DNA of 64,000 nt. Origin: Terriglobia bacterium. GTDB taxonomy: Bacteria > Acidobacteriota > Terriglobia > Terriglobales > Acidobacteriaceae. This document shows positions 1-64,000 of this stretch, in pieces (positions within the stretch are counted from its first letter, which is position 1; each line of letters starts with the position of its first letter). Under the pieces are notes generated by a model, which saw only the letters and a program-made list of their open reading frames with translations, did not search any database and was not told where the DNA came from. The stretch lies in the NCBI GenBank assembly GCA_020072645.1, contig JAIQGK010000021.1, forward strand, positions 1-64,000, in the 5' to 3' direction. Made by a program: the position numbers and the translations under genes.

Positions 1-2
1 GG

Positions 3-3000
3 CTGGGAGGGGGCGAAGACATTCCCATTGGGACGGTGGTGGCGGGACGGAGTGAAGCGGAGTTGGAAGAGCTGGTGGGGTTCTTTGTGAACACGCTGGT
101 GCTGCGGACGGACGTATCGGGTGATCCGACGTTCAGTGAACTGATCGAGCGGGTAAGACGGTTTGCGCTGGAGGCGTACAGCCATCAGGAAGTGCCGTTT
201 GAGCGGTTGGTGGAGGCGGTGCAGCCGGCGCGCTCGCAATCCCGCCATCCCCTGTTTCAGGTAGCTCTTACATTACAAAATATACGCACTGCAAGTTTGA
301 ATCTACCACTGCTCTCCACCCACGTTGAGGTTGCTGAGTTTAATGTCGCTAAGTTTGATTTGGCCTTTGGCCTGAGTGAGCTTCTGGGTCCCACCGGAGA
401 CCCTCTGGGAATTCAGGGAGAAGTCTCTTACAGCATCGACCTCTTCGATGAAGCGACAGTCAGATCACTGGCTACGCGCTTGGTTTGGATACTCAAAGAG
501 ATGGTGCAAGCTCCCGGCACGTGCTTGCATCGCGCGAAAATTTTGAGTGTCGAAGAAAAACATATTCTCCTGGAAACGTTCAATGCTACCGCGCAAGACG
601 TACCGGAAGCGACAGTCAGTGAGATGTTTGAAGGCCAGGTGACGCAGACGCCCGAAGCAACGGCCATCGTTCAGGGTGAAAGATCATTTACCTATCAAGA
701 ACTGAATGAGCAGGCCAACCGTCTGGCGCATTATTTGATTGCCAAGGGCGTGGGCCCGGAATCGCTGGTGGGAATCGCGCTGGACCGTTCGTCGGAAATG
801 GTGGTAGCGATTCTTGCGGCGTGGAAGTCCGGAGCGGCCTATTTGCCCTTGGATTCTGAGTATCCACGGGCACGCTTGGAACACATGCTGGCCGATGCAC
901 AGCCGCGATTAGTGATCACGGTTGGAAAGCTACAAGAAAAATTGCCACGGAATTTCTCTGCCGATTTTATCTGCCTTGACGCTGCTAATATCCAGACTGA
1001 TTTGTCGTCGTCGCCTGCGCACAATCCATCGCAGGCCGACCGCAATATGCCGTTGCTGCCGCAGCATCCTGCCTACTTGATTTACACGTCCGGCTCAACC
1101 GGGGTGCCCAAGGGAGTATTGGTCACACATGTGGGCATTCCTTCCCTGGCTCGCAGCCACGTGCGGAACCTCAATCTGACGCGACGCTCGCGTGTGTTGC
1201 AGTTCGCCTCTTTGAACTTTGACGCTTCCTTCTGGGAACTGGTGATGGCACTGACCACGGGCGCAGCTCTGGTTTTACTGAAAGACGAACGCGGCGGCAT
1301 TCCGCTACAGGAGATTTTGCGCTCACAGAGAGTTACGCACGCTACTTTGACGCCTTCGGTGCTTTCTACGCTAGATGAGAGTCAAACGTCTGGTCTTGAA
1401 ACTCTCATCGTCGTTGGTGAGCAGTGCTCTGGTGAACTGGTCGCGCGCTGGTCTCCCGGACACCGCATGATCAATGCTTACGGTCCCACGGAAACCACTG
1501 TTTGCGCCACTATGAGCCGTCCGCTATCCGGCTCAGTAATTCCGCCGATCGGGTTCCCGGTTGTTAATACTCGCGTCTATGTGCTGGATGCCCGTCTTGA
1601 ACCCGTGCCCGTGGGAGTTGCCGGGGAACTGTATATTGGCGGCGCAGGACTGGCTCGCGGCTATTTGAATCGGCCCGCGCTCACGGCAGAAAGATTTATC
1701 GCCGATCCCAATGCTGACGGTCCTTGCGCGAGGATGTACCGCACAGGAGATCTGGTGCGCTGGCGGAACGATGGAAGCCTTGAATTCATTGGGCGGGCCG
1801 ATCAGCAGGTGAAACTGCGCGGATTCCGCATTGAACTTGGGGAAATCGAATCGACGCTGCGGTCATTACAGGAAGTTAATGACGCAGCAGTTGTGATGCG
1901 GGACGAAGCGGTACGCGGAAAGCACATTGTTGCTTACGTAGTGCTGGACAGCGGGTCTACTGTGGATTCCGCGATGTTGCGCGGCAAACTCACTCATCGG
2001 CTTCCGACGCACATGTTGCCTGATGCCATTGTTGCTGTGGCAGAATTACCTCTCACCGCTAGCGGCAAGATTGACCGCATCTCGTTATCGAAACGTCCGA
2101 TTGAAGAACGTAGACTGGAAGTGCCGACAAGCCCGCAAACCAGATTCGAGAAAAAGATTGCGGGGATATGGAAAGAGGTGTTGGGCCGCACCACCGTTGG
2201 AATTCATGACAACTTCTTCGATCTGGGTGGCCATTCTCTGCTGCTCACGCAGGTGCACGCCAGATTGCAGAAGCTCTTGCACGCGCGTCTGCCAATGGTA
2301 AAGCTGTTTGAGCATCCCACGGTTGCTGCGCTTGCCGCTTATCTGGAAGCCGAAGAGCGCCACTCTCCCAGCCCACATGACGCAAAGCGAAAAGCTGAAG
2401 GTGTCAAAAATCGCACATGCACAGATATCGCCATTATCGGCATGGCATGCCGTTTTCCAGGCGCTCCTTCGGTTAGCCATTTCTGGGACAATCTGACCCG
2501 CGGTACTGGATCCATCACGGCTCTCTCTGCTGAAGATCTTTCTTCTTTGCCGCCAGAACTCGTTAACGATCCTGGCTTTGTGAATGCCACGGGACGTTTG
2601 GAAAATATTGAGTTCTTCGACGCTGCATTCTTCAACCTTAATCCTGCGGAAGCTACCGCCACCGATCCACAGCAGCGCCTGATGCTGGAGTGCGCCTGGG
2701 AAGCGCTGGAATCTGCCGGCTATAACCCACGAGGACAAAATATTGGAGTGTTTGCCGGAGCAGGAGAAAGTCTTTATCGTGATCTTCTGCGCGGCGATAC
2801 CGGTCTTCTGCAATCTCTGGGCGAGTTGCAATTAACCATTGGCACGGGCAAGGACCATGTTGCACCGCGGCTTTCTTACCTGCTTGATCTGCGCGGCCCA
2901 AGCGTGCCAGTGAATACGGCCTGCTCAACTTCTCTGGTTGCTGTTCATCTCGCCTGTCAGAGCCTGATGAATGGGGAGTGTGAGATGGCGCTGGCGGGAG

Positions 3001-6000
3001 GTGTCTCACTCGCGTCGCAAAATGGATACATCTTTGAGGAAAATGGAATTCTTGCTCCCGACGGCATTTGCCGCGCATTTGACGAGAACGCGCGCGGTAC
3101 GGTTCCCGGCAGCGGCGCGGCACTGGTGTTGTTAAAGCCGTTAGATCAGGCTGTTTCGGATGGCGATTACATCCACGCGGTCATCAAAGGCTCCGCTATT
3201 AATAATGATGGGAACCTGAAAGTCGGTTATACCGCGCCGAGTGTTGAAGGACAACGGCGCGTGATAGAGCAGGCGCTTGCCAATGCGCACATCGCGCCGC
3301 AGCAGATTTCCTACATTGAGACGCACGGCACCGGCACACCGCTGGGCGACCCCATTGAGATAGAAGCGTTGCGCCAGGTGTTTTCGAATGCTGAAGAGAG
3401 CGCAGCTACCGACCAGAAGTTGTGTGCGCTCGGATCGGTGAAAACCAATATCGGGCATTGCGACTCGGCCGCAGGGATTGCCGGGCTCATTAAAGCGGTG
3501 CTTTGCCTGGAGCACCAGACACTTGTGCCCAGCCTGCATTTTGAGAAACCGAATCCGCAACTCAATCTTGATCAGAGCCGATTCTACGTGAGTACGGAGA
3601 CGACGGCATGGAAACAGACACCGCGTCTGGCGGGCGTAAGTTCCTTTGGCATTGGCGGCACCAATGCGCACGTGATTCTGGCTGAAGCGCCATCCAGTGA
3701 AACTCCGGGCCGCTCGCGTCCATGGCAGGTGCTGACTCTATCGGCCCACAGTGAATCTGCATTAGAACGCCGCAAAGCAGACCTGGCAAACGCGTTTCGA
3801 GAAAGGCCAGACGTTGGCCTTGCCGATATAGCATTCACGCTGAATGTTGGTCGCAGGGACTTTTCTTATCGCCAGTTTTTTATCTGTGCTAACGCTGAAG
3901 ACGCAATTGCGGCGCTTACCAACTCAAAGGAAAAGCCAGTCCGTGCGCTCGCGCAGGAACGTCCGTTGATATTTCTTTTTCCGGGCCAAGGCAAAGCTTA
4001 TACCGATCTGGGGTCTGATCTCTATCGCGATGAACCGCGCTTTCGAGAACTGGTGGATTACTGTTGCAACCGGCTGGCTCCACTGATCGGAGCTAATCTG
4101 CGTGATCTCATGTTCGGGCGCCAGGGCGGAATGGATGTCAGCATTCACCGGCCTCTTTTCTGGCAAACCGCGCTCTTTACGGTTGAGTATGCGATGGCGC
4201 AACTCTGGATTTCCTGGGGCATCAAGCCCGCAGCGATGATCGGCCACAGTCTGGGCGAATATGTGGCAGCCACACTCGCCGGAGTCTTTGAACTAGACGA
4301 TGCCTTGCTGCTGGTAGTGGAACGGGCTCGCCGGACGGAGGATCTGGAAGCAGGATCTATGCTGGCCGTCCCTGCCCGCGAAGATGAAATCCATCCTTAT
4401 ATAAAGGATGGAATCTCCCTGGCGGCGGTAAATGGGCCGGAGCTCTGTATCCTGGCTGGCCCAACTGACGAGATCGAAAGAGTTTACCAGCAAATTGCAT
4501 TCCTGAACCCCATTCGTCTGGATGCCAGCCATGCCTTCCACTCACGGCTGGTTGAACCCCTCATGGAACCGCTGACCAAGACTGCTTCCGGGATGAGGTT
4601 GAGCCCTCCCCGGATTCCCTATCTTTCCAATGTTACCGGCTCGTGGATGAGCGACGAGGATGCGTTGGATCCCGGTTACTGGGCGCGCCATCTCCGAAGC
4701 ACGGTCCGGTTTAACGACAGTCTGCGCGAAGGGCTAAAAAAGCCGAACAGCGTTCTACTGGAAGTTGGGCCCGGCAAGGTGCTCAGTGAATTGGCGCGCA
4801 GGAGCTATCCGGAGAGCGTCACTTTTGCTTCCATGGCCGGCGAGCCATGCGGACGCGCCCTGGCGCAGGCTGTTGGCAGATTGTGGTGTGAGGGTATTGC
4901 CATTGATTGGCTCAAGTATTACGAGACAGAAGATCGGCGCCGCATTCCGCTGCCCACATATCCTTTTGAGCGGCAGCGTTATTGGGTCAGCACAAACGGG
5001 TTACCGAACGCGGCTACATCGTCAGATCCTTTAGCGCTTAAAGATGCTCCTGAGAAATGGCTGTACGCAACAAACTGGAAACGAACGAATCCCCTGCCCA
5101 AACCAGACTTTAGCAGCAACTCCTTCGCGGGTAGCTGGCTGATTTTCTCTGAGCCGGACGGCATTGGCGCGGAGCTTGCATCAAGGCTCCGACAGTCTGG
5201 CCAGAAAGTATATGAAGCGCGGCGAGGCAAAGTCTTCCAGCAAAATGGAGCGGACTCTATCACGCTCAATGCTAGTAATCCGGAAGATTATCAGCGGCTG
5301 CTGCACTCGTTGGTTGACAATTTTCCGCAGCGAATCATTTATGCGTGGGATTTCAGCCGCGATGGCGCGATTTCCCCGGCTGCGGGCTTTGACAGTTTGA
5401 TTTATCTCGCTCAGGCAGCGGCCGCGTCAGAAAAAGCTGCTTCTGTGCGCATGGCATTAATTACCTCAGGCTTGCATCGTGTCCTGGATGAAGAACTGGA
5501 TTCTGACCATGAAGCGGCCAAGCTTGGCATTGTTCATGTGCTGCCCAAGGAAGTGCCGGCCATCAAATGCCAAAACATTGATCTAGACAAGCAACAGCCC
5601 GATGCTGGCAGGCTGGCGGAGCAGGTGCTGGCGGAGTTCGCCAATGAAATTTCCGATCCGATTGTCGCCTGCCGTCGTGGGCATCGCTGGCTGCCGATTG
5701 CCGAACAGACATCAACACGTTCCGGCGACGGGTATCAATTCAAACGCGGCGGAGTATATGTAATCATCCACGCGTTGCAAGAGATTGGCTTTGCTCTTGC
5801 GGAGCACCTCGTGCGCGAGTTCGCATGCAAGGTGGTGATGCTTGCCCGCTCGTTCTTCCCGCATCCGCAGGAGTGGGACCAGTGGGTTCGCGAACAAGCT
5901 GACGACGATCCAATATCGCGCAGCATCGCGCGATTACGAGATATTGGTGAATCGCTGACATTGTTGAGTGTCGACGTTTCGGATCCCGAGCGGCTGAAAC

Positions 6001-6959
6001 GAGTCAAGGCACAGATCGAACGCGAAGTGGGCGCCCTGCAAGGCGTGTTTCATCTCGATAAGTCGACAAGAACGGGACTCATCTTAGGTAAGGCCATGTC
6101 GCCGTCGGACTCGCTGCGCAATGATCTTGCTGAGTTGGCCGCTCTGGACCAGACATTTAGCAATGATTTGCTGGTGATTTTTTCCAGTAATCTGGCTGAG
6201 AGCGGCGGCATTGGGCAAGTGGACCAGGCCGCTCGGAATGCAGTAATCGCGCATTTTGCCGAGCGGCGTGCCGCAACCGGGCGGCCCACCATGGCTTTGG
6301 AGTTGGGTACCAGGGCCTGGACGGAAACCACTGACGAAAATCCTGATTCCGGCTCATTCTTATCACAACAACTTGAAGAGAAACGGCAGCGCTTCGGCAT
6401 GACGGCCCAGGAGTGCGTTGCTGCTTTGCAGCGCGCTCTCTCACTGTCAGTCCCAGATGTAATTGTTTCCACGCGCGACTTCAATGCTCTGATGGAGCAG
6501 CAACATCTATTCACTACAGATTTCTTTCAGCAGCAAATCGGGAACTCAGCCGCCGGCAATGGCAATGGCAACGGCGCATCACACGGCCGCCCAGATGTTT
6601 CAACTTCCTATACCGCCCCTCGCAATGAAGTTGAAACGCTGCTGGTGGAACTCTGGCAGGGAACTTTCCGCATTCAGGAAATCGGCGTCGCCGACAATTT
6701 CTTTGAACTTGGCGGGCACTCACTTCTTGCCGTGCAACTGCTTAAGAACATGAACCAGACTTTTTCATCCAGGATCACCCTCAAAGACCTGTTTGACGGA
6801 CCCACTATTGCGCAGCTTGCCGCAAAGATCTCAGGCATGTCGGCCGATAGCGACGATGCCGCCGAATTAGAGGCGCTGCTGGCGGAAATTGAAGGCATGT
6901 CCGCAGATGACTTGCGGGCAGAGTTGGATGGAAGCAAAGAGGGAATCAACACCGAGTAG
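3..6959 (+). CDS. Hybrid NRPS-PKS, 5' end off window: (C)-A-PCP-KS-AT-psiKR-ACP
   Basis: The frame is open to the left edge, so the N-terminus is missing; numbering here starts at the first full codon at 3. Order seen: C-terminal part of a condensation domain (1-180); adenylation domain (about 200-700) with YTSGSTGVPKG and a code read as D-A-W-T-I-V-A-V-C-K, close to phenylalanine codes; PCP with LGGHSL (Ser745); ketosynthase with TACSTS (Cys974), HGTGTPLGD and NIGH, so its triad is intact; acyltransferase with GHSLGE (Ser1416) and HAFH (1510-1513), which marks malonyl-CoA use; a KR-like region (about 1700-2110); and a final carrier domain with LGGHSL (Ser2240). The KR looks dead: the Gly-rich NADPH motif is replaced by HALQE and the catalytic Tyr by Gln2075. 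The protein should add one amino acid, extend it by a malonate and leave a beta-ketone. The stop is 2 bases before the monooxygenase start. Confidence 0.95.
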   Translation: MGGGEDIPIGTVVAGRSEAELEELVGFFVNTLVLRTDVSGDPTFSELIERVRRFALEAYSHQEVPFERLVEAVQPARSQSRHPLFQVALTLQNIRTASLNLPLLSTHVEVAEFNVAKFDLAFGLSELLGPTGDPLGIQGEVSYSIDLFDEATVRSLATRLVWILKEMVQAPGTCLHRAKILSVEEKHILLETFNATAQDVPEATVSEMFEGQVTQTPEATAIVQGERSFTYQELNEQANRLAHYLIAKGVGPESLVGIALDRSSEMVVAILAAWKSGAAYLPLDSEYPRARLEHMLADAQPRLVITVGKLQEKLPRNFSADFICLDAANIQTDLSSSPAHNPSQADRNMPLLPQHPAYLIYTSGSTGVPKGVLVTHVGIPSLARSHVRNLNLTRRSRVLQFASLNFDASFWELVMALTTGAALVLLKDERGGIPLQEILRSQRVTHATLTPSVLSTLDESQTSGLETLIVVGEQCSGELVARWSPGHRMINAYGPTETTVCATMSRPLSGSVIPPIGFPVVNTRVYVLDARLEPVPVGVAGELYIGGAGLARGYLNRPALTAERFIADPNADGPCARMYRTGDLVRWRNDGSLEFIGRADQQVKLRGFRIELGEIESTLRSLQEVNDAAVVMRDEAVRGKHIVAYVVLDSGSTVDSAMLRGKLTHRLPTHMLPDAIVAVAELPLTASGKIDRISLSKRPIEERRLEVPTSPQTRFEKKIAGIWKEVLGRTTVGIHDNFFDLGGHSLLLTQVHARLQKLLHARLPMVKLFEHPTVAALAAYLEAEERHSPSPHDAKRKAEGVKNRTCTDIAIIGMACRFPGAPSVSHFWDNLTRGTGSITALSAEDLSSLPPELVNDPGFVNATGRLENIEFFDAAFFNLNPAEATATDPQQRLMLECAWEALESAGYNPRGQNIGVFAGAGESLYRDLLRGDTGLLQSLGELQLTIGTGKDHVAPRLSYLLDLRGPSVPVNTACSTSLVAVHLACQSLMNGECEMALAGGVSLASQNGYIFEENGILAPDGICRAFDENARGTVPGSGAALVLLKPLDQAVSDGDYIHAVIKGSAINNDGNLKVGYTAPSVEGQRRVIEQALANAHIAPQQISYIETHGTGTPLGDPIEIEALRQVFSNAEESAATDQKLCALGSVKTNIGHCDSAAGIAGLIKAVLCLEHQTLVPSLHFEKPNPQLNLDQSRFYVSTETTAWKQTPRLAGVSSFGIGGTNAHVILAEAPSSETPGRSRPWQVLTLSAHSESALERRKADLANAFRERPDVGLADIAFTLNVGRRDFSYRQFFICANAEDAIAALTNSKEKPVRALAQERPLIFLFPGQGKAYTDLGSDLYRDEPRFRELVDYCCNRLAPLIGANLRDLMFGRQGGMDVSIHRPLFWQTALFTVEYAMAQLWISWGIKPAAMIGHSLGEYVAATLAGVFELDDALLLVVERARRTEDLEAGSMLAVPAREDEIHPYIKDGISLAAVNGPELCILAGPTDEIERVYQQIAFLNPIRLDASHAFHSRLVEPLMEPLTKTASGMRLSPPRIPYLSNVTGSWMSDEDALDPGYWARHLRSTVRFNDSLREGLKKPNSVLLEVGPGKVLSELARRSYPESVTFASMAGEPCGRALAQAVGRLWCEGIAIDWLKYYETEDRRRIPLPTYPFERQRYWVSTNGLPNAATSSDPLALKDAPEKWLYATNWKRTNPLPKPDFSSNSFAGSWLIFSEPDGIGAELASRLRQSGQKVYEARRGKVFQQNGADSITLNASNPEDYQRLLHSLVDNFPQRIIYAWDFSRDGAISPAAGFDSLIYLAQAAAASEKAASVRMALITSGLHRVLDEELDSDHEAAKLGIVHVLPKEVPAIKCQNIDLDKQQPDAGRLAEQVLAEFANEISDPIVACRRGHRWLPIAEQTSTRSGDGYQFKRGGVYVIIHALQEIGFALAEHLVREFACKVVMLARSFFPHPQEWDQWVREQADDDPISRSIARLRDIGESLTLLSVDVSDPERLKRVKAQIEREVGALQGVFHLDKSTRTGLILGKAMSPSDSLRNDLAELAALDQTFSNDLLVIFSSNLAESGGIGQVDQAARNAVIAHFAERRAATGRPTMALELGTRAWTETTDENPDSGSFLSQQLEEKRQRFGMTAQECVAALQRALSLSVPDVIVSTRDFNALMEQQHLFTTDFFQQQIGNSAAGNGNGNGASHGRPDVSTSYTAPRNEVETLLVELWQGTFRIQEIGVADNFFELGGHSLLAVQLLKNMNQTFSSRITLKDLFDGPTIAQLAAKISGMSADSDDAAELEALLAEIEGMSADDLRAELDGSKEGINTE

Positions 6960-6961
6960 CT

Positions 6962-8185
6962 ATGTCAAAACTATCAGAACGCATTCAAAATCTTACTCCG
7001 GAGCAGCAGGAAGTATTGCGCCGGCGCATGCAGCGTGAAGCCAACCAGCAGTCGCAAACTGTACCTGCTTCCGGGGGATTCGCTGTTGCGGATGTTACGC
7101 CTGTGCCCGCTCGTCCAAATTTGCGGCAGAAGGTGGACTTTAGCATCTTTTTCTTTTCTGCTGATGGCAACGCCGAAGAGGACCAACGTTACCGGCTGTT
7201 GCTTGAGAGCGCGCGCTTTGCGGATGCCAACGGGTTCGCCGCCATATGGACGCCGGAGAGGCACTTCCAGGCTTTTGGAGGACTCTATCCAAATCCGTCT
7301 GTGCTGAGCGCCGCACTGGCCATGATCACGCAGCACGTGCAGATTCGCGCCGGCAGCCTTGTACTTCCACTGCATAGCCCGGTGCGCGTCGCGGAAGATT
7401 GGGCGCTGGTGGATAACCTCTCTCATGGACGCGTCGGCATCTCCTTTGCCACAGGATGGCATGAGCACGACTATGTGATTGCTCCCGGGAATTTTGAAGA
7501 TCGCCGCGAACTCATGTTCCAGAACATCTCTTTAGTACGGCGGCTGTGGGCCGGTGACGATGTAGAAATCGCGGGTGTCGGCGGCAAGAAAGTTGCTGTC
7601 AGGACTCTTCCCCGTCCGGTTCAAAAAGAATTGCCTTTCTGGGTTACGGTGGCATCCACGCGGACCTGGCAACGGGCGGGGGAAGTTGGCGCAAATGTGC
7701 TCACTGCATTCTCTACGTCACTGGAGGAGTTGAAGCAGAATATCGCCGGCTATCGCAAAGCCCGCATGGAAAACGGCCACGATCCACGAACCGGAATCGT
7801 TTCCCTGATGTTGCACACCTACGTGGGAACAGACCTGGAACAGGTCCGCGAGATTGTGAAAGAGCCGATGAAAGCCTACTTGCAGACTTACATCAATCAG
7901 TTCCGGCCCATGGCAGGAGAAAGCGTCGTTGACCCTTCTTCGCTGGAGATGCAAAGCCTGATTGATGCGGTCTTCGATCATTATTTTGAACAGAGCTCTC
8001 TGCTGGGAACGCCTGATAAATGTGCCGCCGTCATTGAAAAAGTGGCAGCGGCGGGCGTGAACGATCTGGCTTGCCTGCTGGATTTTGGGCTCGATCATGA
8101 AACCACGATGGAAGGGCTGAGGCACCTTGCGGAGCTTCGCCGGAGCATGCAGCCCCAGATTGCAGCAACGGGACAGGGAGAGTAG
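6962..8185 (+). CDS. Free-standing FMN-dependent luciferase-like monooxygenase (MupA/Atu3671 type)
   Basis: A 407-residue protein. Residues 57-395 form a bacterial-luciferase-like TIM-barrel domain of the kind found in NRPS/PKS clusters: FSIFFFSADG, WTPERHF, YPNPSVLSAALA, LPLHSPVRVAEDWALVDNLS and SFATGWHEHDY are visible. The family uses reduced flavin and O2 to hydroxylate or otherwise oxidise carrier-bound intermediates, and is usually a domain inside a megasynthase. Here it is a separate gene between the PKS module and the next NRPS. Its first 30 residues (LSERIQNLTPEQQEVLRRRM) resemble the N-terminus of the following NRPS, which suggests a docking segment or excision from a larger enzyme. 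It starts 2 bases after the upstream stop and ends 3 bases before the next gene, so the three are co-translated. The most likely substrate is the beta-ketoacyl-ACP made upstream (inference). Confidence 0.9.
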   Translation: MSKLSERIQNLTPEQQEVLRRRMQREANQQSQTVPASGGFAVADVTPVPARPNLRQKVDFSIFFFSADGNAEEDQRYRLLLESARFADANGFAAIWTPERHFQAFGGLYPNPSVLSAALAMITQHVQIRAGSLVLPLHSPVRVAEDWALVDNLSHGRVGISFATGWHEHDYVIAPGNFEDRRELMFQNISLVRRLWAGDDVEIAGVGGKKVAVRTLPRPVQKELPFWVTVASTRTWQRAGEVGANVLTAFSTSLEELKQNIAGYRKARMENGHDPRTGIVSLMLHTYVGTDLEQVREIVKEPMKAYLQTYINQFRPMAGESVVDPSSLEMQSLIDAVFDHYFEQSSLLGTPDKCAAVIEKVAAAGVNDLACLLDFGLDHETTMEGLRHLAELRRSMQPQIAATGQGE

Positions 8186-8188
8186 TTC

Positions 8189-11100
8189 ATGAGCGTTAAG
8201 GACACGGGACATATACAGGCACTGGAAAGTACCGGCAAGAAGACACTGGCGGAAAGAATTGCCGGTCTGTCACCCGAGCAGCGGGCCGTGTATGAGCGTA
8301 AACGCCGTGAGCTGCAAAAGAAAGCGGCCAGTCCTCGCATTCCGCGATTGGAGGGTAACGGTCCGTGGCCTGCTTCCACGGACCAGACAGCGCTGTGGTT
8401 TATCCAGCAGCTTGAGCCTACTACCTCGGCGTACAACATCGGAAATGGCTTTCGCGTAAAAGGAAATCTTGATGTAGCGCTATTCGAAAGATGCCTGAAC
8501 GTTGTCGCGCAACGCCACCAGATACTGCGGACGATTTTCAAAACCATTGACGGCAAACCGTTCCAGTTTGTTACCGACATGACGCTTTCAGCTCCGGTAA
8601 TTGACGTGCGAAGCGAGCCGGATCCTGAAGCAGCAGCGCATGAAGTTGTTACGCGCCTGATAAGGGAACCATTCGATCTGGAGAAAGGGCCTCTCGCCCG
8701 CGTTCCGCTGGTGCGCATTGCCAATGACGATTACGTCATGGTGGGCGTACTGCACCACATCGTCACCGACTGGTGGTCCTATTATGTTTTTTACAGTGAG
8801 TTGATGGGCCTTTATCACGCTTTTTCCCAGGGGCTGCCAAATCCGCTAAGCGACTTGCCGATCCAATATGCAGACTGGGCGGCATGGCGGGACGAATGGG
8901 AGCAGACAGAAGATTTCCGCACGAAAGAAAACTATTGGCTAACCAAACTGCATGGAGTGCCGCACATTCTGGAGGTCCCTGCGGACCGGCCACGTCCGTC
9001 GGTACAATCTCACGGTGGCGCCCGCTCGCCTTTCGACGTGCCTCACGACACATTGCGACGCTTGCGCGCCATGAACCGCAAGGCAGGTACTTCTTCCTTC
9101 ATGACGCTGCTTGCCGCCTTGAATGTTTTCCTCTGGCGCTATACCAGTCAGGAAGATTTTGTCGTGGGCACGCCGGTCTCTGCCGATCGTGATTCGGAAG
9201 AAACCGTAAACCTTATCGGCTACATGTTGAACACGCTGGTGCTGCGGGCAGATCTTTCCGGCAATCCAAGTTTTCTTGAGGTGCTTGAACGTGTCCGCAA
9301 TACCTGTCTTGGCGCCTTTGCCAACAAGGAGTATCCGTTCCGGCATCTGGTGGACCGGCTAAAAGTGGAGCGCGACATGAGCCGCATGCCGCTCTACCAG
9401 ATTGAATATTTGTACATCAGCACGGAAAGCCCCATGCAAAACAATCCCGGCTTGCCGGAAGGGAAGATTGCGCTGCCTGGGTTTGAGTTCTCGGTATTCG
9501 GCATTGATCGAAAAACTTCTCCTGTCGATTTACAGATAACTTTTGGCGAGTCTTCTGACCAGCTCAGCCTCATGTTTGAGTACAATACTGATATTTTTGA
9601 GGCGGCTACCATTGATCGGTTGGCAAACCATCTTATCTCTCTGCTGGGGACCGCGCTCAGCGAACCCGAGCGGCCAATCGCAACGCTTCCACTGCTCAGC
9701 CCCGAGGAACGACGCCATATCATTGAAGATCTCAATCCCAGGGTCGCGTCAAAGAGCAAAACGGACATCACAGAAATGTTCGAAGCGCAGGTTGCTCGCA
9801 CCGCTGATGCTTTGGCGTTGACCTTCGCTCAGGAATCGCTCACGTTCGCGGAATTGAATCAGCGAGGCAATCGACTGGCGCGTTATCTGATCAATCACGG
9901 AACAGGGCCGGAAACTCTGGTGGCAATCTGCATGGACCGGAGCGCGGAGATGCTTACCGCGATGTTGGCCATCCTGAAGGCCGGTGGCGCATATCTGCCC
10001 CTCGATCCGTCATTTCCTCAAGAGCGGATAGCTTATATGCTGGCCGATGCAGCTCCGCTGGCGGTGGTTACCACTCAGTCATCAGCGTCGAATCTGCCGC
10101 AGACAGTGAAACAGGTTCTTCTTGATGCGCCTGACGTTGTCTTTGAGGTGCAAGAGCAGGGGGCATCGAACATCCGCGAGTCTGATCGCAATCAGCCGTT
10201 GTCGCTGGAGCACGCTGCCTACGTTATCTATACTTCGGGTTCAACCGGCAGGCCAAAAGGAGTCGCGGTTCCGCGCGGTGCTCTCTCAGCATTCCTTGAC
10301 AGCATTAGCCGGCAGATACGTTTCGATCCTGGTCAGACCCATCTAGCTATCACTACCATCGGCTTTGATATTTCCATTCTGGAGCTGTTCCTTCCTCTCT
10401 GCCGCGGCGGACGAGTGGTGCTGGCCTCGAAAGATGAAGCTCGCGATGCCTCGCGGCTGTGCGCATTAATTGCGTCGTCTGGCGCGGATTCGATGCAAGC
10501 CACACCCAGCCACTGGGAGATGGTTCTGCGGGAGGATCCAACATGCTTGCGCGATTTGCGCATTCTCTGCGGCGGAGAAGCGCTTTCACGCGAGTTGGCG
10601 CGCGAGCTTTTGCGCGCGACAAGCCGTGAGGTTTACAACCTCTACGGTCCCACCGAGGCCACCATCTGGTCCAACGTGCACCAGCTTGCGGGATCAGATG
10701 TCACCAACAATGCCGCACCGGTTGTCACGATTGGGAAGCCTCTTTCCGGTTATCGACTGTATGTGCTGGATCACTGTCTGGAGCCGAAACCCGAAGGAGT
10801 CGCAGGCGATCTCTACATAGCAGGCGAGGCTCTTGCGCGCGGTTACCTGAAGCGGCCCGGTCTTACGGCGGAGCGTTTTGTTGCCGATCCGTTTTGTGAA
10901 CCTGGTTCGCGCATGTATCGCACCGGTGATCTGGCGCGGAGGCGCTACGACGGTACCTTTGAGTTTCTTGGCCGAGGCGACCAGCAGATCAAGCTTCGCG
11001 GATTCCGCATTGAGTTGGGCGAGATTGAAGCTGTACTAAAGTGTCAACCGCAAATCGCTCAAGCTGCGGTGATCGTGCGCGAGGATGGCGCTTCCGGCAA

Positions 11101-14100
11101 AGAACTGGTTGCCTATCTGGTGCCTTCCGGCGAAGAACTTCCTGATCCATCAACCTTGCGCAGCGATTTAGGCGCGCGCTTACCTGATTACATGGTTCCT
11201 TCAGCATTTGTATCGCTGCCGGCCTTGCCGCTCACGCCTAATGGCAAACTGGACCGCCGCGCCCTGCCTGCTCCTGAGCGCCAGACGGAGAGCTATCGCG
11301 CACCGCGCACACCGGAAGAGGAGATCTTGTGCGGCATTTTTGGTGACGTGCTCTCTCTCGACCGCGTTGGCGTGGACGATAACTTCTTTGCTCTTGGCGG
11401 ACATTCACTCACGGCGACAAGGCTGGTCAGCCAGATTCGCGCGAAAATGGAAATCGATGTTCCCCTGAAGCTGTTCTTTGAAGCTCCCAGCGTCGCACAG
11501 CTAGCGCCCCATCTGCGCGGCGCACACAAAGCCCGCATTCCGTTGCTGCCCCAGGAGAGGCCTGAGCGGCTTCCACTTTCGAATTCTCAGCAACGTCTCT
11601 GGTTTATCGATCAGCTCGAGGGTTCCAGCGCGCAATACAACTTGCCGGAGGCATTGCGCCTTCGTGGGGAGCTGGATGTCACGGCATTGCGGCAGTCGAT
11701 CCAAACCATCGTTCAGAGACATGAAACGCTCCGTACACATTTCGCTTACGCGGATGGCACGCCATTCCAGATCATCGAGCCAGAGTTGAAGATTGAGCTG
11801 CCAATTGAAGAAATTAGTAATTTACCGGAGGGCGAGCAACGAGCCCTGGTACTTGCGGCCCTGAACCAGGAATTTGAGCGGCCATTCAATTTATCGCGAG
11901 GCCCGCTATTCCGCATGAGGTTGTTCAAACTGGGCGAGCGTGATTACATCTTTTTGCGCACATTCCACCACATCATCTCCGATGGCTGGTCTCAGGCCGT
12001 TTTCAACAATGAATTCATGCAGCTTTACGAGGCCTTTCACAAGGGAGAGGCAAACCCATTGCAGCCGATTACCGTGCAGTATGCGGATTATGCCATTTGG
12101 CAGAGGCGCTGGCTGACGGAAGAAAAAGTAGCGAGTGATCTTCAGTATTGGAAAAGGCAACTCGCCGGCATTCCTGAACAATTGGAACTGCCCAAAGATC
12201 GGCCGCGCCAGGCACGCCGCACCTATGGCGCGGATGTTTGCAGCGTTACTGTGTCGGCGACAACTCTTGCGGCACTCAAGCGAGTGGGCCACGATCATGA
12301 TGCCACTCTCTATATGACACTACTATCCACTTTTGCGCTGTTGATCCAGCGCTATAGCGGGCAGGATGACATTGTGGTTGGCTCGCCAATTGCCAACCGC
12401 CAGGATTCGCAGCTTGAACCTCTGATCGGGTTCTTCGTGAACTCACTCATCATGCGGGTACGCGTGAATACGGGACAAAGCTTTCCTGAACTGTTGGCCG
12501 CAGTGCGTGGCACGGCGCTTGAAGCCTATCAGCATCAGGACCTTCCTTTTGAGCGGCTGGTGGAGGAACTTTCTCCAGAAAGGCGCCTGAATGCAGCACC
12601 CATTTTTCAGGTGGTATTCGCACTGCAAAACGCGCCAATGGCGGCAGAAGAGGTCAGGGATTTGCAGGTGGAAGCTGTAGCGGCGGATGAGCCACGCGTA
12701 CGTATTGATCTTGAAGTGCATGCGGTGGAACATAATGGCGTACTCGATTTTCACTGGCTGTACAGTCGGGACCTGTTCGACCGCTGGCGTATGGAGCAGA
12801 TGGCTGCGCATTATCTCCGCCTGCTTGAGGCAGTGGCGGGTAATCCCTGGCAGCAGGTTGCGGATTTTGACTTGCTGAGCAGCAGCGAACTTGCAAAGGT
12901 AATTAAGGAATGGAACCAGACCAGCCGCGAAATTCCTGACACAACCCTGACACAGTTGTTTGAAAACCAAGTAGAAAAGACTCCCGAAACTGCCGCTGTC
13001 ATCTTTGGTGGAGAGTCACTCAGCTATCAGGAACTTAACTCACGCGCCAACCGCCTTGCGCACCTGCTGATTAGCTTTGGTATTGGACCTGAAAATTTTG
13101 TCGGCCTAGCGGTGCCGCGTTCCGCGGAGATGCTGGTCGCTCTTGTCGCGGTGTTGAAAGCTGGCACGGCTTATCTTCCTCTTGATCCCACGCTTCCGGC
13201 GGAGCGGCTGGGAGTCATGCTGAATGATGCACGGCCTTCGTGCGTTATAACTATGTCCGAACTGGCGTCGAAATTGCCTGACGATTCCCGCATTTTGTTG
13301 CTTGACGATGACGCATTCACCAAAGCCTTGGTCGAGCAATCTGATCGTAACCCGACTGACAATGAGCGCACCAGCCCCTTGCGTTCGACCAATCCCGCTT
13401 ATGTGATTTATACCTCTGGCTCTACTGGAACTCCCAAGGGAGTGGTTGTAACTCACGCGGGTCTGCCATCTATCGCACAAACGCGGCTGGAGCGGTTGGC
13501 GCTTGCGCCCGCATCACGCGTGCTGCAATTTTCATCGCTCAGCTTTGACGTTTCCGTAGTTGAAATCATCATGGCGTTCACCACTGGCGCTGCGCTTGTG
13601 GTTCCGCGCGACGATCAGAGAAGCGGCACGTCTTTGCGGGAGCTGCTTGTCCAGCATGGGGTGACTCATGCTTCGCTTCCGCCGGTTGTGCTGCCTACTT
13701 TGGATGGCGAAGAGGAACTACCGCTCACGCACCTTGTGGTGGGCAGTGAAGCTTTGTCCGCTGAACTGGTGGAAAAGTGGTCGCACGGAAGGATATTGAT
13801 CCATGCTTATGGCCCAACGGAAACGAGCATTGTCTCTACTATGAGCGCGCCGCTTTCAGGCCTCCAGGCTCCTCCCATTGGCAACCCAATCATGAATACC
13901 CGCGTGTATGTGCTGGATGAGCGTCTCCGTCCGGTTGCCATCGGCGTGCCCGGCGAACTGTATGTAGCAGGCGCGGGGTTAGCACGCGGTTATCTCAAGC
14001 GCCCCGCCATCACCGCGGAGCGGTTCCTTGCCGATCCTTATGGAAGCGCAGGCGCCAGAATGTATCGCACCGGAGATCTCGTGCGCTGGCGCGCGAATGG

Positions 14101-17100
14101 CGATCTGGAATTCATTGGCCGAACGGATCAACAGGTAAAGATCCGCGGCTTCCGTGTGGAACTGGGAGAAATTGAATCTGCCTTATTGAAGCATGCAAGG
14201 GTCCGTGAAGCTCTGGTAATTGCGCGCGAAGACCAGTCAGGGCAAAAACAGTTGGTCGGTTATGTCATTGCACGTCCACCCAGCGATCGCCAGGAGCAAG
14301 CAGAGACCGAGCAGATAAGCCGCTGGCAGCAGCTCTACGACTCTTATCGCAAGGAAAGCACTGGGAACAATGGCGTCGGAAAATTTGCCGGTTGGAACAG
14401 CAGCTACACCGGCGCCCCGATTCCTGCGCACGAGATGCAGCAATGGGTTGATGAAACGGTGGCGCGCCTGCTGAAATTGCGTCCGCGGCGAGTGCTGGAG
14501 ATCGGCTGCGGAACTGGATTGCTGCTCACGCAAGTTGCGCCGCATTGTGAGAGTTACACCGGACTGGATTTCTCGGCGGCGGCACTCGCACAGCTTAGCC
14601 AGATCGTTGAACAACGCGAAGATCTCACGCACGTCACACTGAGACAGGGGCTTGCCCACGAACTGGATTTTGTAGCCGATCAGAGTGTTGATCTGGTGGT
14701 GATCAATTCAGTTGTGCAATATTTCCCTAGCACGGATTATCTCTTACAAGTATTGAAGCAGGCAGTGCGAGCCACCTCGCCGGGCGGCCATATATTTATT
14801 GGCGATGTGCGCAGCCTTCCACTGCTGCGCGCTTATCACGCGTCGGTTCAGCTCTACAAGGCGTCTCCGGAAATGCCGCTGCAAGAGTTGCGGCAGAGAA
14901 TCAACAAGGCGCAGCAATCGGAAGAAGAACTGGCACTCGATCCTGTGCTTTTTCACGAGATTGGCAATCGCTGGCCAAGCGTAGGCCATGTCACCGCCGG
15001 CCTCAAAGCCGGTGACTATGACAACGAACTGAGCCGCTTCCGTTATGACGTGACGCTGCACATTGGTGACAAAGAGAGTCTCGAAGATCCTGACTGTTGG
15101 CTGACCTGGGACCAGGACGGACGCTGGCAGCGGGATCTCCGCAACATATTGAGCGCGACTCCGAATAGTTCGATCGGTGTGCGAGCAATAAGAGATGGCC
15201 GCGCTGCACCGGCAGTTGCAGCATTGGAAATGCTCGATCAGAACCTCAAGAGCACGGCGGGAGAGATTGTGGAGGCTTCTGCTGCGACAAGCGGCGAAGA
15301 TCCAAATCTGCTGATGCGGCTGGCTTCTGAGACGGGTGTGGAAATGCAACGGCGCGCATTTTCTTCCACCGGAACATACGACGCCATTTTTAATCCACGC
15401 TGGCGAGAGAAGAAGGCAGAGAAAGATTTGCCGCCGACTTACTATCGGAAGTATGGAAACGATCCCGCTCTGGCAGCGGAAGACGCAAAGCTGGCGCCGG
15501 AATTGCAGGACCATTTGCGGCGATCTTTGCCGGACTACATGGTTCCTTCAGCACTGGTCCTGGTTGGCTCATGGCCGCTCATGCCGAGCGGCAAGATTGA
15601 CCGGCGCGCACTGCCTGCTCCGGACCGGCGCAGGGAAAGCTACGTTTCTCCACGCACCCCGCAGGAAGAGATTCTATGTTCGATATTCGCTGACGTGTTG
15701 TCACTGGAGCGCGTGGGCGCTGAGGATGATTTCTTTGCGCTGGGTGGTCATTCGCTGTTGGCAACTCGGCTGGTGAGCCAGGTCCGAACAAGTTTTGGAG
15801 TCGAACTCCCTCTGCGCACGCTGTTTGAAGCGCCAACGGTTCGTTTGCTGGCGGAACATGTCAGCAAGGCCGATAAGGTGCGCGCTCCGCTCGTTCCGCA
15901 GACAAGGCCGGAACGCATTCCTCTCTCCTATGCGCAGCGCCGCCTCTGGTTTATTGACCAGCTTGAGGGGAGCAGTGCGGAATACAATATGCCGCAGGCG
16001 CTCCGGTTGCGCGGCACACTTGATCTTCAGGCGCTGCAGCGCGCCATTGACACGATTGTTGAACGCCATGAAAGCCTGCGCACGCACTTTGCCCAGATTG
16101 AAGGCGAGCCGGCGCAAATTATCGAGCCGCCGCGCGCATTGGAACTTCCGCTTGAAGATCTCAGCGGCTTGCGCGAAGAAGAGCAACGCGATCGCGCTCT
16201 TGAGATCATGCGCCGGGAATGGGAAGAGCCATTCAATCTGGCAACCGGTCCGGTGCTGCGGATGAAGCTCATCAAAGTCAGCGAGCGCGACCACGTCCTG
16301 CTGCGCAATTTTCATCACATCGTGTCTGACGGGTGGTCGCAAAGCGTATTCAACCGTGAGTTCATGCTGCTGTATGAAGCATTTCAGCAAGGCCGCGAGA
16401 ACCCACTGCGTCCGCTGGCAATCCAGTACGCCGATTTTGCCCTTTGGCAGAGAAAGTGGCTGGATGAAGACGCATTGGCCCGCGACGTGGATTATTGGAA
16501 GAAACAACTGCAAGGAATCCCGGAGCAGCTTGAATTGCCAAGGGACCGTCCGCGGCAGGCAATGCAAACCTATAAAGCGGATTATTGCAGTGCCACGCTT
16601 TCCGGCCACCAGGTGAACGCGGTAAAGCAGCTCAGCCAGGCGAACCAGGCCACTCTCTACATGACATTGCTTTCCGCGTTTGCCGTGCTGCTCAGCCGGT
16701 ATAGCGGGCAGGATGACATCGTCGTCGGTTCGCCAATTGCCAATCGGCGTGAAGCGCAATTGGAAGACCTGGTCGGGTTCTTTGTGAATTCGCTGGTCAT
16801 GCGTGTACGGCTGGACCCGCAGCAGAGTTTCAAGGAACTGCTGGCCGACGTGCGTAAAATTGCGCTCGAAGCGTACCAGCATCAGGATGTGCCATTTGAG
16901 CGCCTGGTCGAAGTGCTCTCGCCGGAGCGCAGCCTGAATAAGACGCCCATTTTCCAAGTGGTCTTCGCGCTGCAAAACGCGCCCATGGGCAGCCAGCAAC
17001 TTTCGGGCTTAGAGGTGGAGCGAATTGGCGGCGACGAGCTGCTGGTCCGGTTTGACCTGGAGTTACACGTTTTTGAATTTGAAAATGAAATAGGCTTTTA

Positions 17101-20100
17101 CTGGCTCTTCAACAAGGGACTGTTTGATCATCCGCGCATGGAGCAGATGGCGCAGCATTACGTAAAGCTGCTGGATGAAATTGTGGCGGTACCAGCCGCT
17201 CCTCTCCATGCGCTGGACATGCTTACCAGCGACGAGCGGCAGCTGTTGCTGCGTGATGTGAATGCGACGGCGCAACCACTGGCGGAGACGTCTCTGCTGA
17301 ACACATTTGAACGGCAGGTTTCTAAGAGCCCCGAAGCTGCGGCGGTGGTATGCGGTAAAACCATCCTTTCTTATCGCGAGTTGAACGAACAAGCAAACAA
17401 GTTGGCTCATCATTTAATTGGTGAAGGAATTGGGCCGGAAGACACGGTGGCGATTTTGCCGGAACCCTCGTCGGAGATGATCGTCGCGCTTCTCGGGGTG
17501 TTGAAATCCGGAGCCGCATACCTGCCCCTTGACGCTGAAATGCCTCGCGGCAGGCTTGAGTACATGCTGTCCGACGCTCGCCCTGCTCTAGTGCTCACTC
17601 AGGAATCAATGCGCACGGCAATACCGGAAACAGCGAAGCTGCTGATGGTGGATGCGCCAGATACAATCGCGCACTTGAAAAAATTGCCTCACCACGACCC
17701 TGTGGATGCTGACCGCGTTGCGCCATTGTGTTCAGGGCATCCTGCTTACGTTATCTATACGTCAGGTTCAACTGGAGCGCCCAAAGGCGTAGTCGTGACT
17801 CATGAGGGGCTTAACAATTATCTGCAATGGAGCGCACAAAAATACAATGCATCGCAGGGAAGCGGCGCGCCCGTACACAGCTCAATCGGCTTTGATCTGA
17901 CGGTTACCAGCATCTTTCCTCAGCTATTGACGGGGCGTGCTGTGATCTTTACGCGCGGGCAGCGCGATGTGGAGAATCTGGTTGAAATTGTGCAAGGCAG
18001 CAAAGATCTCACGCTGGTAAAGTTGACGCCCGCTCACATGGAGATGCTCAACAACAGCCTTACGGCTGAACAGATGAAGCAAAGTTCGCGCGCGCTTGTG
18101 ATTGGCGGCGAGGCCCTGAATTACGAAAGCCTCACTCTTTGGCGCATCAATGCTCCGGATACAAGGCTGATCAACGAATACGGACCTACTGAAGCGACAG
18201 TCGGTTGCTGCGTCTATCAGGTAGCAGCAGACGACCCGTTTACTGGGGCTGTGCCGATAGGCGGTCCAATCGCGAATACACAACTCTACGTGCTCGACAC
18301 GTTTCTGCAGCCAGTGCCTCTTGGTGTTACTGGAGAGCTCTACATTGCAGGCACAAATTTGGCGCGAGGATATTTGCGCAGACCGGGGCTGACGGCGGAG
18401 CGCTTTGTCGCAAATCCATTTGGCGAGCCCGGCGACAGGATGTACCGCACTGGCGACCTTGCGCGCAGACGCGTAGACGGTCTGCTGGAGTATGTGGGGC
18501 GCGCTGATCACCAGGTGAAGATTCGCGGCTATCGAATCGAACCAGCGGAAATTGAAGCGGCGCTGAAGCAGCACCAGCGCGTGGCGGACGCGTTGGTTGT
18601 AGTCAGCGGGGAGCACGAAAGCAAGCAGTTGCTGGGATACGTGGTCCCGCGCCTTGCAGATTCCGCAGAATCGCAGTCGGGTCAGGTGGAACATTGGCGC
18701 GAGTTGTATGAATCCACCTACGGTGAAAGCTCTTCTTTTGCCGGCGACTTTAACCTTGCCGGCTGGAATAGCAGCTATACAGGCGAACCCATCCCTGCGG
18801 AGGAAATGCGTTTGTGGGTGGCGGAAACTGTCTCTCGTATTCAGGAATTACAGCCGCGGCGAGTGCTGGAGATTGGCTGTGGCTCCGGCCTGTTGCTTAC
18901 CCGGATTGCCCCGAGCTGCGAGAGCTATACCGGCATTGATTTTTCTGCCTCTGTGATTGAGCAGCTTGGCGGATATGTTCGTCAGCGGCCTGATCTCTCT
19001 AGAGTGGAGTTGCGCCAGGGATTGGCCCACGAACTTGAGTTCCTGCAGGATGGCAGTGTTGACCTCGTCATCCTCAATTCGGTGGTCCAGTATTTTCCCA
19101 GCATCACTTACTTCCTTAAGGTGCTTGAGCAGGCAGTGCGTGTCACGTGCGAGGGTGGGCATATCTTCCTGGGCGATGTCCGCAACCTTGCGCTGCTCGA
19201 AGCATTTGCCGCGTCGGTACAAATGCACAAAGCTCCCGGATCCATGACGTCGGAGCGGCTGCGTCAGTTGGTGCTTCAGTCCACGCAGAAGGAAGAAGAG
19301 CTGCTTCTGGATGCGGCAATCTTTCAGGAACTCGCACAACGGTGGCCGCGAATTGGCCGCGCAACCGTCGCCTTGAAAGCCGGCGATTATGACAACGAAT
19401 TGAGCCGTTACCGCTACGACGTGGCTCTTGGCATCGGCGAAAAATACCTGATAACGCAGCCGAACGGATGGATCGAATGGGACAAGGCTGGTGCGTGGCG
19501 GCAAGAACTACGCGAGCGATTTGCGAGCAGCGGCGAGAGTTTGATCGGAGTTCGTGGAATTCCTGACTCCCGCGTATCAAGTTCGGTTGCAGCGTTTCGA
19601 ATGCTATCGAGTGGCGAGGGCAATTCTAATGCCAGCCAGATTCAGGCGGCTGTGGAAGCGGCGGCAGGCGAGCACCCGAATACTCTAGTGCAGCTGTCCC
19701 ATGAACTAGGAGTCGAGTTGGCATGGCAGGGATTTGGGAGCGACGGCGTGTATGACGCGATCTTCAATCCCAGATGGGATTCGAGCAGAAAATTGGAGGA
19801 AGCAACCCCTGAGTTTTATCTGCGTTTTGCCAACTGGCCCGCGCAGGCGGCCGATGACCTGGAGTTGGCTGCTGAACTCAAAGAGCATCTGCAACAAATT
19901 CTCCCAGGGTACATGGTGCCTGCAAGTATCATCACGATGCCCTCATGGCCATTGAATGCAAATGGCAAAGTAGACCGCAAAGCATTGCCCACACCGGCGC
20001 ATGAGTTGCATGAGAGCTATCGCGAGCCGCGCACGCCTGACGAAAATTTGCTATGCCAGATGTTTGGTGAGGTTCTTGGGGTGCGCAGAGTGGGGATTGA

Positions 20101-21088
20101 GGATAATTTCTTTGCCCTAGGAGGCCATTCACTGCTCGCAACCCGGCTTGTCAGCCAGATACGCGCGGCGTTCGGAGTAGAACTGCGCATTCGCACGCTG
20201 TTTGAAGCCCCCACGGTCGCACAGCTTGCGCCACGGCTCAATGCGCAGAGTTCTCCTGAAAGCGCCTTTGAGCAGCTCTTGCCATTAAGGTCGCAGGGAA
20301 ATCTGCCGCCACTGTTCTGTGCGCATCCCGCAGGCGGACTCAGTTGGAACTATGCCGGACTGATGCGAGAACTTGAAGTGCAGCGACCCATCTATGGTCT
20401 TCAGGCCCCTGGTGTTGCACACGATGTGCCTTATGCAGCCACCATCGAGGAGATGGCTGAAGACTATGTAAATGCGATTCAGCGGATCCAGCCGCAAGGG
20501 CCATATCACCTGCTGGGATGGTCCTTTGGAGGCGTGGTGGCGTATGCCATGGCGTGCCGTTTGCAGCAGATGGGAGAATGCGTAGCACTGCTCGGCATCA
20601 TGGATAGTTATCCATCGACAGAAGAGCGGCAATCATCCCCAATGACGGAAGAGAAGTTGATGAAAGAGATCGTGCCCATGCTGGGTCTGGATTTAGGCGA
20701 CATGGGTGACGGGCCGCTGGACTTTACCGCTGTCTACCTCGCGGCCAAGCGTGCGGGGCAGATTCCAGCCGACTTCGATGAAAGAATCGCGCGGCGAAAC
20801 ATGCAGATGCTTCTGCACAATTCGATTTTGGAGCAGAAATTCAGGGCCGGCCATTACGACGGTGACATCCTGTTCTTTTTTGCGGACGTTAAGGAAGGCG
20901 AGTACCGATTGCCCAGCGCCTGGCAGCCTTACATCAGCGGCAAGCTGGAAACCCATACCGTTCACTGTAAGCACTATGAGATGACGGAGCCAGCGCCGAT
21001 AAAAATGATTGGAAAAATCCTGAACCAGAAGCTCAAGGAAATAACAGCTTCGGCGCAGGCTGCACATAAAGACAAGAAAATAAATTAA
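8189..21088 (+). CDS. Three-module NRPS: C-A-PCP / C-A(nMT)-PCP / C-A(nMT)-PCP-TE
   Basis: 4299 residues. A short helical N-terminus (18-45) precedes C1 (60-480; HHIVTDWW, with Trp where Gly is usual). A1 (528-1020) has code D-I-L-Q-L-G-L-I-W-K, a known glycine-type code; PCP1 is near 1070. C2 (1128-1560; HHIISDGW) is followed by A2 (1588-2475), code D-V-V-S-V-G-A-I-V-K, not assigned, interrupted between motifs A8 and A10 by a methyltransferase (2038-2431; [18 protein letters not shown]); PCP2 is near 2515. C3 (2578-3010; HHIVSDGW) is followed by A3 (3038-3930), code D-L-T-K-V-G-E-V-G-K, an asparagine-type code, interrupted by a second methyltransferase (3498-3891; VLEIGCGSG); PCP3 is near 3975. 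The thioesterase (4031-4290) has GWSFGG. There are no epimerisation domains, and all carrier motifs are LGGHSL, fitting L residues. Predicted segment: Gly, N-Me-X, N-Me-Asn, then release by hydrolysis or cyclisation. The two methyltransferases are very alike and look like a module duplication. Confidence 0.96.
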
Positions 21089-21104
21089 GAGAAAGGTGAA
21101 TTGC

Positions 21105-21320
21105 ATGGCAAATCCATTTGAAAATGAGAACGGTGAGTTCATGGTCCTGGTGAACCATGAGGGGCAGTACTCCTTGTGGCCCACCTTTAAGGAAGTTCCG
21201 GCGGGCTGGTCCGCAGTGGGTCCAAAAGGGAAGAAAGAAGAATGTCTGGATTGGGTGGAAGAGAACTGGACTGATATGCGTCCAAAAAGCCTGATCGAAG
21301 CGATGAGCAAGAAATCCTAG
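21105..21320 (+). CDS. MbtH-like protein
   Basis: A 71-residue protein with the family pattern: NHEGQYSLWP, a VPAGW turn and a C-terminal WTDMRPKSL. MbtH-like proteins bind adenylation domains and are needed for their folding or activity, so this one probably serves one or more A domains of the preceding synthetases. I chose the ATG at 21105 over an in-frame GTG at 21096 because GAAAGG lies about 9 bases before the ATG and the protein then begins MANPFEN, as relatives do. It follows the NRPS by 16 bases and precedes the type II thioesterase by 7, inside the same operon. Confidence 0.95.
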   Translation: MANPFENENGEFMVLVNHEGQYSLWPTFKEVPAGWSAVGPKGKKEECLDWVEENWTDMRPKSLIEAMSKKS

Positions 21321-21327
21321 GAGCGCG

Positions 21328-22116
21328 ATGAAGAAATCAATGTGGTTTGAAAATCTTCCGGGAGGAAGAGACGGCGCGCTCCGGCTGTACTGCTTTCCCT
21401 ATGCTGGGGGAAGCGCACAGGTATTCCGCAGCTGGCAACGGCATTTTGCGCCAAAAGCAGCGCTCTCGCTTGCGTGTTTGCCAGGCCGGGCGACGCGCAT
21501 CGGGGAGCCGCCGTTCAAGCAATATAAACCGCTGATAACCGCTTTGGCTGACGCCATTATTCCTGAAATCCCTCCCGCATTCGCGTTCTGGGGACACAGC
21601 ATGGGCGCTGTCATCAGCTTTGAACTTGCACGTGAACTTCGCCGTCGAGGTCAACCTGCTCCGCTTGCGTTGTTTCTTTCCGGACGTGGCGCGCCACAGG
21701 TTCCCGATCCCGATCCTCCTGTTTTCAATCTTCCAGATTCGGAATTCATAGCCGAGCTGCGTCGCTTGAACGGCACGCCCCTGGAGTTGCTCGACAGTCC
21801 TGAGCTGAAGGAATTCTTTTTGCCGACCATCAGGGCGGATTTTGAACTTGTGGAAACATATGAGTATGAGCCTGAGCCGCCGCTTACCTGCAATATCTGC
21901 GCTTATGGTGGATTGCAGGATGCTCATGTGCCTGCGGCAAACCTGAGGGAGTGGCAGAAACAAACCTCAGGAGCATTCAAGGTCCGGATGTTTCCCGGTG
22001 ATCATTTTTATATCCACACCTCCAATGACCTTCTGCATGCCCTGCGGCGCGATGTGCTGGATCTTTTGCATGAAGCTCCCACTGGTTACCAACTGCGGGA
22101 GCAATTTAATTCCTGA
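21328..22116 (+). CDS. Type II thioesterase (GrsT-like alpha/beta hydrolase)
   Basis: 262 residues, usual size for external thioesterases of NRPS/PKS clusters. Visible motifs: CFPYAGGSAQVFRSW near the N-terminus, the nucleophile elbow GHSMG, an Asp in the YGGLQDAHV region, and a late GDHFYIH with the catalytic His. The family removes mis-primed acyl groups and stalled intermediates from carrier proteins. AGGAG stands 7 bases before the ATG. It is distinct from the TE domain at the end of the NRPS, which does product release. Confidence 0.93.
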   Translation: MKKSMWFENLPGGRDGALRLYCFPYAGGSAQVFRSWQRHFAPKAALSLACLPGRATRIGEPPFKQYKPLITALADAIIPEIPPAFAFWGHSMGAVISFELARELRRRGQPAPLALFLSGRGAPQVPDPDPPVFNLPDSEFIAELRRLNGTPLELLDSPELKEFFLPTIRADFELVETYEYEPEPPLTCNICAYGGLQDAHVPAANLREWQKQTSGAFKVRMFPGDHFYIHTSNDLLHALRRDVLDLLHEAPTGYQLREQFNS

Positions 22117-22164
22117 TCCAGACGTCGAACAGCAGACGCGGACAGGGAAACAGAGATTCTATTT

Positions 22165-23439
22165 ATGGAGCCGCTGAAGGCTTGCGCTGGAACAACCCGG
22201 GTCACATTCAGCCAGGTGCTGCGAACGCGGTCCTTTTTTGCGCTTTGGCTGGCCCGTTTTATCAGCAGCATCGGAGACTGGCTTGCCGTGCTGCCCTTGT
22301 TCAGCCTGATCGCTTTTCAACGCCATGGCAGCGCGGCTGAAACGTCCATGGTGATGGTCTCTTTCTCCGTTCCGGTAATCCTTCTGGGCCCGCTGGCAGG
22401 AGCTGTAGTTGATCGCTCAAGTCTAAAGCGGACACTGATTATTTGCGATCTTATCTGCGCGGTGCTTGCGGCGCTGCTGGCATTCTCAGGACATTTGTAC
22501 CAGATGTATCTGCTCATGGCGGGGCTCAGCGCTGCCTCTTGCTTTTTTCTTCCAGGCCAGACCGCATTACTTCCCTTGATCCTCGGTGAGAATGAGCTGC
22601 TGGTTGCCAACTCCATCAACGTGCAGACGCTGCAACTGAACCAGGTATTCGCTCCCGCAGTTGTTGGATTTGCCGTAGCGTGGCTCGGTGTGAGGAATTG
22701 TTTTTACCTGGATGCTGCATCATTCATCGTTTCGGCGCTGTTGGTTTCTACGATTCGCATTGAACGCAAAACGATTCGCGATGTTCCCACCAGCAAGAGC
22801 ATCTGGGTGGACCTGAAGGCTGGTCTCAAATTTATTGCCGGACACCCAGTGGCCCGCGTACTGGTGCTTACAATTGCCATTGCCAACGGCGCGGTGGCGA
22901 TCTTCGAGGCTTTGTTCGCGGTATATGTCAGGGACCTGCTTGGGGGCGGCGCAAAGATGTTTGGAAGCGTGACTTCAGCGCTGGGCGTCGGCACCATCCT
23001 GGGCGCGATGCTTGTAGGCAGGTTCGCCCAAAGACAACCGCGACCGCGCATTATCAATGCCGGGTTTTTGGTTCAGGCAGTTTCTGTGTTCGTCCTCGGG
23101 GTCTGGGCAATGCCGATCACAACCCTGGCCGCCAGCGTGGGATTGGGTGCAGGCGCAGCGCTGGTTTTCCTGAGCGCTCAGACGTTCGCCCTGGAAGAAG
23201 TCCCTCCTGAGATGCTGGGGCGTGTGACGAGCACAGCTACGTCCGTCTTTCTTATTGTGCAGCTTGCTTCATTTGGCAGCAGCGGATTGCTGGCGACATG
23301 GCTGGGAATGCGCAACCTTTGTTATATCGCCGTCATAGTCGTGGTCCTGACCGCAATCGTCGCTCATTTCTGGATTCGAAGAGGACAAGGTGCTCAAGCC
23401 AAAAACGAGGGCATTTTGGAAGAGAGCTTTCGCCCGTAG
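22165..23439 (+). CDS. MFS exporter (EntS/MFS_3-like)
   Basis: 424 residues, with about 12 hydrophobic segments as in a major facilitator. After a short N-terminus come FFALWLARFISSIGDWLAVL and a loop GAVVDRSSLKRTLI, typical of the EntS-like group that exports siderophores and other peptides made by NRPSs. Position directly after the type II thioesterase (48-base gap) makes export of the cluster's product the simplest role (inference). A soluble charged tail (RRGQGAQAKNEGILEES) is cytoplasmic. Confidence 0.88.
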   Translation: MEPLKACAGTTRVTFSQVLRTRSFFALWLARFISSIGDWLAVLPLFSLIAFQRHGSAAETSMVMVSFSVPVILLGPLAGAVVDRSSLKRTLIICDLICAVLAALLAFSGHLYQMYLLMAGLSAASCFFLPGQTALLPLILGENELLVANSINVQTLQLNQVFAPAVVGFAVAWLGVRNCFYLDAASFIVSALLVSTIRIERKTIRDVPTSKSIWVDLKAGLKFIAGHPVARVLVLTIAIANGAVAIFEALFAVYVRDLLGGGAKMFGSVTSALGVGTILGAMLVGRFAQRQPRPRIINAGFLVQAVSVFVLGVWAMPITTLAASVGLGAGAALVFLSAQTFALEEVPPEMLGRVTSTATSVFLIVQLASFGSSGLLATWLGMRNLCYIAVIVVVLTAIVAHFWIRRGQGAQAKNEGILEESFRP

Positions 23440-23478
23440 TCAGCATCGCGAAAAATTGTTCTTTGAGGAAAGCGAACA

Positions 23479-26025
23479 ATGCAAGGAGTTTCCTGGTTGA
23501 ATACCATTCTGCGCGACGTGCTTTACGCGCTTCGGCAGTTCGTCCGAAATCCTCTGTTTACGATTGTCGCGGTGAGTTCTCTAGCCGTTGGAATAGGCGC
23601 GAACACAGCGATCTTCAGTGTGATGGATGCAGCTTTGCTGAAATCGTTGCCGGTGGCCAATCCGCAGGAACTGGTCATGTTTACTGATCCTAATGCGTCA
23701 GGCGTCACTACCGGACTAAATACGGGCGAGCGGCACCTCATGACCTTTGCCGAGTTTGCTCAATTGCGCGATCATGCCACCAGCCTCTCCGGGATGTTCG
23801 CAACAGAGGCGGACCTCAATCGCTGGCACGTGCGCATTGGCGGTGGCCCGATTGAAGAAGCGCGAGGACGCCTGGTTTCTGAAGGATACTTTTCAGTCCT
23901 GGGTCTTCAACCCGCGATAGGAAGGTTCTTTACATCCAGCGACGCAAAAGGTCCCGGGCAGGATCCTTATGCCGTGATTAGCTACGATTACTGGCAAAGC
24001 CGGTTTGGCGGAAAACCGACAGTGTTGGGCACGGCGATTCAGGTTGGGAACGCCAGTCTGACGGTGATCGCTGTTGCTAAGCGTGGGTTTCGCGGTGAAA
24101 CGGTGGGAGAGAGTACCGATTTCTGGATGCCCGTGATGATGCAGCCGATGGTCATTCCCGGGCGAGACTGGCTGAGTGAAAATTTGTCACAGAGTGCTGA
24201 AAAAATCATGTGGCTGCACACGTTCGGACGTCTTAAGCCCGGCGTGAGTTCAAGCAAGGCGCAGACTGAAATAAATGTTCTCTTCCGGCAGGCTATCGAA
24301 AACAGTTATCCCACTTCACTTTCTCCTGAATTGCGGAGACAGGCACTGGACCAGCGGTTGGTGCTGCATGAAGCGCGCACGGGCGTCTTCGCAAACAGGA
24401 ACGATTTTTCACAACAACTGTTCCTGTTGCTGGGAGCCGCAATTGTGGTGCTGGCAATCGCATGCATTAATGTAGCCAACCTGCTGCTGGCTCGAGGCTC
24501 CAACAGAAGCAAAGAAGTGGCGCTCCGGCTTTCCATCGGCGCCACCCGGGCACGCATCATAAGGCAATTCCTGACTGAGAGCCTTGTGCTCTCATTCCTT
24601 GGAGGTCTTTTTGCTCTGCTGCTGGCCTGGGGTGCTTCACGGCTTCTGATCATATTTTTGGCCAGTGGGCCGAATGGCCTGGAACTTACGCCAGCACTGG
24701 ATGGGAAAGTATTGTGGTTCACTCTCTTTGCTGTGGTCTTTTCTGGAATCATTTTTGGATTGGCGCCCGCACTTCGCGGAACAAACATTGACTTGAACGA
24801 TAGCCTGCGCGATAGCGGTCATGCCACCGCTTCAACGGGGAAGGTGAAACTTACGCAGGGCCTTGTGGTAGGGCAGATTGGGCTCTCATTGCTTGCGGTA
24901 ATTCTGGCCGGATTATTTCTGCGTACCATCTGGAATCTGCAATCGGTCGGGTTAGGTTATCCAAAAGAGAAGCTCTTGCTCATAACGGTGGATGGCGTAA
25001 CGGCCGGTTATAAGGGGCCGCAATTATCCAACCTGTGGCGTGACCTGAATGCCAGATTGCAGGCCTTGCCCGGCGTGCAAGCCGTGAGTTATTCCATCAA
25101 TGGACTTTTCAGCGGGTCTGAAGCTGACGATGAAATTGCCGTGGAAGGATTCACTCCACAAAACGAAGACGAAAAAACGTCACGGTTTGACATGGTAGGC
25201 CCCGGTTATTTTTCCACTCTTGGCGTGCCTCTGCTGCGAGGCCGAGAACTCGGAGTGTCTGATGGCCCCGCCGCGCCGCATGTAGCCGTAATTAATGAAG
25301 CATTCGCCAATCGATTTTTTGCCGGGCGTAGCCCGATTGGAAGGCACATTACACAGGACCCAGGTAACGAGAAAAATATCATGGAGGTAGTGGGAGTGGC
25401 GAGGAATGTCCGTGACCACGCTTTGCGTGGAGACGTGCCGCCGCGCTTTTACGTTCCCGGCGATCAGGGAATGGGTGGGCCAAACGAGTGGGCCACGTTT
25501 GAGATCCGTACCGCGGGCGATCCTAAATATATGCTGGATGCGGTGCGCAAGACCATCGTAAATGCTGATGCGAAACTGTATCCGACCAAGGAGCGCCCCC
25601 TAGTGGAGTCGCTGGAGAGCACCATGTCTCAACCGCGAATGATGGCAAGGCTTTGCGCCGTTTTTGGTATGGTGGGATTATTGCTGGCCGCCGGAGGTCT
25701 CTATGGAGTCCTTTCCTACGGCATAGCCAGGCGAACGAATGAGATTGGCATCCGTATGGCGCTGGGCGCAGCGCCGGGAAGGGTAATCGGCATGGTATTG
25801 CGAGAGACTGGAATGATGCTCGCTATCGGATCGGTGTTCGGGATCGTGCTGACATTTGCCTGCGCTCGACTGATTGCCGGCCGGCTTTACGGTCTCAGCA
25901 CACTCGATCCGCTTACAATCCTGAGCGCCGTTGGACTTTTTGCGATTGTGGCCGCGATTGCCGCTTTCGTTCCCGCTGCCCGCGCTGCCCGCGTGAATCC
26001 AATCAGAGCTTTGCGGCACGAATAG
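23479..26025 (+). CDS. ADOP-type ABC permease (duplicated FtsX/MacB-like)
   Basis: 848 residues. The N-terminus (RDVLYALRQFVRNPLFTIVA, then IGIGANTAIFSVMDAALLKSLP) is the signature of acidobacterial duplicated orphan permeases. There is a MacB-type periplasmic domain, an FtsX domain near 315-440, a second periplasmic domain, and a second FtsX domain at the C-terminus (RRTNEIGIRMALGA, RAARVNPIRALRHE). No ATPase gene is adjacent, as is common for this family, so the partner is unknown. It lies 39 bases after the MFS gene in the same direction, with TGAGGAAAG before the ATG. It may be the last gene of the biosynthetic operon and help export or self-protection, but this family is very abundant in these genomes and the link is only positional. 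Confidence 0.92.
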   Translation: MQGVSWLNTILRDVLYALRQFVRNPLFTIVAVSSLAVGIGANTAIFSVMDAALLKSLPVANPQELVMFTDPNASGVTTGLNTGERHLMTFAEFAQLRDHATSLSGMFATEADLNRWHVRIGGGPIEEARGRLVSEGYFSVLGLQPAIGRFFTSSDAKGPGQDPYAVISYDYWQSRFGGKPTVLGTAIQVGNASLTVIAVAKRGFRGETVGESTDFWMPVMMQPMVIPGRDWLSENLSQSAEKIMWLHTFGRLKPGVSSSKAQTEINVLFRQAIENSYPTSLSPELRRQALDQRLVLHEARTGVFANRNDFSQQLFLLLGAAIVVLAIACINVANLLLARGSNRSKEVALRLSIGATRARIIRQFLTESLVLSFLGGLFALLLAWGASRLLIIFLASGPNGLELTPALDGKVLWFTLFAVVFSGIIFGLAPALRGTNIDLNDSLRDSGHATASTGKVKLTQGLVVGQIGLSLLAVILAGLFLRTIWNLQSVGLGYPKEKLLLITVDGVTAGYKGPQLSNLWRDLNARLQALPGVQAVSYSINGLFSGSEADDEIAVEGFTPQNEDEKTSRFDMVGPGYFSTLGVPLLRGRELGVSDGPAAPHVAVINEAFANRFFAGRSPIGRHITQDPGNEKNIMEVVGVARNVRDHALRGDVPPRFYVPGDQGMGGPNEWATFEIRTAGDPKYMLDAVRKTIVNADAKLYPTKERPLVESLESTMSQPRMMARLCAVFGMVGLLLAAGGLYGVLSYGIARRTNEIGIRMALGAAPGRVIGMVLRETGMMLAIGSVFGIVLTFACARLIAGRLYGLSTLDPLTILSAVGLFAIVAAIAAFVPAARAARVNPIRALRHE

Positions 26026-26030
26026 AGTAT

Positions 26031-28364
26031 TTACAAAACATATTTGCGACAAACATAGGTTGCATCGCTGCCATCCATTCCAATGATGCTGGATGGACGC
26101 GGCTGCGTATTTACTGGCAGGCCATAGGACCGGTCCATTACCCAGAATGAAAGAGCGGAAGGACCTTGGACCGTGAGTTCAAGTTCCACGCCTTCATCTC
26201 CCATTGCGTACAAGGTCAGGCCAAAGCGGCTGCCTTTATGCACCGCAACATCTCTCCCCGCCACTTTTGCCGCGACGGGTTGAACATCGTCAGGAAATCT
26301 CACGTACAGCATTTCGGCTTTTCGCTGCGATCTAAGTCTTAGCTTCAGCCGGTGGAGGCCGTCCTCCTGCTTGTGCTCGACATTTTCGATAAGAGGCGGC
26401 AGCAGGGGAATCGCGGGCGTGCCGGCCGAGATCAGCGGTCGCGTTAATCCAGCCAGATAGTCCGGCAAAGGATGCGGCGCAGGCTTGTTGGCGCCGAAGA
26501 ACTGATGCGTCCAATCGTCAGGCTTCCGATCGTAGCTGATCCAGACTGCGCTATTGTCGTCTGCATTGAGACTGTAAACAATGCTGTCTGGTCGAGGATG
26601 TTCCGAACTGTATCCCGAAAGAGCAACGCCACAGCCGAGACAAACCACCGCGGCGACCGCAAGAAATCCCGACGCCCATCCCCTGGATGCGACAGATGAT
26701 GACCCAAGTGTGGGAAGCGATATCAGGAGGAACAAGGCGAGCAGCAGGGCCGACGCTACCGCGGAGATCATCTGCAAAGTCAGGAATATGTACACCAGAT
26801 AAATGACCGGCGCAAACAGGAGAATGGCTGCCACGAGGGCAGGGAGATTGCGTATCCAGTGTGTTGTGGATGGATGTGTTGTGGATTTTTTGCCAAAGTT
26901 GGAAGCAGCATTGCCCAGCAGTCCGAGCAGCAAAGGCCAGAACAAAAGGTAACTTCCGGAGGAGATCTTAAGCGCGAGGAGCCAGCTCAAAACGAACCAC
27001 AGCGACAAAGCTGCTAGAGAGAGTTCCTGGCCGCCGAGACGTCTGCGGAAAAAGCCAACCAGGAGCATTCCCACGCACGCGCCGAAAAGCATGAGTGCGC
27101 TTAGAAGAAAAAGATTTGAAGGACAATCGCCAATGATCCGGCGACCGGCAAGAACGAAGGAAATGAGCCACCACGCGGCGGCAACGGCGGCAGCCAGCAG
27201 AATAAGAATCGCGAGGCAAGCAAGCAGGGCAAGAAAAAATTGCCGCCTGCTAAATTGAGGGCGGCGGAATGCAAGAATGAGCGTCACTGCGAACAAGAGT
27301 GTGACGAATATCTGTCCGCGAAGCACCCAACGCTGGCAGTATGTGACCAGCCTGCTGCCAAACCAATCGAAGAATACGTCGTCGTCTCGGGAATTCCGCA
27401 GCGCTGCTAAATCGACCTGCCCGAAATAACGAGTCAGCGCCAATCCATAGGAGCCGTGGTGTTGGAGAGAAGCAAGGCTGAGATGATCGGAAGTATCAAG
27501 GGGAGAGTGGTAGGCCTCAAGACCTTCACCAAAAGCGAAATTCAGCCCGGGAATTGCGGCCGGACGAAAAACAGTGAAATCAGTGTCATTGGGAAGGATT
27601 TTGTACAGTTCATAAAACAAGGATGAACCGACGGGGTACGGCGCGACATGGGCAACGGCCTCAATGAGCGGCCGGTTATTCCTACTGGTTTCAAAAAGAA
27701 GCGAGGGCCCACGATTACCACGCGCCTCAAAGTTCAGGATGAGACCAGCATCTTTCATCCAGGGGTGCGAATGGGCAAAGGCTTCAGCCCCCAGGAGTCC
27801 AGCCTCTTCTCCATCTGTGAATAGCGCGATGACGTCGCGCTGGATGGGCGGGCCCTGCTTGAGTGCCCGAAGAATTTCAAGAATAGAAGCTACGCCAGAT
27901 GCATCATCTCCGGCGCCCGGAGCGCGGTAAACTGAATCATAGTGCGCCATTAAGATAATTGCCGGGCCAGATGCTGTGCCGGGAAGGCGTCCCACAATGT
28001 CATTTGTTTTTCCAGCTATGATCAGGCGTGCGGTGGGATCCACGCCAATGGATGGAAAAATCTGTGGTTGCAAACCAAGATTGGTAAGCTGCGTCACCAA
28101 ATAATTGCGCGCCGCGGCATCCGCTGGTGAGCCGAGAGGATGGGGTACGGCAGCAATTTCTCGCACGTGGACGAGCGCCCGCTCTGCAGAAAATTCATTT
28201 TCAGGAGCGGTTGCGGGTAACGGCTGAGGCGCATGCAATGCTCTTATAGAGAGGATGGCCAGCGCGATGATCGAAATCCAAAGTATAAAGACCTTTACAA
28301 ACGAAGGAGGGACAGAACCTTGCTGCCCCCTGGAGGCGATGCCATCCTGCTTCAAGTCAGCCAT
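26031..28364 (-). CDS. Membrane-anchored M28 zinc aminopeptidase with multi-TM C-terminal domain (Pff1-like)
   Basis: 777 residues from the ATG at 28364. A longer frame to 28730 exists, but its extra residues look non-coding and lie opposite the LanB-like gene. One N-terminal membrane segment (22-44) is followed by an M28 metallopeptidase domain with the expected zinc ligands: His141 and Asp143 in AHYDS, Asp in GAGDDASG, the catalytic Glu pair in TDGEEAGLLG (186-187), Glu in NFEARG and His in EAYHSPLDTSDH. About seven more membrane segments follow, then a periplasmic C-terminal domain. This layout matches vacuolar-type Pff1 peptidases and their bacterial relatives. It is convergent with the ADOP gene (5-base gap) and divergent from the LanB-like gene (104 bases). 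The substrate is unknown; a role in peptide maturation or scavenging is possible. Confidence 0.85.
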   Translation of the reverse strand: MADLKQDGIASRGQQGSVPPSFVKVFILWISIIALAILSIRALHAPQPLPATAPENEFSAERALVHVREIAAVPHPLGSPADAAARNYLVTQLTNLGLQPQIFPSIGVDPTARLIIAGKTNDIVGRLPGTASGPAIILMAHYDSVYRAPGAGDDASGVASILEILRALKQGPPIQRDVIALFTDGEEAGLLGAEAFAHSHPWMKDAGLILNFEARGNRGPSLLFETSRNNRPLIEAVAHVAPYPVGSSLFYELYKILPNDTDFTVFRPAAIPGLNFAFGEGLEAYHSPLDTSDHLSLASLQHHGSYGLALTRYFGQVDLAALRNSRDDDVFFDWFGSRLVTYCQRWVLRGQIFVTLLFAVTLILAFRRPQFSRRQFFLALLACLAILILLAAAVAAAWWLISFVLAGRRIIGDCPSNLFLLSALMLFGACVGMLLVGFFRRRLGGQELSLAALSLWFVLSWLLALKISSGSYLLFWPLLLGLLGNAASNFGKKSTTHPSTTHWIRNLPALVAAILLFAPVIYLVYIFLTLQMISAVASALLLALFLLISLPTLGSSSVASRGWASGFLAVAAVVCLGCGVALSGYSSEHPRPDSIVYSLNADDNSAVWISYDRKPDDWTHQFFGANKPAPHPLPDYLAGLTRPLISAGTPAIPLLPPLIENVEHKQEDGLHRLKLRLRSQRKAEMLYVRFPDDVQPVAAKVAGRDVAVHKGSRFGLTLYAMGDEGVELELTVQGPSALSFWVMDRSYGLPVNTQPRPSSIIGMDGSDATYVCRKYVL

Positions 28365-28390
28365 GCGGAACAGTATATAAAGGGAATAGT

Positions 28391-28421
28391 TTGAAATTGC
28401 AGGGTAATTGTTTAATAAGAT
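28391..28421 (+). promoter_or_regulatory. Possible sigma70-type promoter for the LanB-like gene
   Basis: TTGAAA at 28391-28396 and TAAGAT at 28416-28421 are separated by 19 bases in the AT-rich 104-base gap between the divergent peptidase and LanB-like genes. A start near 28428 would fit translation from the ATG at 28469. On the other strand TATACT (28377-28372) is a -10-like hexamer only 7 bases before the peptidase ATG. Read by eye only. Confidence 0.35.
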
Positions 28422-28468
28422 ATGGCGAAAATCATTTTGGGAAATCGCTGCGATCCGGGGATTTACTG

Positions 28469-31075
28469 ATGCCCGGTCCGAGCCATGCTTTGCCGCCGCA
28501 CTTAGAGATACTGGTTCCCTTTGAATGGGGGATCTGGCGCTGGTTTGTGTTGCGCGGAGCCGGTTTTCCGGCAGAACGGATTGAGGGACTTGCGCCGGCC
28601 TGCGCTGCTGCAGCAGACGCGCTGATACTGGCAGAGGAGCGTGTCCAATCGCTATTTCAAAATGCCATCCGCACCTTAAATAAAACAATGGACGAGCTGC
28701 GCCGGCAAGGCGAAGATCGTTATAGCGCAATGTTTAAGACTGTGCTCAACGCGCGGCGTCGGCTCGCGGAAGGCAAGATACCGCGCACCGAAGACTTTTT
28801 TCCAGAGATCCAGCGGATGTTCCATGAAATCTCTGATGCGATGCAGGCGTGTGAGCGTCTCAATGCCGAATGGGTCCAGAGCTTCGAGCAGTCTCTATCC
28901 GCCCAAACAGAAACATTGCGGCAATTTGCGTGCGACCCGAAGTTCCAGGAAGCAGTTGTCTGGCAAAATCGGCAGGCATTTGAAACCGCCCTGCAATCTG
29001 TTGCGCGTGAGCACGGAGGAGTGCTGAGAAATCAGCGGCAACGCAATCATGAGGAACTTGTAGCCAACTATGCCCAGCGATATTGCGTGAAAAATGACAC
29101 CATCGGGTTCTTTGGACCGGTGGCCTGGGGCAGGATTGAGTCTGGCTCGCGCGTGATCGAACTCAGTTATGGGCCTTCGCTGACCAAACGACGCCAGACC
29201 TATTTTGAAAATTGGGCAATCGATAAAGTTGCAGCCGGCATTTCGCAGCTGAAGGGCATGGATTGGTGGATTTCCCCTCGCCTTATTCCCGACGCTTTCA
29301 TCGAGAAGGGAATGTTGCAGCGTCCTGGTTTCTCGCCTGTCGCGCTTTCTGAACTGGAGCAGGCAATACTATCCCGATGCAATGGCAAAGTATTACCGCA
29401 AGAAATATTGCATGCAATCCACGCCGATCCGCGACTTTGCGATTGCAGTCAGCAGGACCTGCGTGCGGTGCTAAAAGCCAAAGCCGACGAGGGTGTCCTC
29501 GTCTGGCGGTTTCTGGTTCCGGTTGAAGTCAATTCAGAAATCGCTCTGCGCGAGCAACTGCTCAGGGTTGGTGACCCTGAGCTTCGCACAACAGCGCTCA
29601 ACCATCTGGACAAGATTGAAGCGGCGCGCAGGGAAGTAGAGGGCACTGCCGGCGATCCAAACCGACTGAATCGGGCAATGCGCAACGTTGAGTTTGTTTT
29701 TGAAGAGATCACAAATGTTCAGGGAAATCGAAATCCAGGAACCACCTATGGCGGACGAACAGTTGTCTATGAAGATTGCCAGAGAGATTTAGGAATCCGA
29801 ATCGCGCCCGATCTACTCAGCCCAATTGCTCCGGCCCTCTCGCTTCTTCTGAAAAGTTTGCGCTGGTTCATGCAATCAACAGCGCTGGAATTTCAGCGAT
29901 TGTTTGTGCAGACATATCGTGAGCTTGCTGTGGCCCAATCCAGCAGCGGCGTTCGATTGCAGGATTGGTGGAACTATACGGAGCCAAAACTTCTCAACGC
30001 TTCATCGTTGGACGAAGTAGAGAAACTCTTTCGCCAGAAGTGGGACGAAATTTTGGCGATCGGGCAACAAGATTCGATGGTCCAACTTAAAAGCGATGAT
30101 CTGAAGGAAAAGGTGGAACAGCTGTTCCCCGAACTCGGCGCCGGATATTATCCTGTGCGCTATTTTTGTCCTGACCTTATGCTGGCAGCGGAGGATGAGG
30201 AGGCTGCTAGCAGAGGCGAGTTGCTATATGTATTAGGTGAAGTGCATGCGGGAAAAAATACTCTGTGCCATGCCGCGCTGGTCAAGCAACATCCCAACCG
30301 CCACGAACTGGTTGAAGCGACGCAATGGGACCTGGCTTCCAGCTGTTTCAAAATTCTCAACACGCATGCGAACCCATTCACAACGGTCAGAACCAGTGAA
30401 GGCGTGTTGCGCCCGGCAGATTACTTCCTGGCCACCACGCCGGATGCCATTGCTCCCAGCGGACACGATTCCCACCCTATCAGCGGACTCGTGCTGACTG
30501 AGCACGATGAAACGATTGAAGTGGTCAGCGTTGCTGATGGACGGCGTTTTCACATTCTTGAAGCGTTTTCCGATCTTCTTTTTGCGTTTGTAATGAATAA
30601 GGCGTCGTGGATTCCGCCATTGCGGCATGCTCCCCGCGTATTGATCGATAAGCTGGTGATTCATCGCGAAACGTGGCGCTTTCGCAACGGCGACCTGGAT
30701 TTCGCAGCGGAAAAAGATGAAGGCAAACGTTTTCTGGAGGCCAGAAGATGGATGAAAAGCCACAGCCTGCCGCGGAAATTATTTGTGAAAAGCGCTTTGG
30801 AGGTAAAACCGTTCTATGTGGACATGGAAAGCCCCGTGCTGGTGGAAATTCTGTGCCGCGCGATCCGCCGCATGAATTCTTCGAGCGGAGAAGGTGAAGA
30901 GATCATCTTTTCAGAGATGCTTCCCGGTTCCCAACAATTATGGCTGCGGGACGCGAAGGGCAGCAGCTACACGAGCGAACTGCGCTTTGCCGTGGTAGAT
31001 CTTAAGGCACGGTCGTTGTCCGCGATCGGGCAAAAGCATGCCGGGTTCGATCCGCCATTGTTTTCGGGTTGCTAG
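28469..31075 (+). CDS. Small LanB-like protein: lantibiotic dehydratase glutamylation domain, no elimination domain
   Basis: 868 residues from the ATG at 28469, which has GGGG 8 bases before it; an upstream TTG at 28391 falls in a likely -35 box. The N-terminus (PFEWGIWRWFVLRGAGFP) and the central YAQRYCVKNDTIGFFGPVAWG are typical of the Lant_dehydr_N family, whose members transfer glutamate or another amino acid from aminoacyl-tRNA to a peptide. The C-terminal part (LPRKLFVKS, KPFYVDMESPVLVEIL) still belongs to that domain. The roughly 300-residue elimination domain of full-length LanB is absent, as in split dehydratases and PEARL-type peptide-aminoacyl-tRNA ligases. No cyclase, partner elimination protein or convincing precursor gene is nearby. 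Its place beside an NRPS cluster and a membrane peptidase is unusual; function is open. Confidence 0.8.
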   Translation: MPGPSHALPPHLEILVPFEWGIWRWFVLRGAGFPAERIEGLAPACAAAADALILAEERVQSLFQNAIRTLNKTMDELRRQGEDRYSAMFKTVLNARRRLAEGKIPRTEDFFPEIQRMFHEISDAMQACERLNAEWVQSFEQSLSAQTETLRQFACDPKFQEAVVWQNRQAFETALQSVAREHGGVLRNQRQRNHEELVANYAQRYCVKNDTIGFFGPVAWGRIESGSRVIELSYGPSLTKRRQTYFENWAIDKVAAGISQLKGMDWWISPRLIPDAFIEKGMLQRPGFSPVALSELEQAILSRCNGKVLPQEILHAIHADPRLCDCSQQDLRAVLKAKADEGVLVWRFLVPVEVNSEIALREQLLRVGDPELRTTALNHLDKIEAARREVEGTAGDPNRLNRAMRNVEFVFEEITNVQGNRNPGTTYGGRTVVYEDCQRDLGIRIAPDLLSPIAPALSLLLKSLRWFMQSTALEFQRLFVQTYRELAVAQSSSGVRLQDWWNYTEPKLLNASSLDEVEKLFRQKWDEILAIGQQDSMVQLKSDDLKEKVEQLFPELGAGYYPVRYFCPDLMLAAEDEEAASRGELLYVLGEVHAGKNTLCHAALVKQHPNRHELVEATQWDLASSCFKILNTHANPFTTVRTSEGVLRPADYFLATTPDAIAPSGHDSHPISGLVLTEHDETIEVVSVADGRRFHILEAFSDLLFAFVMNKASWIPPLRHAPRVLIDKLVIHRETWRFRNGDLDFAAEKDEGKRFLEARRWMKSHSLPRKLFVKSALEVKPFYVDMESPVLVEILCRAIRRMNSSSGEGEEIIFSEMLPGSQQLWLRDAKGSSYTSELRFAVVDLKARSLSAIGQKHAGFDPPLFSGC

Positions 31076-31237
31076 CTGCTCTTAATGATGCTGGCTTTGG
31101 ACTCTTCATTTTGCAATCTGTCTATGCTCCGTTACTCGAAACAGAGAAGGAGTCATATTTCACGTCGCTATCAAATTCTTGCGCCAGCATTTCAACGACA
31201 CGTCGTGCAAAGAAGATATTAGGCAGTATTTCGCGTG

Positions 31238-32488
31238 CTAGGGCTTCAACTGCGGGCCGGCGCTGTCGGCTCCAGAAGCGATGCTTCTGGTCAGAGGTTT
31301 AGCGCCTGTGCCGTCGCTGTTCATCATCCAGATGTTCAATGTTCCATAGGTAGTGGAAGCGTCACTGCCATCGAGCGCGCGCGTTGAGCAAAACAATATT
31401 GTGCTGCCATCCGATGACCAGGCCGGCTGATAGCTGGAAGCCGCGATCAACCTGGTAAGAGGCCGGGGGTTACTACCATCATTATTCATCACCCAGATAT
31501 TGAGCATGCTGCTTCCATTATCGCTGCCATCCAGCGCGCGTGAAGACACATAGGCAATCTTGCGGCCATCCGGTGACCACAGCGGAGACACCGTGGTCAG
31601 ATCGAAAACAGTTGTAATTCTGGTCAGCGGCGTTGCGCCGGAACCATCGGCATTCATCACCCAGATGTTGGCTGCGCCCACATCGTTGCTGCCGTCGAGA
31701 GCGCGTGCTGACATATACGCAATTCTTGTTCCGTCAGGAGACCACGCCGGATCGGAACTTGAAGCAGCAGTAAGCGTTGTTAAGGGTTGCGAACCGCTTC
31801 CGTCGGCATTCATCACCCAGATATTTCTTACGGCAATCGCAACATCAAATCCGTTGAACGCGCGCGAAGACGTATACAAAATCTTCTTTCCGTCAGGCGA
31901 CCACACGGGAGAAACGCTGGACGCCGCGGTGGCCCTGAGCGTCGTCAACGGCACCCCGCCAGTTCCATCAGCATTCATCACCCAGATATTCACGCTGTTT
32001 ATCGCGAGATTCCGCCCATCAAGTGCGCGCGTGGAGTCATAGGCGATCTTGTTTCCGTCAGGCGACCAGGCTGAGTGAGTGCTTGAAACGGTTTCGGCAT
32101 TAAGTCTTGTCAGCGGCATTGCATTGGAGCCATCAGCATTCATGACCCAGATGTTTGCTGCCGGGATCGCCAGATTGCTTCCGTCCAGGGCCCGAAATGA
32201 CTCAAACGCGATCTTGGCGCCATTGGGAGACCACGCCGGCGAAGCGGACGAACCATTGGTGAGTGCGGTCAACGGTTTTAACGCGGCACCCGTGGAATCC
32301 GTGAGCCATATGTTGGTAGCTGAATTGGCCTGGTCAATGCCGTTGAGCGAACGCGAAGACGTGAATGCAATATTCGCTTGCGGAGAAACCACCACGATCC
32401 TGGGAGAGCTACCGCATCCGCAGACTGCCAACAGCAGAAGCACGACGGCGCGGCTTGCCCAACGAGCCGTTTTTTCAGATATTGTCAT
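31238..32488 (-). CDS. Seven-bladed TolB/WD40-like beta-propeller lipoprotein
   Basis: 416 residues. The N-terminus has a hydrophobic segment ending in AVCGCGSS, a loose lipobox, so a lipid-anchored envelope protein is likely. The rest is seven repeats of 52-55 residues built on the pattern (P)-x-W-S-P-D-G-x-K-I-A-Y-x-S-x-R-A-L-D-G, then NIWVMNADGS and PLT; the first starts at IAFTSSRSLNG and the last ends at the C-terminus. Seven PD40-type units would close one propeller. CGGAGAG lies just upstream of the ATG. Such proteins commonly bind peptides or other envelope proteins; the partner here is unknown. The last bases face the LanB-like gene (convergent). Confidence 0.85.
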   Translation of the reverse strand: MTISEKTARWASRAVVLLLLAVCGCGSSPRIVVVSPQANIAFTSSRSLNGIDQANSATNIWLTDSTGAALKPLTALTNGSSASPAWSPNGAKIAFESFRALDGSNLAIPAANIWVMNADGSNAMPLTRLNAETVSSTHSAWSPDGNKIAYDSTRALDGRNLAINSVNIWVMNADGTGGVPLTTLRATAASSVSPVWSPDGKKILYTSSRAFNGFDVAIAVRNIWVMNADGSGSQPLTTLTAASSSDPAWSPDGTRIAYMSARALDGSNDVGAANIWVMNADGSGATPLTRITTVFDLTTVSPLWSPDGRKIAYVSSRALDGSDNGSSMLNIWVMNNDGSNPRPLTRLIAASSYQPAWSSDGSTILFCSTRALDGSDASTTYGTLNIWMMNSDGTGAKPLTRSIASGADSAGPQLKP

Positions 32489-32730
32489 GCACTCTCCGTT
32501 GTGCTGAATCTCCTGCCTTCTAACGGGGCGTACGCCACCATGTTCTGGTTTCCGTTATTTACAAAAATAGGAGAAACCAGCCCATGGAGGAACTGTCAAA
32601 AGTTATAGGTTTCGGTGCGGCTTGAAAGACCAGGGCTTCCTGGATCCGATGGTTATTTCAGCGCGATCTTCACTCATAGATGCGCGCCAGGTGCTACGGA
32701 CAAAGCGTAAGAATGTGCGCGAGACTTGTA

Positions 32731-33702
32731 TTACTCCGCAGCGCTGCCAGCAGACTTCACAACAACCTTATTCAGCCAGCCGATCAGATCACCAGTCACT
32801 TCATCGCGGTTCGTCTCATTGAATAACTCGTGGCGGGCGTCAGGATAGAACTTGTGCGTCAAATTCACGCGCTCCGCGGCGCGATGTTCGGCCATCCACG
32901 GCCCTAACTGGCGGGTGTTGCCGCTCACCGGATCGCGCCCGCCAGCAATCAGATACACGGGCAATGCCTTTGGCACACGGTTTTGATGGGGCCTGCGCGA
33001 CACTGTGGCCCATCCGCTGAGCAGGTCAATCCAAAGTTGCACGGTCGCGGAAAATCCGCACAGTGGATCGGCAACATATTTATCCACCTCCGCCGGATCT
33101 CGCGACAGCCAATCGAACGCCGTTCTTGTGGGCGCAAATTGTTTGTTGAAGGCATCAAAGGTGAGCGACTGGACCAGCTTGCTTTTTCCTCGCCGTCCCA
33201 GCCGAACGCGCTCTGCCCACGTAACAGCGCCGCCGATTTTAGCCAGAAATGTGGGCTTTCCATTGGCGCCTGAAAGCACTGCTCCCGCCAGCACATCGCC
33301 ATGGTCTCCCATAAACTGCTCCGCTAGGGTTGATCCCATGGAATGACCCAGCATTACAATCGGCAATCCGGGATGCGTGACGGCAACATGCCGATTGAGC
33401 TGCCACATATCGTCCACACATTTTCGCCAGCCGTCGCGGTCCGCAAAAAAGCCCAGATCGTCCGCTGATTTCACCGTTCTGCCGTGACCGCGATGGTCAT
33501 TGGCATATACCGCGTAGCTTGCTGAGGTGAGAGCGTCCGCCAGACGCGCATAACGTCCCGCATGCTCTGCCAGGCCATGCGCAATCTGGACCACCGCCTT
33601 CGGTTGCTCCGCTGGAAGCCAGCAGTAGACAAACAGATCAATGCCATCTGGAGTGGTCAGCGTGAAATTGGAAGTCCGGCTCATCGTAGGCTTTTCTATC
33701 AT
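32731..33702 (-). CDS. Alpha/beta hydrolase, lysophospholipase / monoglyceride lipase-like
   Basis: 323 residues from the ATG at 33702; another ATG at 33684 (MSRTSNFTL) is equally possible, and a longer frame to 33774 looks like untranslated leader. It shows a hydrolase fold with IAHGLAEHAGRYARLA, NDHRGHGRT, the nucleophile elbow GHSMGS, an acid in AGGRDPVSG and a late His in YPDARHELFNE. This is the pattern of the PldB/monoacylglycerol lipase group. No signal peptide is seen, so it is probably cytoplasmic. It stands alone; both neighbours are at least 200 bases away. Confidence 0.85.
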   Translation of the reverse strand: MIEKPTMSRTSNFTLTTPDGIDLFVYCWLPAEQPKAVVQIAHGLAEHAGRYARLADALTSASYAVYANDHRGHGRTVKSADDLGFFADRDGWRKCVDDMWQLNRHVAVTHPGLPIVMLGHSMGSTLAEQFMGDHGDVLAGAVLSGANGKPTFLAKIGGAVTWAERVRLGRRGKSKLVQSLTFDAFNKQFAPTRTAFDWLSRDPAEVDKYVADPLCGFSATVQLWIDLLSGWATVSRRPHQNRVPKALPVYLIAGGRDPVSGNTRQLGPWMAEHRAAERVNLTHKFYPDARHELFNETNRDEVTGDLIGWLNKVVVKSAGSAAE

Positions 33703-33924
33703 GACTACTGCGCCATGATAAAGGTAGAGCGGCCCATTTGCTTTATGGATTTTCCGACCGACGTTCAGCAGCATTCGCCCTGGGCCTGACCAGCAGAACT
33801 GTCAAAAGTACTAGTTCCCCCTAAAGCTCGGTAAAGGCACAGTGGAGCGTGGATAAATGGATTTCTCCCCCAACAAACTTAGGGCGGCAACATCCTTTGG
33901 CAGTCTGCTGGCTTTGGAGGCCGT

Positions 33925-35616
33925 ATGGAATGGCTTGGACATCTCTTTGAGAAGTATCCGGAAATGGCTGTCTATCTTGCGATTGGCCTGGGATATTTGA
34001 TTGGTGGCCTGAAGTTCCGTGGCGCCGGAATAGGCGCCGTAACAGGATCGCTGCTAGGTGGAATTCTCATTGGCAATTTCTTCCACGTACCTGTTTCCGA
34101 TACGGCCAAGTCCATCCTTTTTCTTCTGTTCCTATTTGGCATCGGCTATTCCGTGGGGCCAAGTTTTTTCCGCAGCATGAAAGGAGACGGATGGCGATGG
34201 GGCGTGCTGGGCGTGTTCATGCCATTCGTCGGCCTCATGACGGCTTACGTTGTAGCGCGCGTCTTGAAACTCGATCTCGGCTTCGCCGCCGGCGTGCTCT
34301 CAGGCTCATTGACGGAATCTCCTGCGATCGGCACTGCCAGTGAAGCCATTCGTGGGCTCGCCATGGGTGATGCGCAGAAACAGCTGCTCATTAGTCATAT
34401 CGCTGTTGCGGACGCGGTCTGTTACATCTTTGGCACCGCCGGGCTGATCTGGTTTTGCAGCAGCCTGGGACCGAAGCTGCTTAGAGTCAACCTGCGCGAA
34501 GAAGCAAAGAAGGTTGAAACGAGCCTTGGCATGAAACGTACCAAACTCGGGGTCGTCCCGGCATGGCAGCCGATTGCGATGCGCGCATACCTGATTGCCG
34601 CGGGAGGCAAGATTGTGGGAAAAACCGTTGCAGAGGCTGAACGTGGAGTAGCGGGTTCACGCATCTTTGCCGAGCGCATCCGGCGCGGCGGTGAAGTCTT
34701 TGCCACGGCCCCGGCCACCGTGTTCCAGGCAGGAGATCGGGTAGCTCTGCTGGGCAAGACCGACGTGTTGGTGAACGTGGTAGGAACGGCCGCGCAAGAA
34801 ATTGCCGATCCGGAGCTGTTGGATATTCCAGTGGCTTCATTCGACATTTATGTGACAGGGAAGCGCCTGGTGGGAAAGACGCTCCAGGAGATCGTCGCGA
34901 CGATTGATGAGACACGTGCGGTTATGCTTCGCGGAATTACTCGTAACTCAGAGCCTATTCCAGTTGGTTTGAACACAACGGTGGAGCGCGGTGACACATT
35001 GCAGGTGACCGGAACAGAGCCGGCGGTAGAAGCTTTTGCAAAGATCGCCGGCCGCACGATCAACCCGGTACAGGAAAGCGACCTTGGGACGCTGGGGCTT
35101 GCCATTGCCGCCGGCGTTTTTGTGGGAGCCATCATCACTATTCCCATAGGGCATTTGAGAATTAACCTCGGCACAAGCGTGGGAACGTTGCTCGCCGGCT
35201 TGCTGGTGGGTTGGGGCAGATCTGTGGTTCCATGGTTCGGGCGCATTCCGGAAGGAGCCGTCCTCTTTATGCGTTCTATCGGGCTTGCGGCGTTCGTGGC
35301 GATGATCGGGCTCAAAGCAGGTCCCGTTTTTCTCGCTTCGCTAAAAGATGTTGGATATGTGCTGCTTCTGGGCGGCGCAGTTGTCACCCTCATGCCGTTG
35401 CTTCTGGGACTCTTGTTTGGCCGCTATGTGCTCAAGCTCAATCCCCTTCTTTTGCTTGGAGGGTTGGCTGGCGCCCAGACCATGACAGCGGGCCTTGCCG
35501 CCGTGCAGGAGAAATCGGAAAGCCCAGTAGCGGTCCTGGGTTATTCCGGGACAGTGGCGTTCGGCCACATTCTGCTTACGACGTGCGGAACGCTCATCAT
35601 CGCCCTGTTGAGTTGA
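33925..35616 (+). CDS. AspT/YidE-family transporter (aspartate:alanine exchanger-like), first copy
   Basis: 563 residues. Two blocks of membrane segments (about 10-190 and 385-560) flank a soluble middle with two TrkA-C (RCK_C) domains, seen as VGKTVAEAERGVAGSRIFAERIRR and GKTLQEIVATIDETRAVMLRGITR. This is the AspT/YidE duplication architecture. Family members include the electrogenic aspartate-alanine exchanger, but many have unknown substrates. GGAGG lies 7 bases before the ATG. It is followed by a DUF2254 gene 9 bases later. A second copy at 48934 sits next to aspartate decarboxylase and is the better candidate for the true exchanger. Confidence 0.88.
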   Translation: MEWLGHLFEKYPEMAVYLAIGLGYLIGGLKFRGAGIGAVTGSLLGGILIGNFFHVPVSDTAKSILFLLFLFGIGYSVGPSFFRSMKGDGWRWGVLGVFMPFVGLMTAYVVARVLKLDLGFAAGVLSGSLTESPAIGTASEAIRGLAMGDAQKQLLISHIAVADAVCYIFGTAGLIWFCSSLGPKLLRVNLREEAKKVETSLGMKRTKLGVVPAWQPIAMRAYLIAAGGKIVGKTVAEAERGVAGSRIFAERIRRGGEVFATAPATVFQAGDRVALLGKTDVLVNVVGTAAQEIADPELLDIPVASFDIYVTGKRLVGKTLQEIVATIDETRAVMLRGITRNSEPIPVGLNTTVERGDTLQVTGTEPAVEAFAKIAGRTINPVQESDLGTLGLAIAAGVFVGAIITIPIGHLRINLGTSVGTLLAGLLVGWGRSVVPWFGRIPEGAVLFMRSIGLAAFVAMIGLKAGPVFLASLKDVGYVLLLGGAVVTLMPLLLGLLFGRYVLKLNPLLLLGGLAGAQTMTAGLAAVQEKSESPVAVLGYSGTVAFGHILLTTCGTLIIALLS

Positions 35617-35625
35617 TGGCCATAG

Positions 35626-36927
35626 ATGCAGTTTCCAACTGATATGCGCATGCTCAGCAAAACTCGCAAAGCCCGCCTGGGACCGTGGCTCATTCCATTG
35701 GTGTATGCTGTGGCCGCGATTCTCGCCGGACTCATCTTCCCGCGTGTTGAAAACCGGCTGTTTCCGCATATGGCCGCTGCGTTCACGGTCAATTCCGCAA
35801 TTGCCATCTATTCTTCCATCGCTTCAGGAATGATGGCGCTTACCGGAATCGTATTCTCGCTGGCGTTCGTCATGGTACAGTTCAGCGCAACCGCTTATTC
35901 GCCTCGCCTGGTCCTGTGGGTTGCCCGCGATCCTGTTGTGTCACACGCACTTGGCATTTTCAGCGCCACGTTTCTCTATGCAATCTCCGCGCTGGCATGG
36001 CTGGACCGGGGCGGGTCCGGCAAGGCCCCATTCTTCAGCGCCTGGATTGTGATCGCGCTGCTGCTTGCGAGCGTGGGAATGTTCGTAGGTCTTATCAATC
36101 GTATCGGGATGCTCCAGATCAACCGCATGCTGATCTTCACGGGTGACCAGGGACGCAATGTGATTGAAACTTTATACGAGCCACTCGGATCGTCTTCAGT
36201 CACGCCGCAGCCGGATAATTACACCAGATCGTTGTCGGCACAAACGTTGCTTCATCGTGGGCATCCTCTGTCATTAGAGGCGGTCGCGTTGGAGCAACTG
36301 GTGCAACTGGCCAGGAGCTGCGACGGGCGCATTGATGTAGTGGCGGCGGTTGGCGACACAGTGCTGGAGGGAATGCCTCTGCTGCATGTTTTCGGCGCGC
36401 AGCATCGGGTGGATGAAAAAGCGCTCCGTAACGCGCTTGAACTGGGAGAAGAACGCACGTTTGAGCAGGACCCAAAATATGCGATCCGGCTGCTGGTGGA
36501 TATCGCCATCAAGGCGCTGTCTCCGGCAATCAATGATCCAACGACGGCGGTGCAGGCGCTGGACCAGATTGGCGATCTTCTGCTGCGTCTAGGCGGCCGG
36601 CGATTGGAAGTTGACTCATTTCAAGATGATTCCGGGCGGGTAAGGCTGGTGATCCCATTCCCATCGTGGAATGACTTTTTGCATCTCGCCTTCGAGGAGA
36701 TCCTTTCGTGTGGCGCAAAGAGTGTTCAGGTCATGCGCAGGATGAAAGCGCTCGTCGCCGATCTGCTTACAGTTTTACCGGTTGAGCGCCATGCCGGTCT
36801 TAAGTACTGGCAACAGCGGATGCAGGCAAGCATCAGCCGCTCATTTGAAGACGCAGAGGAGAAGCTCAGCGCATCCATGGAAGATCGCCAGGGGCTGGGA
36901 ATCACACGGACTGCCACGAAGGCGTAG
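35626..36927 (+). CDS. DUF2254 membrane protein
   Basis: 433 residues. Four or five membrane segments occupy the first 175 residues, including IYSSIASGMMALTGIVFSLAFVMVQFSATAYSPRLVLW, which is characteristic of DUF2254; a soluble part of about 260 residues follows, with ALSPAINDPTTAVQALDQI, also a family hallmark. Function is unknown; the fold suggests an ion or small-solute pathway, but I do not claim one. It begins 9 bases after the AspT-like gene, so the two are probably one operon. An ATG at 35644 is a possible alternative start. Confidence 0.85.
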   Translation: MQFPTDMRMLSKTRKARLGPWLIPLVYAVAAILAGLIFPRVENRLFPHMAAAFTVNSAIAIYSSIASGMMALTGIVFSLAFVMVQFSATAYSPRLVLWVARDPVVSHALGIFSATFLYAISALAWLDRGGSGKAPFFSAWIVIALLLASVGMFVGLINRIGMLQINRMLIFTGDQGRNVIETLYEPLGSSSVTPQPDNYTRSLSAQTLLHRGHPLSLEAVALEQLVQLARSCDGRIDVVAAVGDTVLEGMPLLHVFGAQHRVDEKALRNALELGEERTFEQDPKYAIRLLVDIAIKALSPAINDPTTAVQALDQIGDLLLRLGGRRLEVDSFQDDSGRVRLVIPFPSWNDFLHLAFEEILSCGAKSVQVMRRMKALVADLLTVLPVERHAGLKYWQQRMQASISRSFEDAEEKLSASMEDRQGLGITRTATKA

Positions 36928-36962
36928 CGTGTGGTTTTCTGCTAAAGCGAATCGGCCCTCAA

Positions 36963-37287
36963 CTACAGGCTCACCACACTTACCAGATTAGAGCATACGG
37001 TTCCCGTGTTGAAGTTCGCCCGCACGGAGCGGTTCAGCGGGAATTGGCTCTGCTGATCACCGCAGAAATTGACGTTGCTGGAGAGCCCTCCGTTTGAAAG
37101 TGTCACTGCGGTAAGTGTGACAAGTTGACCGGCTCTGTCATTCACGTTTCAAGGTGCACGACGATCACAATGCCACTGACGCTTGAAGAGGGAATCTGGG
37201 ATGGGAAACGAAAGCGACAAAGACCCCTCCGCAGGCAGCGAGCAGAAGCGACGCCGTTAGAACCAAGACCGAGGAGAGACGGGCCAT
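36963..37287 (-). pseudogene. Decayed small lipoprotein gene (probable)
   Basis: An ATG at 37287 opens a frame encoding MARLSSVLVLTASLLLAACG, a convincing lipoprotein signal with lipobox LAAC, but this frame stops after 40 residues. Downstream another frame continues as LVTLTAVTLSNGGLSSNVNF and ends at 36963 with NTGTVCSNLVSVVSL, which looks like a secreted Ig-like protein end. The two parts lie in different frames and are separated by stops, so at least one frameshift and a stop have accumulated. Either a real remnant or a sequencing error in an intact gene. Confidence 0.4.
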
Positions 37288-37340
37288 AGCAAGTTCTCTT
37301 GTAAGTCGTGCCTCAATGTTCGTCCATTCATCCAGGAAGC

Positions 37341-37366
37341 AACAAGGGAACGAGCGTTCCCTTGTT
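37341..37366. terminator. Perfect 12-base inverted repeat, possible bidirectional terminator
   Basis: AACAAGGGAACG, then AG, then CGTTCCCTTGTT. It lies 16 bases beyond the stop of the secreted-protein gene that ends at 37383 on the minus strand. There is no clear T-run on either side, so it could instead be a protein-binding site or an intergenic repeat. Confidence 0.45.
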
Positions 37367-37382
37367 CATCCCGAAATGCCGC

Positions 37383-37952
37383 TTATCGCTCCATGATCCC
37401 GGCCAGCCGCCAGGGCGAAGCATGATAGGTTTCAATCTCGATCTCATTTTTCTTGTTCAGCTTAATCCGGCAGCCTGGAATCAAGCTTCCTGACTTCTTT
37501 CCTTTGCTGTCGCCCAGTTGGATTTCAATAATAGAAAGGTCGTAGTCCTCGCTGCGAGTGTTGAACATTGCCTCCCCAATGCCGATAGGCCGGTCTGTGA
37601 GAAGGCGGATGGTGCGGCCGTTCGGAGTCTGAATGTTCCTGATGTATACAATCTGATAGCCAACGCCGCCGCTGCTAAGCCTCACGCGACCCTTGGAATT
37701 CATTTTGCTCAGGACCTTCATCATCGCGTCATGGCCGCCGCTGTTGAAAGCATCAATGAGGGCTTTCTGATCGGCTGGGGTCGAGTATTCCTCGATAGTA
37801 ATGGTCACGCCGAAAGTCTTGCCTGCCATGGTTGAGGTCCCAAAGGCCTGAGCTTGAATGGTTTGATGGTCGCTTGCGTGGCCGCCGGTAATGACCATCA
37901 CCACAACTAAAATCAACCAACTCATAAAATATGATTTCATTCGGGAAAACAT
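37383..37952 (-). CDS. Secreted protein of unknown function
   Basis: 189 residues. The first 26 residues are a signal peptide or membrane anchor (MKSYFMSWLILVVVMVITGGHAS). The mature part has no motif I recognise; it is mixed alpha/beta in look, with ITIEEYSTPADQKALIDAFN and LTDRPIGIGEAMFNTRSEDYDLSIIEIQL, a pattern I associate with unnamed acidobacterial secreted proteins. A strong AGGAGAAAAGGAGA precedes the ATG. Divergent from the SpoIIE phosphatase gene, with a 144-base shared upstream region. Confidence 0.7.
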   Translation of the reverse strand: MFSRMKSYFMSWLILVVVMVITGGHASDHQTIQAQAFGTSTMAGKTFGVTITIEEYSTPADQKALIDAFNSGGHDAMMKVLSKMNSKGRVRLSSGGVGYQIVYIRNIQTPNGRTIRLLTDRPIGIGEAMFNTRSEDYDLSIIEIQLGDSKGKKSGSLIPGCRIKLNKKNEIEIETYHASPWRLAGIMER

Positions 37953-38096
37953 TTTTCTCTCCTTTTCTCCTGACTAAACCAACGCTCACAAGTACGGACA
38001 CTCGTATTCCCATTTTCGGGTTGCAATGTCCGGACAGTAACTGTTAAAGGTGACAGGCCCGAAATTTTATCCATGTGCTTATAATTCGGGTCAGAG

Positions 38097-40724
38097 ATGG
38101 CCCAAAGCAGCTCGCTACCGGCAGTTGAACGCGAAGTCACGCCCATGAACGCGACGGGTTTGCCGCGCAATGGCACACAAGCGAAACCGCTCATTCAAAA
38201 GACTCTCCTGATCGTCTTAGGATTGCTTTTTGCCGCTGCGACTCTAACTTACAGCTTTGTATGGATGTATTACGTCCGCTGGGACTTCGATGCTGAGATC
38301 GGGCTGGACACAAAGACTTCTTCTCCGGTTACAGACAGCATTGAGATCATCAACCTTTATCCCGGCGGTCCGGCAGAGCGGGCCGGGATCAAGGTCCACG
38401 ACGAAATTATTGCCATTGATGGCACGAGCCTGGCTACGGCTGATCCGAACTTGTTTCAAAAAACCTGGCTGCATCGCCGCCCCGGCGAAACAGTGACTCT
38501 CACGATCCGCCGGCCGGGCCAGCAAGCGCCTCTGAATATCACAGCGACATTTCGCGCCGTCGCCACGCCAGGCTCTATCCATGGGATCGCCGAGCAGGTG
38601 GTTGGTTCATATCCCATAGTCTTTCTGGTGGTGGGACTGGCGGTGCTTTTTCTGCGCCTTCAAGATCGCAATGCGTGGCTGCTGGCTGTCCTCTGCGCAG
38701 GATTGATTGCCGCTTCTCCTTTACCGCCGTCTACTGTGGCCATGAGCGCAAGCTTGCAGGCATTTATGTTTGCGTATCGGGCCATTTTTATTGGCGTGCT
38801 GGCTCTTACGTTTTACCTGTTTTTCGCAGGTTTCCCGCAACGATCTCCGCTCGATCGACGGGCGCCATGGTTGAAATGGTTGCTTGGATTGCTGGCCGTG
38901 GTAATTGCGGTCCCAGGCATACCGGTAGGCCACCCACAGCCGTGGTCAGCGATTTCCAGGATTGCAGGGGCCAACGCAGCGCAATATGGAACGCTGGCGT
39001 ACATCTACGGCACGCTGGTGTTGACGCTGGTCTCGCTGTGCTGGAGCGGGCTGAGCACATCTGATCCTGAGGCAAAACGCAAGTTCAGGGTGATCACGTG
39101 GGGCACACTTGTCGGCATGGGGCCAATCACCCTGGTCAAACTTGTTTCAGATTTCGGCAACATCCGCGTTCCATTCTGGCTGGATTTTATTGACGTGATA
39201 TTCCTCACGCTGTTCCCGCTTTCTTTTGCGTATGCGGTGGTGAGGTACAGGGTATTGGAAATTCCGGTGCTCCTGAAACAAAGCGCGCGTTACGTTCTGG
39301 TACGGCGTGGGTTCGCATTTCTGCTGCTGCTGATGGGTTTGTCAGTGAACGTAGTTCTGGGGATTGCGCTCTCTCGGTTGTTTCAAATGCGGCCTGGTCT
39401 GGCCATGTCTATCGGCACCAGCCTTGGTATTGCCCTGGCATGGATCTCTGCTCCAGGTGTCCGCCGAACGGCGGAGCGGATTGATCGCGCATTCTTCCGC
39501 GGCTCGTATGATGCCCGCGTGATCCTGCAGAAACTCGCGCAGAGCGTTCGCAGCATCCAGAGCAGGGAGCAACTGCCGCAGTTGATAGAAAAGGAGCTCG
39601 AACTGGCGCTGCATCCCCGCATGATTGCAGTTTATTTGCGTGATTCGCAGTCGAACCTGCAGCCTCCGCCACAAACGCCGCCTTTGCCTGCAATCGCCGG
39701 GCAGTCGCTTTCTGCAAATCATCTCTTGCAAATCAAGCAGCCGATCGATGCATTGGAATATGGCGATTTCAGCGCCTTGATTCCCGCTCTCGCGACTTTA
39801 CGGCCTGAATGTCTGGTGCCAGTTCTCTCTCGCGGTGAAGATTTGCTGGGGTTGATTGTGCTCGGCGCAAAACGGTCTGAGGAGCCTTATTCGCACGAGG
39901 ACAAGGAATTACTTGGCTCGGTTGCGGACCAGACAGGTCTGGTGCTGGAGAGCATCGCAATGGCGGAAAAAATTGCGGAACGCATTGATGCTGATCGCCG
40001 CGCGCAACAAGAGCTGCAGATCGCGCGCGCCGTGCAAAGCAAACTATTGCCGCAGCAATCTCCTCCGCTGGCTACTCTGGATTATGCAGGAGCCTGCATT
40101 CAGGCACGCGCAGTGGGCGGCGATTACTATGATTTTCTCGATCTCGGGCCGGGGCGGGTGGGATTTGTATTGGCGGACATTTCCGGCAAAGGAATCTCTG
40201 CCGCATTGCTAATGGCCAATTTGCAGGCCAGCCTGCGCAGCTTGTATCCCGGAGCAGATCGTGAACTGCCCCGGTTTCTGCATTCCGTGAATCATCTTTT
40301 CGTCCAAAACACTGAGGTAACCCACTACGCTACCGTGTTCTTTGGTGTCTATGACGATGCGAGCCGCAAATTGCTGTACGTTAACTGTGGACACAATCCG
40401 CCTCTCCTGTTGCGTGCCAGCGGGGAAGTCGAACGACTGAATGCGACCGCAACTGTTCTGGGTCTTTTTGAGCCATGGGAATGTTCGGTCGCTGAAATAC
40501 AGATGTTTCCAGGCGATATTCTGGCAATCTACACGGACGGTGTTACTGAAGCTGCAAATCACAACGAAGAAGAATTTGGCGAGGAGCGCCTGATCTCATT
40601 GTTGAGGCAGAGCCATGGCCTTCATTCTTCTGAGTCGCTTCACAAGATACTGCAGTCTGTTCAGGAGTTCGCCCCGGGCGAGCAGGCTGACGATTTGACT
40701 ACTATCATAGCGATCTGCAAATAA
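38097..40724 (+). CDS. Membrane PDZ-GAF-SpoIIE/PP2C-type serine phosphatase
   Basis: 875 residues. One membrane segment (32-55) is followed by a periplasmic PDZ domain (about 85-160; IINLYPGGPAERAGIKVHDEIIAIDG), then about seven membrane segments (175-430), a GAF-like domain (about 480-625) and a C-terminal RsbU/SpoIIE-type phosphatase (about 640-875). The phosphatase metal-binding motifs are seen: GGDYYDFLDL, LADISGKGISAALLMA, VNCGHNPPLLL and IYTDGVTEAAN. It would dephosphorylate an anti-sigma antagonist in response to an envelope signal. The STAS gene at 43190 is a plausible partner. A TATAAT at 38080-38085 lies so close to this ATG that translation may really start at the ATG at 38145. Confidence 0.88.
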   Translation: MAQSSSLPAVEREVTPMNATGLPRNGTQAKPLIQKTLLIVLGLLFAAATLTYSFVWMYYVRWDFDAEIGLDTKTSSPVTDSIEIINLYPGGPAERAGIKVHDEIIAIDGTSLATADPNLFQKTWLHRRPGETVTLTIRRPGQQAPLNITATFRAVATPGSIHGIAEQVVGSYPIVFLVVGLAVLFLRLQDRNAWLLAVLCAGLIAASPLPPSTVAMSASLQAFMFAYRAIFIGVLALTFYLFFAGFPQRSPLDRRAPWLKWLLGLLAVVIAVPGIPVGHPQPWSAISRIAGANAAQYGTLAYIYGTLVLTLVSLCWSGLSTSDPEAKRKFRVITWGTLVGMGPITLVKLVSDFGNIRVPFWLDFIDVIFLTLFPLSFAYAVVRYRVLEIPVLLKQSARYVLVRRGFAFLLLLMGLSVNVVLGIALSRLFQMRPGLAMSIGTSLGIALAWISAPGVRRTAERIDRAFFRGSYDARVILQKLAQSVRSIQSREQLPQLIEKELELALHPRMIAVYLRDSQSNLQPPPQTPPLPAIAGQSLSANHLLQIKQPIDALEYGDFSALIPALATLRPECLVPVLSRGEDLLGLIVLGAKRSEEPYSHEDKELLGSVADQTGLVLESIAMAEKIAERIDADRRAQQELQIARAVQSKLLPQQSPPLATLDYAGACIQARAVGGDYYDFLDLGPGRVGFVLADISGKGISAALLMANLQASLRSLYPGADRELPRFLHSVNHLFVQNTEVTHYATVFFGVYDDASRKLLYVNCGHNPPLLLRASGEVERLNATATVLGLFEPWECSVAEIQMFPGDILAIYTDGVTEAANHNEEEFGEERLISLLRQSHGLHSSESLHKILQSVQEFAPGEQADDLTTIIAICK

Positions 40725-41036
40725 CGGCATCGTTAGGCCAAGGCACGAGCTTAATTAAGACGGCTCTTAGATTGGGAAGTACTTTCCTGTATAGCGGCCA
40801 ATTTCGCTGGGTTCTAGCCAAGTCACGAGAAGAAAAAGAAGAGATAGCTTCCACACTTTCGCGCTGCGGGCCTCGTCATATCCCAACTGGTACTTTTGCC
40901 AGTATCCCTCAGCCTCGCCACAGCCCATCCTTAGGTGGAGACGGTTTTCATGCCGTCCAGGGATCAGAAAAATTTCTCAATTGAAAATAACCGCCGATGA
41001 AGCGCACGCTTCGTCGGACCGGCAGGAGGTTCGTAA
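40725..41036. other. Intergenic region, nothing recognised
   Basis: 312 bases between the phosphatase and the PEGA/OmpA gene. I see no terminator with a T-run and no convincing gene; a 70-codon frame at 40772 lacks a ribosome site and looks random. The end contains GCAGGAGG, the ribosome site of the next gene. Confidence 0.5.
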
Positions 41037-42794
41037 ATGTATCACACAGGATTTCGTCGCTTCGTTGCTGTTGCTGTGTTTCTTGCTTTCGGCATGACAT
41101 TTGCAATGGCGCAAGATATGGCGACCGTGAAAGTAAGAGTCGGTCCGCCAGAAGCTTACATCTTTGTGGACGGGCAGCCGTTCGCACATCGCAGCCAGAC
41201 CATTACTTTAACCGCCGGTGAGCATACGATCGGCGTCTACAATTATGGCTATACGCCGCAGGTACAAACAGTAACGCTGCAGCCGGGAAAAAATCCTGAG
41301 ATCGTGGCCCGCCTGGAAAAGTCTGGAGCCAACGTAAGCGGCCCATGGGGACGCATCCAGATTGAAGGCAACGCCAATGACAAGGCCGCGGTTTTCCTCA
41401 ATGAAATGAAGCCAGACTTTTTTGTTGGCTATGTCGATGAGATGAACAATGAAAAGGTAATGGGTACGCAGAAGCTCGTGGTCCCGGTTGGAACGTACAA
41501 GCTGTTCATTGTGAATCCCAAGGAAACAGAGCCGGCTTTCACACAGTCGATTGAGGTAAAGAACAACCAGCGCGTTGTAGTGCATGTTGATTCCAATACA
41601 ACCTCATACCACGATTGGGACAAGGCAGGCCACAAAGAGTCGCTAAGCCGGTTCCACACGGGACCGAACAGCGCCAGAATCACCGTTGCTCCGGTAACGG
41701 GAACTTTTACCACAGACAAGAACGACATTAAATGTGGTGAGCCCGTAGTATTGACCTGGACTTCCACTGAAGCGGCCGAAGTGACTATTGCCGCATCACC
41801 AGAGGCGCAGGTGGCACTGAACGGTTCGCGGACGGATTCGCCCACGCAGACCACCACCTACACATTCCAGGCCAAAGGCCCCGGCGGAATTGTGACCCAT
41901 ACAGCCACAGTCCACGTTGACCCAACAGTGCAAACAGCACTGAAGGCATCGCCGACCGAAGTTCACTATCGCCGGATTGACGACAAAGTGATTGATCCCG
42001 GCAATTCGACCCTGACCTGGACCGCCGCCAATGCTCAGACGGCCTCCCTTGATCCGCTGGGATCGGTCACCACCAATGGTGACAAGACCGTACCTGCGGC
42101 GCCCAAGAAAACCGACGTTGGCACTGTGGATGAAATGGCGACTTATATCCTGGTAGCCAGCAATAATTGCGGCGGCTCTGACAAGAGCCTGGCTGCAGTC
42201 CACATCTCCGGCACCATTGAGCCTTTGCCCGTGGTCCCGCTTACCAGCATCTTTTTCCCGACCGCATATCCAACGGAGAAGCGTCCGGAGATCGGATTGC
42301 TGAACAGTCAGAACGACATTCTTAAAGAGGCAGTGGAAGGCTTTAAGAAGTTCCTGGAGTATGATCCTGACGCGAAATTGAAGCTGACGGCCCATACGGA
42401 CCATCGCAGCAGCGATGATTACAACAAGTCCCTGAGCGAGCGCCGCGGGAAAATCGCAAAAGACGCTCTCGTAGCTCTTGGCATCGCGGAAGCAAAGATA
42501 GAAGTGGTGCCAGAGGGAGAAACACCGCAGCTGGAAGAAGCTGCGGTGAAGGCCCTGGAAGATGCCGCTGGGATGCATCGCAAGGTAACCGATGCCCTGG
42601 TGCATGCCTATAACCGTCGTGTGGACATTGCAATGATTCCTACGACGAAACCTGTGCAGGACTCCAAGCAAGTATTTCCTGCCAGAGGAAGCAAAGAAGC
42701 GAAGATCCTTGAAAGCAACGGCTTCAAGGGATTGCGTACTGTCGAGAAGGTAAGCACACCAGTTGGTGCGACTGCCGCGGCAGGACAGCAATAG
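41037..42794 (+). CDS. Secreted PEGA-like / Ig-like / OmpA C-terminal domain protein
   Basis: 585 residues with a signal peptide ending near AMAQD (residue 25). A PEGA-like module follows (VKVRVGPPEAYIFVDGQPF, LTAGEHTIGVYNYGY), then Ig-like stretches rich in Thr and Ala (FTTDKNDIKCGEPVVLTWTST, FQAKGPGGIVTHTATV) and an OmpA-type peptidoglycan-binding domain at the C-terminus (SIFFPTAYPTEKRPEIG, LKLTAHTDHRSSDDYNKSLSERR, YNRRVDIAM). It probably tethers outer membrane or periplasmic structures to the cell wall. A strong AGGAGG lies 8 bases before the ATG. A series of hairpins follows the stop. Confidence 0.85.
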   Translation: MYHTGFRRFVAVAVFLAFGMTFAMAQDMATVKVRVGPPEAYIFVDGQPFAHRSQTITLTAGEHTIGVYNYGYTPQVQTVTLQPGKNPEIVARLEKSGANVSGPWGRIQIEGNANDKAAVFLNEMKPDFFVGYVDEMNNEKVMGTQKLVVPVGTYKLFIVNPKETEPAFTQSIEVKNNQRVVVHVDSNTTSYHDWDKAGHKESLSRFHTGPNSARITVAPVTGTFTTDKNDIKCGEPVVLTWTSTEAAEVTIAASPEAQVALNGSRTDSPTQTTTYTFQAKGPGGIVTHTATVHVDPTVQTALKASPTEVHYRRIDDKVIDPGNSTLTWTAANAQTASLDPLGSVTTNGDKTVPAAPKKTDVGTVDEMATYILVASNNCGGSDKSLAAVHISGTIEPLPVVPLTSIFFPTAYPTEKRPEIGLLNSQNDILKEAVEGFKKFLEYDPDAKLKLTAHTDHRSSDDYNKSLSERRGKIAKDALVALGIAEAKIEVVPEGETPQLEEAAVKALEDAAGMHRKVTDALVHAYNRRVDIAMIPTTKPVQDSKQVFPARGSKEAKILESNGFKGLRTVEKVSTPVGATAAAGQQ

Positions 42795-42804
42795 CGACGA
42801 ACGT

Positions 42805-42840
42805 CCGGCCTTCTCCCGGCGCAAGCCCTGAGAAGGCCGG
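42805..42840 (+). terminator. Hairpin after the OmpA-type gene
   Basis: CCGGCCTTCTC (42805-42815) pairs perfectly with GAGAAGGCCGG (42830-42840) over a 14-base loop, starting 10 bases after the stop codon. No T-run follows directly, so it may be an mRNA-stabilising 3' hairpin rather than a terminator. Confidence 0.55.
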
Positions 42841-42855
42841 ATCGACTTTATAGAT

Positions 42856-42918
42856 CGGCACCAGGCGACCGGGCGGAGCAATCGCTTCCGCCCTGGTATT
42901 TTTTCCTGGTGCCGTTTT
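42856..42918 (+). terminator. Nested double hairpin with T-runs
   Basis: An outer 10-bp stem, CGGCACCAGG (42856-42865) with CCTGGTGCCG (42905-42914), followed by TTTT, encloses an inner 7-bp stem, GGGCGGA (42871-42877) with TCCGCCC (42887-42893), followed by TGGTATTTTTT. Each stem could end transcription, and the inner T-run is part of the outer structure. Confidence 0.6.
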
Positions 42919-43189
42919 CTTCCCATCACAAACCGCCACTCCCATCAGGATGGTTAAGACTGCGAGCCGCTCGCCCATGAAGCCTGCGCATTTTAGAGTG
43001 GTTTTCCAATGAGAGCAAAGGGGAGTGTGCGTGAAAAGCATTTGTGACTCGTCAGGAACGAGGGGGCACTGTTACTAGTGACAGTGGTAGTGCGTCGGAT
43101 TGCAATTTAAGGTAAGAGTTGTCTCATAACTTCGCCTCTCGAAAGTTATTGGGGGAACCGCAACGCGGCAAATGCCGGGGAGGAATGCC

Positions 43190-43528
43190 ATGAATGCAAG
43201 CAGTCGACAAGTCAATGGAATAACGGTGGTGGACATGAGCGGCCGTATCACACTGGGTGAAGGTGGAGTGGTGCTCCGCGAAACAATCCACGACCTGCTG
43301 GATAAAGGAGACAAGAAGATCCTGCTGAACCTGGGCGATATCTCCTACATTGATAGCTCAGGCATCGGCGAATTGATTGGCGCCTTCACGTCCGTGCGTA
43401 AGCAGGGTGGCGACTTGAAGCTGCTCAACTTAACCAAGAAAGTCAAAGATCTGCTCCAGATCACCAAGCTCTACACCGTTTTCGATATCAAGGACGACGA
43501 AGCTACGGCGATCAGCGCGTTTAATTAG
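43190..43528 (+). CDS. STAS-domain anti-sigma factor antagonist
   Basis: 112 residues, usual size for a SpoIIAA/RsbV-type protein. The phosphorylation-site motif DSSGIGEL is at 55-62, preceded by the beta-strand ILLNLGDISYI, and the C-terminus has LYTVFDI. I chose the ATG at 43190 because GGGGAGG (43177-43183) lies 6 bases before it; an upstream in-frame ATG at 43172 would overlap that site. In partner switching the unphosphorylated form binds an anti-sigma kinase and frees the sigma factor. The SpoIIE-type phosphatase at 38097 is the nearest candidate for dephosphorylating it. No anti-sigma kinase gene is in the window. Confidence 0.9.
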   Translation: MNASSRQVNGITVVDMSGRITLGEGGVVLRETIHDLLDKGDKKILLNLGDISYIDSSGIGELIGAFTSVRKQGGDLKLLNLTKKVKDLLQITKLYTVFDIKDDEATAISAFN

Positions 43529-43883
43529 GCTTCTCTAATCTGCCGGCTCGCAAAGGTCATCTGTCTCGCGATCGCGCGCGAGCGGCAGTGCCACCCTTTG
43601 ATCAAGGGTGTGCTCTGTTTCAAATTTTGGCGGACCGCATGGGTTTCCCTGTCGGCGGTCGCTTTTGCCGGCGTTGTTTATCCTTCAAGCCGAGTCTAAC
43701 CGGAGATGACCTACCTAACTGTTAGTTCTGCCAGTTGAAGAGATCCACGTTTCGGAAAAGAATCTGAATGGACAATAGCCCGGAAGAGTGCACTGCACGT
43801 TTCCGTCATAAAGACTGGTCGCCACCAACCGCTCAGAGGACCAAAAGGGCAAGAAATCAACAGGCTATTGAGAAGGGAAGTTC
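43529..43883. other. Intergenic region with three hairpins
   Basis: 355 bases between the STAS and DUF3300 genes. Three hairpins stand in a row: CTCGCG/CGCGAG (43565-43582), CACCCTT/AAGGGTG (43592-43610) and GACCGC/GCGGTC followed by CTTTT (43633-43665). About 220 bases without clear structure lead to the DUF3300 ribosome site GAGAAGGGA. No known riboswitch consensus was recognised. Confidence 0.55.
43633..43666 (+). terminator. Possible intrinsic terminator after the STAS gene
   Basis: GACCGC (43633-43638) pairs with GCGGTC (43655-43660); inside, GGGTTTCCC can add a small stem. It is followed by GCTTTTG, a short T-run. Weak but in the expected place. Confidence 0.4.
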
Positions 43884-45158
43884 GTGATGAATCCTACACA
43901 AACTCGATCCGGAGCTCCAAACCAGATCGTTCGAAATTTTATCGCTCTTACTTGTGCCGTACTGATTTTGCTCGTGAGTACGGTGTCGTGGGCGATACAG
44001 CAGCCCGCAGCGACTTCAGATAGCCAGGACGCGAAGATATCCAACGATCAACTGGATTCGCTGGTGGCTCCGATTGCGCTCTATCCAGATCCGCTGCTCA
44101 GCCAGACCCTCGTCGCCTGTACTTATCCGCTGGAAATCGTACAGCTTCAGCAATGGCTGGAACAGAACAAAGGCCTGAAAGACAAGGCGCTGACAGATGC
44201 CGTTCTGAAACAGAACTGGGATCCAAGCATACAGGCAATGGCCGTTTTTCCCGATGTTGTAAAGCTACTGTCGGACAACATCGCCTGGACGGACAACCTG
44301 GGCAATGCCTTTCTGGCGCAGCAGAATGACGTGATGGAAGCAGTCCAGCGCATGCGCGCCAAGGCCACGCAAAAAGGAGTGTTGAAGACCACGGAACAAC
44401 AGACGGTGGAGACCAAGGTTATCGAGAACAAGACCGTGGTTGTGATCGAGCCTGCCAGTCCGGAAGTCGCCTATGTACCCTATTACGATCCGTATTCGAT
44501 CTGGGGTGCGCCTTACTATCCATACCCGCCCGTTGCATATCCTCCTTATTATCCGACGGGAGGAAGGCTGCTTTCATTTGGTGTGGGAATGGCAATCGGC
44601 GCGGCATGGGGCGGCGGCGGATGGGGCTGGAACGCCGGGTGGGGCGGTAACAACAACATCAACATCAACCGCAACAACAATTACGTGAACCACTACAACA
44701 GCCAGCGCGCCAATGCCGGGAACAGATATGGCGGCGCAAATAATAATTGGCAACACAACCCGCAGCATCGTGGCGGCGCCCCTTATGGGAACAGAGCCAC
44801 TGCCAAGCAATACGGTGGCGCTGCTCGTGGAGACAACATGGGCCAAAGGCAATCTGCGGCGCGCCAGAACCAGGGAAATCTTGGAGGAGCCGGGAAAGGC
44901 TTTAACAGCGGCGGAATCACGAACAGACCATCGGCTTCACCTACCGGTAACTGGGGTGGCGGCGGAGATCGCATTGGCAATAGACAAACTTCAAGCGGAA
45001 ATATGGGATCCAGAAACAGCAGCGCTTTTTCCGGTTCGTCAAGCCGGAGCGCGGCCAGGGCCAGCAGTTCACGGGGTTCTTCCAGCTTTGGTGGCTCTCG
45101 TGGTGGCGGCGGGTTCCGTGGCGGCGGTGGCCGTGGCGGCGGGGGAAGGCGGAGATAG
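43884..45158 (+). CDS. DUF3300 secreted protein with Gly/Asn-rich and RGG-like tail
   Basis: 424 residues. A hydrophobic export segment (about 17-40) precedes the DUF3300 domain (about 52-200), seen as LDSLVAPIALYPDPLLSQTLVACTYPLEIVQ and NWDPSIQAMAVFPDVV. A Pro/Tyr-rich linker (VPYYDPYSIWGAPYYPYPP) leads to a low-complexity tail of about 190 residues rich in Asn, Gly, Ser and Arg, ending in repeated RGGGG. DUF3300 function is unknown; the family is exported. The gene is 34 bases before a DUF2950 gene, a pairing seen often in these bacteria, so they probably act together at the envelope. Confidence 0.88.
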   Translation: MMNPTQTRSGAPNQIVRNFIALTCAVLILLVSTVSWAIQQPAATSDSQDAKISNDQLDSLVAPIALYPDPLLSQTLVACTYPLEIVQLQQWLEQNKGLKDKALTDAVLKQNWDPSIQAMAVFPDVVKLLSDNIAWTDNLGNAFLAQQNDVMEAVQRMRAKATQKGVLKTTEQQTVETKVIENKTVVVIEPASPEVAYVPYYDPYSIWGAPYYPYPPVAYPPYYPTGGRLLSFGVGMAIGAAWGGGGWGWNAGWGGNNNININRNNNYVNHYNSQRANAGNRYGGANNNWQHNPQHRGGAPYGNRATAKQYGGAARGDNMGQRQSAARQNQGNLGGAGKGFNSGGITNRPSASPTGNWGGGGDRIGNRQTSSGNMGSRNSSAFSGSSSRSAARASSSRGSSSFGGSRGGGGFRGGGGRGGGGRRR

Positions 45159-45192
45159 CCTGACCAAAGAAGGATAAATCAAGGAGGAAAAA

Positions 45193-46164
45193 ATGAAATC
45201 GCGTCAATTAAATATCAAACTACGTACGGTCCTTCTCGGGCTTCTGCTGGCAGTGCTCTCCTGCTCTTCGACCGTGTGGGCACAAGGGCAGGTGAAACAT
45301 CTGCTGCCCAGTACTTCTGCGCCAGTGAACCAGAGATCGTTTGCAACTCCACAACTCGCTGCTGACGCGCTGATCAAAGCGGCCGAGAGCTATGATGTGC
45401 CGGCATTGCTCGAAATCTTTGGCCCTGAGGGCAAAGACTTTGTGGCGTCCGCCGACCCGGTTGCAGACAAGGCCAAAGCGCAGGAATTTATCGAGAAGGC
45501 TCATGAAAAGAACACGGTCAGCGTGGAAAAGACAAAAGCCACTCTGCTGGTGGGGAACGATCAATGGCCGCTGCCGATCCCGATTGTCCTCAGACAGGGA
45601 AAGTGGTTCTTCGATACCCAAACTGGCCGGAAAGAGATTCTCTTCCGGCGCATTGGAGCCAATGAACTCGATGCTATCCAAATCGCGCATGGATATGTAG
45701 AGGCGCAAAAGGAATACGTCTCCACGCTCCATGACGACTCAACTCTTCATGAGTATGCCAAAAAGATCATCAGTACTCCCGGAAAGCACGATGGTTTGTG
45801 CTGGAAGAACGAAGACGGCACACCGGGCGGGCCTATCAGCGAAGGCATCGCACGTGCTATTGAGCAGGGTTACACGGACAAGGCAGCTCCTTACCATGGC
45901 TACTATTTCAAAATCCTGAACGGCCAAGGCCCGAACGCTGCTCTTGGCAAACTCGATTACATGATCCATGGATTCATGATTGGCGGTTTTGCGCTGGTGG
46001 CTGTCCCGGCTGAATACCGGGTGACTGGTGTGAAGACCTTTATCGTGAACCAGTATGGCATCGTGCTTGAGAAGGACCTCGGACCAAACTCTCTCAACAT
46101 CGTGAAAGAGATGGACCGGTTCAACCCAGACAAGGGTTGGCAGGAAACCCAGGACGCGCTCTGA
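45193..46164 (+). CDS. DUF2950 secreted protein
   Basis: 323 residues with a signal segment (MKSRQLNIKLRTVLLGLLLAVLSCSSTVWAQ); the LSCS inside could serve as a lipobox. The mature part matches DUF2950: FATPQLAADALIKAAESYD near the start, then ELDAIQIAHGYVEAQKEY, HDGLCWKNEDG, YHGYYFKILNGQGPNA and GFALVAVPAEYRVTGVKTFIVN. Function is unknown. AAGGAGGA lies 7 bases before the ATG. It follows the DUF3300 gene in the same operon and is 28 bases before the SulP gene, so the three may be co-transcribed. Confidence 0.88.
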   Translation: MKSRQLNIKLRTVLLGLLLAVLSCSSTVWAQGQVKHLLPSTSAPVNQRSFATPQLAADALIKAAESYDVPALLEIFGPEGKDFVASADPVADKAKAQEFIEKAHEKNTVSVEKTKATLLVGNDQWPLPIPIVLRQGKWFFDTQTGRKEILFRRIGANELDAIQIAHGYVEAQKEYVSTLHDDSTLHEYAKKIISTPGKHDGLCWKNEDGTPGGPISEGIARAIEQGYTDKAAPYHGYYFKILNGQGPNAALGKLDYMIHGFMIGGFALVAVPAEYRVTGVKTFIVNQYGIVLEKDLGPNSLNIVKEMDRFNPDKGWQETQDAL

Positions 46165-46192
46165 ACAGAGACTGTAAAGGTCTCCAGGACAC

Positions 46193-47908
46193 TTGAAATT
46201 GACTGGTGAAGCAAGCCAACGCGGCCTTATCCCCGGCATAACGTGGCTGCGCGACTATCCAAGGCAATGGATGCGCGCAGACGTTATCGCCGGGCTGGTA
46301 GCGGCCGCGGTTGTCATTCCCAAAGCGATGGCGTTTGCCACCATCGCCGGACTCCCGGTACAAGTCGGCTTGTACACGGTCTTTGTGCCCATGGTGATTT
46401 ACGCGCTTCTGGGCACATCAAGACCGCTCAGTGTCAGCACAACAACGACAATCGCAATCCTTACCGCTGCTGAACTGGGAAAGGTGGCGCCCAACGGCGG
46501 GCCCGGAGAGTTGATCGCAGCCGGCGCAACTCTAGCGGTTCTGGTTGGCGCGATGCTGTTGCTGGCGTCGGTCCTTCGGCTTGGCTTTATCGCCAACTTT
46601 ATTTCCGACCCTGTTCTTGCTGGTTTCAAGGCCGGCATTGGCTTGGTGATTGTGGTGGACCAGGTCCCCAAGCTGCTTGGTTTCCATATCACGAAGACGG
46701 GTTTCTTTCGAGACATTCTGGCAATGATCCAGCACCTGCCCCAGACATCGCGGATAACGCTGTTACTTGCCCTTGCCATGATCGTGCTGATGGTTGCGCT
46801 GGAGCGGTTCGCGCCGAAAGCGCCCGCGCCGCTGATCGCCGTGGCTGTGGGCATTGCCGGTTCTGCCTTGCTTGGACTCCAGCACATGGGAGTAGAGACG
46901 GTGGGCGCAATCCCGCGCCAGCTTCCATCCTTGATGTGGCCAAATCTCGCGCTCCTGGAAGATATGTGGCCCGGCGCTGTTGGCATTGCTTTAATGAGCT
47001 TTACTGAAAGCATTGCCGCGGCGCGCGCATTCGCCAAAGCGGGAGAGCCGCGCCCGATTCCGAACCAGGAGCTGCTAGCCGTTGGGGCCGCGAATATTGC
47101 AGGCGGTTTTTTCGGCGCCATGCCGGCCGGCGGAGGCACCACGCAGACAGCCGTCAATCGCAGCGCAGGAGCACATACACAGATGGCTGAACTCGTTACC
47201 GCCGCAGTTGCGCTTGCCACGCTTCTGTTACTAGCGCCGCTGATTGGCATGATGCCCAATGCCACACTGGCGGCCGTAGTCGTCGTCTATTCTGTGGGAC
47301 TCATCAAGCTTGGCGAGTTTCGTGAGATCGCCCGCGTGCGCAAGACGGAATTCTATTGGGCTGTGGTTGCATTTGCGGGCGTCGCGCTGCTGGGCACGTT
47401 GCGCGGAATCCTGGTGGCGGTCATCACCTCCGTGCTTGCTCTTGCTCAACAGGCTTATAGTCCGCCGGTGTATGCGGTGGGGCGCAAGCGCAATACTCAC
47501 GTATTCAGGCCGCTCTCACCAGAGCACCCGGATGATGAGACATGGCCCGGGCTGCTGATTGTGCGAGTTGAGGGCCGGGTCTTTTTTGCGAATGCACAGC
47601 GCATCGGCGACAGAATGTGGCCGCTGATCGAACAAGCGAAGCCGTCTGTCATCACGATTGATTGCAGCGCGATCTTCGACATCGAATACACCGCGCTGAA
47701 GATGCTAGCCGAAGCCGACGAGAGACTTGAGCGCGACGGCATCACTCTGTGGCTTGCCGCGCTCAATCCCAACGCGTTCGCGACAGTATCGCGTTCCAAG
47801 CTTGGCGAGAAGCTGGGCCGGGAACGGATGTTCTTGAATTTGCAAGGGGCGGTTGAACGCTACGAGCAGACAAAACCTGCTCCCGCGCGTGGCCAGGGGG
47901 CCGCTTAA
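46193..47908 (+). CDS. SulP-family anion transporter with C-terminal STAS domain
   Basis: 571 residues from a TTG start at 46193 with CCAGGA just upstream; no better ATG is available. About 11-12 membrane segments contain the SulP hallmarks WLRDYPRQWMRADVIAGLV, IPKAMAFATIAGLPVQVGLYT and GFFGAMPAGGGTTQTAVNRSAGAHTQ. A cytoplasmic STAS domain (about 425-560) follows (VRVEGRVFFANAQRI, DCSAIFDIEYTALKML). SulP proteins move sulfate, bicarbonate or C4-dicarboxylates; the substrate cannot be read from the sequence. Its place just upstream of PPK2, AspT and aspartate decarboxylase makes bicarbonate or a dicarboxylate worth considering (inference). Confidence 0.9.
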   Translation: MKLTGEASQRGLIPGITWLRDYPRQWMRADVIAGLVAAAVVIPKAMAFATIAGLPVQVGLYTVFVPMVIYALLGTSRPLSVSTTTTIAILTAAELGKVAPNGGPGELIAAGATLAVLVGAMLLLASVLRLGFIANFISDPVLAGFKAGIGLVIVVDQVPKLLGFHITKTGFFRDILAMIQHLPQTSRITLLLALAMIVLMVALERFAPKAPAPLIAVAVGIAGSALLGLQHMGVETVGAIPRQLPSLMWPNLALLEDMWPGAVGIALMSFTESIAAARAFAKAGEPRPIPNQELLAVGAANIAGGFFGAMPAGGGTTQTAVNRSAGAHTQMAELVTAAVALATLLLLAPLIGMMPNATLAAVVVVYSVGLIKLGEFREIARVRKTEFYWAVVAFAGVALLGTLRGILVAVITSVLALAQQAYSPPVYAVGRKRNTHVFRPLSPEHPDDETWPGLLIVRVEGRVFFANAQRIGDRMWPLIEQAKPSVITIDCSAIFDIEYTALKMLAEADERLERDGITLWLAALNPNAFATVSRSKLGEKLGRERMFLNLQGAVERYEQTKPAPARGQGAA

Positions 47909-47930
47909 CACAACGACATGAGGTGACGCT

Positions 47931-48779
47931 ATGAAATCCGAAGCACACAACGGCAGGGTGGCTGAATTGCCAAGGAACGGCCATGAAGGCGAAGCTCACG
48001 CACACAAGAAGCTGAAAAGAAAACAGTATGAAAAAGAGCTTTGCCGCCTACATGAGGAACTGGTGAAGCTGCAGCAGTGGATCGTACACAAAGGGCTCAA
48101 GGTCTGCGTGGTGTTTGAAGGCCGCGATGGCGCGGGAAAGGGCGGAACCATCAAGGCAATTACTGAGCGCGTGAGCCCGCGCATCTTCCGCGTGGTGGCA
48201 TTGCCCGCGCCGACCGAGCGCGAAAAAAGCCAGATGTACGTGCAGCGCTATGCGCCGCACTTTCCGGCGGCAGGAGAGATCGTCATTTTTGACCGCAGCT
48301 GGTACAACCGCGCGGGCGTGGAACGGGTGATGGGCTTTGCCACTGACGAGCAGGTCCAGAAATTCCTGCGCGTGGTGCCTTTGTTTGAGAGGGCCATGGT
48401 GGATTCCGGCATCATTCTGATCAAGTATTGGCTGGAAGTGAGCGCCAAGGAGCAGACTCGACGGCTCGAATCGCGGATCGACGACGGACGAAAAATCTGG
48501 AAGCTCTCGCCCATGGACTTGAAGTCCTACAGCCGCTGGTATGACTACTCCCGGGCGCGGGACGACATGTTTTCCAATACCGACACGCCGTTTGCTCCTT
48601 GGTACGTGGCTGACGCGAATGACAAGAAGCGCGTGCGCCTCAATATTATTTCCCACCTTCTGAAACAGATTCCGTATAAAGAGCTCCCTGGAGACAAGGT
48701 GAAATTGCCCAAGCGGCAGGATGCGGGTGGCTATCGTGAACTGGACTATCCGTACAAATACGTGCCGGAGAAGTTCTGA
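47931..48779 (+). CDS. ppk2: Polyphosphate kinase 2 (PPK2)
   Basis: 282 residues. The P-loop GRDGAGKGG is at 64-72 and the second phosphate-binding motif DRSWYNRAGVERVMGF at 121-136, with a lid region rich in Arg and Lys (EQTRRLESRIDDGRKIWKLSPMD). This is a single-domain PPK2, which uses polyphosphate to phosphorylate a nucleoside diphosphate or the reverse. It ends YPYKYVPEKF as many class I members do. GAGGTGA lies before the ATG. It is 22 bases after SulP and probably in its operon. Confidence 0.93.
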   Translation: MKSEAHNGRVAELPRNGHEGEAHAHKKLKRKQYEKELCRLHEELVKLQQWIVHKGLKVCVVFEGRDGAGKGGTIKAITERVSPRIFRVVALPAPTEREKSQMYVQRYAPHFPAAGEIVIFDRSWYNRAGVERVMGFATDEQVQKFLRVVPLFERAMVDSGIILIKYWLEVSAKEQTRRLESRIDDGRKIWKLSPMDLKSYSRWYDYSRARDDMFSNTDTPFAPWYVADANDKKRVRLNIISHLLKQIPYKELPGDKVKLPKRQDAGGYRELDYPYKYVPEKF

Positions 48780-48933
48780 TCAGGAGAGGGCAGGTTCTCA
48801 CACCATGCGAAACGAAAACTGTTACATCTGACAGTCGATCTGGGTTCTCGCCCTCGCTATGCTTCAGTCGTAACGCCTTTCGGTTGATCTTGCGGGACCG
48901 CAGGCGTCACCTATTTATAGCAAGGAGGCACAT

Positions 48934-50691
48934 ATGGTCATACTAAGCTGGTTTGCTGCGACGCTCCGCCAGTACCCGGAGATTGCCATATTTCTAGCGC
49001 TCGCGATTGGGTACTACGTAGGCAAGTTCACTTTCAAAGGCATTGGCCTGGGGGCTGTCACCGGCACTCTGCTGGCTGGCGTCATCATTGGGCAGCTTGG
49101 GATCACGATCTCGCAGCCCTTAAAGGCGACGGTCTTCCTCATGTTCCTGTTTGCCGTTGGCTATGCCGTTGGGCCGCAGTTCGTTCGCGGTGTCGCTAAG
49201 GATGGCATGCCGCAAGCCTTGTTCGCGGTCGTTCAGTGTGTGTTCTGCCTGGCTGTTCCCTTCGCGATCGTCAAGATCGCGGGCTATGACCTCGGCTTTG
49301 GAGCAGGGTTGTACTCGGGGTCACAAACCATTTCCGCTGCCATGGGACTGTCAACCGATGCGATCAACCGATTAGGTCTTCCCGGTGACGGCGCTAAAAA
49401 GCTGCTCGATTCCATGCCGGTTGCCTACGCGGTGAGCTATCTGTTTGGCACCGTGGGCTCCGCGCTGGTGATTGCACTGCTTGGTCCGGCGCTGTTCCGC
49501 ATTGATCTCAAGAAAGCCTGCAAAGATTACGAAGAGAAGCAGGGTGGCAAGAAGGAGATTGGCGGACCCGGTACTGCGTGGCGCCGTTGGGAAGTGCGTG
49601 CATTCCGTGTACAGCCGGGAGGCAAAGCGGTTGGTCTCCGCGCCATTGAGGCTGAGGCGCTATTTCCCGGTGCGCGTTTGTTCGTACAGCGCATACGCCG
49701 TAACGGAGTCATTGAAGAAGCAAACGCGGACACCGTATTGCGGGAAGGCGACGTGGTAGCGGTTGCGGGCGCTCGCGAAGCGCTGGTGAACATTATTGGC
49801 GAACGCGCGAAGCTGGTCGCCGTGGCAGGTTCACGCGACATCGCAAGCGTTGCCAGCTCAGTCGCAATTGAAGTTGACGATCCCGAATTGCTGGCCGTTC
49901 CGGTAGAAGGCGTGGACGTGTATGTGACCAATAAAGAAGTGGACGGCAAGACTCTTGCTGAGCTTGCCGAGTCGCCTGGCGCTCGCGGCGTCTTCCTGCG
50001 GAAGATCGTGCGCGGCGCGGTTGCCACGTCGATTCCGATTCTGCCGAATACAAAAATCTTTCGCGGTGACATTGTTACCGTGGTCGGCCGCACCCAGGAC
50101 ACCAACACCACCATCAAAATGCTGGGCGTACCGGATCGCGCCACTGACGTTGCTGATGTTGCATTCATCGGCGCGGGAATCGCAGTCGGAGCTCTGATCG
50201 GCGCACTGGTCTGGAAGGTAGCCGGGATACCGCTTACCCTTTCAACTGCCGGCGGCGCGCTCATCTCCGGACTCGTTTGCGGCTGGCTGCGTTCCGTGCA
50301 TCCAAAGTTCGGGCGCATTCCCACATCGACGGTTTGGTTCATGAACTCCGTCGGCCTCAATATCTTCATAGCCGTGGTCGGCATCTCAGCCGGTCCTGGC
50401 TTCGTGAATGGTTTAAAGACGCAGGGCATTGGTCTTTTCCTGTGGGGCGCTCTGGCAACAACGGTACCGCTCATTCTGGGGATGGCCGTCGGCAAATACC
50501 TCTTCCGCTTCCACGATGCACTCTTGCTGGGCATCGTCTCCGGGGCGCGCACCACAACGGCCTCGCTAGGCCTGGTTTGCGATCAGGGTGAGAGCCAGGT
50601 GCCTGCGCTGGGATACACAGTAACTTACGCAGTAGGGAACACGCTGCTGACCATCTGGGGCATGGTGCTCATCATGCTCCTGGCCAAATGA
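48934..50691 (+). CDS. aspT: Aspartate:alanine exchanger AspT (second copy)
   Basis: 585 residues, with the same layout as the copy at 33925: membrane block (10-190), two TrkA-C-like domains (about 215-390; [23 protein letters not shown] and [23 protein letters not shown]) and a second membrane block to the end ([33 protein letters not shown]). In the known system AspT imports aspartate and exports alanine, generating membrane potential. It is followed 27 bases later by aspartate 4-decarboxylase, the classic partner, which makes the assignment firm. AAGGAGG lies before the ATG. Confidence 0.93.
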
Positions 50692-50718
50692 CTTTGGAAA
50701 TGACCGAGGAGAAAAACC

Positions 50719-52353
50719 ATGGATCTCGTAAATCTTCGCAGCTTTGAAACACTGAGCCCGTTTGAGATCAAGGACGAGTTGATCAAGCTCGCCAAAAAGA
50801 CATCCCGGACTACGCAGTCGGCGTTCCTCAACGCCGGTCGCGGCAACCCCAACTGGATAGCAACCACGCCGCGCGAGGGCTATTTCCTGCTCGGTCAGTT
50901 TGCCATCACCGAAAGCAAACGCGTGATGGAGCATCCCGCGGGCATCGGCGGCATGCCGCAAGCCCAGGGCATTGCTGCGCGTCTTGAGACGTGGCTGGCC
51001 AAGCATACCGACATGCCAGGCGCATCTTTTCTGGCGGCGATGGTACCGTTTGCAGTGAAGAACTTCGGCTTTGAGCCGGATGCCTTCGTCCACGAACTTG
51101 TTGACTCGATCATTGGCGATAACTATCCGGTCCCTGACCGTATGCTGGTCCACAATGAGCGCATCACACATGAGTACCTGATGTGGGCGATGTGTGGTGA
51201 TCCGCGCCCCGCTGGCAAGTTCGACCTCTACGCCGTTGAAGGCGGGACAGCAGCAATGTGCTACATCTTTAAATCGCTGAAAGCCAATCGTCTCCTGGTT
51301 CCCGGCGACACAATCGCGCTGGGCACGCCCATCTTCACGCCTTACATCGAGATGCCGCATCTCGAAGACTATGCCCTGAACATCATTAACATTGAGGCCC
51401 CTCAGGAGAACCGCTTCCAGTTCACCGATGCGGAGCTCAAGAAGCTGGAAGATCCAAAGATCAAAGCATTCTTCCTGGTGAATCCCGGCAATCCAACCGG
51501 CGTTGCGCTCAGCCCGGAGACGATCGCCAAGCTCGCGAACCTGGTCAAGACCAAGCGGCCTGACCTCATGCTGCTGACCGATGATGTCTACGGAACGTTG
51601 GTCCCGGGTTTCCGGTCATTGCTGGGCGAGCTGCCGCAAAACACCATTGGCGTGTATTCCTATTCGAAGTATTTCGGCGCAACTGGCTGGCGGCTCGGCG
51701 TTATCGCGATCCACGAAGACAACATCTTCGACAAAATGATCGCGAAGCTGCCGGATACTGAGCTTCGCGCGCTCGACAAACGCTACGGCCCAATAACTCT
51801 TGAGCCGCGCAAACTCAAGCTGATTGACCGCATCGTGGCGGATAGTCGCGACGTGGCGCTGAACCACACTGCCGGGCTCTCATTGCCGCAGCAGGTCATG
51901 ATGAGCCTGTTCTCCCTGACCGAGCTGATGGACACGGAGAAACGGTATCAAACAGCGTGCCGCGAAATTGTCTATCGGCGCGTTACGTCCCTGCTTGAGG
52001 GCCTGGGGCTTGAACTTCCTCCGAACCCGTTCTATGACGCCTATTACGGCTTGATCGACTTTGAGTTCTGGGCGCGCAAGAACATCGGTGCGGAAGCTGT
52101 TGAGTACCTTAAGAAAAACGTCCATCCGCTCGATCTCGCCTTCCGTCTGGCTGAGGACCACGGGATCGTGCTTCTGAACGGCGGCGGATTTGAGGCGCCA
52201 GACTGGTCGCTGCGCGTCTCGCTGGCCAACCTGCCCGACGAGGTGTACGAGGAAATCGGGCGCGGCGTTCGGGCGATCGCGCGCGGCTATCGCGACGCAT
52301 TTGAGGCCTCAAAGCACCGTGAAGAGGTGCACGAACCGGCATTGACCACCTAG
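50719..52353 (+). CDS. aspD: Aspartate 4-decarboxylase / aspartate aminotransferase AspD
   Basis: 544 residues, matching the family's size (about 530-550). A PLP-dependent fold I enzyme; the likely PLP lysine is Lys317 in YSYSKYFGATGWRLG. Other hallmarks are GGMPQAQGIAARLETWL, VEGGTAAMCYIFKSL, FFLVNPGNPTGVALS and LMLLTDDVYGT. It converts L-aspartate to L-alanine and CO2, consuming a cytoplasmic proton. With AspT it forms an aspartate-alanine cycle that yields proton motive force and acid tolerance. GAGGAG lies 7 bases before the ATG; a strong terminator follows. Confidence 0.95.
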   Translation: MDLVNLRSFETLSPFEIKDELIKLAKKTSRTTQSAFLNAGRGNPNWIATTPREGYFLLGQFAITESKRVMEHPAGIGGMPQAQGIAARLETWLAKHTDMPGASFLAAMVPFAVKNFGFEPDAFVHELVDSIIGDNYPVPDRMLVHNERITHEYLMWAMCGDPRPAGKFDLYAVEGGTAAMCYIFKSLKANRLLVPGDTIALGTPIFTPYIEMPHLEDYALNIINIEAPQENRFQFTDAELKKLEDPKIKAFFLVNPGNPTGVALSPETIAKLANLVKTKRPDLMLLTDDVYGTLVPGFRSLLGELPQNTIGVYSYSKYFGATGWRLGVIAIHEDNIFDKMIAKLPDTELRALDKRYGPITLEPRKLKLIDRIVADSRDVALNHTAGLSLPQQVMMSLFSLTELMDTEKRYQTACREIVYRRVTSLLEGLGLELPPNPFYDAYYGLIDFEFWARKNIGAEAVEYLKKNVHPLDLAFRLAEDHGIVLLNGGGFEAPDWSLRVSLANLPDEVYEEIGRGVRAIARGYRDAFEASKHREEVHEPALTT

Positions 52354-52442
52354 GTAGCCGGCAAGGAGAGGCGTTTAAGGATGTTTCGAAATTACGCTCG
52401 GTTTCTCCTCACCTGTTAGCCGGGCGGACTTTCGAAAACAGT

Positions 52443-52489
52443 GGAAGCGGACGCAAGGCGTAAAAACCCTCAGTCCGCTTCCTTTTTTT
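52443..52489 (+). terminator. Intrinsic terminator after aspD
   Basis: GGAAGCGGAC (52443-52452) pairs perfectly with GTCCGCTTCC (52473-52482), followed by seven T (52483-52489). It lies 90 bases after the aspD stop and 27 bases before the end of the convergent FUSC gene. In the other direction the stem is followed by ACTGTTTTC, so weak bidirectional use is possible. Confidence 0.9.
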
Positions 52490-52515
52490 CATATCTGGTT
52501 TGTTGATTCCGGAAG

Positions 52516-53019
52516 TTAGCTGCCGGGTTCCTCAACGTGAATCAGCTTGGGCACCAGGCTCAACAGCCACGCCACACCGATGCCCAGCGAGGTCTCTATC
52601 AGTCGAAAAAAAGCATAGACCCACGGATGCGTGCCGTGAGCGATCATAACGATGCCGCAGATATAGCCCGCAACTTTCGCTCCGTCAGAAGCCCGCAGGA
52701 GATGGCATGTGGCCATGGCGACGAAGATGCTCAGGCCAATGGCCCATGCAGCCGCGCCCAGCGCCGTTCCCGCGACTGCGCCGCATGAAGCTCCAACTAC
52801 GGTAGCCGCCAGCCGTTGCAGACCGAGTTTGGTTGTCCGGGCGGGCGAAAGATCGGTCACGATGACCGCTGCGATGAGCGCGTAGATGGGATGTTCAAAT
52901 CTGCAGAGCTGAGCCAGAAGCACGGAGATGCCGGCGGCCAGCGCCGCACGTATGGCAACTTGAAATGCGCCCGTCAGCTTGCGCAATTTCACGTTGTCCG
53001 TTCTAGGCTTCGTGGTCAA
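52516..53019 (-). CDS. FUSC / aromatic acid exporter-like membrane protein
   Basis: 167 residues from a TTG at 53019, whose bases overlap the TGA of the preceding 90-residue gene (TTGA), a sign of translational coupling; a GTG a few codons later (VKLRKLTGAFQVAIRAAL) is an alternative. About four to five membrane segments follow, with FEHPIYALIAAVIVTDLSPARTTKLGLQRLAATVVGASCGAV, the typical FUSC-family stretch. The protein is short, only the membrane half of longer exporters. Substrate unknown. Longer frames to 53091 read into the upstream gene and are not favoured. Confidence 0.75.
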   Translation of the reverse strand: MTTKPRTDNVKLRKLTGAFQVAIRAALAAGISVLLAQLCRFEHPIYALIAAVIVTDLSPARTTKLGLQRLAATVVGASCGAVAGTALGAAAWAIGLSIFVAMATCHLLRASDGAKVAGYICGIVMIAHGTHPWVYAFFRLIETSLGIGVAWLLSLVPKLIHVEEPGS

Positions 53020-53288
53020 TTGTGCAGAGCCAGCAGCAGGATGATCGTAACCAGAAGTGCGATCAGAGCAAGGTCGCGCAGCCCGCGCCAATCGAAGCCG
53101 GAACTGTCATCCAGCACAACGAAATCGCTCTGTGCAAGAGGTGCGGTGTGTTGATCACCGGGCAGGTATTCCCGGTAATCGGTAGCAGAGTCCAAATAGC
53201 GAATCGCTCTCCAAACGAACGCATCCGTCTGCCACTCTGCTTCTTGCGTGCGGTTTTTTCGAATTCGGTCAGCCATCGGTCCCGCCAT
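53016..53288 (-). CDS. Small membrane protein coupled to the FUSC gene
   Basis: 90 residues, unrecognised. The first 65 residues are hydrophilic (QEAEWQTDAFVWRAIRYLDS, YREYLPGDQHTAPLAQSDFV) and the last 22 form one membrane helix ending at the C-terminus (LRDLALIALLVTIILLLALHN), so it is a tail-anchored type. Its stop overlaps the FUSC start, which argues that it is real and works with FUSC. An ATG at 53276 is an alternative start. Confidence 0.6.
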   Translation of the reverse strand: MAGPMADRIRKNRTQEAEWQTDAFVWRAIRYLDSATDYREYLPGDQHTAPLAQSDFVVLDDSSGFDWRGLRDLALIALLVTIILLLALHN

Positions 53289-53500
53289 CCTTGTCAGATA
53301 AATCGGAATACTCCAGCCAATAGGCGTTGCGTCCCGGCAAGTTTGAAGTTACACGCCTTCATGGGGCCAGACGACTGGTAGTTTTGACAGTTTCTCGGCC
53401 CTGGCGTGCGGCATAAGCTGCTGCTCAACTGCGATTTATCGCGGTTTCTATCTTTAATTTGTGCAGGCTGGGGCGACTTGCCCTCAATCAAGGAAGGGTT

Positions 53501-54982
53501 ATGAAAGCACTTCGACTCGCAATGTTCTTATTCTTTATTTCATTGTTTATCGCGGTCCCGTACACCAGCTTTGCGCAAGCGCCGACGACAGCGGGATCCG
53601 AGTCTGGAACTTTGCAGCAGCAGGTGGACCTTTTACAGAGGCAGGTAGCGGAACTCCAGGCGCAGATCAAGAAACTGGCGGGAACCGATTCCGTTACGCA
53701 ACCTTCCGCAATGCAAGCAGCCTCCAGCGGCCAGGATACGCAGCAGGAAACGAAAGTTTCAGAAGCCTCCAAGGACATAAAAACAGAACAGACCGCCGGT
53801 AAAGCTACTTTGGATTACCAGACAAGTTCGCAGGACCAGGTGGCAGCGCCGCGGTATGACAATGCGCCTCTGGATCCCAAATATCCCGGCTATTTCCGCC
53901 TGCCCGGAACAAAAACGTTCATGAAGATCGGCGGTTATGCCAAGAGCGACGTTACTTTTGATCCAAGGCCGGCGGGCGACCAGGAACGGTTCATCCCATC
54001 CAGCATTCCCATTCCTGCGCCTGCCAACGTAAATAACTCGACGATCTCGGTCCGTCCCAGCCGCATCAACGTGGATTTCCTTGTGCCCACAGAAACAGCG
54101 CGAACACTCAGGTTTTTCCTTGAAGTGGATTTCTTCGGATCGAGCTCCACCACGCCGCGTCTGCGCCACGCCTATGCGCAAGGAAAAAATCTTCTGATCG
54201 GCCAGACCTTCTCCAACTTCATGGATATTGACGCCAGTCCGGATACGCTGGATTTTCAAGGTCCAAACAGCCAGGTATTCATTCGTAATCCGATGATGCG
54301 GTATACCTTCCGCCTCGGCAAGACAACCACCACCAGCATTTCCATTGAGAAGCCGAGCTCTGATGTGGCCTTCTCAACCCCTGAGTTCAAAGCTTCGCCC
54401 AACACCCCCAGCCCGGATGGGACCGTGCAATTCCGCCACGACATGGATTTCGGCCATGTGCAACTTGCCGCCTTGTTGCGCGATATCTCGGCCTTCCTGC
54501 CCGACGGACGCAGCGATTCCGTTTTTGGATGGGGCCTCAATCTTTCCGGACTGTTTAAGATCGGCAAAGACAACCTCACCTACCAGGGCGCATATGGCAA
54601 CGGCATTGCGCGGTATATCAATGACTCGTCAGGACTGGGCATTGATGCTGCCGTGATCAGCCTACAGGATCCCCGCCTTGAAGCCGTGCCGATGTTTGGC
54701 ACCTATGGCGGGTACCAGCATTTCTGGCTGCCGAAGCTGCGTTCGTCGGTGGTGTATGGTTTTCTCCAGTCTGAAAACACCGCCGCACAAACCCCATCAA
54801 CGTTTCATCGCAGCGAATACGGCGCGACGAACCTGATCTGGAGCCCGATCCCGCAATTGAGCTTTGGCACAGAATTTCTTTATGGCTGGCGGGTCAACAA
54901 AGACAACAGCACGGGCAACGCGCCCAGAATTCAAATCAGCGCAAAGTACAACTTCATGCAACTGAAAAGTTCCAACAAGTAG
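53501..54982 (+). CDS. DcaP-like outer membrane porin
   Basis: 493 residues from the ATG at 53501, which has AGGAAGGG upstream; a longer GTG frame adds unlikely residues. A signal peptide ends near SFAQA. A coiled-coil stretch (LQQQVDLLQRQVAELQAQIKKL) and a Ser/Thr/Gln-rich linker precede a beta-barrel starting at GTKTFMKIGGYAKSDVTFDPRP, with SVRPSRINVDFLVPT, FLEVDFFG, LRHAYAQGKNLLIGQTFSNF and a barrel-like C-terminus. This is the DcaP family, trimeric channels known to favour dicarboxylates and other negatively charged solutes. It is next to aspartate metabolism genes, so aspartate uptake is a reasonable guess. Confidence 0.88.
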   Translation: MKALRLAMFLFFISLFIAVPYTSFAQAPTTAGSESGTLQQQVDLLQRQVAELQAQIKKLAGTDSVTQPSAMQAASSGQDTQQETKVSEASKDIKTEQTAGKATLDYQTSSQDQVAAPRYDNAPLDPKYPGYFRLPGTKTFMKIGGYAKSDVTFDPRPAGDQERFIPSSIPIPAPANVNNSTISVRPSRINVDFLVPTETARTLRFFLEVDFFGSSSTTPRLRHAYAQGKNLLIGQTFSNFMDIDASPDTLDFQGPNSQVFIRNPMMRYTFRLGKTTTTSISIEKPSSDVAFSTPEFKASPNTPSPDGTVQFRHDMDFGHVQLAALLRDISAFLPDGRSDSVFGWGLNLSGLFKIGKDNLTYQGAYGNGIARYINDSSGLGIDAAVISLQDPRLEAVPMFGTYGGYQHFWLPKLRSSVVYGFLQSENTAAQTPSTFHRSEYGATNLIWSPIPQLSFGTEFLYGWRVNKDNSTGNAPRIQISAKYNFMQLKSSNK

Positions 54983-55015
54983 AGCATCCGCTCAGAAAAG
55001 GAATGGACGGCAATT

Positions 55016-57826
55016 ATGAGTAACACAACAAACTTACAGAACGTCCGGCTTGACCAGTTTTTCACCGTGGCGGAAGCGCGTCATGACCGGTGGCGCACAC
55101 TGCTCAGCGCCGCGCGTGCGTGGGAAGCAGCGAAGCTGCAGAATTCGGCAACGGAAGCCAAGCGCGCCAACGTGGTGGCTATTTTCGTCGAACTGCGGCA
55201 GTGGGAAGAGTTCTTTGCCTATCCCGGCCCCGCGCTATTGAACGTCGTGAGAGAGCGCATTTCTGAAGGCGATGTCACGGGCACGGTCAGGCTGGTGCAG
55301 GCCATCAGCGCCGCGCTGCTCACACACTCTTATCGGACAAACGCCGCCGACTGGGAAAGTGAAGAAATATTTCCGGGCAGCATCAGTGAGAAGTTGCCCA
55401 TCACCGGCGATGGAAATACTTCGCACAAGCCTTATTTTGAAGTCCTGATTGTTTCGGCTGCGCGCCCTGAAACGTGGCCTGCTTTCAAAGAGGAATTTCG
55501 CAAGCTGCGCCGGTCACAAGACTCATTCGTGTATGAAACCGTATTTGTTGGCAGCTTTGAAGATGCTGTGCTGGGAACAATCCTGAACGGAGGTCTGGAA
55601 GCGGTCATCATTTCAGAAGGCATTCCGTTCCCGTCCGCGCACAACAGTCCTGTGCTGCGTGAATTCCTGGCCAATCATCTTGCCGCAACCGGCATTGATG
55701 TCACTTCACCGGAGCTGGCTCTTTCGCTCGCACAAGGCATCAAGCTGATTCGTCCTGAGCTGGACATCTATCTGCTGAGCGATCGCGAAGTGGAAAAGAT
55801 CGCGGGCAATCCTGAAGCCACGTGCCTGCGGCGAATTTTCTACCAGGTTGAAGAACCGCTTGAACTCCATCTCAGCATCCTGGATGGCGTTGCCGACCGC
55901 TTCGAGACGCCGTTTTTTGACAACCTGCAAAAATACGCGCAGCGTCCTATCGGGACCTTCCACGCGCTGCCGGTTGCGCGCGGCAAGTCGATCTTCAAAT
56001 CAAACTGGATCAGCGACATGGGCCGGTTCTATGGCCTGAATCTTTTCCTGGCGGAGTCGTCCGCAACCACCGGCGGTCTTGACAGCTTGCTGGAGCCGAC
56101 CGGAAATATCAAGAAAGCCCAGGAAATGGCTGCGCGCGCCTTCGGGGCCGACCATGTATTTTTTGTCACCAACGGCACATCCACATCGAACAAGATGGTG
56201 GAGCAGGCATTGCTCGGTCCTGGTGACATCATGCTCGTGGACCGCAACTGCCATAAATCGCATCATTACGGCGCGGTCCTTTCCGGTGCTCTGCCTCTTT
56301 ACGTTGAGGCATATCCGCTGACCCAGTTCTCCATGTACGGCGCGGTGCCCTTGCGCACAATCAAGAAAGCACTGCTTGACCTGAAGGCGGAAGGCAAGCT
56401 TGATCGGGCGAGAATGCTCGTCCTCACCAACTGCACGTTCGACGGCCAGATTTACAACGTGGAGCGCGTCATGGAAGAGTGCCTGGCGATCAAGCCTGAT
56501 CTCATCTTCCTGTGGGATGAAGCCTGGTTCGGTTTTGCGCGCTTCAGTCCTTTCTATCGCCGTCGCACTGCCATGGGCGCGGCAGCGATTCTGGAAAAGA
56601 AGTTCAAGGACCCGGTGTATCGCGCAGCGTACCTCGAACAGGTAAAGAAGCTCGGCGGCGATCTGAATCCCAAAGATGAAACGCTGCTGAAGACGCGGCT
56701 GCTGGCCAATCCAGACAAGGTGCGTCTACGCGTTTACCAGACCAACTCCACGCATAAATCAATGTCGTCACTGCGCCAGGGGTCCATGGTGCTGGTGAAA
56801 GACCAGGACTATCACACCGTGGAAGAGCAGTTCCATGAAGCGGTTTTCACGCATGCTTCCACGTCGCCGAACCAGCAGATCATCGCTTCACTGGACATTG
56901 CGCGGCGGCAGATGGAGCTGGAAGGTTACGAGCTCGTCAACCGCGCTATCCAACTGGCGCTTGATCTGCGGCGTGAAGTCAATTCTCATCCGCTAATCTC
57001 AAAGTATTTCCACTTTCTGGGCGCGGATGAAATGATCCCTTCAGATTTCCGCAACTCCGGCTTTGTGGATTACCTCACCCCCGGCGCAAACTGGACAACG
57101 GCAATCAAGGCCCTGCGCGAAGATGAGTTTGCGCTGGACGTCACACGCCTCACCCTGGTGTGCGGCACTGCCGGCTACGACGGCACGCAGTTCAAGAACA
57201 TGCTTGCCGCCGAGTATGACATTCAACTGAATAAAACCTCGCGCAACAGCGTGCTGTTCCAAACCAACATCAACAACACCCGGAGTGACGTGGCCCACCT
57301 GATCAAGACTCTGGTCACCATCTCACAGGCAATCGAGAAGAAGCTGAAGGAAGCGGGCAAGGATGAGCGTGAGGTCTTTGCGGCGCGCGTGAAGTCGCTC
57401 ATGGAAGACGTGCCTGATCTCCCGAATTTCAGCTGCTTCCATGACAGCCTGCGCGAAAATCCCGCCAGCATCACCAGTGAAGGCAACATGCGGGCCGGCT
57501 TCTTTGGCGCTTACAGGGAAGAGCAATGCGAACACCTCAAGCTCAACAGCCCGGAGATTGACCGGCGCATCAAGGAAGGCCCCGCGCTGGTTTCGGCCAA
57601 CTTCGTCATCCCATACCCGCCCGGGTTCCCGATCATGGTGCCCGGCCAGGTCATTACCGCTGAGACCATTGGTTTCATGCGCAAGCTCGACGTGAAGGAG
57701 ATCCACGGATTTTCCGCCTCGCTGGGATTGAAGCTGTTGAAGGCATCTTTCCTTGAGGCCGCAAAACCACAGAGTCCTCGCGGCCCGGTGGAAGAGAAAC
57801 GGGTCAAAGGAAAATCCGCAGCGTAA
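55016..57826 (+). CDS. Class I basic amino acid decarboxylase (Orn/Lys/Arg type), extended N-terminus
   Basis: 936 residues, longer than the usual 710-760. About 130 extra N-terminal residues precede the wing-like domain (FEVLIVSAARPETWPAF) and the PLP core. The core has GGLDSLLEPTGNIKKAQEMAARAFGADHVFFVTNGTSTSNKMV, DRNCHKSHHYG, LTNCTFDGQIYNV, LWDEAWFGFARFSPFY and the PLP lysine Lys581 in NSTHKSMSSLRQGSM. The C-terminal domain has PYPPGFPIMVPGQVI. It would remove CO2 from arginine, ornithine or lysine, using a proton; the exact substrate cannot be told. No antiporter for the amine product is in the window. Confidence 0.9.
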   Translation: MSNTTNLQNVRLDQFFTVAEARHDRWRTLLSAARAWEAAKLQNSATEAKRANVVAIFVELRQWEEFFAYPGPALLNVVRERISEGDVTGTVRLVQAISAALLTHSYRTNAADWESEEIFPGSISEKLPITGDGNTSHKPYFEVLIVSAARPETWPAFKEEFRKLRRSQDSFVYETVFVGSFEDAVLGTILNGGLEAVIISEGIPFPSAHNSPVLREFLANHLAATGIDVTSPELALSLAQGIKLIRPELDIYLLSDREVEKIAGNPEATCLRRIFYQVEEPLELHLSILDGVADRFETPFFDNLQKYAQRPIGTFHALPVARGKSIFKSNWISDMGRFYGLNLFLAESSATTGGLDSLLEPTGNIKKAQEMAARAFGADHVFFVTNGTSTSNKMVEQALLGPGDIMLVDRNCHKSHHYGAVLSGALPLYVEAYPLTQFSMYGAVPLRTIKKALLDLKAEGKLDRARMLVLTNCTFDGQIYNVERVMEECLAIKPDLIFLWDEAWFGFARFSPFYRRRTAMGAAAILEKKFKDPVYRAAYLEQVKKLGGDLNPKDETLLKTRLLANPDKVRLRVYQTNSTHKSMSSLRQGSMVLVKDQDYHTVEEQFHEAVFTHASTSPNQQIIASLDIARRQMELEGYELVNRAIQLALDLRREVNSHPLISKYFHFLGADEMIPSDFRNSGFVDYLTPGANWTTAIKALREDEFALDVTRLTLVCGTAGYDGTQFKNMLAAEYDIQLNKTSRNSVLFQTNINNTRSDVAHLIKTLVTISQAIEKKLKEAGKDEREVFAARVKSLMEDVPDLPNFSCFHDSLRENPASITSEGNMRAGFFGAYREEQCEHLKLNSPEIDRRIKEGPALVSANFVIPYPPGFPIMVPGQVITAETIGFMRKLDVKEIHGFSASLGLKLLKASFLEAAKPQSPRGPVEEKRVKGKSAA

Positions 57827-57833
57827 ACCCAAC

Positions 57834-57864
57834 TCCCCGCCTCTTATAGGGGCGGGGAATTTTT
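57834..57864 (+). terminator. Intrinsic terminator after the decarboxylase gene
   Basis: TCCCCGCC (57834-57841) pairs perfectly with GGCGGGGA (57851-57858) over a 9-base loop, followed by ATTTTT. It begins 7 bases after the stop codon. Confidence 0.85.
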
Positions 57865-58054
57865 AACTTGGATGGCTGACCCTGAGGTTTACTCCGTGTT
57901 CCTTCGTGTCTTCTGTGGTTGAAGTTCTTGGTTCTCCGATGTCGGCGTTGTCGGCGATCTTGCCTACCCCCTCCCCCTATCCTTCAACTAGGATTCCAAA
58001 GCACTTACCTATAGTCATCCCAAGTGGATCCCAGGTTCTTGGTTTTCCGATCTC

Positions 58055-58090
58055 GCGCGATGACGGCGATTACGCGCGATCACGGCGATT
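58055..58090. repeat. Tandem 18-base repeat, two copies
   Basis: GCGCGATGACGGCGATTA is followed directly by CGCGCGATCACGGCGATT; the copies match except at one or two positions. Part of a repeat-rich intergenic stretch. Confidence 0.55.
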
Positions 58091-58451
58091 CTTGCAGCCC
58101 TCTGCTTGCGTCCTTCAGCCATAGACCCCACCCCCCCTAACACGTTTGTTGATAACAAAGGCCCAACCCCAATTCGAAAGGCCTGTCAAAAGGCTGTCGA
58201 TGCCTTTTTTCTCTGTTTTTCAGCGGTCGAATCCGGCTCAATTTCAGCCTTCTTTTTCCGTTTTTACTGTTCGGTCGGCAGAGGGTCGCAAAGCGTATAG
58301 TATTTGGCCTTGGCCAGGAGCTAGCGGCTAGTAGCTAGAAGCTTCTGTTGTCAAAGATCATAGCCCCAGGGCACACTTCAACCTAAGGCCGAATATTTAA
58401 ATCTACCATTTGTTCGCCCATATGTCAACGAAAAAAGTGCGCACAGCTCAC

Positions 58452-60302
58452 TCAAGACGATGCTCCTGTATCGCCCGCTGCCCCTGATGTCTTGGCTTGT
58501 CCCAAGTCATCCGCATGAGGCTTAGGAACAGTGCGAATTAGCCCCAACACAAGTAGGCTGTGAAAAACTCTGTCGGCAATTGCTCGGTTAAACGTCGGCA
58601 TCTCCAGAAGCCCATGAGCCAGGTCATTACGAATATTCAGACCGCGCCGATCAATGTAGAGCACCGTCAAATATCTCCACATGTTTTCCGTTAATGCCTC
58701 TCTGACACGCTCATCGTCCAGGACTTGATTCATGCTCTTTACGTCTGTAATGCCCGGATGTCTGGGCACGGCTTTTGTTGTCGGGATCTGCATTAGGACA
58801 AGAAGATTTCTTAGCGCGTGTTCCACCTGGGGAACCAGTACGTGAATCGACTTGAGGTAATCGCCGCTCTCGTAGGCCAGCAAGCCTTCTGCCACGAACT
58901 CTCTTCTTGATTCGGGGAATACAGGCGATTTGGACAGCCATTGAATCATTTGTTGCGGTGTAGGCGCATATTTTTCTCTTACCGCGTCAACGACCTTTGC
59001 CAGGAACGGAACATATGTGCTGATGGAGTTCCCAATTTCCATGTGCAGCCTTCCATCCGGGTCCTCTTCAAGTGAACCGACTTTTGCGGATGGTCGACCG
59101 TCAGGTGACACCTTAACAACAGAGAAGAGCGACATCAAAGGCGCAATATCGCTTATCTCACGCAGGTTTTTACGTGTCTCGTCTGCGTTCGGGGTGAAAT
59201 TAACAGCGATGCGGGTCAGAGCACCATCAAGATCGTCTGCAAGCATTTCATTGATGAAACCCTCAAGCTCTGCCTGACTAATAGAAAAAGTCGCAGTAAG
59301 TTCCTTGAGATCGTCACCGACATGTTTGCCCTTTTCCTCTGAAAGAATCCGCAGTCGTTCCGCGTCCTGTTTTAGACCTTCCTGCTCATATCTTTCTATG
59401 ACCGGCAGAAGCCAAGACTGGGCAAGCATTGGACTTCCGTCTTTGGATACCCTCTCAAACGCGGCGCCGTACTGCTTTACAACTCTCTCCACATTTGCCT
59501 TATCGTTTAACCGACGATAATGCTGGGCGAGACGCTCTGCGGCAGCTTGAGCGCCAAAAGGGTCGAACTCTTCAGGCTTACCACTTCCAGATGTGATATC
59601 CAGCATTCTTTCAAGATCAGCAATGAGGCGGTCTGCTTCGTCCGGCCTGAGCAAATCCCTTCTCGAATAAAGGCAGTCAAAGGGGAAAATCCAAACGCCT
59701 GTTTTCTTGGGGTTGACAACGAAGTCATAAAACACAAAAATTAGCGTAATTACTGCTTTGGCGCGTTTGTCGTCTTTCAAGGCAACAGCCAGATTGAACG
59801 CCCGTTCAAGCCAATGCACTGCGTACATCTCCATTGTGTACAGGCCGTTCTCGACAGCCTTCATGTACTGGTCGATTGCAAGCTGTGCAAATCTATAATC
59901 AGGATTGCCTTTTGTAATAGCTTTGGTCAAGTCCCAAACCAAATCGGCATACCGAGCAGACATCATCGGATTCTTTACCGATGTCGCTCTCTCCTGCCAG
60001 TGCGTGACCGTATTCTCATTGAGCTGCGCGATATCGGGATTGCGCCCTTCGGTTCCGTCTGAAAGCGTGTAAATTGCCATCGGGCCAAAATAGGTATTCC
60101 AGACGCTCGGCTCACCGCGCCGTGTCATAAAGCCAAAAGCCGATGACTCCGCAAGAAAGCAGTCCCATTCTTCATCGTCTGGGACATCGCCATGCTGCTT
60201 TTTGGCGTTCCTGATAGCTTCAAACACTTCTAGCTCACCGTGAGGCTCTGTGCGGATTTCATAATTGCTCAAGGCTTCTTTTAGCCAATCAGGGATATTC
60301 AT
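58452..60302 (-). CDS. DUF4209-like protein with a HEPN RxxxxH motif
   Basis: 616 residues, soluble. The C-terminal part (about 490-590) has LLAYESGDYLKSIHVLVPQVEHALRNLL, then LYIDRRGLNIRNDLAHGLL; Arg558 and His563 form an R-x4-H motif as in HEPN ribonucleases, within the conserved RNxxAHG of DUF4209. The N-terminal 480 residues are helical and unassigned (YAVHWLERAFNLAVALKDD). HEPN proteins are common RNases in toxin and anti-phage systems, but DUF4209 itself has no settled role. No ribosome site is obvious. It is divergent from an AlbA/Schlafen-like gene 87 bases away, and the pair seems isolated between repeat-rich regions; codon use looks less GC-rich than the neighbours. Confidence 0.75.
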   Translation of the reverse strand: MNIPDWLKEALSNYEIRTEPHGELEVFEAIRNAKKQHGDVPDDEEWDCFLAESSAFGFMTRRGEPSVWNTYFGPMAIYTLSDGTEGRNPDIAQLNENTVTHWQERATSVKNPMMSARYADLVWDLTKAITKGNPDYRFAQLAIDQYMKAVENGLYTMEMYAVHWLERAFNLAVALKDDKRAKAVITLIFVFYDFVVNPKKTGVWIFPFDCLYSRRDLLRPDEADRLIADLERMLDITSGSGKPEEFDPFGAQAAAERLAQHYRRLNDKANVERVVKQYGAAFERVSKDGSPMLAQSWLLPVIERYEQEGLKQDAERLRILSEEKGKHVGDDLKELTATFSISQAELEGFINEMLADDLDGALTRIAVNFTPNADETRKNLREISDIAPLMSLFSVVKVSPDGRPSAKVGSLEEDPDGRLHMEIGNSISTYVPFLAKVVDAVREKYAPTPQQMIQWLSKSPVFPESRREFVAEGLLAYESGDYLKSIHVLVPQVEHALRNLLVLMQIPTTKAVPRHPGITDVKSMNQVLDDERVREALTENMWRYLTVLYIDRRGLNIRNDLAHGLLEMPTFNRAIADRVFHSLLVLGLIRTVPKPHADDLGQAKTSGAAGDTGASS

Positions 60303-60325
60303 AGTGAAATGCTAACAGCAATGAA

Positions 60326-60339
60326 CCTGCCATGACAGG
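60326..60339. promoter_or_regulatory. Possible operator in the divergent gap
   Basis: CCTGCCATGACAGG is a dyad (CCTGnCATGnCAGG) in the 87-base gap between the HEPN-type and AlbA-type genes. TACAAT at 60363-60368 could be a -10 box for the rightward gene. No -35 box was clear. Seen by eye only. Confidence 0.3.
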
Positions 60340-60389
60340 CAGGTCAGTGGTCAAAGAACAAGTACAATCAGACATTACTCACGCAGGAG

Positions 60390-61562
60390 ATGCCCTTGTT
60401 CAACATCCCGATAGAGCACATCACCATTCAGGACATCGCACAATTCCTTCAATCAGGCGCTAGAGAAGGAACCCTGCTGGATTTCAAGGAGCAGTTTCCA
60501 AGCAAATTGGAAAAAACCATTTCATCGATGGCGAATACCTTTGGCGGCATGATCTTGATCGGCGTAGAAGAGACCCCAACTGGCGGAGGGATCTTGCCCG
60601 TTAAAGGTCTTCCGATGGGGCCGGGTTTGCGTGAGCGAGTCATCCAAATCGGAATCAATTCCATTTATCCACCGCTGATATCAGAAGTGAGCGTGGTGGA
60701 ATTCAAGAGTGATCCAACTCTGGCCGCACCTGACAAAGCAGTGGTCGCTATTCGTGTTCATGAGAGTGAATACGGTCACGCGGTAGATCAGCGCACCACC
60801 GTGTACGTCCGCGCTGACAACGTGTCGGACTGGATGAAGAAGGCCACTGTTGAGGAGGTTGAATGGTTCCTTCAAAAACGACAAAAGAGCATGATCGAAA
60901 AGCAGCGGATAATCGACCAAGCATTTCGCCATTCCCAATACTTCCTTGCGAAGGTCATTGGCCGGAACCATCGCCCTGAACCTGAGGGTCGATTTGTGAT
61001 ATGGACCGTGCCTACATTTCCGCGTGGGCCAATAGCCACTCCAAGGCAGTTGTTCCAACTCACCGCCAAACAATTCCGGCCAATGCCTGCAATTGGGCAG
61101 TTTCCATCTGGTAGTCCGCGCCCAGTTCGGGATGGCGTGAGTTGGGCACGCGATGAATCAGCGGACTACTATTACACGGAGTTTCACCAGCAAGGGCTGA
61201 TCTACTCCGAGATCGAGTTTTGGTGGGACAAACAGATTCACGACAAAGTATTCCTTCCAGAGGCAGCGGCTAAATTACTGTTGGCTGCGGTGGAGTATGC
61301 GAGAGACCTTTACAGGAAATGCGGCTATTTCGGCCTTTTTGATGTTGGAATGCGCATCTGTGGCGTATCGGATCGTGTTCTTCGCAATGCCATCATAAAT
61401 ACTGTCCGCGTTATCGATAATGAGGTGGAAGTGAATACCAGGGCCAGTGCAGCCGAAGATGAGAGAGAATTGCTCCCGAAATGCAAGGGAATGATTCAAG
61501 AGATTTACTGGGCGTTCGGCCGGGACGCAAAGGATGACCGTTTGGAAGCTGATTTCAGATGA
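60390..61562 (+). CDS. AlbA_2 / Schlafen-like ATP-binding protein
   Basis: 390 residues. The N-terminal domain (about 15-150) has EGTLLDFKEQFPSKL, followed by SSMANTFGGMILIGVEE and YVRADNVSDWM, the AlbA_2 (Schlafen AAA_4) pattern; usual forms are ESxxLEFK and ANxxGGxLxIGV. The C-terminal 230 residues are unassigned, mixed alpha/beta, with YYYTEFHQQGLIYSEIEFWWD. Proteins with this domain act as regulators or as nucleic-acid or nucleotide effectors in defence. The ribosome site AGGAG touches the ATG at 60390, so the TTG two codons later may be the real start. Divergent partner: the HEPN-type gene. Confidence 0.75.
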   Translation: MPLFNIPIEHITIQDIAQFLQSGAREGTLLDFKEQFPSKLEKTISSMANTFGGMILIGVEETPTGGGILPVKGLPMGPGLRERVIQIGINSIYPPLISEVSVVEFKSDPTLAAPDKAVVAIRVHESEYGHAVDQRTTVYVRADNVSDWMKKATVEEVEWFLQKRQKSMIEKQRIIDQAFRHSQYFLAKVIGRNHRPEPEGRFVIWTVPTFPRGPIATPRQLFQLTAKQFRPMPAIGQFPSGSPRPVRDGVSWARDESADYYYTEFHQQGLIYSEIEFWWDKQIHDKVFLPEAAAKLLLAAVEYARDLYRKCGYFGLFDVGMRICGVSDRVLRNAIINTVRVIDNEVEVNTRASAAEDERELLPKCKGMIQEIYWAFGRDAKDDRLEADFR

Positions 61563-61564
61563 AG

Positions 61565-61765
61565 GTGACCGTTAGTCAAGGATGGGCGGCCAACATACCA
61601 AGCACCCCGCCCGGCTAGGGTGGGGTGGCCAATCCTTCCTGCTATCTTAATCCACAATTCCGTGGGTGCGCCATCCTTCGCCCCTTTTGTGATGGGTGGG
61701 GTAAGAAACACGCGGAGAGCCTCTTCCCCCTCCGCGCCTTCATTGCGGCGTCCGCCCCATTCAAA
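61565..61765. repeat. Probable dispersed intergenic repeat
   Basis: Between the AlbA-like and beta-barrel genes. AAGGATGGGCGGCC near its start and GGCCAATCCTT about 50 bases later are inverted partners, and a second G/C-rich part repeats GGTGGGG-like words. A minus-strand frame at 61505-61711 runs through it without a ribosome site. From memory such elements recur in acidobacterial genomes; this cannot be checked within the window. Confidence 0.4.
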
Positions 61766-62431
61766 TTAAAAGCTGTACCCCATCGTGAGCACCACCGTTG
61801 GACTGGCCTCGCCCAAATCGAAAACGTCGGTTGCGAATTGCATTTTCTTATGGGTGAACTCCGCCAGCAGACCGCGCTGAACGGACAGTGGCGTCTGGTA
61901 CGCATGCGTTCGCTGCACCACGTAGCCGCCTTTAAACCACTTCACCGGCGAATACGTCAGTTGTGTCCACGTATAGAAAAAATTTCCCGCTTTGGTGGCC
62001 GCATCAAAAACGTATTCGTTCGTGCTGTACAGCTCAACTTTGTTGCGAGTGACCGTAAACTGCAGCCCGGGCGCGACGCCATTCACGTCGCCAAATATCC
62101 CGCCGATCATCGGCGTGGCTTCCAGCACCACCTTTTTTCCCACGCTCAAGTTGTAGCCGACCCACAGCGACCCCGTCCGCGGGCTTTCGTAGTTGTAACG
62201 CGCTTCCGCGTGCAGTTTGCCGCGGTCCCCCATGAATGTGGGTTGAACATACGATTGCCCATCGGGCACGATGTAGCCGCTCACGCTCAAGTTGAATTCC
62301 CATGGATTCGCCGGTGCCGTCGCGCTCGATGGCTCCTGGCTCGGCGGCGTTTGGCCAGTCGCTTGGCCGCGCGCCTGACTGGCGCAAAGAATTGCGACGA
62401 GGAATGTTGCGAGATGTCGTGCGGTCATCAT
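61766..62431 (-). CDS. Predicted outer membrane beta-barrel protein
   Basis: 221 residues from the ATG at 62431, which overlaps the TGA of the upstream gene (ATGA), so a longer frame to 62674 is not real. A signal peptide (MMTARHLATFLVAILCASQARGQ) is followed by a Pro/Ser/Ala-rich linker and alternating strands (WEFNLSVSGYIVPD, KLHAEARYNYESPRTGSLWVGYNL, VVLEATPMIGGIFG), ending in VVLTMGYSF with the terminal Phe expected of a barrel. Small for a porin, about eight strands. Function unknown. Last gene of a three-gene overlapping operon. Confidence 0.75.
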   Translation of the reverse strand: MMTARHLATFLVAILCASQARGQATGQTPPSQEPSSATAPANPWEFNLSVSGYIVPDGQSYVQPTFMGDRGKLHAEARYNYESPRTGSLWVGYNLSVGKKVVLEATPMIGGIFGDVNGVAPGLQFTVTRNKVELYSTNEYVFDAATKAGNFFYTWTQLTYSPVKWFKGGYVVQRTHAYQTPLSVQRGLLAEFTHKKMQFATDVFDLGEASPTVVLTMGYSF

Positions 62432-63093
62432 CCCCCAAGCCCAATCGCGATTCCGACCATGGCAATCCCGATCAACACCATGAACAGCCCCATCTTCCAT
62501 GGCTTGTATCCGGTGTAACGCCCCAGCCGATGACCAGCCAGAAACAGCATCGCAATGGCCACTCCATTCGAGATGCGTAGCGCCAGCCTTGCATCTTTGA
62601 TTACCGTGAATGGGACCACCACGGGAAGCGTCGAGACGAACACCAGCAGAAACACGCCCAGTGCCCCAAGCCAATCTTTCTTCTTGAAGCCGGAGTGTGC
62701 CGGCGGCTCCGGCAGTTGTTTCAATCTCTGCCGTATCACCTCTAAATCCGTGTCGGGAAGGTGAGCCGCCAGCAGCGGCGGCAGCCTGCCGGCAATGATT
62801 CGTCTGGCCGCCTGCGGGTCCTCCGCATGGCGCACCCTTCGCACCATGAGCACGTCATGCCCTCGCTCGCTGAAGCATGCCATCAGATACATGGCTGCAT
62901 CGATCACGCCCCAGGCCAGGTTGCACCCCAGCGCAGCCATGAGTAGCGTGTGAACATCGGTGCTCGTGCCCCGCGCCACGGGCAGGGAACCCGTCACGGT
63001 GAGCACCATAATCAATCCGAACAATACTTCTGAAGCTCTCTCCGCTGGGTCAAGCACGCGCTTGGAAATTGCCGGCGCGTTCATGGCGATCAC
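62428..63093 (-). CDS. VIT/CCC1-like membrane protein
   Basis: 221 residues from a GTG at 63093 that overlaps the upstream stop (GTGA); an ATG at 63084 (MNAPAISK) is an alternative. DPAERASEVLFGLIMVLTVTG is the opening of the VIT1/CCC1 type, which in other proteins moves iron or manganese. Membrane segments lie near 22-38, 48-72, 135-160, 170-190 and 200-220, with a cytoplasmic middle loop rich in Arg. The protein may instead belong to a related family without metal transport. It overlaps both neighbours by a few bases. Confidence 0.7.
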   Translation of the reverse strand: MIAMNAPAISKRVLDPAERASEVLFGLIMVLTVTGSLPVARGTSTDVHTLLMAALGCNLAWGVIDAAMYLMACFSERGHDVLMVRRVRHAEDPQAARRIIAGRLPPLLAAHLPDTDLEVIRQRLKQLPEPPAHSGFKKKDWLGALGVFLLVFVSTLPVVVPFTVIKDARLALRISNGVAIAMLFLAGHRLGRYTGYKPWKMGLFMVLIGIAMVGIAIGLGG

Positions 63094-64000
63094 CGGCCGC
63101 CGCTGGCTTTTCGAGCGAGTTCGCGGTCCGATACTGCGGTTATGCCGTCTTTACCAGAACTCTCCACTTGCAGGGCGCTCTCAATGCTGCGAACGTGCAG
63201 GTCTCTTTGTGGAAATGGGATTTCAATCCCGGCTTGGCGCAATGCCCGGAAAACCGCCAGTCCGATCTCGCTTTTCAACTCGAACCATATTGATTGAGCG
63301 GCCCAGAACCTGAGCTCAAGATTGAGCGCGCTCTCTCCAAATCCCAGGAAGAATGCTTCTGGTTTTGGGTCCCTCAGGATGCGAGGATTCGCATGCGCCA
63401 CCTCAATCAGCAGCTTCCGCGCCAATTCCGGGTTCGTGCCGTAAGCTACTCCCACGGGTATCTCAACGCGGCGGCGCGCTGAAGTCAACGTCCAGTTAAT
63501 CACCTGGTTGGAGAGCAGATTGCTGTTTGGAACAATGACCTCGGCATATTGAAAAGTCAGAATCGTGCTGGATCGGGCCCCGATCCGCTTCACCGTACCA
63601 ACCACGCCGGAAACCTCTACGGTGTCACCGATCCGGAATGGACGCTCGAAAAGAATGATGAGACCGGAAGCAAAATTATTCACGATGTTTTGCAGCCCGA
63701 ATCCCACGCCCAGTCCCACCGCGCCGGTAATCATGGTGAATTTGTTCAGCTCCACTCCCGCATTGGCCATTGCGCCAAAGAAGATGCCAACCAGCAGGAC
63801 ATAGTATGTAACTCGGGAGATGGCATAGCCCAAACCGCCACGCAATGACAGCTTGGGAAGCAGGATCTCCTCCAGCACAAACTTCGCAATATTGGCGATA
63901 ACATAGCCGAGCAGCAGGAAGAAAACTAAACTCAGTGTGCCACCCAGCGTGATGTGGACCTTTCCAAAGCCGATAGGATACTCGAGGAAGCTGTTGAGGG
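63090..64000 (-). CDS. MscS-family mechanosensitive channel, 5' end off window
   Basis: The frame is open to the right edge, so the N-terminal part is missing; at least 302 residues are present. The pore helix and gate are seen in ITGAVGLGVGFGLQNIVNNFASGLIILFERPFRIGDTVEV, followed by the beta domain (GTVKRIGARSSTILTFQYAEVIVPNSNLLSNQVINWT) and a C-terminal alpha/beta domain (EIPVGVAYGTNPELARKLL, EIPFPQRDLHVR). It gates on membrane tension to release solutes in hypo-osmotic shock. Because of its extra upstream membrane segment it is probably a large MscS type. Its stop overlaps the start of the VIT-like gene. Confidence 0.92.
   Translation of the reverse strand, partial: LNSFLEYPIGFGKVHITLGGTLSLVFFLLLGYVIANIAKFVLEEILLPKLSLRGGLGYAISRVTYYVLLVGIFFGAMANAGVELNKFTMITGAVGLGVGFGLQNIVNNFASGLIILFERPFRIGDTVEVSGVVGTVKRIGARSSTILTFQYAEVIVPNSNLLSNQVINWTLTSARRRVEIPVGVAYGTNPELARKLLIEVAHANPRILRDPKPEAFFLGFGESALNLELRFWAAQSIWFELKSEIGLAVFRALRQAGIEIPFPQRDLHVRSIESALQVESSGKDGITAVSDRELARKASGGR

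Follow-up and report, generated by a model that had tools for sequence, protein, structure and literature searches.

With a probability that we put at about three in four, the 868-residue LanB-like protein of a soil Acidobacterium encoded in the window (here the whole stretch of 64,000 nucleotides analysed, which forms the left end of the 86-kb contig C21; G000:C21:1-64000) is a PEARL-type amide ligase of the NRPS-PKS cluster lying upstream of it. The initial annotation had proposed a PEARL-type build, with which residues, fold, tree and gene context all agree, and had offered tailoring of the NRPS product as one possible role, which is now supported by the NRPS context of related loci, by gene fusions and again by residues, fold and tree. 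As such the idea had been published before, a paper of 2024 describing PEARL-like enzymes associated with NRPSs (PMC11212132). The enzyme concerned, SnaE, is a PEARL-like ligase of the threopeptin NRPS-PKS cluster of Stackebrandtia nassauensis that adds Thr to the NRPS product after chain reversal by a ureido-forming C (Curea) domain (PMC11212132), and in the literature examined this sole NRPS-associated PEARL of known function works with Curea. What is most likely new here is a ligase of this sort in an NRPS line that has no ureido-forming domain; the present case differs from the known kind because the usual source of the free carboxylate is missing. Among the matches listed, which comprised titles and abstract openings and left most of the subscription literature outside, there was no study of an NRPS-associated PEARL without Curea or of this Acidobacteriota group.

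Extent and fold of the ligase

28469..31075, + strand: predicted PEARL-like (LanB-like) aminoacyl-tRNA-dependent ligase, 868 aa, PF04738 only
29246..29512, + strand: RRE/PqqD-like winged-helix domain inside the ligase (residues 260-348), from structure matches

The best start of the open reading frame is the ATG at 28469, which gives a protein of 868 aa, the frame ending at 31075. Against Pfam, the product matched PF04738 with 85.5 bits (cut-off 28) and no further family at E<=0.1, and no NCBIfam model matched it; the glutamylation fold of class I lanthipeptide dehydratases and split LanBs is thereby present. An AlphaFold2 model built from a 45-row alignment (mean pLDDT 90.0, pTM 0.88) retrieved TbtB with a Z score of 21.8 over 715 residues, followed by MibB (20.3), MadB (20.0), NisB (19.1) and GodF (17.6), i.e. 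the whole fold is common to the ligase, TbtB, GodF and the N-terminal part of NisB, MibB and MadB. For the last three proteins the match ends well short of the chain ends, and their unmatched C-terminal part is what we take to be the site of the elimination domain. ATP-grasp folds were not prominent in the structure searches, in which an absent row counts as no evidence. The RRE-like range (approximately residues 260-348) matched TbiB1 (Z 9.3), TruD (8.7) and PqqD (8.2). Such a domain is typical of RiPP enzymes and its retention is a point against a role in an NRPS pathway; PEARLs are reported to retain an RRE without a demonstrated binding role (PMC11962472).

An elimination domain is missing

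The initial annotation had described a glutamylation-type domain without an elimination domain, and this description holds: the protein contains PF04738 only, the fold agrees, and the profile search with PF04738 and PF14028 that had been proposed as a check, run on the organism's own genome, found no PF14028 above cut-off on C21. The only PF14028 matches above cut-off in this genome lie at two places on contig C1, a further match on C12 (13 bits) falling under it. The term ‘solitary’ applied earlier to the ligase is correct for the window but not for the genome, since one further PF04738 protein is encoded on C1 near both PF14028 places. This split LanB (G000:C1, L017:10354-13068) has PF04738 in common with the ligase at 18% identity, yet it is without the ATP-site and carboxylate-site counterparts described below (D569, E-x-H and R839) and has two PF14028 places on its contig.

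The same holds for relatives. An elimination HMM that recovered four out of four left-out members found no elimination protein at E<=1 among 8163 ORFs (>=60 aa) in 89 partly overlapping stretches, namely 77 loci of ligase relatives and 12 others. A PF14028 domain, fused or nearby, as expected of a dehydratase or split LanB, is thus not seen, and a PF04738 fold without an elimination domain is the build of a PEARL. In a general Pfam scan, none of eight proteins matched a cyclase model.

Residues that set ligases apart from dehydratases

Asp542 and Arg803 of TglB, as opposed to Tyr and Leu in TbtB, are reported to separate PEARLs from split LanBs (PMC11117183; for TglB 542, PMC12945691 prints Glu), and TbtB Arg743, Phe783 and Glu851 are described as common to both (PMC11117183; PMC12945691). 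The relevant codons of the ligase, with the roles of TglB Arg10 and BhaB7 Arg34 taken from PMC12945691 and PMC11962472, are as follows.

28553..28555, + strand: R29, likely counterpart of TglB Arg10 / BhaB7 Arg34
30173..30175, + strand: D569, counterpart of TglB Asp542 (ATP/Mg site)
30239..30247, + strand: E591-V592-H593 (E-x-H), counterpart of TglB Glu564 and the conserved His
30977..30985, + strand: E837-L838-R839 (E-x-R), counterpart of TglB Glu801/Arg803

These correspondences to TglB and BhaB rest on published numbering, on spacing and on an alignment whose reference was TbtB rather than a tested PEARL. D569 precedes E591 by 22 and H593 by 24 residues, against 22 from D542 to E564 in TglB; E837 and R839 are two residues apart, as are E801 and R803; and R733-F772-K780 of the ligase (39 and 47) agrees within one residue with R715-F755-K763 of BhaB7 (40 and 48). 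In the TbtB alignment, R733 and F772 fall on Arg743 and Phe783, the adenosine contacts of TbtB, given an inferred three-residue offset in chain numbering. By alignment and spacing, therefore, the protein has the PEARL residues D542, E564, His, E801, R803 and R10 (TglB numbering), and not the Tyr and Leu of dehydratases at the positions of D542 and R803.

Conservation was read from a 108-row alignment comprising 99 ORFs of the 77 loci, the window protein and eight copies from the genome search, five genes being present twice. D569, E591, H593, R204 and R733 are kept in all 108 rows, R29 in 107 (one gap), F772 in 107, R839 in 106 (two gaps) and E837 in 105 (two gaps, one Arg); misses at the ligase-specific residues represent truncated ends. 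The position of K780, corresponding to the ATP contact Lys763 of BhaB7, is more relaxed (Lys in 67 rows, including the window protein, and Arg in 40), a point against the PEARL assignment. A second alignment held ten PF04738 proteins of the other, dehydratase-like type, so assigned by residues and tree position: the split LanB of the own genome, whose residues were read here as it aligns poorly near its C-terminus in the 108-row alignment, and nine Acidobacteriota proteins from seven genomes. None of the ten has D569, E-x-H or R839, and their C-terminal motif is E-x-L in nine and E-x-V in one, although R29, R733 and E837 are present in them as well; an elimination-like partner was seen for four of them (that on C1, L159, L157 and, weakly, L153).

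These data bear on the possibility that the protein is a split glutamylation enzyme, which would transfer glutamate from Glu-tRNA to Ser/Thr of the NRPS peptide and leave an O-glutamyl ester or, with an eliminase that escaped notice, a dehydroamino acid. PF04738 membership and the TbtB/NisB fold fit such an activity, as do R29, R733, F772 and E837, which are common to the dehydratase type. R839, however, is not, and both it and D569, where TbtB-type proteins are reported to carry Leu and Tyr, are absent from all ten other-type proteins; moreover, PF14028 is found above cut-off neither on the contig nor near relatives. Unlike TbtB-type glutamylation proteins, the window protein thus combines D569, E-x-H and R839 with the lack of an elimination partner, and we consider split glutamylation distinctly unlikely. 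The identity of a complete LanB dehydratase was rejected on the missing elimination domain together with the ATP-site residues.

The PEARL-type reading places the protein close to TglB, BhaB and AmmB, which have the same ATP-site and carboxylate-site residues with matching spacing as well as an RRE-like domain (PMC11117183, PMC11962472, PMC12945691). These enzymes, in contrast, are described as extending ribosomal scaffold peptides, none of which was seen for the window ligase.

The NRPS-PKS cluster and the question of a ureido-forming domain

36..6959, + strand: 3' part of an NRPS-PKS gene (end of C, A, T, KS, AT, KR, T; Pfam), with its 5' part on contig C32
6962..8185, + strand: luciferase-like monooxygenase (PF00296)
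8189..21088, + strand: NRPS of 4299 aa with three C, three A and three T domains, two methyltransferase stretches and a terminal TE (Pfam)
21328..22116, + strand: type II thioesterase, TEII (PF00975)
22165..23439, + strand: putative MFS exporter (PF07690)
23479..26025, + strand: ADOP-family (MacB/FtsX-like) permease, putative exporter (TIGR03434, 843.4 bits, cut-off 622.3)

The ligase gene lies inside an NRPS/PKS cluster, as in the SnaE kind. The first NRPS gene is cut because the window is the left end of the contig. The start of C21, however, equals the end of C32 read backwards, with an exact overlap of 51 bp and an in-frame junction, and across the join the NRPS-PKS gene reads through without interruption, its C domain being complete. 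C32 contributes a further NRPS of 4230 aa (five C, three A and four T domains), so that the joined line comprises nine C domains, one of them at its start, and has TE as its last domain. The join finds independent support in the gene order of a related genome, G006. A single contig there carries genes from the left flank of C32, one thymidylate-kinase-like and a second one (both assigned by eye; 86-89% nucleotide identity), as well as the TEII and M28 peptidase genes of the window; their order is conserved, and about 8 kb of other genes separate the two sets. Candidatus Angelobacter has been noted for its wealth of large NRPS/PKS clusters (PMC9723581).

A Curea partner in the same cluster was considered since the window starts inside a C domain, and this candidate was dropped when the overlap at the contig end led to C32, which has no Curea: all nine C domains encoded by the joined contigs lack the motif EHHxxHDG. 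A Curea partner, a feature seen with SnaE that is not stated to define the class, is hence missing. Otherwise the two systems, compared through the published description of SnaE, are alike in their lantibiotic dehydratase-type annotation, in the lack of a detected precursor and in an NRPS-PKS cluster with thioesterase and transporters. They differ in that SnaE has its Curea in a two-module A-T-C-A-T NRPS, whereas the line studied here has nine C domains without EHHxxHDG, a C start and a TE end.

Could the ligase nonetheless be SnaE-like throughout, using in trans a carboxylate made by a Curea NRPS encoded elsewhere? By DNA pattern, the own genome has exactly one EHHxxHDG site, on contig C28; the gene that holds it has the order A-T-Curea-A-T, and behind it a C domain runs toward the contig end. 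In Micromonospora wenchangensis, A-T-Curea-A-T is fused to the ligase. C28, however, joins C41 (139-bp overlap) and its NRPS therefore belongs to another stretch than the window cluster, which joins C32 with the backing of G006 synteny; in addition, EHHxxHDG is present within the stretch (flanks up to 10 kb) at only two of the 77 related loci, L058 and L113. At least one match to the pattern was counted in 28 of 50 ligase-bearing genomes, a figure that covers all reading frames and any distance from the ligase. On balance, supply from C28 is unlikely.

The neighbouring M28 peptidase

26031..28364, - strand: membrane M28 metallopeptidase, 777 aa (PF04389, 159.5 bits)
28365..28468: divergent intergenic region between the M28 and ligase genes, 104 bp between starts

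The divergent arrangement of the two genes had been noted correctly, together with the suggestion that they form a build-then-trim pair acting on a peptide. The latter is not borne out. A homologue of this M28 peptidase occurs within the stretch (up to 10 kb on each side) at just four of the 77 related loci, i.e. no conserved ligase-M28 pair is found across genomes, and the genus has several M28 copies, two of them (L193 and L195) in stretches where no NRPS was seen. Of the three components whose joint conservation was to be checked, the LanB-like ligase and the NRPS do, but the M28 peptidase does not.

The syntenic place in G006 points in the same direction. TEII (80.7% nucleotide identity) and M28 (87.1%) are kept there, and the NRPS, MFS, ADOP and ligase genes are missing; by tblastn, C88:1-38900 (of 53,021 bases) holds no trace of these four apart from one chance-level NRPS match. 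The first bases of the MFS gene run into the last bases of the ADOP gene, and these remains of both gene ends point to deletion of this block in G006. Where the window has 2.8 kb at the position of the ligase, G006 has about 130 unrelated bases, which contain no LanB remnants beyond chance (score 24, with shuffles reaching up to 26), so that deletion and insertion are not separable for the ligase block. In this one draft genome, which has 360 contigs and a divergent PEARL-like gene elsewhere (C288), the ligase shares the fate of the NRPS and the exporters, and M28 does not. M28 is thus probably a neighbour rather than a dedicated partner of the ligase.

NRPS context and fusions in relatives

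At 70 of the 77 loci the stretch, with up to 10 kb on either side, contains an A or C domain (69 if a 30-bit A match at L046 is discounted), and at 59 there is a C domain. The queries (phmmer, E<=1e-5) were taken from the NRPS of the window, one for each of the two domain types; the A query may also match other AMP-binding enzymes, and several loci have an A match and no C match. As controls, a C domain is no more than 10 kb away for 4.3% of this NRPS-rich genome, and an A or C domain was found at one of nine other-type loci, whose flanks are shorter. The seven loci that speak against an NRPS link, with no A or C domain found in the stretch, are L053, L061, L068, L071, L083, L085 and L108, with full flanks at L068 and L085.

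In several relatives the ligase is fused to NRPS modules. Six Saccharothrix loci and one of Salinispora pacifica (L076) encode C-A-T-ligase fusions as single ORFs, and the Micromonospora wenchangensis locus (L113) a single ORF A-T-Curea-A-T-ligase, which ties the NRPS-type ligase group to the SnaE system. L104 shows A-T-ligase only, being cut by a contig end, and long ligase ORFs without an NRPS motif ahead (e.g. L054, L065 and L070) were left out of the fusion count.

Might the enzyme instead belong, as a PEARL, to a small RiPP-like pathway with a scaffold peptide whose genes simply happen to adjoin those of the NRPS, with M28 releasing the product? Known PEARLs are described as acting on scaffold peptides, with subsequent removal of the residue that they attach (PMC11212132), and both the retained RRE-like domain and the adjacent M28 gene would suit such a pathway. 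Against it stand the NRPS context, the fusions and the poor conservation of M28 with the ligase. Furthermore, grouping of 544 small ORFs from 85 loci (phmmer, E<=1e-3) revealed no precursor-like group among the 12 largest recurring groups, in a search by recurrence that a peptide confined to one genome would escape. The small proteins recurring near the ligase in unrelated genomes were, by eye, MbtH-like (eight loci; these groups include their overlapping frames) and free T domains (four loci). The separate RiPP-like pathway that the initial annotation had entertained is accordingly disfavoured, and we hold it to be very unlikely.

Proposed reaction and its implications

As a PEARL-type ligase of the NRPS-PKS line, the protein would first activate a free carboxylate of the peptide made by the cluster through phosphorylation with ATP. 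The resulting acyl phosphate would then be attacked by the amino group of a particular aminoacyl-tRNA, and hydrolysis would subsequently remove the tRNA, so that one amino acid would be joined on as an amide without passing through the thioester assembly line. Where might this carboxylate come from? As the cluster contains no Curea, it should be another than that used by SnaE. Most simply, although this is a guess, the acceptor would be the released C-terminus of the NRPS peptide; a carboxylate of a side chain or an acyl cap is a possible alternative.

If this is true, many NRPS products would carry one tRNA-derived amino acid which, owing to this very source, would be invisible to prediction from adenylation domains, and PEARL-like ligases would serve NRPS lines that do not have the ureido-forming domain on which the explanation of the only studied example relied. 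The signature D, E-x-H and E-x-R, as against E-x-L, would then offer a simple test by which to relabel annotations as ‘lantibiotic dehydratase’.

Tree and distribution

In a quick tree of 68 rows, 58 NRPS-type proteins and 10 others lie on opposite sides of one branch (SH-aLRT 98), with the window protein inside the NRPS-type group, where it sits alone on a long branch (1.08), and with the Curea-linked members L113 and L058 within the same group. The window protein is at most 36% identical to any row of the tree (37% in the related-genome search), which, like its long branch, counts against the PEARL-type reading; the own split LanB and L159 are on long branches too, which leaves the fine placement unsure.

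A copy of the ligase is present in five of 100 related genomes, the own included, all within the genus. A sample of 297 genomes from the phylum, with up to three candidates scored per genome, contained three full-length matches (again including the own) and seven genomes matching only a C-terminal stretch, from which the nine other-type proteins come. A search over GTDB species confirmed 352 relatives, of which the best 80 gave the 77 distinct loci, from Acidobacteriota, Cyanobacteriota, Chloroflexota, Actinomycetota, Pseudomonadota and Gemmatimonadota. This set leans toward close relatives and its rows are not independent, as it takes in G001, G003 and G171 (as L049, L056 and L048), near-identical Pseudomonas and several loci of one genome.

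It is tempting, if rather speculative, to suppose that a large group of NRPS lines in at least six phyla end with, or are capped by, an aminoacyl-tRNA ligase that requires no chain reversal. Such a ligase, in some cases fused C-terminally to a C-A-T module, would add one tRNA-borne amino acid once the chain has left the last carrier domain or during its departure, and its RRE-like domain may have been adapted to recognize the carrier-bound or released peptide.

A search of plasmids returned 16 records, 14 of them from Streptomyces.

Curea NRPSs and a natural fusion

The sole NRPS of the genome to carry EHHxxHDG, the motif of ureido-forming C (Curea) domains, lies at G000:C28:1-8518 joined to contig C41 (loci L160 and L165) and has the domain order A-T-Curea-A-T, then C; this stretch is likely a ureido peptide cluster, and both PF04738 proteins of the genome sit on other contigs. 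A gene adjoining this NRPS resembles, by eye, a flavin-dependent halogenase. In Micromonospora wenchangensis, a single 2457-aa ORF (L113:4760-12133) reads A-T-Curea-A-T-ligase, a natural fusion of parts resembling SnaA and SnaE.

Relatives of the ligase in other settings

A divergent PEARL-like protein, 22-23% identical to the window's ligase, is encoded within gene sets at L015:713-12028 (genome G006) and L016:4718-17430 (G004); it retains the ligase residues, and its RRE region is shortened. Its neighbours, named by eye (KS, KAS III, SDR, diiron-like and one-module NRPS genes), would make up a fatty-acid/NRPS hybrid pathway. At L033:11609-16900 (G106), the ligase lies between a C domain standing on its own and a gene that, by eye, resembles those of the ATP-grasp family; G106 also has a Curea-type NRPS, on separate contig C119. 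In G171 (L031:14092-19336 and L032:1728-5934), a tandem pair of ligase genes lies behind NRPS, MFS and ADOP genes; after the pair come genes resembling, by eye, SbnA and SbnB, whose products might provide diaminopropionate.

The PF04738 proteins of eight further Acidobacteriota loci (L151-L158) carry the E-x-L signature, and in six of the eight the sequence stretch around the locus holds no elimination-like neighbour at E<=1e-3; judged by signature and neighbour tests, those proteins classify as neither PEARL nor plain LanB.

Other gene sets of the genome and window

The same genome contains a split-LanB RiPP-like cluster (locus L017):

G000:C1 about 318900-331900, PF04738 protein, two PF14028 places and an ABC transporter (the last named by eye)

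The window itself carries putative decarboxylase and exchanger genes:

33925-35616
48934-50691
50719-52353
55016-57826

They encode two Asp-Al_Ex-type exchangers, the first found by Pfam and the second by eye, and aspartate-decarboxylase-like and Arg/Lys-decarboxylase-like proteins (by eye), possibly together an amino-acid decarboxylation/antiport acid-resistance set.
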